This document shows, one piece after another, positions 1 to 33,193 of a stretch of 33,193 nt of DNA; within the stretch, counting starts at the first letter, position 1, and each line of letters begins with the position of its first letter. Origin of the DNA: Rubrivivax sp. Lineage in GTDB: Bacteria > Pseudomonadota > Gammaproteobacteria > Burkholderiales > Burkholderiaceae_C. A program made the position numbers and the translations under genes. The stretch spans positions 1 to 33,193 of the forward strand of contig JAEUPH010000102.1 in the NCBI GenBank assembly GCA_016790395.1. The letters run 5' to 3'. The notes under the pieces were generated by a model. The model saw only the letters and a program-made list of their open reading frames with translations, did no database searches and was not told where the DNA came from.

Positions 1-668
1 CCGGCGTTGTCGGCCACCAGCGTGTGCGCCACACCGGCCTGGCCCAGCTCCCAGGCCGTGAGGCTGGCACCCTGGTTGCGGGGTCGCGTCTCGTCCACCC
101 ACACGTGCACGGGCAGGCCGGCGGCATGGGCCTGGTAGATGGGTGAAGTGGCCGTGCCCCAGTCCACCGTGGCCAGCCAGCCGGCATTGCAGTGCGTGAG
201 CACGTTCACCGGCCCCGGCTTGCGGGCGGCGATGGCCTGCAGCAGCGGCAGTGCGTGGCGCCCGATGGCGGCGTTCACCTCGACATCTTCTTCGGCGATG
301 GCCTCGGCCTCCTGCCAGGCCACGGCAGCGCGCTCGTCTTCAGCCGAGCCGCGCAGGCGCGAGAGCATCCGGTCCAGCGCCCAGGCCAGGTTCACGGCCG
401 TGGGCCGTGCGGTCTTCAGCCAGGCGGCACTGGCTTCCAGCGCACGGGCGTCGCGGCGCAGGTCCAGCGCCAGCGCATAGGCCGCGCAGGCGCCGATCAG
501 GGGCGCGCCGCGCACCCACATGTCGCGGATGGCGGTGAACACCTCGGGGGCCGTGCGCAGCGTCTGCACCTGCAGGCGGTGCGGCAGCAGGCGCTGGTCG
601 ATGACCTCGATGCCGTCGCGCGTGGCCAGCCCGCGCACGGGCCGCATGGGCACGCCGCCGACCTTCAC
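1..668 (-). CDS. mtnA: S-methyl-5-thioribose-1-phosphate isomerase, C-terminus cut by window edge
   Basis: Isomerises 5-methylthioribose-1-phosphate to 5-methylthioribulose-1-phosphate in the methionine salvage pathway, the step after MtnP. About 223 residues are visible and the rest lies beyond base 1. Family landmarks are WVRGAPLIGA near residue 51, the catalytic-cysteine motif THCNAG (Cys160, the family's usual number), DETRPRNQGA near 192 and VADNAG with the probable catalytic Asp220 just before the edge. I chose a GTG start at 668-666. It overlaps the mtnP stop in a GTGA tetranucleotide, which suggests translational coupling; an in-frame ATG seven codons later is the alternative. It is the last visible gene of the dusA-mtnP-mtnA operon. 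Confidence 0.93.
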   Translation of the reverse strand, partial: MKVGGVPMRPVRGLATRDGIEVIDQRLLPHRLQVQTLRTAPEVFTAIRDMWVRGAPLIGACAAYALALDLRRDARALEASAAWLKTARPTAVNLAWALDRMLSRLRGSAEDERAAVAWQEAEAIAEEDVEVNAAIGRHALPLLQAIAARKPGPVNVLTHCNAGWLATVDWGTATSPIYQAHAAGLPVHVWVDETRPRNQGASLTAWELGQAGVAHTLVADNA

Positions 669-1530
669 AGCACGCGCGCCGCGATGCTGCGCAGCTTCTC
701 GACGAGCGCCGGGTCGCGCGCCTCCGGCGCGGTGATGAGCGCATGGTCCAGCGCATGGCGGCAACCGCAGGCTGCCGCGGCGCTGTCGCCGGTGATCGTT
801 CCGGCCAGCCCCGCCACCAGCGTGCGCGCCGTCTGCGCATTGCCCAGCAGCACGCGGATGATGGCCTCCACCGTCACGGCGTCGTGCGCCGGGTGCCAGC
901 AGTCGAAGTCGGTCACCATGCTCACCGAGCAGTAGCAGAGCTCGGCCTCGCGCGCCAGCTTGGCCTCCGGCAGGTTGGTCATGCCGATGACGCTGGCGTT
1001 CCAGCTGCGGTACAGCTGCGATTCGGCCAGCGTGGAGAACTGCGGCCCTTCCATCGCCACGTAGGTACCGCCGGCGGCATGGGGCACGCCCTGCTGCGCC
1101 AGCGCCGCCAGCACGTGGCGGCCCAGGCGCGAGCACACCGGGTGCGCCATCGACACATGCGCCACGAGCCCGGTGCCGAAGAAGCTGGACGCGCGCAGCG
1201 TGGTGCGGTCGATGAACTGGTCGACGACGACGAAGGTACCGGGCGGCAGGTCGGCGCGCAGGCTGCCCACGGCCGACAGCGACAGCACGTCGGTGGCGCC
1301 CAGCTGCTTCAGCGCTGCCACGTTGGCGCGATAGTTCACTTCCGAAGGCGGGATGCGGTGCCCGCGGCCGTGGCGCGGCAGGAAGGCCAGGCGCGCGCCA
1401 CCCAGCGTGCCGAGGAAGACCTCGTCCGAGGGTGCGCCCCAGGGCGTTTCGACGCGCACCCAGCGCGTGTCGGTGAGGCCGGGCAGGTCGTACAGGCCGC
1501 TGCCGCCGACGATGCCGAGCAGGGGTTCGC

Positions 1531-1534
<4 letters not shown>
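665..1534 (-). CDS. mtnP: S-methyl-5'-thioadenosine phosphorylase
   Basis: Phosphorolysis of methylthioadenosine to adenine and methylthioribose-1-phosphate, which MtnA next door then uses. The 289-residue protein has the usual family length. It opens with GIVGGSGLYDL and carries LPRHGRGHRIPPSEVNYRAN (phosphate and ribose site), YVAMEGPQFSTLAES, IGMTNLPEAKLAREAE and VTDFDCWHP, whose aspartates are expected to read the adenine ring. A CGC motif near residue 260 resembles the CxC found in some MTAP enzymes. The ATG start overlaps the dusA stop in ATGA. A related enzyme using methylthioinosine exists in pseudomonads; the substrate here is inferred from the family and from mtnA. Confidence 0.93.
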
Positions 1535-2562
<1,028 letters not shown>

Positions 2563-2621
2563 GGCCCGCCGATTATCCCGGGCCGGGCGACAATGAAGTC
2601 TCGACGTCCCGTGTCCGCAGC
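2563..2621. promoter_or_regulatory. Divergent dusA / arsR-like intergenic region
   Basis: A 59-bp gap between two divergent starts must hold both promoters. On the minus strand GATAAT at 2572-2577 is a good -10 match, but it lies so close to the dusA ATG that the transcript would be nearly leaderless. On the plus strand GACAAT at 2589-2594 is a weaker -10 candidate. I saw no convincing -35 on either strand and no clear ArsR-type palindrome. Confidence 0.35.
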
Positions 2622-2984
2622 ATGAAGACCCTCCCCGACGAAGCCTTGTCGCAGGTGGCGGCGTATTTCCAGGCGCTGTCCGAGCCCAACCGCCTGCGCG
2701 TGCTGAACCTGCTGCGTGAAGGCGAGCGCAGCGTGGGCGAGCTGGCGGAGCTGTGTGGCTCCAGCGCCGCCAACATCTCGCGCCACCTCACACTGCTCAC
2801 GCAGCACGGCCTGGTGGTGCGGGAAAGCCGCGGCACCAGCGCGCTCTACAGCATCGCCGACCCGGCGGTCTATGCGCTGTGCGACCTGGTCTGCGGGAGC
2901 ATCGCGCGCCGATTGGACCGCACGGCGGCCGAGCGTGCTGCTTTCGCGCAGGCCCTGCCGGCGAACCCCCGCAAGCGCGCATGA
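2622..2984 (+). CDS. ArsR/SmtB-family winged-helix regulator
   Basis: A 120-residue protein of the usual ArsR size. Residues 10-70 show the family pattern: AYFQALSEPNRLRVLNLLREGERSV split as helix-helix, then the recognition helix (SSAANISRHLTLLTQHGLV), then the beta wing (VRESRGTSALYSI). The classic arsenic motif ELCVCDL is absent; the matching place reads ELAELCGSS. Three cysteines remain: Cys45 before the recognition helix, and Cys87 and Cys91 in the C-terminal dimerisation helix. A thiol or metal sensor is possible but unproven. The stop overlaps the next gene in ATGA, so it is co-translated with a lipoprotein rather than with a metal pump. The effector and targets are unknown. Confidence 0.88.
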   Translation: MKTLPDEALSQVAAYFQALSEPNRLRVLNLLREGERSVGELAELCGSSAANISRHLTLLTQHGLVVRESRGTSALYSIADPAVYALCDLVCGSIARRLDRTAAERAAFAQALPANPRKRA

Positions 2985-4060
2985 GTCGCCTGGCCATCCT
3001 GCTGGGGCTGGTGACGCTGCTGACGGCCTGTGGCGGCGGCGGCGGAGGTGGTGGCGGCAGCTCCAACCCGGCGGCCGTCACCCTCGGGCCGCAGCAGCTG
3101 GCCGTGCTGTATGCCGAAGGCGATCCGCTGAGCGAGAGCATCGCCCGCGCCTACCAGGCGGCGCGCGGCGTCCCGGCCGCCAACGTGGTGGGTGTGCCGG
3201 TGGACGTCAGCGGCGACCAGATCAGCCCGGAGGCCTTTGCCACGCTGAAGGCCGCCGTCGACGCCCGCGTGCCCTCGGGCACGCAGGCGCTGCTGGTGAC
3301 CTGGGGCCGCCCCTCGCGCGTGGCCGGGGCTTGTGCCATGGGCCTGACCAGCGCCCTGGCCTTCGGCTACGACACGCGCTGGTGCGCCAATGGTTGCGGC
3401 GTCACCGCCGCCTCGCCCTACTACGACAGCGACAGCCACCGTCCCTTCACCGACCACGCCATGCGCCCGGCGATGATGCTGGGCGCTGCCTCGCTGGCCG
3501 AGGCCCAGACGCTGATCGCCCGCGGCGTGGCGGCCGACGCCTCGCTGGCCAGCGGCAGCACTGCCGCCCATGCCTGGCTGGTGCGCACCACCGACGCCGC
3601 GCGCAGCGTTCGCTACCTCGATTTCGAGGCACTGGCCCGCACCAGCGTGGCCGGCATCACCCTGCACTACCAGGACAACGCCGCCGGCACCGGCAGCAAC
3701 GTGGTGGCCAACCAGAGCGGCGTGCTGGTCTACTTCACCGGGCTGGAAGTGGTGCCGCAGATCGCCACCAACACCTGGCTGCCCGGCGCCGCCGCCGACC
3801 ACCTCACCAGCTACGGCGGCCGCCTGCCCGACGGCCTGGGGCAGATGCCGGCCACCGAGTGGCTGAAGGCCGGCGCCACCGCCACCTACGGCACCGTGGA
3901 CGAACCCTGCGCCCTCACCGACAAGTTCCCGCGAGCCAGCGTGCTGGTCAAGCGCTACCGCGCCGGCGACACGCTGCTGGAGGCCTACTGGAAGTCGGTC
4001 CGCTGGCCGGGCCAGGGCCTGTTCCTGGGCGAGCCGCTGGCACGACCGTACTCGCCGTGA
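2981..4060 (+). CDS. TIGR03790-family lipoprotein of unknown function
   Basis: A 359-residue protein with a lipoprotein signal: MSRLAILLGLVTLLTAC ends in a lipobox with Cys17. A run of nine glycines and a Ser/Asn spacer follow. The body (AVLYAEGDPLSESIARAYQAARGVP at about 40, later LLVTWGRPSRV and DPxx-like segments, and VYFTGLEVVPQIATN) matches my recollection of TIGR03790. That family is uncharacterised and is reported mainly from genomes encoding exosortase/PEP-CTERM sorting. No PEP-CTERM tail is visible and no exosortase lies in this window. The start is fixed by the lipobox and by the 4-nt ATGA overlap with the ArsR gene. It is probably anchored in the periplasm or outer membrane; its role is unknown. 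Confidence 0.75.
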   Translation: MSRLAILLGLVTLLTACGGGGGGGGGSSNPAAVTLGPQQLAVLYAEGDPLSESIARAYQAARGVPAANVVGVPVDVSGDQISPEAFATLKAAVDARVPSGTQALLVTWGRPSRVAGACAMGLTSALAFGYDTRWCANGCGVTAASPYYDSDSHRPFTDHAMRPAMMLGAASLAEAQTLIARGVAADASLASGSTAAHAWLVRTTDAARSVRYLDFEALARTSVAGITLHYQDNAAGTGSNVVANQSGVLVYFTGLEVVPQIATNTWLPGAAADHLTSYGGRLPDGLGQMPATEWLKAGATATYGTVDEPCALTDKFPRASVLVKRYRAGDTLLEAYWKSVRWPGQGLFLGEPLARPYSP

Positions 4061-4067
4061 AGCCGGC

Positions 4068-4967
4068 GTGACGACGCCCCGCGCCCTTTCGCTGGCGGCC
4101 TTCGCCACGCTGCTGCTCATCGCGCTGATGATGGGCAGCAACCACGTGGCGGCCCGCCTGGCCTTCAATCACGGCGTGGACGTGACCACGGCGGTGGCCT
4201 TCCGCAGCGGCGTGACGGCCCTCATCGTGGGCGCCATCCTGCTGGCGCACCGCGTGCCCTGGCGGCTGGAAGCGAAGCACCGGCGGGCGCTGCCGGCCAT
4301 CGGCGCGCTGATCGCGGTGCAGAGCCTGTGCCTGTACTCCGCCGTGGCGAGGCTGCCGGTGGCGCTGGCGCTGCTGGCCTTCAACACCTACCCCTTGTCC
4401 ACCGCCCTTTGGGCGCGCGTGCTCTACGGCCACCGCGCCGAGCCGCGCGTGCTGAGGGCGATGCCGGTGATGCTGGTGGGCCTGGCGCTGGCGCTGGATG
4501 TGTTCGGCGCCGCCTCGGGCCTGGGGGCCGTCGGGCAGTGGGGCCGCATCGGCGCCGGCGTGGCCTTCGCGCTGGCGGCTTCGGCCACCTTCGGGCTGGC
4601 CCTGGTGCTGACGCAGCACGAAGCCGGCAGGCTGGACGGCCGCGTGCGCACCTTCAGCACCCTGGCCATCGTCGGCGTGCTGGCGGCCGGCGGGCTGGTG
4701 CTGCAGGGAGGGCCGCAGCTGCCCGCGGCGCCTGCCGGCTGGGTGGGCCTGCTGGCGCTGACCTTCCTTTACGGCACCGCCTTCACGATCATGTTCACCG
4801 TGCTGCCGCGCCTGGGCGTGGTGGGCAACTCGGCCATCATGAACGTCGAGCCGGTGTTCGCGCTGGTGCTGGCCTGGGCCCTGCTGGGCCAGGCCATCGC
4901 GCCGGTTCAGGTGGCGGGCGCGCTGATCGTGGTGGCCACGGTGGTGTGGCTAGGCACGCGACGTTGA
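4068..4967 (+). CDS. EamA/DMT-superfamily transporter
   Basis: A 299-residue inner-membrane protein with about ten hydrophobic helices arranged as two EamA repeats. The first begins at residue 8 with FATLLLIALMMGSNHVAARLAF and the second near residue 155. Family signatures include LLAFNTYPLSTALWARVLYG at the end of repeat one and NVEPVFALVLAWALLGQ in repeat two. The start is a GTG only 7 bp after the TIGR03790 stop; no upstream ATG fits. It probably exports a small metabolite, but the substrate cannot be told. Its last 18 bases overlap, in antisense, the end of the alpha/beta hydrolase gene on the other strand. Confidence 0.88.
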   Translation: MTTPRALSLAAFATLLLIALMMGSNHVAARLAFNHGVDVTTAVAFRSGVTALIVGAILLAHRVPWRLEAKHRRALPAIGALIAVQSLCLYSAVARLPVALALLAFNTYPLSTALWARVLYGHRAEPRVLRAMPVMLVGLALALDVFGAASGLGAVGQWGRIGAGVAFALAASATFGLALVLTQHEAGRLDGRVRTFSTLAIVGVLAAGGLVLQGGPQLPAAPAGWVGLLALTFLYGTAFTIMFTVLPRLGVVGNSAIMNVEPVFALVLAWALLGQAIAPVQVAGALIVVATVVWLGTRR

Positions 4968-5843
4968 ACGTGCGGCGTTGGCCGCAATGCCGTCGCCGAT
5001 GCGCGGCAGCAGTTGCAGGGGCAGGTCATGCCCCATGCCGTCGATCAGGTCGGCCGTGGCGCCGCGGATGCGCTTGACGAGGTCGTGGCCCGAAGCCACC
5101 GGCACCAGCGGGTCGGCCACGCCGTGGATGACGTGCGTGGGCGCCTCGATCAGCGGCATCAGCGCCGAACGGTCGCCGTCGGCCACCACGGCCACGATCT
5201 GCCGCGCCGTGCCCTGCGGGCGCCAGGCACGGCGCACACTGGCCTGCAGGCGCTGCCGCAGGCGCGCGGGGTCGGGCGGGTAGGCCGGGCTGCCGATCAC
5301 CTTCAGCACCTGCTCCAGGTGGCGCACCACGGCCCCTTCGTCCTTGCCGTCGGGCCGCGAGATGAGTGCCCGCCGCACGCGAAGGCCAGGTTGCGGGAGG
5401 CGGCGCGAGCCGGTGGTGGTCATGATCAGTGTCAGGCTCTTCACGCGCTGCGGGTGCCGGGCCGCCAGGTGCTGGGCGATCATGCCGCCCATCGAGGCGC
5501 CGCACACATGCGCCGCCGGGATGCCCAGCGCGTCCAGCACGCCCAGCGCGTCGGCCGCCATGTCGGGCAGGAGGTACGGCGCCCCCACCGGCAGGTGCAC
5601 CAGGTGGCGCATGGCGGCCAGCGGCAGGTTGGGCACGCCCAGGTGGTCGAAGCCCTGGCTCAGGCCGGCATCGCGGTTGTCCATGCGGATGACGCGGAAG
5701 CCGCGTGACACCAGGTGCTGCACCAGTTCCTCCGGCCAGGCCACCAGCTGCATGCCCAGACCCATGATCAGCAGCAGTGGCTCACCGCCCGGCAGGCCAC
5801 GGTCGTCCACCTCGATGCCGATGCCGTTGGCGACGATCTGCAT
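4950..5843 (-). CDS. Alpha/beta hydrolase
   Basis: A 297-residue alpha/beta-fold hydrolase. The oxyanion region is LLLIMGLGMQLVAWP (about 23-37), followed by the strand motif RVIRMDNRDAGLSQ. The nucleophile elbow is CGASMGGMIA with Ser117. The acid is in IHGVADPLVP and the histidine in GMGHDLP near the C-terminus, so the triad looks complete. The layout resembles aclacinomycin-methylesterase-like and carboxylesterase-like hydrolases. The start is ATG at 5843, 8 bp after the stop of the preceding hydrolase, so it is the last gene of the WS/DGAT operon. A role in releasing acyl chains from stored lipid is inferred from context only. No signal peptide, so probably cytoplasmic. Confidence 0.88.
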   Translation of the reverse strand: MQIVANGIGIEVDDRGLPGGEPLLLIMGLGMQLVAWPEELVQHLVSRGFRVIRMDNRDAGLSQGFDHLGVPNLPLAAMRHLVHLPVGAPYLLPDMAADALGVLDALGIPAAHVCGASMGGMIAQHLAARHPQRVKSLTLIMTTTGSRRLPQPGLRVRRALISRPDGKDEGAVVRHLEQVLKVIGSPAYPPDPARLRQRLQASVRRAWRPQGTARQIVAVVADGDRSALMPLIEAPTHVIHGVADPLVPVASGHDLVKRIRGATADLIDGMGHDLPLQLLPRIGDGIAANAARSTSRA

Positions 5844-5851
5844 GGCGCGGC

Positions 5852-6721
5852 CTAGAACATGCCGCCGGTCTGCAGCGTGGGCGCGTGGTGCGTCACCTTG
5901 TAGAACCACTTTCGTGCGCCCTTGGCGTCGAAGCGGCGCCAGGCTTGAGGGTCCTGCTGCAGGCGGTCGGCAATGGCGTAGAGCGCGAGAGGGTTCATGC
6001 CCATGCCCACGTGGCTGGCGTGCACCTCGATGTTCTCGGTGAGCGGCGCGGCATCGTTGAGGCTGCATTTCCAGGCCACCACGCCGTCGGTCTTGCTGTA
6101 GATCGACGTGGTGGGGCAAGGCGGCGGCTGGCGCAGCTGGGCCAGCAGTTCGGGGTCGTGCGTGGCCTGGCCGCTGACGAGTTCGAAGAAACGCCAGGCG
6201 TTGGTGGCCCGAGGGTGGCCCGAGAAGGGCGTGCCCAGCGTGATGACGCAGCGCACGTGGTCGGGCTGCTCCTTGGCCAGTTCGCGCGCGTACAGGCCGC
6301 CCAGGCTCCAGCCGATCAGGCTGGCGCGCTCGCGATGGCGCGTGGCCACCTGGGCCAGCTGCTCGCGGCAGCGCTCCAGCACGCCATGGCGCGGGCCGAA
6401 GTTGAAGCCCTGGTGCCAGGGGTAGGCCGTGTAGCCGCGCTGCTGCAGGAAGTTCCGCAATGGCGCGGTGGTGATGTCCGAGGCGCCGAGGCCCGGGAAC
6501 ACGATGACCGGGTGGCCATCGCCGACGGGCAGCTTGTTGAGCCAGGGCGACGCCGCCAGCATGGCCGCGTACTCCCAGGGCGCGCGCGCCTCCATCATCA
6601 TCAGCAGCGGCCCGGGGGCGGCGACGAGCTCTTCGGCGTCCAGGGGCGCGAACGGGTTCGGTTCGGGCCGGTCTTGCGACGCCGGCCGGCCCGGGCGGCG
6701 CCACTTCAATGGGTTCGACAT
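5852..6721 (-). CDS. Lipase/esterase-like alpha/beta hydrolase
   Basis: A 289-residue protein with a polar N-terminus and no signal peptide. HPVIVFPGLGASDITTAPLR (about 70-89) is the oxyanion-hole strand. SLIGWSLGGLYAREL carries the nucleophile elbow with Ser139. ITLGTPFSGHP is a substrate-pocket segment typical of PGAP1/LipA-like acyl hydrolases. Likely acid and base are Asp in SKTDGVVAW and His in EVHASHVGM. The ATG start is 11 bp downstream of the WS/DGAT stop, with no obvious Shine-Dalgarno, so coupling to that gene is likely. The position directly after a wax ester/triacylglycerol synthase suggests it acts on neutral lipids or acyl esters; this is inference. Confidence 0.87.
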   Translation of the reverse strand: MSNPLKWRRPGRPASQDRPEPNPFAPLDAEELVAAPGPLLMMMEARAPWEYAAMLAASPWLNKLPVGDGHPVIVFPGLGASDITTAPLRNFLQQRGYTAYPWHQGFNFGPRHGVLERCREQLAQVATRHRERASLIGWSLGGLYARELAKEQPDHVRCVITLGTPFSGHPRATNAWRFFELVSGQATHDPELLAQLRQPPPCPTTSIYSKTDGVVAWKCSLNDAAPLTENIEVHASHVGMGMNPLALYAIADRLQQDPQAWRRFDAKGARKWFYKVTHHAPTLQTGGMF

Positions 6722-6732
6722 GCGCGAGATTG

Positions 6733-8361
6733 TCAGCCGGCGCGGCGCTTCTTCGACGCGGCAGAAGCCCCGGGCTTGCGTGTCACCTGCGAGACAGCGG
6801 CGTCCACCGCCGTGCCCACCAGCGATCGCGCGGCCTTGCCCATGACCCCGGTGACGCCCCCCACCACCCCGCCCACGACGCGCCGTGTGGCCTTGCTCAC
6901 CAGGCCTTCGGGCGGCGGCGCGTCGGGGTCGGGCTCGCCGGGGCGCGGCAGCGCGCGCAGGTCGTCGAAGGCCACCTCCAGCGCCTGCGCGAAGTCGTGC
7001 ACGTCGGGCATGGCCGCGGCGTCGGCCATGAGGCCGAAGTCCAGGCTGCGGTCGTAGCTCTGCACCGTCACGTTCAGCCCCAGGCCGTGCACGACGATGG
7101 AGGTGGGGTAGTTCGTCAGCATGCGCGCGCCGGCCATGTACAGCGGCAGCGCGGGCCCGGGCACGTTGCTGATGACGAGATTGGCCACCTGCGGAATGCG
7201 GTCGGCCACCCTGGCCCTGCCGTACAGCGCGGTGGCGGCCTCGATCAGCCAGGGGATGCCCAGCGAAGGGTAGTCGGTGGGCAGGATGCTCTTCAGGCTG
7301 CCCATGGTGGACTTCATGGCCGCCGTGGCCGCCTTCACATGGGCCAGTCGTTTGCGCGTGTCGGCGATGTTCGTGCCCAGGTTCACCAGGCTCATCGAGG
7401 CCTGGTTGTCGGGCGTGGTGTCGCCCTTCTCGCGCAGCGTGATGGGCACCGCGGCCACCAGGCTCTTGCGCGGCAGCGCGCGCTTCTTCGCCAGGTAGCG
7501 GCGCAGGGCGGTGCTGCACAGCATCAGCACCATGTCGTTGACCGTGGCCTCGTGGGCGCGGCCGATGTCCTTCAGCTCCGGCAGCGGCAGCGTGACCGTG
7601 GCGAAGGCGCGGCCGGTGGTGACCGAGGCGTTGAGCGCGGTGCGTGGCGCCAGCGACAGGTTGCCCGCGCCCTTCTCGCCCGTGAGCAGCGAAGAACTGG
7701 CGACGGCCGACGACGCCGCGTTCTTCAGCGTGCCCACGGTGGCCGGCAGGTTGCGCACGATCTCGGCCACCTTCTGCGCCTGGTTGCCGAGCACGCCGCG
7801 CAACATCTCGGTCATCTCCAGCTTGAAGGTCTTGGTGCGGCGGGAGGGCTTGACCTCGATGGCGCGCGGCTCGGGCGTGACATCCAGGATGGCGTTGGCC
7901 AAAGCCACGGCGGCCTGGCCGTCCACGGCGGCGTGGTGAAGTTGCGTGTACAGCGCCACGCGCTTCAGGCCATTGGGCCCGGGCGCCAGGCCCTCGAAGA
8001 CATGCATCTTCCACAGCGGGCGCTTGCGGTCCAGCAGCACCGGGTGCAGGCGCGAGACCTCGGCCTCCACCTCGCGCAAGCCGGCGCCCTGCGCCAGCTT
8101 GATCTCGACGATGTGGGCCTTCATGTCCGGCTCGGCGTCCACCCAGGCCGGGTTCGCCAGGTTCAGCGGCATCCACCAGAGCTTGCGGCGCAGCACCGGT
8201 GCCACCGGCAGGCGCGACTCGATGTGCTTGCGCAAGGCGGTGACGAACTTGCCCTTGTAGCCGGCCGGCAGTTCGAAGAGATGCATCGCGCCCACGTGCA
8301 TGGGCATCTCGGGCGTCTCGAGGTAGAGGAAGGTGGCGTCCAGGCCGGACAGTTGCTTCAT
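6733..8361 (-). CDS. Wax ester synthase / acyl-CoA:diacylglycerol acyltransferase (WS/DGAT)
   Basis: Joins acyl-CoA to long-chain alcohols or diacylglycerol to make storage wax esters or triacylglycerol. It has 542 residues, longer than the usual 450-480 because of a C-terminal Lys/Arg/Ala-rich tail after residue 490. The family start (MKQLSGLDATFLYLET) and the catalytic HHxxxDG motif (HHAAVDG, residues 142-148) are intact. Later landmarks are PLPELKDIGRAHEATVNDMVL, the NLGTNIADT-type segment and VISNVPGPALPLYMAGARM. GGAG stands 6 bp before the ATG. It is the first gene of a three-gene minus-strand operon with two alpha/beta hydrolases. The tail includes alternating Gly/Val segments that could bind membrane or lipid droplets. 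Confidence 0.94.
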   Translation of the reverse strand: MKQLSGLDATFLYLETPEMPMHVGAMHLFELPAGYKGKFVTALRKHIESRLPVAPVLRRKLWWMPLNLANPAWVDAEPDMKAHIVEIKLAQGAGLREVEAEVSRLHPVLLDRKRPLWKMHVFEGLAPGPNGLKRVALYTQLHHAAVDGQAAVALANAILDVTPEPRAIEVKPSRRTKTFKLEMTEMLRGVLGNQAQKVAEIVRNLPATVGTLKNAASSAVASSSLLTGEKGAGNLSLAPRTALNASVTTGRAFATVTLPLPELKDIGRAHEATVNDMVLMLCSTALRRYLAKKRALPRKSLVAAVPITLREKGDTTPDNQASMSLVNLGTNIADTRKRLAHVKAATAAMKSTMGSLKSILPTDYPSLGIPWLIEAATALYGRARVADRIPQVANLVISNVPGPALPLYMAGARMLTNYPTSIVVHGLGLNVTVQSYDRSLDFGLMADAAAMPDVHDFAQALEVAFDDLRALPRPGEPDPDAPPPEGLVSKATRRVVGGVVGGVTGVMGKAARSLVGTAVDAAVSQVTRKPGASAASKKRRAG

Positions 8362-8532
8362 TCGTGCTCCGGGGAATGGCCGATGCTAGGCCTGTGGCGA
8401 CGGCCACCTGCTCCGGGGTGTCCCTGAGCCCCCGGCAGCCCCTGGGCCTGCGGGCCGCGATAGCATGCCGTTTCGTTGACACCCTCAGTTTGCGCGTGTT
8501 CCGCGCGACCCAACCGGCTGCAGGACGCCCCG
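8362..8532. promoter_or_regulatory. Divergent promoter region, WS/DGAT versus S9 peptidase genes
   Basis: A 171-bp non-coding gap between divergent operons. A perfect TTGACA lies at 8476-8481 on the plus strand but no good -10 follows at 16-18 bp. Near 8458-8466 the only AT-richer spot (GATAGCAT) could serve as a weak -10 in either direction. No long inverted repeat or clear operator was seen. Confidence 0.3.
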
Positions 8533-10524
8533 ATGCTGCTCAGGAAGTTCGCCCTCTTCGCCCTGTTCTCTCTGGCTGCCGTGGCAGCGTCGGCCCAGGC
8601 GCCCGCCAAGCCCGCGGGGCCGCCGCCCATCGAGGCGTTTTTCGACTACGGCAGCGTGATGTCGATGGCCCTGTCGCCCAACCAGCGCTGGCTGGCCGCG
8701 AGCGTGGTGCCCGCGGGCGGCGGGCCGGTGCAACTGGTCATCACCGACCTGCAGGACAAGGAGCCGGCCCGTGTGGTGGCCGCGTTCTCGCGCGCCAACG
8801 TGTCCAGCTTCTACTGGGTGAACGACGACCTGCTCGTGTTGGAGGCCGTGGACAACCTGGCCCGCGGCTACGACGGCGACCGGGGCGGCCTGATCTCCGT
8901 GACCCGCGACGGCGAGCGCATGCGGCACCTCATCAAGGCGGCCTGGGAAACCAACTACGGCGCGCCGGGGATCCAGCCCCTGGAAGGCAACCACAGCCTG
9001 GACACGCTGGGCGAGCCTGGCAGCGACGAGATCATCGTCAGTGCCGCGCGCTATGACCGTGGCGAGCAGACCTTCTCCGAGACGCTGCTGACCATGAACG
9101 CGCGCACCGGAGCGCGTCGCACGCTGCTCAAGAGCGTGCCCGATGACGCCAGCGGCTTCCTGTACACCCCGCGGGGCGAGCCGCGCCTGGCCACCACCTT
9201 CCGCAACGGGTTCAGCAGCTACCAGTGGTACGAGCCGGCCACCGAGAGCTGGCGCCAGCTGGCGAGGTTCAAGGCACTGGATGCGCCGTGGACGCCCGAA
9301 TTCATCGACGGCCAAGGCCACCTGTACGTCAGCGTGCTGACCGCCGGCGGCAAGGGCGAGGAATTGCGCCGCTTCGACTTCCAGAAGGGCGAGCCGGGCA
9401 GCGAGGTGATCGTGGCCACGCCCGGCTTCAGCGGCAGGTTCCTGCCGATCATGAACCGCAAGGAAGGCGAACTGCTCGGCATCCGCCTGGACCTCGACGC
9501 CGAAGAGGTGGTCTGGTTCAAGCCGGAGATCGCCGCGCTGCAGAAGCGCATCGACGACCGCCTGAAGGGCCGCATCAACCGCTTGCTGTGCGGGCGTTGC
9601 GACCTGCAGGATGTGGTGCTGGTCTACAGCCGCAGCGACCGTGCGCCCGGCGACTACCTGCTGTACCGCCCGCGCACCGGCGAGATCCAGCGCGTGGGCA
9701 GCCGCCGCCCGGCCATCGACCCCGCCGCCATGGCGCCGGTGCACTTCGAGCGCATCAAGGCACGCGACGGGCAGGACCTTCCCGTCTACGTCACCTTGCC
9801 TGCAGGCGGCGCCACCAAGGCCCGTGCCGCCGTGGTGCTGGTGCACGGCGGGCCCAACGTGCGCGGCCGCTCCTGGGAGTGGGACGCTGATTCCCAGTTT
9901 CTGGCCTCGCGCGGCTACGTCGTCATCGAGCCCGAGTTCCGCGGCAGCAGTGGCTGGGGCGAGTCGCACCTGCGGGCCGGCTTCAAGCAATGGGGCCTGG
10001 CGATGCAGGACGACGTGAGCGACGCCCTGGCCTGGGCGGTCAAGCGGGGCTGGGTCGACGCCCGGCGCGTGTGCATCGCCGGCGCCAGCTACGGCGGCTA
10101 CGCCACCCTGGTCGGGCTGGCCAAGACGCCGGACGCCTACCGCTGCGGCGTCTCCTGGATCGGTGTCAGCGACCTCAAGCTGCTCTTCAGCGCCCACTGG
10201 TCCGACACCAGCCGGGCGGCCAAGGAACATTCGATGAAGGACCGGGTGGGTGACCCTGAGAAGGACAGCGCCCTGCTCGACGCCAACTCGCCCATCAACA
10301 TGGCCGACCGCATCAAGGCGCCCCTTCTGCTGGCCTACGGTGGCGTCGACCGCCGCGTGCCCATCGAGCACGGCGAACGCATGCGGGCCGCACTGCGCAA
10401 GGCCGGCCAGGAACCCGAGTGGGTGGTCTACCCCAACGAGGGCCATGGCTGGAACTACCCGGAAACCAACAAGGATTTCTGGCAGCGCGTGGAGACCTTT
10501 CTTGCCCGGCACCTGAAGCCGTGA
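8533..10524 (+). CDS. Exported S9-family prolyl-oligopeptidase-type serine peptidase
   Basis: A 663-residue peptidase with a signal peptide (MLLRKFALFALFSLAAVAASAQA), so probably periplasmic. Residues 30-390 form a beta-propeller-like domain with repeats such as MALSPNQRWLAASVV. The C-terminal hydrolase begins at VHGGPNVRGRSWEWD and holds the triad Ser519 (GASYGGY), Asp606 (GGVDRRVP) and His638 (NEGHGWN). The fold resembles S9C acylaminoacyl peptidases/dipeptidyl peptidases that trim short peptides. A CxxC (CGRC) sits between the domains. I chose ATG 8533, with AGGA 8 bp upstream, over the ATG at 8476, because only 8533 starts a clean signal peptide. A close paralogue follows with a 4-nt overlap. 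Confidence 0.93.
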   Translation: MLLRKFALFALFSLAAVAASAQAPAKPAGPPPIEAFFDYGSVMSMALSPNQRWLAASVVPAGGGPVQLVITDLQDKEPARVVAAFSRANVSSFYWVNDDLLVLEAVDNLARGYDGDRGGLISVTRDGERMRHLIKAAWETNYGAPGIQPLEGNHSLDTLGEPGSDEIIVSAARYDRGEQTFSETLLTMNARTGARRTLLKSVPDDASGFLYTPRGEPRLATTFRNGFSSYQWYEPATESWRQLARFKALDAPWTPEFIDGQGHLYVSVLTAGGKGEELRRFDFQKGEPGSEVIVATPGFSGRFLPIMNRKEGELLGIRLDLDAEEVVWFKPEIAALQKRIDDRLKGRINRLLCGRCDLQDVVLVYSRSDRAPGDYLLYRPRTGEIQRVGSRRPAIDPAAMAPVHFERIKARDGQDLPVYVTLPAGGATKARAAVVLVHGGPNVRGRSWEWDADSQFLASRGYVVIEPEFRGSSGWGESHLRAGFKQWGLAMQDDVSDALAWAVKRGWVDARRVCIAGASYGGYATLVGLAKTPDAYRCGVSWIGVSDLKLLFSAHWSDTSRAAKEHSMKDRVGDPEKDSALLDANSPINMADRIKAPLLLAYGGVDRRVPIEHGERMRAALRKAGQEPEWVVYPNEGHGWNYPETNKDFWQRVETFLARHLKP

Positions 10525-12503
10525 TTTCGCTGCGCAGGCTTGCGGCCGGGCTGCGGGTCTGCCTCTTCGCCACCGTCGTCCTTGCGGCGGCGCATGCAGC
10601 GCCGCCCCCACCCGTCGAAGCCTTCTTCGACGACGGCGCCGTGCAGGACATGCGCCTGTCGCCCAACGGCCGCTGGCTGGCTTCGCGCGCCCTGCCGGCC
10701 GGTGGCGGCCCGTCGCGGCTGGTGCTGGTCGACCTCGACGGCAAGGAGCCGACCAAGGTGCTGGTCAGCTTCGCCAGGGCCCAGGTCACGCGGGTCCGGT
10801 GGGTGGATGACGAAAGCCTGCTGATCACGGCCGTGGAGGTGAACCACCGTGGCACCGAGCGGGTGTTTCCGGCCACGCTGGCCGTCAGGCGCGACGGCAG
10901 CAGCCTGCGCACGCTCATCAAGGCCGAGTTCTCCGGCGACATTCCCGCACCGGGGCCGCGGCCGCTGGAGCCGAACCACGAGGTGCTGGCGCTGGGTGCG
11001 CCCGGCAGCGGCGAGGTCATCGTCGGCGAGCACCTCGTCGGCCCGGGCGGCGAGCTCAAGGCCGTGAACCCGCTGGCGGTCAACGTGCGCAGCGGGGCGC
11101 GCCGCAGCCTCGTCAGGAGCCTGCCTCCGGACGCGGTGGAGTGGCTCTTCGACCCGCTCGGCCAGCCGCGGCTGGCCGTGACGCAGCGCGACGGCCAGCG
11201 CAGCTTCCTGTGGTTCGACGCCGACAAGCAGGCCTTTCGCGAGATCGCGCGCCACCGCGTGCTGGAGGCGCCCTTCTCGCCCCGGTTCGTCGACGGCGAC
11301 GGGCAGCTCTACGTGCAGGTGGTGGGGGCGGACGGCGGCGACGAACTGCGCCGCTTCGACTTCACCAGCGGCCAGCCCGCCGCCGAGGCCGTGGCCGCCA
11401 CGCCCGGCTTCGACGGCGGCATCGACCCCGTCTTCGATCGCGCCACCGGCGCCCTGCTGGGCCTGCGGCTGGTGCGCGAGGCGCGGCAGACCCAGTGGCT
11501 GACACCATCGCATCAGGCCCTGCAGCGGCAGGTGGACAGCGCCCTGCCTGGCCGACAGAACGACCTGCTGTGCGCGCCCTGCACCGGCCTCGAGGCGCTG
11601 CTGGTCTTCAGCCACGGCGAGCGCCACCCGGGCGAGTTCTACCTCTTCGGCCCGGCCAGCGGCGAACTGCAGCGCGTGGGCAGCGTTCGGCCGCGCATCG
11701 ACGCCAGCGCCATGGCGCCCCTGCGCTTCGAGCGCATCCGGACTCGCGACGGCGCCGCCCTGCCGGTGTGGGTGACCTTGCCAGCCGACGATGCCAAGGC
11801 GCGCTCGGCCGTGCTGCTGGTGCACGGCGGGCCCTGGGTGCGAGGGCGCGAGCGCGAGTGGGACGCGGCCTCGCAGTTCCTGGCCTCGCGCGGCCATGTC
11901 GTCATCGAGCCCGAGTTCCGCGGCAGCGCCGGCTACGGCAACGCCCACCTGCGCGCCGGCTTCGGACAGTGGGGGGCGGCGATGCAGGACGACCTGGACG
12001 ATGCCGTGGCCTGGGCCGTCAAGCAGGGCTGGGTGGACCCGAAGCGCGTGTGCATCGCCGGCGGCAGCTACGGGGGCTACGCCGCGCTGATGGGGCTGGC
12101 GCGCACGCCCGGGGCCTTCCGCTGCGGCGTGGCCTGGGCGGCCGTGAGCGACCCGCGACTGCTCTTCAGCATCTTCTGGAGCGACATCGGGCGCGAGGCC
12201 AGGCAGTACTCGATGACCGCCCTCATCGGCGACCCCGCACGCGACGCCGAACGCCTGGCCGCCGCGGCGCCGCTGAACCTGGCCGCGCGCATCCAGGCGC
12301 CGCTGCTGCTGGCCCATGGCGCGCTGGACCGCCGCGTGCCGCTGGAGCACGGCGAGCGCATGCGCGACGCGCTGCGCCAGGCCGGCCGCAGCCCCGACTG
12401 GGTGCTGTACCGGGATGAAGGACACGACTGGTCGCGTCTGGACACGCGGCTGGACTTCTGGAAGCGTGTGGAGGCCTTCCTGGCGCGACACCTCGCACCC
12501 TGA
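10521..12503 (+). CDS. Exported S9-family peptidase, tandem paralogue
   Basis: A 660-residue paralogue of the gene before it, with the same domain order. The hydrophobic leader is VISLRRLAAGLRVCLFATVV with a likely cut after AHA. A propeller domain follows, then the hydrolase with Ser516 (GGSYGGY), Asp603 (GALDRRVP) and His635 (DEGHDWS). A CxxC (CAPC) is at the equivalent place. Long stretches match the first copy almost word for word, for example SQFLASRG, VIEPEFRGS and LEHGERMR. The GTG start overlaps the upstream stop as GTGA and gives a good signal peptide. The duplication looks old: the triads are kept but propeller loops and substrate-facing segments differ, so cleavage preference may have diverged. 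Confidence 0.92.
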   Translation: MISLRRLAAGLRVCLFATVVLAAAHAAPPPPVEAFFDDGAVQDMRLSPNGRWLASRALPAGGGPSRLVLVDLDGKEPTKVLVSFARAQVTRVRWVDDESLLITAVEVNHRGTERVFPATLAVRRDGSSLRTLIKAEFSGDIPAPGPRPLEPNHEVLALGAPGSGEVIVGEHLVGPGGELKAVNPLAVNVRSGARRSLVRSLPPDAVEWLFDPLGQPRLAVTQRDGQRSFLWFDADKQAFREIARHRVLEAPFSPRFVDGDGQLYVQVVGADGGDELRRFDFTSGQPAAEAVAATPGFDGGIDPVFDRATGALLGLRLVREARQTQWLTPSHQALQRQVDSALPGRQNDLLCAPCTGLEALLVFSHGERHPGEFYLFGPASGELQRVGSVRPRIDASAMAPLRFERIRTRDGAALPVWVTLPADDAKARSAVLLVHGGPWVRGREREWDAASQFLASRGHVVIEPEFRGSAGYGNAHLRAGFGQWGAAMQDDLDDAVAWAVKQGWVDPKRVCIAGGSYGGYAALMGLARTPGAFRCGVAWAAVSDPRLLFSIFWSDIGREARQYSMTALIGDPARDAERLAAAAPLNLAARIQAPLLLAHGALDRRVPLEHGERMRDALRQAGRSPDWVLYRDEGHDWSRLDTRLDFWKRVEAFLARHLAP

Positions 12504-12584
12504 GGTCGCCTTGCGCGTCAGCGCCGCCTTGCAGCCGGCGGTCGCGGCACCATGTCAGGACGACTGCCACCAATGGGGACGCGC

Positions 12585-13676
12585 ATGCCGATGTTCTTCC
12601 GACGCCTGGGCCTGCGCCTGCTGGCTGCCGGGCTGGCCCTCAGCCTGTGCGCGCCGCTGCGGGCCGCCGAGGCCCCGCGCAGCCTGACCTCCAGGCACCT
12701 CGGTGCGGAGCGGGCCCTCCAGGTGCAGTTGCCCGACAGCTACGCCCATGCCCCTCGCCAACGCTACCCGCTGCTGGTGGTGCTGGACGCGCAGCCGCAG
12801 TTCGAGCACGTGGCCGGCAACGTGCGGTTCCTGGCCAACCAGGGCGAGATCCCGGAGCTCATCGTGGTGGGCGTGGCCAGCGGCAAGCGGGTGCACGACT
12901 ACACGCAGACCGACTGGCCGCAGGCCTGGGCCGGCGGTGGCGGCGCAGCGAAGTTCAAGCGCTTCATCGCCGATGAACTGCTCCCCTCGCTGGCGCGCGA
13001 CTACCGCGTCAGCGGTGAACGGCTGCTGCTGGGCCACTCGGCCGCCGGCCAGTTCGCGCTGCACGTGCTGGCCACCGAGCCTGCGCTCTTCGACGCCTAC
13101 ATCGTCACCAGTCCCAGCCTGGACTGGGATGCCGGCCTGCCCGTGCGCGAACTCGAGGCCGGTTTCAGGGCGAGAGAGCGCCTGCCCGCCTTCGTCTACG
13201 TGGCCGAAGACCTCTCGCTGGGTGGCGTGCTGACCGACCAGCTTGCACTGCGTCGGGTGCTTCAGACACAAGCGCCGCGCGGCTTGCAGGCCGAGGTGGT
13301 GGCCTACCCGAAGGAGCGCCACGCGAGCGTGGTGCTGCCAGGGGCCATCGACGGCCTGCGCGCCCGCTACCTCGGCCACCGCCTGCCGCCGGACGACGCC
13401 CCCGTGCTGGCCGAGATCAGCAGCACCCGGGGTATCGACGCACTGGGCCTGCGCTTTGCCCAGCTGGCCCACACCGGCCGCTCGGCCACCATCCCGGAGG
13501 AAGCGTTCATCGACGTGGCCGAAGCGCACCTGCGGCGCGGCGAGGTGTCCGCGGCCGTGGCGCTGCTGCGGCGCGCGGTGCAAGCCTGGCCGGATTCGAA
13601 GGACTGCCGGGAGGCGCTGGCGCAGGCGCTGAAGAAGCTGGCAGACGCTCCGGTTCAGGCGCCGGCCAGCCGCTGA
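12585..13676 (+). CDS. Exported esterase-like alpha/beta hydrolase with TPR-like tail
   Basis: A 363-residue protein related to the Fes/esterase-D-like (COG2819-type) hydrolases. A signal peptide (MPMFFRRLGLRLLAAGLALS, cut after RAA) is followed by the strand YPLLVVLDAQPQFEHVAGNV, the nucleophile elbow LLLGHSAAGQFAL (Ser152), FDAYIVTSPSLDWD and the base in KERHASVVLP (His246). Residues 305-355 (AFIDVAEAHLRRGEVSAAVALLRRAV) look like a single TPR hairpin, common at the end of this family. Start choice: ATG 12585 has GGGGA about 6 bp upstream; ATG 12552 would add 11 residues. It lies 81 bp after the S9 pair and is probably co-transcribed. The substrate is unknown; siderophore or acyl esters are possible. 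Confidence 0.85.
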   Translation: MPMFFRRLGLRLLAAGLALSLCAPLRAAEAPRSLTSRHLGAERALQVQLPDSYAHAPRQRYPLLVVLDAQPQFEHVAGNVRFLANQGEIPELIVVGVASGKRVHDYTQTDWPQAWAGGGGAAKFKRFIADELLPSLARDYRVSGERLLLGHSAAGQFALHVLATEPALFDAYIVTSPSLDWDAGLPVRELEAGFRARERLPAFVYVAEDLSLGGVLTDQLALRRVLQTQAPRGLQAEVVAYPKERHASVVLPGAIDGLRARYLGHRLPPDDAPVLAEISSTRGIDALGLRFAQLAHTGRSATIPEEAFIDVAEAHLRRGEVSAAVALLRRAVQAWPDSKDCREALAQALKKLADAPVQAPASR

Positions 13677-14548
13677 CGCCACCCCAGCGCTTCGTTGCCC
13701 ACCAGCGCGGCCAGCACGAGGCCGCCGCCGCCGAGCACCGCCACCGAAGGTGCCTCGTTGGCGCCCAGCCAGGCCCACAGCACACCGAACACCACCTCCA
13801 GCAGGCCCAGCAGCGACATCTCGGGTCCGGCCAGCACACGCGCCGCGGCCACGGCCATCAGGCAGGGGATGGCCAGCTGCACCACGCCCAGCAGCGCCAG
13901 CAGGGACAGGTCTCGCGGCGTGGCGGCGAAAGGCAGGGCCAGCGGCAGCGTGACGGCGGCCGAGAGCACAGCGCCGATGAGCACGGCGGCCAGCATGTCG
14001 GGCGGGCTGCTCTGGCCCTTCAGGTGCTGCAGCAGTGTCCAGTTGACAGCCGCTGCCACGGGCACGGCCAGCGCCACGGCCATGCCGGCCAGGTGGCGCG
14101 GGTCACCGGCGCTGACCTCGTGCCCGTACATCCAAGCGATGCCCACGCCGGCCAGCGCGATGGCGCCCCAGGTGCGCTGCGGCAGGCGATGACCAAGCAC
14201 GGCTCGCGCCAGCAGCGCGGTGATCAGCGGTCCCACCGACATCGTCACCAGCACGTTGGCGACGGTGGTCATCGTCATGGCCAGCATGAAGGCGGTGTAC
14301 ATCACGCCCCAACACAGGCCCGACAGCCACAGCGCCCGGCCGCCCTGCCTCATCGCGGCCGACAGGCTCGCCGGGCCCTTCAGCCACAGCAGCAGCGGCA
14401 CCAGCGCCAGCGCGTTGAAGGCGCTGCGCCAGAACGTGACCTCGAAGCCGCGCGCCGATTCGAAGAAGCGGGAAACGACGCCGGCGATGCTCCACATCAG
14501 CGTCGCCAGCACCAGGGTCCACACCGCCTTGCGGTGCGTCATCGTCAT
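13655..14548 (-). CDS. EamA/DMT-superfamily transporter
   Basis: A 297-residue inner-membrane protein with about ten hydrophobic segments in two EamA repeats. It starts with AVWTLVLATLMWSIAGVVSR and has the family cue FEVTFWRSAFNALALVPLLL in the first repeat. The second repeat ends with LAGPEMSLLGLLEVVFGVLWAWLG, the conserved EPV-like segment (here PEMSLLGLLEV). It is unrelated in detail to the EamA gene at 4068. It starts 14 bp after the typA stop and may therefore be read through from the translation operon, although its function has no obvious link to it. The last 22 bases overlap the 3' end of the convergent esterase gene. Substrate unknown. Confidence 0.88.
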   Translation of the reverse strand: MTMTHRKAVWTLVLATLMWSIAGVVSRFFESARGFEVTFWRSAFNALALVPLLLWLKGPASLSAAMRQGGRALWLSGLCWGVMYTAFMLAMTMTTVANVLVTMSVGPLITALLARAVLGHRLPQRTWGAIALAGVGIAWMYGHEVSAGDPRHLAGMAVALAVPVAAAVNWTLLQHLKGQSSPPDMLAAVLIGAVLSAAVTLPLALPFAATPRDLSLLALLGVVQLAIPCLMAVAAARVLAGPEMSLLGLLEVVFGVLWAWLGANEAPSVAVLGGGGLVLAALVGNEALGWRQRLAGA

Positions 14549-14562
14549 GGCACCGCCGCCGC

Positions 14563-16395
14563 TCAGGCGCCTTCGCGCGAGGCGCGCTTGCGGTCGTGTT
14601 CCTTCAGGTGGCGCTTGCGGATGCGGATGCTCTTGGGCGTGATCTCCACCAGTTCATCGTCGGCGATGAACTCCACCGCGTACTCCAGCGTGGCGTCGAT
14701 GGGCGGCGTGATCTTGATCGCGTCCTCCTTGCCGCTGACGCGGAAGTTGGTGAGCTGCTTCATGCGCGTGGCGTTCACCACCAGATCGTTGTCGCGGCTG
14801 TGGATGCCGACGATCATGCCTTCGTAGACCGGGTCCCCCGCCTTCACGAACATGCGGCCACGGTCGTCCAGCTTGCCCAGGGCGTAGGTGAAGATCTCGC
14901 CGTCGTCCATGCTGATCAGCACGCCGTTCTTGCGACCGGCGATCTCGCCCTTGAAGGGCTCGTAGCCGTCGAAGATGTTGCTGATGAGGCCGGTGCCGCG
15001 CGTCAGGTTCATGAACTCGTTCGAGAAGCCGATCAGCCCGCGCGCCGGAATGCGGTACTCCAGCCGCACGCGGCCGCGGCCGTCGGTTTCCATGTTCACC
15101 AGCTCGCCCTTGCGCTCGCCCAGGGCCTGCATCACGCCGCCCTGGTGCTGGTCCTCGATGTCCACCGTGACCAGCTCGATCGGCTCGTGGCGCTCACCGT
15201 TCACTTCATGGAACACCACACGCGGCTTGCTCACGGCCAGCTCGTAACCCTCGCGGCGCATGTTCTCCAGCAGGATGGTGAGGTGCAGTTCGCCGCGGCC
15301 CGACACCTCGAAGATGCCGTCCTCGTCGCTTTCCTTCACGCGCAGCGCCACGTTGCTCTGCAGTTCCTTCTGCAGCCGGTCCCAGATCTGGCGGCTGGTG
15401 ACGAACTTGCCCTCGCGGCCGGCCAGCGGGCTGTTGTTGACGCAGAAGTTCATCGTCAGCGTCGGCTCGTCCACGCGCAGCATGGGCAGCGGCTGCGGGT
15501 TCAGCGGATCGGTCACGGTGACGCCGATGCCGATGTCCTCGATGCCGTTGATCAGCACGATGTCGCCCGGCCGGGCGGAGTCGGTCTGCACGCGCTCCAG
15601 ACCTTCGAAGGTCAGCACCTGGTTGATGCGGCCCTTCCAGCTCTTGCCGTCGGGGCCTTCCATCACCAGCACGTCCATCATCGGCTTGAGCGTGCCGGCG
15701 TTGACGCGGCCCACGCCGATGCGGCCGACGTAGGTGCTGTAGTCCAGCGACGAGATCTGCAGTTGGAGGGGCGCGGCCGGGTCGCCTTCGTGCGCCGGCA
15801 CGTGCGTCAGCACGGTGTCGAAGAGCGCGCTCATGTCGCTGCCCCAGGCCTCGCCGGCCGGGCCTTCCTTCATCGAGGCCCAGCCGTTCAGCCCCGAGGC
15901 GTAGACGACGGGGAAGTCCAGCTGTTCCTCGGTGGCACCGAGCTTGTCGAAGAGTTCGAAGGCGGCGTTGATCACGTAGTCTGGCCGCGAACCCGGCTTG
16001 TCGACCTTGTTGACGACGACGATGGGCTTCAGGCCCAGCGCCAGCGCCTTCTTGGTCACGAAGCGGGTCTGCGGCATCGGGCCTTCCTGGGCGTCGATCA
16101 GCAGCACCACGCCGTCCACCATCGACAGCGCGCGCTCCACCTCGCCGCCGAAGTCGGCGTGGCCCGGGGTGTCGACGATGTTGATGTGCGTGCCCTGCCA
16201 CTGCACGGCGCAGTTCTTGGCCAGGATGGTGATGCCGCGCTCGCGCTCGATGTCGTTGCTGTCCATCACGCGCTCGGCGATCTTCTCGTTCTCGCGGAAG
16301 GTCCCGCTCTGGCGCAGCAGCTGGTCCACGAGAGTCGTCTTGCCATGGTCGACGTGGGCGATGATGGCGATGTTGCGGATGGCGGCGTGGCTCAT
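14563..16395 (-). CDS. typA: Ribosome-associated GTPase TypA/BipA
   Basis: A translational GTPase of the EF-G class that binds the 70S ribosome and helps 50S assembly and stress adaptation. It has 610 residues, the normal length. G motifs are [10 protein letters not shown] (13-22), RGITILAKN (switch I), [11 protein letters not shown] (G3), [10 protein letters not shown] (G4) and YASGLNG (G5). Domain III/V and the TypA-specific C-terminus follow ([20 protein letters not shown], then [17 protein letters not shown] near 470 and [20 protein letters not shown] at the end). The ATG overlaps the truB stop in ATGA, so it is translationally coupled to the rimP-nusA-infB-rbfA-truB operon. Confidence 0.97.
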
Positions 16396-17315
16396 GGTGT
16401 GGCCTGGATTTCCAAGGGATTCAGCAAGCGGTCGGCGATGAGTTCGCCGGCCTGGATATGGGCGGTGCCGAGAAAGGCGTGCGGCCGGGTGCCGTACACG
16501 CGCACGGCGGGGCTGTCGGCGAGCGCGACACGGCGGCGCAGTCCGCACAGGAAGCGGCCGGCCTCGTCGTCGGGCAGTTGCACGGCGGGCAGGCCGGCAA
16601 GCAGCAGGTCGGCGGGCTTGAGCAGGGCTTCGCGTTGGTCCGGCGTCATGGCGGCGAGTTGTTCCATCGTCACGGCGCCGTCGAGGCCGAGCTCGCCACT
16701 GCCGGTTCGCCGCAGCGCCGCGAGGTGAGCACCGCAACCCAGCGCCTGGCCGATGTCCTCGGCCAGCGTCCGGATGTAGGTGCCCTTGCTGCAGCGGACG
16801 TCGATCACCAGCGTCTCAGCCTGCCACTCGAGGATGTCGATGGCGTGAATCGTGACCTCGCGGCTCGGGCGTTCGACCTCGATCCCGGCACGCGCGTAGT
16901 CGTACAGCGCCTTGCCCTGGTGCTTCAGCGCCGAATGCATGGGCGGCGTCTGCGCAATCACGCCGACGAAGCGCGCGCAGGCCGCTTCCACGGCCGTGCG
17001 GTCGACGTTCACCGGGCGCTCCTGCACCACCTCGCCCTCGCGGTCGCCGGTGCTCGTGCGCTGGCCGAGCCGCAGCGTGGCGGTGTAGCGCTTGTCGGCG
17101 TCCAGGCTGGCCTGGCTGAACTTGGTGGCACCGCCGAAGCACAGCGGCAGCAAACCGGTGGCCAGCGGGTCCAGCGTGCCGGTGTGGCCGCCTTTTTCCG
17201 CGCGCAGCATACCCTTGGCCTTCTGCAGGGCGTCGTTGCTCGTCCAGCCCAGGGGCTTGTCGAGCAGCAGGACGCCATGAAGCGGCTTGCGCGGCAGCCG
17301 CGCGGGGGCGTTCAT
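16392..17315 (-). CDS. truB: tRNA pseudouridine-55 synthase
   Basis: Isomerises U55 in the T-loop of tRNAs and acts as a tRNA chaperone. It has 307 residues. The catalytic motif [16 protein letters not shown] contains Asp49. Other landmarks are the N-terminal [55 protein letters not shown] and [21 protein letters not shown]-terminal segment after residue 245 resembles the extended (PUA-like) end of proteobacterial TruB. The ATG overlaps the rbfA stop by one base (TGATG) and the stop overlaps typA (ATGA), so three genes in a row are coupled. Confidence 0.97.
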
Positions 17316-17680
17316 CAGTCGTCCTTCGCGCGGACCGAATTGGCCCGCATGATCAGCGAGGAAAGGTCGGCCGCGCGCTCGGTGGTCTTGTCGAAGTGGA
17401 AGTGCAGCGTCGGCACCGTGTGAATGGACAGGCGCTTGAAGAGGCCGTTCCGCAGGTAGCCGGCGGCTTCGTTGAGCGCCAGTTCGCTGTCTTCCGCCGA
17501 ACCCACCATCACCGAGAAGTAGACCTGGGCATGGGCGTAGTCGGGCGACACGTCCACGCTGTTGATCGTGACCATGCCCACGCGAGGATCCTTCAGGTCG
17601 CGGATGAGCTCCGCCACGTCGCGCTGGATCTGGTCGGCGACGCGGAAGCTGCGGTTCGGGACGGATTTCTTGTGTCGCAT
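17315..17680 (-). CDS. rbfA: 30S ribosome-binding factor A
   Basis: Small KH-fold protein that binds immature 30S subunits and promotes 16S rRNA 5'-end maturation and cold adaptation. The 121 residues match family length. Visible family pattern: N-terminal [20 protein letters not shown], then [20 protein letters not shown] and the C-terminal [25 protein letters not shown] lies 10 bp before the ATG. It sits 73 bp after infB, with a strong hairpin in the gap, and is coupled to truB by TGATG. Confidence 0.96.
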
Positions 17681-17700
17681 GGTCTGGGTGCTCCAAATGA

Positions 17701-17729
17701 ATCAGCCCCGCCTTGTCGGCGGGGCTGAT
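17701..17729 (-). terminator. Perfect 12-bp hairpin between infB and rbfA
   Basis: Arms 17701-17712 and 17718-17729 are exactly complementary (ATCAGCCCCGCC against GGCGGGGCTGAT) around a 5-nt loop. In the direction of transcription the hairpin begins 24 nt after the infB stop and ends 20 nt before the rbfA start. It is followed only by TCATTT, not a uridine run, so it is at most a partial terminator. It could equally be an RNA-processing or stability element within the operon. Confidence 0.45.
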
Positions 17730-17753
17730 CGCTGGGGAAGCGTCGTGCCCGCC

Positions 17754-20648
17754 TTACAGCGTGCGTGCGACCTCCTTCACCTCGAAGAACTCGAGCTGGT
17801 CGCCTTCCTTGATGTCGTTGTAGTTCTTCAGCTTGATGCCGCACTCGAAGCCTTCCTTGACCTCGCGCACGTCGTCCTTCAGGCGCTTCACCGACTCGAT
17901 GTCGCCGGTGTAGATCACCACGTTGTCGCGCAACAGGCGGAAGCGCGCGTTGCGGATCACCTGGCCGGCGGTGATCATGCAGCCGGCCACGGTGCCGATC
18001 TTGCTGGCCACGAACACCGTGCGGATCTCGGCCGTGCCGATGACTTCCTCGCGCTGCTCCGGCGCCAGCATGCCGGACATCGCCGCCTTGATCTCGTCGA
18101 CCGCGTCGTAGATGATGTTGTAGTACTTGATCTCGACGCCGTTGCCTTCGGCCAGCTTGCGCGCACCGGCATCGGCCCGCGTGTTGAAGCCGATGATCAC
18201 GGCCTTCGAAGCGATGGCGAGGTTGACGTCGCTCTCCGTGATGCCACCGACGGCGGCATGCACGATCTGCACCTTCACCTCGGCCGTGCTGAGCTTGAGC
18301 AGGCTCTGTGCCAGCGCTTCCTGCGAACCCTGCACGTCGGCCTTGACGATCAGGCTCAGCGTCTGCGCCGCACCTTCGCCCATGTTCTCGAACATGCCTT
18401 CCAGCTTGGCGGCCTGGCGCTTGTTCAGCGTCACTTCGCGGTACTTGCCCTGGCGGAAGGTGGCGATCTCGCGCGCACGGCGCTCGTCGGCGATGACCAT
18501 GAACTCGTCACCGGCCTGCGGCACTTCGGTCAGACCCTGGATCTCCACCGGCAGCGAAGGCCCGGCCGATTCGATGGACTGGCCGTCCTCGTCCAGCATG
18601 GCGCGCACGCGGCCGTAGCTGCTGCCGGCCAGCACGACGTCGCCCTTCTTGAGCGTGCCGCTCTGCACCAGGATCGTGGCCACCGGACCGCGGCCCTTGT
18701 CCAGCTTGGCTTCGATCACCAGGCCCTTGGCAGCGGCTTCCTTCGGCGCCTTCAGCTCCAGCACTTCGGCCTGCAGCAGCACCTGCTCCAGCAGCGTGTC
18801 CATGCCTTGGCCGGTCTTGGCGGACACGGGCACGAAAGGAGAATCGCCGCCGAAGTCTTCAGGCACCACGCCCTCGGCCACCAGCTCGCTCTTCACGCGC
18901 TCGACGTTGGCATCGGGCTTGTCGATCTTGTTCATCGCCACCACGACCGGAACGCCGGCCGCCTTGGCGTGCGCGATGGCTTCCTTGGTCTGCGGCATCA
19001 CGCCGTCGTCGGCAGCCACCACCAGGATGACGATGTCGGTGGCCTGCGCGCCGCGCGCCCGCATCGCGGTGAACGCGGCGTGGCCCGGGGTGTCCAGGAA
19101 GGTGATGGTGCCGCGCGGCGTGTCCACGTGGTAGGCGCCGATGTGCTGCGTGATGCCGCCGGCTTCGCCCGCCGCCACGCGGGCGCGGCGGATGTAGTCC
19201 AGCAGCGAGGTCTTGCCATGGTCGACGTGGCCCATGACGGTGACCACCGGCGCACGCGGCAGCTGCTCGGCAGCCTCGTGCGCGGCGGTTTCCTCTTCGG
19301 TGAAGGCTTCCGGGTCGTCCAGCTTGGCGGCGAAGGCCTTGTGGCCCATTTCCTCGACGACGATCATCGCCGTCTCCTGGTCGAGCTGCTGGTTGATGGT
19401 GACCATCTGGCCCAGCTTCATCAGCTGCTTGATCACTTCCGAGGCCTTCACGCTCATCTTGTGAGCCAGGTCGGCGACGCTGATGGTCTCCGGGATGTGC
19501 ACTTCCTGGACCTGCGCCTCCGCCTGCGGTGCGAACTGAGAACCGCCGCCACCGTCGCGGTCGCCGCGGCGGGCGCCCCCGCGCGGCGCACGCCAGCCCG
19601 GCCGGCCACCGGCGGCCGTGTCGCCGCGCGTCTTCAGCGCGGCGCGCTTCTTGGCGGCGTCGTCGGCCCAGCTGGAAGACAGCTTTTCGCTCTTGACCTG
19701 CTTCTTGTCGCCCGGCTTGGCGGCACCTGCAGCAGCCGGGGCGCCCGGCTTGGCCGTGGGCTTGTGGATCGTGCCTTTGATGGCTTCCTTGGCGCCGGCG
19801 ACCGGTTCGGGCTTGGCTTCCTCGGGCTTCTTGGCGACCAGCACCTTCTTCGGTGCGGCCATCATCTCGCGGATCTTGCGCGCCTCGTCTTCCGCTGCCT
19901 TGCGGCGGCGGGCCAGGTCGTCGGCGCGCGCGGTGTCTTCGGCGGCCTTGTCGGCGGCCTTGACGATGCGCAGCGTCGGCTTGGCGGGCTCGGGGGGCTT
20001 GGCCGGGGGCTCCACGGCCTTGGGCGTCTCGGGCTCGGGCGTCGTGGCGGGTGCTGCCTGGGCCGAACTTGAATCGGCGGCCTTGGCCAGGGCTGCGGCC
20101 GCTTCGGCTGCCGCCTTGGCCGCTGCGGCGTCGGCCGCGGCACGGGCCGCCGCCTCGGCGGCCGCGGCTTCCGCGGCCTCGCGGGCTGCCTTCTCCGCAG
20201 CCTCGCGCTGGCGGCGTGCCTCGGCCAGTTCTTCCTCCTGCCGGCGCAGTGCCTCGGCCTGCGCACGGGCCTCTTCTTCGCGGCGCTGCAGTTCCAGCTC
20301 TTCCGCGCTGGGACCGGCCGGCTCCTCGACCGCCGGGCTGGCATCGTCACGCTTGACGAAGACGCGCTTCTTGCGCACTTCCACCTGGATGGTGCGGGCG
20401 CGGCCGCTGGCGTCGGCCTGCTTGATCTCGGTCGACGTCTTCTTGACGATCGTGATCTTCTTGCGCTCGGCGCCGGCCTGCGTGCCATGCGCGGTGCGCA
20501 GGAAGTCCAGCAACCGTTCCTTGTCGGCTTCGGTGAGCGCGTCGTCGGGCGACTGCTTGGTCACGCCGGCCGACTGCAGCTGCTCGATCAGTGCCGTCGT
20601 CGGGCGGCCGAGCTGCGCGGCGAACTGGGCGACTGTGGTCACGGCCAT
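17754..20648 (-). CDS. infB: Translation initiation factor IF-2
   Basis: GTPase that brings fMet-tRNA to the 30S subunit and joins the subunits. It has 964 residues, normal for betaproteobacteria. The N-terminal IF2_N domain ([20 protein letters not shown]) is followed by a long Ala/Glu/Arg-rich, probably helical linker (about 90-330) and a Gly/Arg patch ([18 protein letters not shown]). A second IF2_N-like domain ([20 protein letters not shown]) precedes the G domain: GHVDHGKT at 473-480, DTPGHAAF (G3) and NKIDKPDA (G4). The C-terminal domains end in [17 protein letters not shown], the conserved IF2 C2 signature. An internal start giving a shorter isoform, as in E. coli, was not identified. 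It lies 61 bp after nusA. Confidence 0.97.
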
Positions 20649-20709
20649 GGGATCGGTTTCCTCGGGTGTGCGGTGCGGGCGGGCTGAAGCGGGTTCGGAG
20701 TCTGCGGAA

Positions 20710-22188
20710 TCAGACGGTGAACCAGTGCTCGCGCGCCTTCATGATCAGTGTCTTGGCGGCGTCGTCGGCGATGCCGGTCAAGTCGGTCAGTTCGTCGACG
20801 GCCAGGTCGGCCAGGTCGTCACGCGTGTGGATGCCGCCACCGGCCAGCTTGGCGATGAGTTCGGGCGAGAGGCCTTCGAGGTCGCGCAGGTCCTGCGACA
20901 CCTCTTCCACCTGCTCTTCCTTCTCGATCTCCATCGTCAGAAGCGCGTCCTTGGCACGGGTGCGCAGCTCGTGCACGGTGTCCTCGTCGAAGGACTCGAT
21001 CTCCAGCATTTCCTGCAGCGGCACGTAGGCCACTTCTTCCAGGCTGGTGAAGCCCTCGGCGATGAGGATGTCGGCCACTTCGGCGTCGACGTCGAGCTTG
21101 TCGACGAACAGCTGGCGCACCGATTCGCTCTCGGTCGCCTGCTTGGCCTGCGATTCCTCGGCCGTCATGATGTTGATGCGCCAGCCGGTGAGTTCCGAGG
21201 CCAGGCGCACGTTCTGGCCACCGCGGCCGATGGCGATGGCGAGGTTCTCCTCGTCCACCACCACGTCCATCGCGTGGCGTTCCTCGTCGACGACGATGCT
21301 GGCCACGTTGGCCGGCGCCAGCGCGCCGATGACAAACTGCGCCGGATCGTCGGACCACAGCACGATGTCCACGCGCTCGCCGGCCAGCTCGTTGGTGACG
21401 GCATTGACGCGCGAGCCGCGCACGCCCACGCAGGTGCCGATGGGGTCGACCCGGCGGTCGTGCGAGACGACGGCGATCTTGGCGCGGCTGCCCGGGTCGC
21501 GGGCGCAGCTCTTGATCTCCAGGAGCCCCTGCTCGATCTCGGGCACTTCCTGTGCGAAGAGTTCCACCATGAACGGCGGCGCACTGCGCGACAGCATGAT
21601 CTGCGCGCCGCGCTGCGTGGGATCGACGCCCATGATCACCGCTCGCACGCGGTCGCCGGTGCGCAGGTTCTCCTTGGGGATCATCTCGTTGCGCTTCAGG
21701 CGCCCTTCGACGCGGCCGCTCTCGACGATGATGTCGCCCTTGTCCAGGCGCTTGACGGTACCGACGAAGATCTTCTCGCCGCGCGAAAGGAAGTCGCTCA
21801 GCAACTGCTCGCGCTCGGCGTCGCGGATCTTCTGCAGGATCACCTGCTTGGCAGCCTGGGCGCCGATGCGGCCGATCGGAACCGAGTCGATCGCCTCCTC
21901 GATGTAGTCGCCGTCCTCGATGTCGGCGATGCGGTCGCGGGCGTCGGAAAGCATCTCCTCGGCGTCGGCATTCTGCAGACCGGCGGCATCGGGCACGACC
22001 AGCCAGCGGCGGAAGGTCTCGTAGTCGCCGGTCTCGCGGTCGACGGCGACGCGGATGTCCACCTCGCCGCCGTGCAGCTTCTTGGTGGCCGAGGCCAGTG
22101 CCGCCTCGACGGCACCGAAGACGACGTCGCGGTCGACCGTCTTCTCGCGCGAGATCGCATCCACCAGCATCAGCATTTCGCGGTTCAT
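20710..22188 (-). CDS. nusA: Transcription termination/antitermination factor NusA
   Basis: Binds RNA polymerase and nascent RNA and affects pausing, intrinsic termination and antitermination. The 492 residues are close to E. coli length. The N-terminal polymerase-binding domain begins [20 protein letters not shown]. The S1 domain contains [20 protein letters not shown] (about 142-162). The KH domains include [20 protein letters not shown] and [16 protein letters not shown]. Two C-terminal acidic helix-hairpin-helix repeats lie in 360-490 ([20 protein letters not shown] and [20 protein letters not shown]). The ATG overlaps the rimP stop (ATGA). Since NusA influences termination hairpins, the terminator-like element in this operon's own leader may be a feedback point; this is inference. 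Confidence 0.97.
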
Positions 22189-22919
22189 CGATTCCTGCCT
22201 TCGTCTTTCCCTGCCGCGCCGGGGCCGGGCCGCCCCTTGAAATTCACCACCGGCACCAGCCGTGCCTCGCGCACTTCGTCGAGGGCGAATGACAGCACCT
22301 GTTCGGCGCGGCCGTCCATGAACGTGACCTGCCAGCGCCCCTCGACGCGACCCAGCGGGCCCTGGAAGTGCTTGCGGCCCTGCAACGGCAGCTTCAGCGT
22401 CAGGTCCACCGCCTGGCCGCAGAAGCGCTCGTAGTCGGCTTCGGTGCGCAGCGGCCGGTCCAGACCGGGCGACGAAACCTCCAGCCGCGCATAGTCCACG
22501 CCGTCGACTTCGAGCGCGTACTGCAACTGGCGCGTGACGGCCTCGCAGTCGTCGACCGTGATCGCATCGCCCTCGCTGGCGTAGGCGACGCCGGGGCGGC
22601 GATCGATGGTCACGCGCAGGAGCCCGCGCGGCGCCCGCTCGACGTCGACGAGGTCGTAGTGCAAACCCTCGACGGTGGCGCGGACGGCCGCACGCCAGTC
22701 GGCGGCGAGCGGGTGGTCGAAGGGCGCCGCGGCCACGGCCGGCGCGCCGGGCCTGCCAGCGGGCCGGGCGCGCGCAGGCGCGGGCCGGGCGGGCTTTGCG
22801 CCGCCCACGGCCGTTCCTGCCCTGCTGCTACCCGGGGTGCCGGAGTGCTTGTGCTTGCGCGTGGCACCCGTGGCCTTCAAGCCCATCAAGATCGTTGCTC
22901 GCCTTCGGTCCGCGGCCAT
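22185..22919 (-). CDS. rimP: Ribosome maturation factor RimP with N-terminal extension
   Basis: Assembly factor for the 30S subunit. The conserved core begins near residue 75 ([33 protein letters not shown]) and includes [21 protein letters not shown] and [21 protein letters not shown], the strongest RimP signature. With ATG 22919 (AGGA about 9 bp upstream) the protein has 244 residues, well above the usual 150-200. The extra about 65 N-terminal residues are Ala/Pro/Arg/Lys-rich and look disordered. ATG 22886 would give 233 residues and is joined to a small upstream ORF by TGATG. A GTG further up (23009) would run through the leader hairpin and is unlikely. First gene of the nusA-infB operon. 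Confidence 0.9.
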
Positions 22920-22993
22920 CGTGGCCGGTCCTGCCCGCCGTTCCGGGCGCCGGTCGAGCAAAAAAAATGGGCCGGAAGGTTCCGCCCACTCAT
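22886..22993 (-). other. Possible upstream ORF in the rimP leader
   Basis: A 35-codon frame starts at ATG 22993 (MSGRNLPAHFFCS...) and stops at TGA 22888-22886, which overlaps the second in-frame rimP ATG as TGATG. Its early codons cross the terminator-like hairpin and the T8 run, so ribosomes on it could influence that hairpin. The Shine-Dalgarno match is poor (GAAG only a few bases away), so translation is uncertain. Confidence 0.3.
22960..22987 (-). terminator. Intrinsic terminator in the rimP-nusA-infB leader (attenuator candidate)
   Basis: Read on the minus strand, a G+C-rich hairpin (GGGCGGAA pairing with TTCCGGCCC, with one bulged G and a very short loop) is followed by A and then eight T residues. 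It lies between a good promoter (-10 at 23028-23033) and the first gene of the operon. No gene upstream on the same strand needs terminating, so it most simply acts on the operon's own leader. A comparable terminator-bearing rimP leader is known from gammaproteobacteria. Confidence 0.7.
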
Positions 22994-23013
22994 CTTCGTG
23001 CCGAAGCACAACC
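22994..23013 (-). other. UUCG-capped hairpin in the rimP leader
   Basis: On the minus strand TTGTGC-TTCG-GCACGA forms a 6-bp stem (one G-U pair) closed by the very stable C(UUCG)G tetraloop. It directly precedes the terminator-like hairpin. Flanking it, TTCCGGG (23018-23012) is exactly complementary to CCCGGAA (22947-22941) beyond the terminator, so an alternative long-range fold enclosing both hairpins is possible. Confidence 0.5.
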
Positions 23014-23027
23014 CGGAAAAGCGCGCA

Positions 23028-23055
23028 TTATAGGCTGGCCACGAAGGGGCGGCAA
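23028..23055 (-). promoter_or_regulatory. Predicted sigma-70 promoter of rimP-nusA-infB operon
   Basis: A consensus -10 TATAAT is read on the minus strand at 23033-23028. A -35 candidate TTGCCG at 23055-23050 stands 16 bp away (4 of 6 consensus bases). Transcription would start near 23021, giving a leader of about 100 nt before rimP that contains both hairpins. Confidence 0.65.
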
Positions 23056-23180
23056 TATCGTCTTCGCCGCATGCCAGAATTCCCGGCCTGGCCGCGCGCC
23101 GGCGCGAGGGGGGACGCACCGCGGGCACCCTGTGCCGGTGCGGCCGCAACCCCAACCTCAGGACCCAGGAGACACCGAGC

Positions 23181-23981
23181 ATGGGCTTCCTCGCCGGCAA
23201 GCGGCTGCTGATCACGGGCGTGCTGTCCAACCGTTCCATCGCCTACGGCATCGCGCGCGCGGCCCGCCGCGAAGGGGCGGAGCTGGCCTTCAGCTACGTC
23301 GGCGAGCGCTTCAAGGAACGCATCAGCGAGTTCGCGCGCGAGTTCGATTCCTCGCTCGTCTTCGACTGCGACGTCGGCGACGACGCGCAGATCACGCGCC
23401 TGTTCGCCGACCTCGCGGGCCACTGGCCGCAGTTCGATGGCTTCGTGCACTCGATCGGCTTCGCGCCGCGCGAGGCGATCGCCGGCGACTTCCTGGAAGG
23501 GTTGTCGCGCGAGGGCTTCCGCATCGCGCACGACATCTCCGCCTACAGCTTCCCTGCCATGGCCAAGGCCGCCGCGCCGATGCTGCGCCCCGGCTCGGCG
23601 CTGCTCACCCTCACCTACCTCGGTTCGCTGCGCGCCATTCCGAACTACAACACGATGGGACTGGCCAAGGCCTCGCTGGAGGCCAGCGTGCGCTACCTGG
23701 CAGCGGCGATGGGCTCCAGGGGCGTGCGCGTCAACGGCCTGTCGGCCGGGCCGATCAAGACGCTCGCCGCGTCGGGCATCAAGGACTTCGGCAAGCTCCT
23801 GGGCGTGGTGGCGCAGAACTCGCCGCTGCGGCGCAACGTGACGATCGACGACGTGGGCAACGTCGCGGCGTTCCTGATGTCCGACCTCGCCGCCGGCATG
23901 ACGGCGGAGATCGTGTACGTCGACGGCGGCTTCAGCCAGGCGGTGCTCGGCGGCACCGACGCGGGCGTCACCGGCGGCTGA
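23181..23981 (+). CDS. fabI: Enoyl-[acyl-carrier-protein] reductase (NADH) FabI
   Basis: Catalyses the last step of each fatty-acid elongation cycle and is the classical triclosan target. It has 266 residues. The nucleotide-binding start is [28 protein letters not shown] carries Gly93. The catalytic set Tyr146 (LTYLGS), Tyr156 and Lys163 (YNTMGLAK) falls at the same numbers as in E. coli Fab[17 protein letters not shown] is the substrate-binding loop and VYVDGGFS the C-terminal signature. AGGAG lies about 10 bp before the ATG. Monocistronic, divergent from rimP across 261 bp and convergent with the decarboxylase gene 37 bp away. No clear promoter was recognised for it. Confidence 0.97.
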
Positions 23982-24018
23982 GCGGCCGCGCCCCACCGCC
24001 GCGGCGCCCGGGCCGGGC

Positions 24019-26283
24019 TCAGGCGCCCTTGACGCAGTCGACGTAGTAGCGGCGGCGCCCGTGCGCCTCGCCGTCGTCCTCGACGAGGCCGTGCACGTCG
24101 GTATCGAAGCCCGGGAAGGCGGCGTTGAACTCGCGCGTGAAGCGCAGGTAGTCGACGATCTTCTTGTTGAAACGCTCGCCGGGAATCAGCAGCGGGATGC
24201 CCGGCGGGTACGGCGTCAGCAGCGCCGTCGTGACGCGCCCTTCCAGCTCCTCGATGCCCACGCGCTCGGTCTCGCGGTGCGCGATGCGTGCGTAGGCGTC
24301 GCTCGGCTTCATCGCCGGGTGCAGGTCCGACAGGTACATGTCGGTGACCAGGCGCGCCACGTCGCCGCGCGCGTAGGTCTCGTGGATGGCCTGGCAAAGG
24401 TCGCGCAGGCCCATGCGCTCGTAGCGGGCGTGCGTGGCACAGAACTCGGGCAGGATTCGCCAGATCGGCGCGTTGCGGTCGTAGTCGTCCTTGAACTGCT
24501 GCAGCGCGGTGAGCAGCGTGTTCCAGCGGCCCTTGGTGATGCCGATCGTGAACATGATGAAGAACGAGTACAGGCCCGTCTTCTCGACGACGACACCGTG
24601 CTCGGCGAGGAACTTGGTCACCACGCTGGCCGGGATGCCGCTCTTGGCGAACTTGCCCGAGAGGTCCAGGCCCGGCGTCACGATCGTGCACTTGATCGGG
24701 TCGAGCATGTTGAAGCCTTCGGCCAGCGCCCCGAAGCCATGCCACTTGTCGCCGGCCTTGAGCATCCAGTCGCTCTGGCGGCCGATGCCCTCGGCCGCCA
24801 GGCCCGGCGGCCCCCAGACGGTGAACCACCAGTCGCGGCCGAAGTCCTTGTCGACCTTGCGCATGGCGCGGCGGAAGTCCAGCGACTCGGCGATGCTCTC
24901 CTCGACGAGCGCCTTGCCGCCGGGCGCCTCCATCATCGCCGCGGCGACATCGCACGAAGCGATGATCGCGTACTGCGGCGACGTGCTCGTGTGCATCAGG
25001 TAGGCCTCGTTGAAGAGGTGCCGGTCGAGCTTGCGGTTCGCCGCGTCCTGCACCAGCACCTGGCTGGCCTGGCTCAGGCCGGCGAGCAGCTTGTGCGTGC
25101 TCTGCGTCGCCCAGACCATCTGGTCCTTCGGCCGCGGGCGCTTGCGCCCCATGGCGTGGAACTGGCCGTAGAACTCGTGGAAGGCGGCGTGCGGCAGCCA
25201 GGCCTCGTCGAAATGCAGGTTGTCGACGTAGCCGTCGAGTGCGTGCTTGATGGTTTCGGTGTTGTAGAGCACGCCGTCGTAGGTGCTCTGCGTCAGGGTC
25301 AGGATGCGCGGCTTGACCTTCTTGGCGTCCAGGCCCGCCAGCAGCGGGTTGGCGGCGATCTTGCGCTGGATGCTCTCGAGCGAGAACTCGCTTTGCGGAA
25401 TCGGGCCGATGATGCCGTGGTGGTTGCGCGTGGGCGTCAGGAACACCGGCACGGCGCCGGTCATGATGATCGAGTGCAGGATGCTCTTGTGGCAGTTGCG
25501 GTCGACCACCACCACGTCGCCCGGCGCCACCGTGTGGTGCCACACCATCTTGTTGCTGGTGCTGGTGCCGTTGGTGACGAAGAAGCAGTGGTCGGCGTTG
25601 AAGATGCGCGCCGCGTTGCGCTCGCTCTGCGCCACCGGGCCGCTGTGGTCGAGCAGCTGCCCGAGTTCCTCCACCGCGTTGCAGACGTCGGCGCGCAGCA
25701 TGTTCTCGCCGAAGAACTGGTGGAACATCTGCCCCACCGGGCTCTTCAGGAACGCCACGCCGCCGCTGTGCCCCGGGCAGTGCCACGAGTACGAGCCGTC
25801 CTGCGCGTAGTCCATCAGCGCCTTGAAGAACGGCGGCGCCAGGCCGTCGAGGTAGCTGCGCGCCTCGCGGATGATGTGCCGGGCCACGAACTCCGGCGTG
25901 TCCTCGAACATGTGGATGAAGCCGTGCAGCTCGCGCAGCACATCGTTGGGCAGGTGCTGGCTGGTGCGCGTCTCGCCGTAGACGTAGATCGGGATGTCGG
26001 CGTTCTTCCAGCGGATCTCCTCGATGAACTTGCGCAGGTTCACCACCGCCGGGTCCAGTTCGGGGCCGGCCGTGAACTCGTTGTCGTCGATGCTGAGGAT
26101 GAAGGCGCTGGCGCGGCTTTGCTGCTGCGCGAACTGCGACAGGTCGCCGTAGCTGGTGGCGCCGACGACCTCGAAGCCCTCCTTCTCGATGGCCGCCGCC
26201 AGCGCCCGGATGCCGAAGCCGGAGGCGTTCTCCGAGCGGAAGTCCTCGTCGATGATGACGATGGGAAAGTGGAAGCGCAGCAT
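24019..26283 (-). CDS. PLP-dependent Arg/Lys/Orn decarboxylase, AdiA-like
   Basis: A fold-type I basic amino acid decarboxylase that yields a polyamine precursor (agmatine, cadaverine or putrescine) and consumes a proton. It has 754 residues, about the size of AdiA. Order: an N-terminal response-regulator-like wing domain (IVIIDEDFRSENASGFGIRAL), the core starting at YSWHCPGHSGGVAFLKSPVG, VTNGTSTSNKMVWHH, HFDEAWLPHAAF (PLP aspartate) and WATQSTHKLLAGLSQ with the Schiff-base Lys398. The C-terminal domain holds PYPPGIPLLIPGERF. The residues around the lysine resemble arginine decarboxylase most, but the substrate cannot be fixed from sequence alone. The start is fixed by the wing domain. A possible -10 TACACT is at 26340-26335. 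Confidence 0.92.
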   Translation of the reverse strand: MLRFHFPIVIIDEDFRSENASGFGIRALAAAIEKEGFEVVGATSYGDLSQFAQQQSRASAFILSIDDNEFTAGPELDPAVVNLRKFIEEIRWKNADIPIYVYGETRTSQHLPNDVLRELHGFIHMFEDTPEFVARHIIREARSYLDGLAPPFFKALMDYAQDGSYSWHCPGHSGGVAFLKSPVGQMFHQFFGENMLRADVCNAVEELGQLLDHSGPVAQSERNAARIFNADHCFFVTNGTSTSNKMVWHHTVAPGDVVVVDRNCHKSILHSIIMTGAVPVFLTPTRNHHGIIGPIPQSEFSLESIQRKIAANPLLAGLDAKKVKPRILTLTQSTYDGVLYNTETIKHALDGYVDNLHFDEAWLPHAAFHEFYGQFHAMGRKRPRPKDQMVWATQSTHKLLAGLSQASQVLVQDAANRKLDRHLFNEAYLMHTSTSPQYAIIASCDVAAAMMEAPGGKALVEESIAESLDFRRAMRKVDKDFGRDWWFTVWGPPGLAAEGIGRQSDWMLKAGDKWHGFGALAEGFNMLDPIKCTIVTPGLDLSGKFAKSGIPASVVTKFLAEHGVVVEKTGLYSFFIMFTIGITKGRWNTLLTALQQFKDDYDRNAPIWRILPEFCATHARYERMGLRDLCQAIHETYARGDVARLVTDMYLSDLHPAMKPSDAYARIAHRETERVGIEELEGRVTTALLTPYPPGIPLLIPGERFNKKIVDYLRFTREFNAAFPGFDTDVHGLVEDDGEAHGRRRYYVDCVKGA

Positions 26284-26469
26284 GGGCGGGTTCGGTTGCG
26301 TGAAGCCTCGGCAGGGGGCCGGCGAAGGGCCTGAAGTGTAGGCGGCGCTGCGTGCCGCGGTCGGCCGCGGCAGGCCCTGGCAGGTGCATGCCGGCAGCGC
26401 CGGCTGCTCGCTACACTGCGGCGCGTTGGAGGCGGCGCGCACCGGCGCGCCCGAGGCAAGAGGGAAGCG
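26284..26469. promoter_or_regulatory. Divergent promoter region, decarboxylase versus nfeD-like genes
   Basis: A 186-bp non-coding gap. TACACT occurs as a -10 candidate on the plus strand (26412-26417, towards nfeD) and again on the minus strand (26340-26335, towards the decarboxylase). Neither has a good -35 at the expected distance. GAGGCAAGAGGGAAGCG just before 26470 provides a purine-rich ribosome-binding stretch for the nfeD-like gene. Confidence 0.35.
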
Positions 26470-26913
26470 ATGGACACGAACCTGTCGACGATGTGGTGGG
26501 TCGCCGGCGGCGTGCTGGTGGCGGCGGAGCTCGCCACCGGCACCTTCTACCTGCTGATGCTGGCCGTGGGCTGCGCCGCCGGGGCACTGGCCGCGCACGC
26601 GGGCCTCGGCCTCTCGGCACAGATCGTCGCCGGCGCGCTGGTGGGCGCTGCCGCCACCGCCGGCTGGCACCTGAAGCGCGCCCGTCATCCGCGCAGCGCG
26701 CCGGCCGAGAGCAACCGCGACGTGAACCTCGACATCGGGCAGACGGTGCTGGTGCGCGCCTGGGGTGCCGACGGCTCGACGCATGTCAGCTACCGCGGCG
26801 CCAGCTGGAGCGCGGCCTTCGCCGGCGACGGCACGCCCGCGCCGGGGCCGCACGCCATCGTCGCCGTGCGCGGCAACCAGCTCATGCTGGCGCCGCAGGC
26901 AAAGACGCACTGA
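26470..26913 (+). CDS. NfeD-like membrane protein
   Basis: A 147-residue short-form NfeD protein. Two to three hydrophobic segments cover 8-65 (MWWVAGGVLVAAELATGTFY, LLMLAVGCAAGALAA, IVAGALVGAAATAGW). A soluble C-terminal beta domain of OB type follows (DIGQTVLVRAWGADGSTHVSYRG at about 88-110, ending AIVAVRGNQLML). It partners the band-7 gene 36 bp downstream, the standard NfeD/stomatin pairing. The pair is thought to organise membrane microdomains and protein quality control. The long-form serine-protease domain of NfeD is absent. Confidence 0.9.
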   Translation: MDTNLSTMWWVAGGVLVAAELATGTFYLLMLAVGCAAGALAAHAGLGLSAQIVAGALVGAAATAGWHLKRARHPRSAPAESNRDVNLDIGQTVLVRAWGADGSTHVSYRGASWSAAFAGDGTPAPGPHAIVAVRGNQLMLAPQAKTH

Positions 26914-26949
26914 GACCGACCGCAGCCGCCAACCGTGGAAAGCCCCGCC

Positions 26950-27897
26950 ATGACCGTCGCCCTGATCCTGCTCGTCATCGCCATCATCTTCGTCGTGCGC
27001 ACGTTCAAGATCGTGCCGCAGCAGCACGCCTGGGTGGTGGAGCGCCTGGGCCGTTACGACCGCACGCTGACGCCGGGCCTGAAGTTCGTGATCCCGTTCA
27101 TCGAGCGCGTGGCCTACAAGCACTCGCTGAAGGAAGTGCCGCTGGACGTGCCGAGCCAGGTGTGCATCACGCGCGACAACACGCAGCTCCAGGTCGACGG
27201 CATCCTGTACTACCAGATCACCGACCCGATGCGCGCGAGCTACGGGTCGTCGAACTACATCGTGGCCATCACGCAGCTTGCGCAGACCACTCTGCGCAGC
27301 GTGATCGGCAAGATGGAACTGGACAAGACCTTCGAGGAGCGTGACCACATCAACGCCAGCGTCGTCAGCGCGCTCGACGAGGCGGCGCTGAACTGGGGCG
27401 TCAAGGTGCTGCGCTACGAGATCAAGGACCTCACGCCGCCGGCGGCCATCTTGCACAGCATGCAGGCGCAGATCACCGCCGAGCGCGAGAAGCGGGCGCT
27501 GATCGCCGCCTCCGAGGGCAAGCGCCAGGAACAGATCAACCTCGCCGAGGGCCAGCGCGCCGCCTTCATTGCCAAGAGCGAAGGCGAGAAGCAGTCCGAG
27601 ATCAACCTGGCGCAAGGCGAAGCGGCGGCGATCGTCGCCGTGGCCGAAGCCACCGCCGACGCGATCCGCAAGGTGGCCGCCGCCATCCAGAGCCCGGGCG
27701 GCGAGCAGGCCGTGCAGCTCAAGGTGGCCGAGAAGGCGGTGGAGGCGTACGGCAACCTGGCCCGCACGAACAACACGATGATCGTGCCGAACAACGTGGG
27801 CGAGGTCGCCGGGCTCATCGGCACGGCGATGGCGCTCATCAAGCAGAAGCCGCCCGGCGCTGCCGGCGCGCCGCCCGCGCCGCACGGCGGGCGCTGA
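26950..27897 (+). CDS. Band-7/SPFH (stomatin/paraslipin-like) membrane protein
   Basis: A 315-residue member of the SPFH superfamily. A single N-terminal transmembrane segment (VALILLVIAIIFVVRTF) precedes the SPFH domain: VPQQHAWVVERLGRYDRTL, GLKFVIPFIERVAYKHSL, VDGILYYQITDP and TTLRSVIGKMELDKTFEERD. A coiled-coil Ala/Glu/Lys-rich region (about 170-250, AEREKRALIAASEGKRQEQI) and a Pro/Gly-rich tail complete it. It closely follows the QmcA/paraslipin layout. Start choice: ATG 26950 with GGAAA upstream; a GTG at 26935 would add five residues. It works with the NfeD-like protein encoded before it, probably as an oligomeric membrane scaffold. Confidence 0.92.
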   Translation: MTVALILLVIAIIFVVRTFKIVPQQHAWVVERLGRYDRTLTPGLKFVIPFIERVAYKHSLKEVPLDVPSQVCITRDNTQLQVDGILYYQITDPMRASYGSSNYIVAITQLAQTTLRSVIGKMELDKTFEERDHINASVVSALDEAALNWGVKVLRYEIKDLTPPAAILHSMQAQITAEREKRALIAASEGKRQEQINLAEGQRAAFIAKSEGEKQSEINLAQGEAAAIVAVAEATADAIRKVAAAIQSPGGEQAVQLKVAEKAVEAYGNLARTNNTMIVPNNVGEVAGLIGTAMALIKQKPPGAAGAPPAPHGGR

Positions 27898-27909
27898 CAA
27901 GCGCGGCCT

Positions 27910-27924
27910 GCCGCCCGGGGCGGC
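27910..27924 (+). terminator. GC hairpin after the band-7 gene
   Basis: GCCGCC and GGCGGC form a 6-bp stem around a CGG loop, 13 bp after the stop codon. No uridine run follows, so a Rho-independent role is doubtful. Confidence 0.25.
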
Positions 27925-27960
27925 GGCGCCAGCGACGGCGCTGCTGCGGCGGCGCCTGCA

Positions 27961-27966
27961 TAGAAT
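27961..27966 (+). promoter_or_regulatory. Probable -10 element of the tRNA-Ser promoter
   Basis: TAGAAT (5 of 6 bases of TATAAT) ends 17 bp before the tRNA 5' end, a typical distance for a short tRNA leader. No good -35 is visible in the GC-rich DNA upstream. Confidence 0.45.
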
Positions 27967-27983
27967 CGCGCCCGCATCCCCGC

Positions 27984-28074
27984 GGAGGGATGGATGAGTG
28001 GTTTAAGTCGCACGCCTGGAAAGCGTGTGGGGGTTAACAGCCCCCCGCGGGTTCGAATCCCGCTCCCTCCGCCA
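27984..28074 (+). tRNA. tRNA-Ser (anticodon GGA)
   Basis: A complete 91-nt cloverleaf. Acceptor GGAGGGA (27984-27990) pairs with TCCCTCC, then the discriminator G and encoded CCA (28072-28074). The anticodon stem CACGC/GCGTG encloses the loop CTGGAAA with anticodon GGA at 28018-28020, which reads UCC and UCU. A long GC-rich variable arm marks it as a class II serine tRNA. The T arm is GCGGG-TTCGAAT-CCCGC. It stands alone between a plus-strand operon and minus-strand genes. I saw no integrase or attachment-site duplication next to it. Confidence 0.97.
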
Positions 28075-28089
28075 AAGACGCCTGCAGCC

Positions 28090-28104
28090 GCGGCCTTCGG
28101 CCGC
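28090..28104 (+). terminator. Hairpin after tRNA-Ser
   Basis: GCGGCC-TTC-GGCCGC forms a 6-bp GC stem with a triloop, 15 nt after the tRNA end and before the convergent small gene. The following bases (TCAGGTTGG) are not a uridine run, so this is a weak terminator candidate, possibly used from both sides. Confidence 0.35.
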
Positions 28105-28131
28105 TCAGGTTGGCCGCTCGGGCCGCCCGAC

Positions 28132-28440
28132 TCACGGCGCCTTGCGCCGGCGGGCCTTCGGTTCGAGAGGGTCCGGTCCTGCGCTGCGTGCAGCGCGTTC
28201 CGCTGGCGTCGTTGCCGCCGGCCCCTGCACCAGCTCTTGGCGCCGCTGCGCATCGAGCCCCGGAGTGGCGCGCATGTCGGTGTCGACGAGGCCGGCGTCG
28301 ATGTCGTGCTTGGCCTGCTCGACGATCGGGTTCGCGTGTGGCGTCACCGCATCCTTGGCCTGGTCGCGCTCGTGCGGAAGCAGCGGCGCCGAGCGAACGG
28401 GCCTGTTCTTCGCGCTGGATTGAGCGGGCTTGGCGGGCAT
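28132..28440 (-). CDS. Small conserved hypothetical protein
   Basis: A 102-residue hydrophilic protein without signal peptide or membrane segment. The middle reads SAPLLPHERDQAKDAVTPHA and then IVEQAKHDIDAGLVDTDMRA. The LPHERD core followed by a helical segment and a D-T-D turn recalls a small family of unknown function common in Burkholderiales. Ends are basic and Pro/Ala-rich, suggesting disorder. AGG lies about 8 bp before the ATG. It follows another small gene by 32 bp on the same strand and faces the tRNA. Function unknown. Coding status rests on recalled family resemblance. Confidence 0.65.
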   Translation of the reverse strand: MPAKPAQSSAKNRPVRSAPLLPHERDQAKDAVTPHANPIVEQAKHDIDAGLVDTDMRATPGLDAQRRQELVQGPAATTPAERAARSAGPDPLEPKARRRKAP

Positions 28441-28472
28441 CGGGTCGCCTGGGTGTGGACCGCTGTAGAGGA

Positions 28473-28835
28473 CTACCCGGCAGACCGGCCCGCGCAGGCG
28501 CGAGCTGCGGCGCCGTCGTGGCCGTCGAGTCCGGTTTCGGATTCGCAAGCCGCATGACGGTTGCAGCGCGCCCAGGCCGCGCAGACGGCCTCGCGCGCTT
28601 CGCACCACGCCAGGCGCGAGGCGCCTTTCACTTCTTCCCACTCCGAGCCCAGGCGGCCGAGCACGTCGTCCAGCAGCGTGTCCTCGCGGTAGTGCGCCCG
28701 GGCGAGCCGGAACGCCGGTGCGTAGTCGGCGAAGGAAAGGCCGGTGATGTAGAAGGGTTGCAGCGGCAGCGAGCAGGCCCAGAACGCGTCGTCGTCGGGC
28801 ACCGTTGTCCTCGGGGGGGTTGTCAGTCCGTCCAT
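28473..28835 (-). CDS. Small conserved hypothetical protein
   Basis: About 120 residues. The pattern DDDAFW near the start, then PFYITGLSFADYAPAFRL, DDVLGRLGSEWEEVKGASRL and AWCEAREAVCAAWAR resembles a small Burkholderiales family (D-D-A-Y-W ... Y-x-P-A-Y-R ... W-x-x-x-x-G-x-S-x-L-x-W ... A-A-W). I know of no function for it. Compared with the family core, several tyrosines and glycines are replaced and cysteines are frequent, including a C-terminal tail with GRSAG. Start uncertain: ATG 28835 is reported; a GTG 36 bp later has a better Shine-Dalgarno (GAGGA); ATG 28868 is also in frame. Soluble, no signal peptide. Probably co-transcribed with the next small gene. Confidence 0.6.
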   Translation of the reverse strand: MDGLTTPPRTTVPDDDAFWACSLPLQPFYITGLSFADYAPAFRLARAHYREDTLLDDVLGRLGSEWEEVKGASRLAWCEAREAVCAAWARCNRHAACESETGLDGHDGAAARACAGRSAG

Positions 28836-28882
28836 GCCCGCGGAGTCTGGCGTGCACGCCTGGCGCACGCTGTAGGACTCGA

Positions 28883-28901
28883 TGCCGACACGCTGTCGGC
28901 A
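28883..28901 (-). terminator. 8-bp perfect hairpin downstream of lpdA
   Basis: TGCCGACA and TGTCGGCA form an 8-bp stem around a 3-nt loop, starting about 40 nt after the lpdA stop in the direction of transcription. No uridine run follows. It may terminate or stabilise the pyruvate dehydrogenase transcript. Confidence 0.35.
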
Positions 28902-28940
28902 CCGGACGGCGGACCGCGGAACGGCCGGGCGCAGCCCCGC

Positions 28941-30800
28941 TCAGCGCCGCACCGGCGGCAGGTCGGTGCAGGTGCCGTGCGCCGCTTCGGCCGCCATGCC
29001 GATGCTCTCGCCGAGCGTGGGGTGCGGGTGGATCGTCTTGCCGATGTCCACCTCGTCGGCGCCCATCTCGATGGCCAGCGCGATCTCGCCGATCATGTCG
29101 CCGGCGTGCGTGCCGACGATGCCGCCGCCGACGATGCGGTGCGTCTGTTCGTCGAACAGCAGCTTGGTGAACCCTTCGTCGCGGCCGTTGGCGATGGCTC
29201 GGCCGCTCGCGGTCCAGGGGAACAACCCTTTCCTGACCTTGACGCCGCGGGCCTTCGCCTCGTCTTCGGTCAGGCCGACCCAGGCGACCTCGGGGTCGGT
29301 GTAGGCGACGCTGGGGATCACGCGGGCGTCGAACTGCGCCCGGCGCAAGCCCTCGTCGCCGTTGATGTCGCCTGCGGCCACCTCGGCGGCCACGTGCGCT
29401 TCGTGCACCGCCTTGTGCGCCAGCATCGGCTGGCCGACGATGTCGCCGATGGCGAAGATGTGCGGCACGTTGGTGCGCATCTGAACGTCCACCGGGATGA
29501 AGCCGCGCTCGCCGACGACGATGCCGGCCTTCTCGGCGCCGATCTTCCTGCCGTTGGGGCTGCGGCCCACCGCCTGCAGCACGAGGTCGTACAGGCCCTC
29601 GCTCTTCACCGCGCCGTCGACGCTCTCGAAGCGCACGCGGATGCCCTCCGTCGTGGCCTCGGCAGCGACGGTCTTCGTCTTCAGCCAGATGTTGTCGAAG
29701 CGCGGTGCGTTGAGCTTCTGCCACACCTTGACGAGGTCGCGGTCGGCGCCTTGCATCAGGCCGTCGAGCATCTCCACCACGTCCAGCCGCGCGCCGAGCG
29801 TGCTGTACACGGTGCCCATCTCGAGGCCGATGATGCCGCCGCCGACGACGAGCATCCGCTGGGGCAGTGCGCGCAGTTCGAGCGCGCCGGTGCTGTCGAC
29901 GATGCGCGGGTCGTCGGGCATGAACGGCAGCCGCACCGCCTGCGAACCGGCGGCGATGATGCAGCGGCCGAACTTGATCGTCTGCGTCTTGCCGGTCTTG
30001 TCCTGGCCGCTGCCGCCGGTCTCCTCGACGCTGAGGTGATGCGGGTCGCTGAAGCTGCCATAGCCGCGCACGACGGTGACCTTGCGCATCTTCGCCATCG
30101 CGGCCAGGCCGCCGGTGAGCTTGCCGACGACCTTGTTCTTGTGCGCCAGCAGCTTGCCCGGCTCGATCACCGGCGCTCCGTAGGTGACGCCGAGACCGGC
30201 GAAGTGCTTCACCTCGTCCATCACCGCGGCCACGTGCAGCAGCGCCTTGCTCGGGATGCAGCCGACGTTCAGGCACACGCCGCCCAGCGTGGCGTAGCGC
30301 TCGACCAGAACCGTCCTCAGGCCGAGGTCGGCGGCGCGGAAGGCGGCCGAGTAGCCGCCGGGACCGCCGCCGAGGACGAGCATGTCGCACTCGAGGTCGG
30401 CGCCGCCGGCGTAGGTCGAAGGCACCGGAGCGGGGGCCTTCGCGGCCGGGGACGCGGCCGGGGACGCGGCCGGGGACGCGACCGTGGACGCGGCCGGGGA
30501 CGCGGCCGGGGACGCGACAGCAGCCGCAGTTGCCGGCGTGGCCGCAGCTGCGGCCGGCCCGCCGGCCGCCTCGAGCATCAGCAGCACCGAGCCCTCGCTC
30601 ACCTTGTCGCCGAGCGCGACCTTCATCTCCTTGACGACACCCGCGTGCGACGAGGGGATCTCCATCGAGGCCTTGTCGCTCTCCACGGTGACGAGGCTCT
30701 GCTCGGCCTTGACGGTGTCGCCCGGCTTGACGAGCAGCTCGATGACGGCCACGTCCTTGAAGTCGCCGATGTCGGGCACCTTGATCTCGATGGCGGCCAT
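28941..30800 (-). CDS. lpdA: Dihydrolipoamide dehydrogenase (E3) with N-terminal lipoyl domain
   Basis: Flavoprotein that reoxidises dihydrolipoamide in the pyruvate dehydrogenase complex, passing electrons to NAD+. It has 619 residues, about 145 more than a plain E3, because a lipoyl domain (1-78, lipoyl-lysine Lys43 in ESDKASM) is fused in front. An Ala/Pro/Ser linker (80-130) is encoded by a 12-bp tandem repeat. The core has the FAD motif [14 protein letters not shown], the redox disulfide [13 protein letters not shown], the NAD motif [28 protein letters not shown] and the active-site base in [14 protein letters not shown] precedes the ATG. Fusion of lipoyl domain and E3 is usual in this lineage. 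It follows the BPH gene by 18 bp. Confidence 0.97.
30442..30513. repeat. 12-bp tandem repeat (six units) in lpdA linker
   Basis: Six consecutive 12-bp units of GCGGCCGGGGAC run from 30442 to 30513; the fourth is a variant (GCGACCGTGGAC). On the coding strand each unit encodes four residues of the Ala-Ser-Pro-Ala type, building the flexible linker between the lipoyl and E3 domains. The unit length is a multiple of three, so copy-number change keeps the frame. Confidence 0.9.
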
Positions 30801-30818
30801 GTCGATGGTCTCTTCCGT

Positions 30819-31391
30819 TCAGGTCTTCAGCGTCAGCGTGTGCAGCCGCACCGGGGCGGCCGAGCTGGTGTCGAACTCGCAGCCGGCGCGCACGCCGGCA
30901 TCGGCCACCTCGCGGGCACTGCGCGCGCGAGCCCAGGTGGCGTACATCGCGCCCAGCGCGTAGCGGCGGCCCGAGCCGATGGCCCAGAAGCGCTCGAACT
31001 CGAACACCTCGCGGTAGCTCTCGACGCCGAAGACGCCGTGCGCGTTGGCCACCAGGATCGAGATCTGGCTGCTCTCGTAGGGATCGGAATCGTGCTCCTT
31101 CGTGTTCAGGAAGAAGCGCTCCTTGAGCTGCGGGTGCAACGCGCGGAAGGTCTCGAAGATCTCGGCGCGCGAGGCCAGGCGCAACTGCTCCTTCGGCAGC
31201 CCCGCCAGCGCCTGCTGCAGCACCGGGATGTGCGCCGTGCTGCCCACCGCGCCGATCCAGTGCCCGCGCACGTTGAACAGCTTCGTGTTCGCCTCGTAGC
31301 CCGGCGGCAGCCGCATCTCGCCGAAGGTGATCAGCGAGTCCGAGGCGATGGCCAGCGTGCCGCCCTTGCGCGCGACGACGACGGTGCTCAT
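30819..31391 (-). CDS. BPH-type proteasome homologue (HslV-related Ntn hydrolase)
   Basis: A 190-residue threonine/serine-type Ntn peptidase. It opens MSTVVVARKGGTLAIASDS, which aligns with HslV MTTIVSVRRNGHVVIAGDG. After Met removal the nucleophile would be Ser1 (Thr in HslV), with Asp17 and a lysine (Lys36 in NTKLF, shifted by about three residues) completing the site. AVGSTAH and AIGSGRRYALGAMYA match the core strands and the GSG turn. Size and layout fit the described betaproteobacterial proteasome homologue (BPH), a double-ring descendant of HslV; some BPH subfamilies are known to use Ser. No HslU-type ATPase is near. GGGAG lies 6 bp before the ATG. It sits between the E2 and E3 genes of pyruvate dehydrogenase. 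The substrate is unknown. Confidence 0.85.
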   Translation of the reverse strand: MSTVVVARKGGTLAIASDSLITFGEMRLPPGYEANTKLFNVRGHWIGAVGSTAHIPVLQQALAGLPKEQLRLASRAEIFETFRALHPQLKERFFLNTKEHDSDPYESSQISILVANAHGVFGVESYREVFEFERFWAIGSGRRYALGAMYATWARARSAREVADAGVRAGCEFDTSSAAPVRLHTLTLKT

Positions 31392-31480
31392 CGGCCGCTC
31401 CCGGCGTGCCGCGGCGCTGCGCAGCGGCAGGGCCGGCCGCGGGCCGCTTCGGCAGCGGCCTCGCCCGCAAGCGGCGCCAT
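31388..31480 (-). other. 30-codon ORF bridging aceF and the BPH gene
   Basis: The ATG at 31480 overlaps the aceF stop as TGATG and its stop overlaps the BPH start as ATGA, so it fills the gap exactly. The product (MAPLAGEAAAEAARGRPCRC...) is Ala/Arg-rich with no recognisable domain. It may be a real microprotein, a coupling device that delivers ribosomes to the BPH start, or chance in GC-rich DNA. Confidence 0.3.
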
Positions 31481-33168
31481 CACAGCAGCACCCGGCGGAA
31501 GTCGCCGAGGATCTGCGCCAGGTAGGTGTTGAAGCGCGCCGCCGCCGCGCCGTCGATGACGCGATGGTCCCACGACAGCGACAGCGGCAGGATCAGCCGG
31601 GGCGCGAACTGCCTGCCGTCCCAGCGCGGCTCGGTGGTGCTGCGGCACACGCCGAGGATCGAGACTTCGGGGGCGTTGATGATCGGCGTGAAATAGCGCC
31701 CGCCGATGCCGCCCAGCGAACTGATGCTGAAGCAGCCGCCACTCATGTCCGCCGGGCCGAGCTTGCCGTCGCGTGCCTTCTTCGCGAGCTCGCTCATCTC
31801 CTGGCTGATGGCGAGCACGCCCTTCTTGTCGGCGTCCTTGATCACCGGCACGACGAGGCCGTTGGGGGTGTCGGCGGCGAAGCCGATGTGGAAGTACTTC
31901 TTGTAGACGAGCTGCTCGCCGTCCAGGCTGGCGTTGAATTCCGGGAACTTCTTCAGCGCCGCGACCGTGGCCTTGATGAGGAAAGCGAGCATCGTGACCT
32001 TGATGCCGCTCTTCTCGTTCTCCTTGTTGAGCTGGACGCGGAAGGCTTCGAGCTCGGTGATGTCGGCGTCGTCGTGGTTGGTGACGTGCGGGATCAGCAC
32101 CCAGTTGCGGTGCAGGTTGGCGCCACTGATCTTCTTGATGCGGCTGAGGTCCTTGCGCTCGATCTCGCCGAACTTGGTGAAGTCCACCTGCGGCCAGGGC
32201 AGCAGGCCGGGGAAGCTGCCGCCGGCCGCGGCGGTCGAGGCGGCGGGCGCCTTGGCCTTCTGCGCTGCCGTCTGCACGGCACCGGCCATCACGCCCTTGA
32301 CGAAGCCCTGCACGTCGGCTTGGGTGATGCGGCCCTTGGGGCCGGTGCCCGCCACTTCCGCCAACGGCACGCCGAGCTCGCGGGCCAGCTTGCGGATCGT
32401 CGGCGAGGCGTGCGGCAGCACGCCCTTGGCCGCGGTGGGGTCGTGCGCGGGCAGGCTGGCGGCGGCCGACCCGCCGCCGCGCTCGGCCAGCGCAGCCATC
32501 GGCGCCACGGCCGGCGCCACGGCCGACGCTGCGGGCGATGCTGCCGCGGCCGGTGCGGTGGCTGGGGCCGGTGCGGTCGAAGCACCGGCGGCGCCCTCCA
32601 GCACCAGCACCGGCGATCCCTTGTTCACCTTGTCGCCGATCTTGACCAGCACCTGCTTCACGACGCCGGCGTGCGACGACGGGATCTCCATCGAAGCCTT
32701 GTCGCTCTCGACGGTGATGAGGCTCTGCTCCACCTTCACCGTGTCGCCGGGCTTGACGAAGAGCTCGATCACCGCGACGTCGGCGAAGTCGCCGATGTCG
32801 GGCACCACCACGGTGACCGGCCCGGCGGCCGCCGATGGGGCGGCAGCGGGCGCTGCCGCCGGGGTCGGCGCCGCCGCGGCGGGCGTGGTCGGTGCCGCGG
32901 CCTTCGCGGCCGGCGCCGGCGCACCGGCGCCTTCGGCGTCGAGCCGGAGCAGCAGCGTGCCCTGGTTCACCTTGTCGCCCATCTTCACGACGAGCTCGCG
33001 CACCACGCCGGCGTGCGAGCTCGGAATCTCCATCGAGGCCTTGTCGCTCTCCACCGTCACGAGCGACTGCTCGGCAGCCACCTTGTCGCCGGCCTTCACC
33101 AGCACCTCGATGACCGCGACATCCTTGAAGTCCCCGATATCGGGCACCACCACATCGACCAGAGCCAT
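31480..33168 (-). CDS. aceF: Pyruvate dehydrogenase E2, dihydrolipoamide acetyltransferase
   Basis: Forms the core of the pyruvate dehydrogenase complex and transfers acetyl from lipoyl arms to CoA. It has 562 residues. Domain order: lipoyl 1 (1-79, Lys43 in ESDKASM), Ala/Pro linker, lipoyl 2 (about 118-195, Lys157), a second Ala/Pro/Val linker, and the peripheral-subunit-binding domain (LPHASPTIRKLARELGVPLA then GTGPKGRITQADVQ). The catalytic domain has the C-terminal LSLSWDHRVIDGAAAARF holding the active-site His and Asp. GGAG stands 8 bp before the ATG. Only 25 bp remain upstream in the window; the E1 gene (aceE) is expected there. Translationally linked downstream through the small bridging ORF. 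Confidence 0.97.
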   Translation of the reverse strand: MALVDVVVPDIGDFKDVAVIEVLVKAGDKVAAEQSLVTVESDKASMEIPSSHAGVVRELVVKMGDKVNQGTLLLRLDAEGAGAPAPAAKAAAPTTPAAAAPTPAAAPAAAPSAAAGPVTVVVPDIGDFADVAVIELFVKPGDTVKVEQSLITVESDKASMEIPSSHAGVVKQVLVKIGDKVNKGSPVLVLEGAAGASTAPAPATAPAAAASPAASAVAPAVAPMAALAERGGGSAAASLPAHDPTAAKGVLPHASPTIRKLARELGVPLAEVAGTGPKGRITQADVQGFVKGVMAGAVQTAAQKAKAPAASTAAAGGSFPGLLPWPQVDFTKFGEIERKDLSRIKKISGANLHRNWVLIPHVTNHDDADITELEAFRVQLNKENEKSGIKVTMLAFLIKATVAALKKFPEFNASLDGEQLVYKKYFHIGFAADTPNGLVVPVIKDADKKGVLAISQEMSELAKKARDGKLGPADMSGGCFSISSLGGIGGRYFTPIINAPEVSILGVCRSTTEPRWDGRQFAPRLILPLSLSWDHRVIDGAAAARFNTYLAQILGDFRRVLL

Positions 33169-33193
33169 GCGTCCGTCTCCGCTTTCTTCGGTT

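Follow-up and report, generated by a model that had tools for sequence, protein, structure and literature searches.

The gene analysed here raises the question of how an enzyme of the proteasome type can run on serine, and what such an enzyme does among the genes of the pyruvate dehydrogenase complex (PDC). It lies in a window (the whole stretch of DNA that was analysed, 33,193 nucleotides from a Rubrivivax draft genome) between the genes for E2 and E3, and its product is a betaproteobacterial proteasome homologue (BPH) with Ser1 as its predicted nucleophile. Our reading, to which we would give a probability of roughly 0.6, is that the BPH made from this operon is a working serine-type enzyme in which Val48 compensates for the change of Thr1 to Ser1, and not a decaying one. 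The threonine of proteasomes has been explained so far by its methyl group, which keeps the hydroxyl in position. A lineage found in nature that lost the methyl and, together with it, enlarged the packing residue would offer a direct and cheap test of that explanation.

Family and locus

In a phmmer search of the PDB the best matches of the window protein were two solved BPHs, 5OVU (E 2.6e-60, 206.5 bits) and 5OVS (E 2.1e-32, 115.6 bits); matches to HslV were weak (best E 0.016, 18.2 bits). The curated HslV profile TIGR03692 gave 19.9 bits, below its cut-off of 157.75, and the Pfam Proteasome profile PF00227 gave 14.4 bits, below its cut-off of 22.4, so that a plain Pfam scan would miss this BPH. 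When a single-chain AlphaFold2 model (pLDDT 88.1, built from a 17-row alignment) was submitted to Foldseek, PDB ranks 1-6 were all BPH chains; no structure of a Ser1 BPH was seen among the PDB matches of either search. The protein is a BPH, closer over its full length to the solved BPHs than to HslV or the proteasome beta subunits, and the assignment to this family in the preliminary description is upheld, as is its place inside the proteasome/HslV superfamily by both sequence and fold. The likeness to HslV at the N-terminus, on which that description had drawn, is there but weak, and the match that counts is the end-to-end one to BPHs.

Residues are numbered here from Met 0, the reading frame beginning ATG AGC ACC (Met-Ser-Thr). 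As expected of a BPH there is no propeptide and Met is followed directly by Ser; the Thr1 nucleophile of the betaproteobacterial prototype is replaced by Ser1. Translation and alignment agree with the earlier statement that Ser stands in place of Thr1 while Asp17 and a Lys are kept, and Lys36, Gly49 and Ser139 are present together with Asp17 (Table 1). Comparisons with relatives draw on 262 BPH loci that were read for their neighbourhood, some of them repeating one genome, and which order-level matches entered only in part. Leaving out duplicate proteins and loci shorter than 165 aa, counted from the start, gave 229 distinct BPHs, in every one of which residue 1 is Ser or Thr. Genomes of the window's coded family f1 with only split BPH pieces (G085, G140, G262 and G275) are outside this count.

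Table 1. Features of the BPH gene and its neighbours in the window
Feature	Position	Strand	Detail and basis
aceF, PDC E2 with two lipoyl domains	31480..33168	-	TIGR01348 733.8 bits, cut-off 552.1; Pfam
Shine-Dalgarno-like GGGAG	31398..31402	-	7-11 nt ahead of BPH ATG; sequence
BPH gene, Ser1-type	30819..31391	-	190 aa/190 codons; ATG at 31391, stop at 30819; translation, phmmer, AlphaFold2/Foldseek
Ser1 codon AGC, predicted N-terminal nucleophile once Met is cleaved off	31386..31388	-	Sequence
Asp17 codon	31338..31340	-	Alignment
Lys36 codon	31281..31283	-	Lys37 in T. denitrificans BPH, Lys33 in proteasome; Lys in 229/229 distinct BPHs
Val48 codon GTG	31245..31247	-	Precedes oxyanion-hole Gly49; taken as proteasome Ala46 equivalent; alignment counts
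Pore-loop region with lower net acidic charge than Thr1 relatives	31075..31112	-	Net acidic charge, residues 89-109
Ser139 codon	30972..30974	-	Alignment
lpdA, PDC E3 with N-terminal lipoyl domain	28941..30800	-	TIGR01350 462.5 bits, cut-off 408.8; Pfam

Coordinates and TIGR profiles confirm the order aceF, BPH, lpdA on one strand, with spacers of 88 bp (E2 to BPH) and 18 bp (BPH to E3), and the Shine-Dalgarno sequence that had been noted before the BPH gene is also there. A simple consensus scan of 28500-33193 found no promoter- or terminator-like sites. In one relative (L026) the E1 gene (aceE; TIGR00759) lies 48 bp upstream of E2, a position that in the window would fall past the contig end. 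The stop of E2 overlaps the start of BPH by 1-4 nt in 29 of the 109 distinct PDC-linked loci measured, and where the BPH gene stays its packing is tight. The co-expression of aceF, BPH and lpdA that had been proposed is likely, although the window locus itself lacks the overlap, and the PDC operon is the probable source of the window BPH.

The window's contig (C224) belongs to a draft genome (G000) of 3.93 Mb in 353 contigs, 75% complete and with 4.6% contamination. A second E2-BPH-E3 set is found on its contig C241 (L004, L311), with a BPH that is 70% identical and also has Ser1 and Val48. Since each of the other 11 BPH-bearing genomes of the genus has one such set, the bin may mix two organisms. 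HslV co-occurs with BPH in this genome, its gene being split in the assembly into pieces on contigs C41 and C54 (L299 and L300; profile positions 51-171 and 1-97), the latter reaching the end of its contig. Beyond lpdA, the window encodes at 14563-28900 a Band-7/SPFH protein (plus strand), an Orn/Lys/Arg decarboxylase, then rimP-nusA-infB and typA/BipA. A tandem pair of prolyl-oligopeptidase family (S9) proteins at 8476-12503 (plus strand) adjoins a putative esterase and a wax ester synthase/DGAT gene.

Serine at residue 1 and valine at residue 48

Of the distinct BPHs, 32 have Ser1 and the other 197 have Thr1, and among the 110 that are PDC-linked the figures are 23 and 87. Titled records place the PDC-linked Ser1 proteins in Rubrivivax, Leptothrix and MAGs named only Burkholderiaceae, Burkholderiales, beta proteobacterium or Pseudomonadota; nine BPH-bearing genomes of the window's coded genus have Ser1 and three have Thr1. 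The nine Ser1 rows without PDC linkage are from the window's order (L022, L243, L245, L246, L270) and from outside it (L072, L100, L101, L179). The serine codon is AGC or AGT in all 23 PDC-linked Ser1 rows and TCN in seven of the nine others (not L022 and L270). On the main tree, built without residue 1 from 87 rows thinned from the 229, the PDC-linked Ser1 BPHs are one clade (16 rows, support 100/100) nested among Thr1 BPHs inside the PDC clade (33 rows, 100/94). An AU test rejected a single clade of all 25 Ser1 rows (p-AU 5e-78), and with it a single origin of Ser1 in BPHs, as well as a single clade of the 17 PDC-linked Thr1 rows (p-AU 0.003); the labels were already known when the groups compared were defined.

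In the account of Fuchs et al. 2017 (PMC5777263) Ser1 is found in all BPHs outside Betaproteobacteria and Thr1 is the prototype. A betaproteobacterial Ser1 group is not mentioned in the sections of its main text that were consulted. The picture of Ser1 outside and Thr1 inside Betaproteobacteria is thus refined. Two BPH matches each were seen in three genomes of the same order and coded family f30 (G387, G425 and G604); those of G387 are a Ser1 protein with a TCN codon (L246) and a Thr1 protein (L256). It is possible that in such two-type genomes labour is divided between the types.

The residue that precedes the oxyanion Gly differs between Ser1 and Thr1 proteins. Position 48 is Val in 23/23 PDC-linked Ser1 BPHs; their PDC-linked Thr1 relatives have Ala (70), Ser (14) or Cys (3). 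Over all 229 proteins the Ser1 rows have Val (28), Ile (1) or Thr (3, in L022, L100 and L270) and the Thr1 rows Ala (88), Ser (61), Thr (32) or Cys (16), so that Val or Ile occurs in 0/197 Thr1 BPHs. In this column 29 of the 32 Ser1 rows carry letters foreign to the Thr1 rows, and all other columns have fewer. Five extra rows outside the 229 have Ser/Val (L303, L304, L308), Ser/Ala (L307) and Thr/Thr (L310); another, L309, was left out for want of a readable ORF by the pattern used. L307, from the whole-genome sample around G1024, is the sole Ser1 row seen without a beta-branched residue 48. In the quick tree rooted on HslV it is the earliest-branching BPH.

That tree allowed the changes at the two positions to be ordered by parsimony. 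On thinned rows (trees of 87 or 95 rows, the long branches L103 and L180 left out) and with a root that is itself a very long branch, six changes of residue 1 were counted, two of which share a branch with a Val48 change, in opposite directions: Val48 is lost where a 58-row group gains Thr1, and gained where the 16-row PDC group gains Ser1. The remaining four came with no change of class at 48. These are the HslV-to-BPH branch (Ala/Ser/Cys), a 21-row group gaining Thr1 on Thr48, and the single rows L022 and L270, which gained Ser1 with Thr already at 48. In addition, Val48 arose twice on branches that were already Ser1. The starred branches yield three independent pairs, too few for a sign test to reach significance, and the link between the residues rests on the pattern and on published structure and not on independent-pair statistics.

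According to Huber et al. 2016 (PMC4792962), the methyl of proteasome Thr1 is packed against Ala46, Lys33 and Thr3. In the yeast beta5 T1S mutant the hydroxyl of Ser1 turns by 60 degrees and occupies the site of the methyl, with activity lowered by 40-45% on one substrate. Ala46 directly precedes the oxyanion Gly47 (PMC4792962); residue 48, which likewise precedes Gly49, is taken as the Ala46 equivalent. A larger residue at this position is what would be expected if the gap of the lost methyl had to be filled, and Ser1 with Val48 may be read as a compensated serine active site. In the open-access literature searched we found no published link of proteasome residue 46 with Ser1. We would put forward, tentatively and at somewhat less than even odds, a wider proposal: that BPHs hold a natural answer to why proteasomes need threonine, in the form of Ser1 paired with a bulkier beta-branched residue where the proteasome has Ala46. 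The pairing would have disappeared with the return of Thr1 and come back, together with Ser1, in the Rubrivivax-type clade that is PDC-linked, and it could act as a portable second-site rescue for serine in the proteasome fold.

The enzyme may be pictured as follows. By likeness to the two solved BPHs, an HslV-derived Ntn-hydrolase is expected, with a double heptameric ring and its active sites inside. Removal of Met would expose Ser1, which Lys36 and Asp17 would activate with the support of Gly49, as oxyanion hole, and Ser139. In the Rubrivivax-type lineage, where Thr1 gave way to Ser1 and residue 48 became Val, the larger Val48 side chain would fill the space of the lost methyl and keep the Ser hydroxyl aimed at the substrate. 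The two exchanges suggest a way for an enzyme of the proteasome type to work with serine.

It could be argued instead that Ser1 reflects slightly degenerate drift, a weaker enzyme that is tolerated because its gene can be dispensed with, residue 48 having changed alongside by chance. The lowered activity of the Thr1Ser proteasome is in keeping with this, as are the frequent absence of BPH described below, the small number of independent switches, and the fact that most changes of residue 1 left residue 48 as it was. Val48 could indeed be a passenger, since other residues also changed with Ser1 in the clade (Glu24, Gln59, Glu123, Arg142 and Thr174). Residue 123, Tyr in 86/87 PDC-linked Thr1 proteins, is Glu in 23/23 with Ser1, and residue 142 is Arg in all 23. 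Residue 47, which we take to be the proteasome-45 position at the floor of the S1 pocket, goes from Met (57/87) to Ala (18/23). The pore loop, which in BPHs is typically elongated and highly acidic, has kept its length and lost about two net negative charges: net acidic charge over residues 89-109 averages 2.1 in the PDC-linked Ser1 group, against 4.0 in the PDC-linked Thr1 group, and is 2 in the window protein. Against drift stand the joint changes of residues 1 and 48 on two branches and the pattern S1/V3/D17/K36/V48/G49/S139, identical in 23/23 rows. Purifying selection is also evident, dN/dS being 0.09-0.24 between the window BPH and the six nearest of 13 relatives compared and rising to 0.52 between members of the clade that are further apart. 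Because the changes are fixed or nearly so and dN/dS is low among near relatives, changed specificity under selection fits better than decay, and drift seems to us unlikely. The change at residue 47 and the less acidic pore loop suggest what such an altered specificity might involve.

Pyruvate dehydrogenase linkage and possible function

The PDC neighbourhood is not peculiar to the window genome, as the neighbour table called for by the preliminary description makes clear. E2 and/or E3 lie beside BPH in 136/262 loci, in seven coded families of the order: all 72 loci read of the window's own family f1, some repeating a genome, and all 14 read of f3, f8, f10, f20, f21 and f32. On the 87-row tree the PDC context is a single change, hence a single origin, and once gained the location was not seen to change within its clade. 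A 1994 paper on the pyruvate dehydrogenase of Alcaligenes eutrophus is said to have placed an ORF3 of unassigned role between pdhB and pdhL. The location cannot be claimed as new, since section 6 of PMC5777263 already describes it in Cupriavidus metallidurans.

In whole-genome samples BPH was found in 12/25 genomes of the genus, 19/41 relatives in all, 62/250 genomes of the family, 152/399 of the order and 12/398 of the phylum sample. Of the 13 genus-mates without it, three are at most 85% complete. An E3 match was obtained in 11 of the 13, with E2 readable upstream in nine and cut off by contig ends in two, and in 9/9 readable cases E2 and E3 are adjacent with 14-107 bp between aligned ends, too little for a BPH. 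On an E3 tree with 17 BPH-less rows, six of them from other families, the BPH-less label requires 14 changes, at least seven of which are forced by well-supported branches. From this, and from the closed-up E2-E3 junctions, it follows that the gene is easily lost or gained. Three Thr1-bearing rows (L048, L061 and L122) fall within the mainly Ser1 group of the E3 tree, so that BPH and E3 have partly different histories and may have been exchanged within the family; horizontal transfer of BPH is not needed to explain its tree placement. An adaptation of PDC to BPH was considered and rejected, E2 length and lipoyl-domain number showing no visible difference between BPH-bearing and BPH-less genomes in the 22/24 loci that were readable (17 with BPH, 5/7 without). 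A single lipoyl domain was counted in 3/22 E2 proteins (two with BPH, one without), a motif count that depends on the chosen start, and two were counted in 4/5 readable E2 proteins of BPH-less genus-mates, as in most BPH-bearing genomes.

These observations bear on what the enzyme does. No unfoldase is known for BPHs, so its reach is probably limited to unfolded or disordered chains and peptides. The preliminary description had suggested turnover or quality control of PDC subunits, in which the barrel would degrade unassembled, damaged or disordered parts such as the Ala/Pro-rich linkers present in the window's E2. The single origin and steady keeping of the PDC context, the overlapping genes and these linkers would all suit such a role. 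It is nevertheless unsupported: the pull-downs with C. metallidurans BPH reported in section 6 of PMC5777263 contained no PDC subunits and carbonylation patterns were unchanged. BPH-less genus-mates, some of them from incomplete genomes, keep E2 beside E3 with the usual lipoyl domains, E2 does not track BPH in length or domain number, and 126/262 BPH loci have other neighbours. We consider this role unlikely.

The same 126 loci, the repeated absence of BPH with close E2-E3 joins and the three operon contexts given in section 6 of PMC5777263 (argG, PDC and Hsp33) would rather suit a general constitutive peptidase for oxidised or unfolded peptides cell-wide, to which the PDC operon merely gives steady expression. 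The location is more stable within its clade than a mere host for expression would predict, the in vivo stress tests in that section were, like carbonylation, without effect, and no substrate is known. A general peptidase is a real possibility, if one that we would hold at a little under even.

The T. denitrificans and C. metallidurans BPHs, both Thr1, were inert in the assays described in section 8 of PMC5777263, so that catalytic activity is a prediction for any BPH; no later experimental work on BPHs was recognised in the open-access literature searched. This inertness could point to a specialised Ntn-enzyme, a connectase-like ligase or an amidase acting for example on lipoyl-lysine, or to a non-catalytic scaffold. 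Connectase demonstrates that the fold can carry a ligase (PMC8665760), and PDC bears lipoyl amides. On the other side, inhibitor adducts formed on the published BPHs, and epoxomicin labels Thr1 of a homologue (PMC5777263, section 8); this label and the fixed active-site residues of the clade argue against a scaffold. Taken together we regard these alternatives as improbable, and a working serine-type hydrolase remains our preferred reading. The Ser1 BPHs of Rubrivivax- and Leptothrix-type bacteria are offered as material for the question of BPH function.

Comparison with known systems

The C. metallidurans BPH (Rmet_1198, PDB 5OVU) shares with the window protein full-length homology, the PDC operon and the catalytic Asp/Lys/Gly/Ser set. 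It differs in having Thr1, Ala at 48 and a more acidic pore loop, where the window protein has Ser1 and Val48 (PMC5777263 and phmmer alignment). What is new here is the active site, that is the Ser1 clade inside the PDC-linked BPHs and the co-changed residue 48, the latter absent from the preliminary description. The T. denitrificans BPH (PDB 5OVS, 5OVT) has the same family and fold, but with Thr1, Thr at 48 and an argG operon (PMC5777263 and phmmer alignment).

HslV, the proposed ancestor in the same source (PMC5777263), has the proteasome fold, Asp17, the Lys and the oxyanion Gly in common with the window protein. Unlike it, HslV works with the HslU unfoldase (PMC5777263); in 16/16 readable ORFs of 18 loci it has Thr1 and an Ala preceding the oxyanion Gly, and the sequence match between the two proteins is very weak.

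The other Ser1 BPHs, which are found outside Betaproteobacteria (PMC5777263; among the loci read, L072, L100, L101, L179, L303, L304, L307 and L308) and in five loci of the window's order, share Ser1, and many share Val or Ile at 48 (L072, L101, L179, L243, L245, L246, L303, L304 and L308), whereas others have Thr48 (L022, L100, L270) or Ala48 (L307). They differ further in lacking PDC linkage in the nine whose context was read, in their separate positions in the tree, and in their TCN codons, from which L022 and L270 are again the exceptions.
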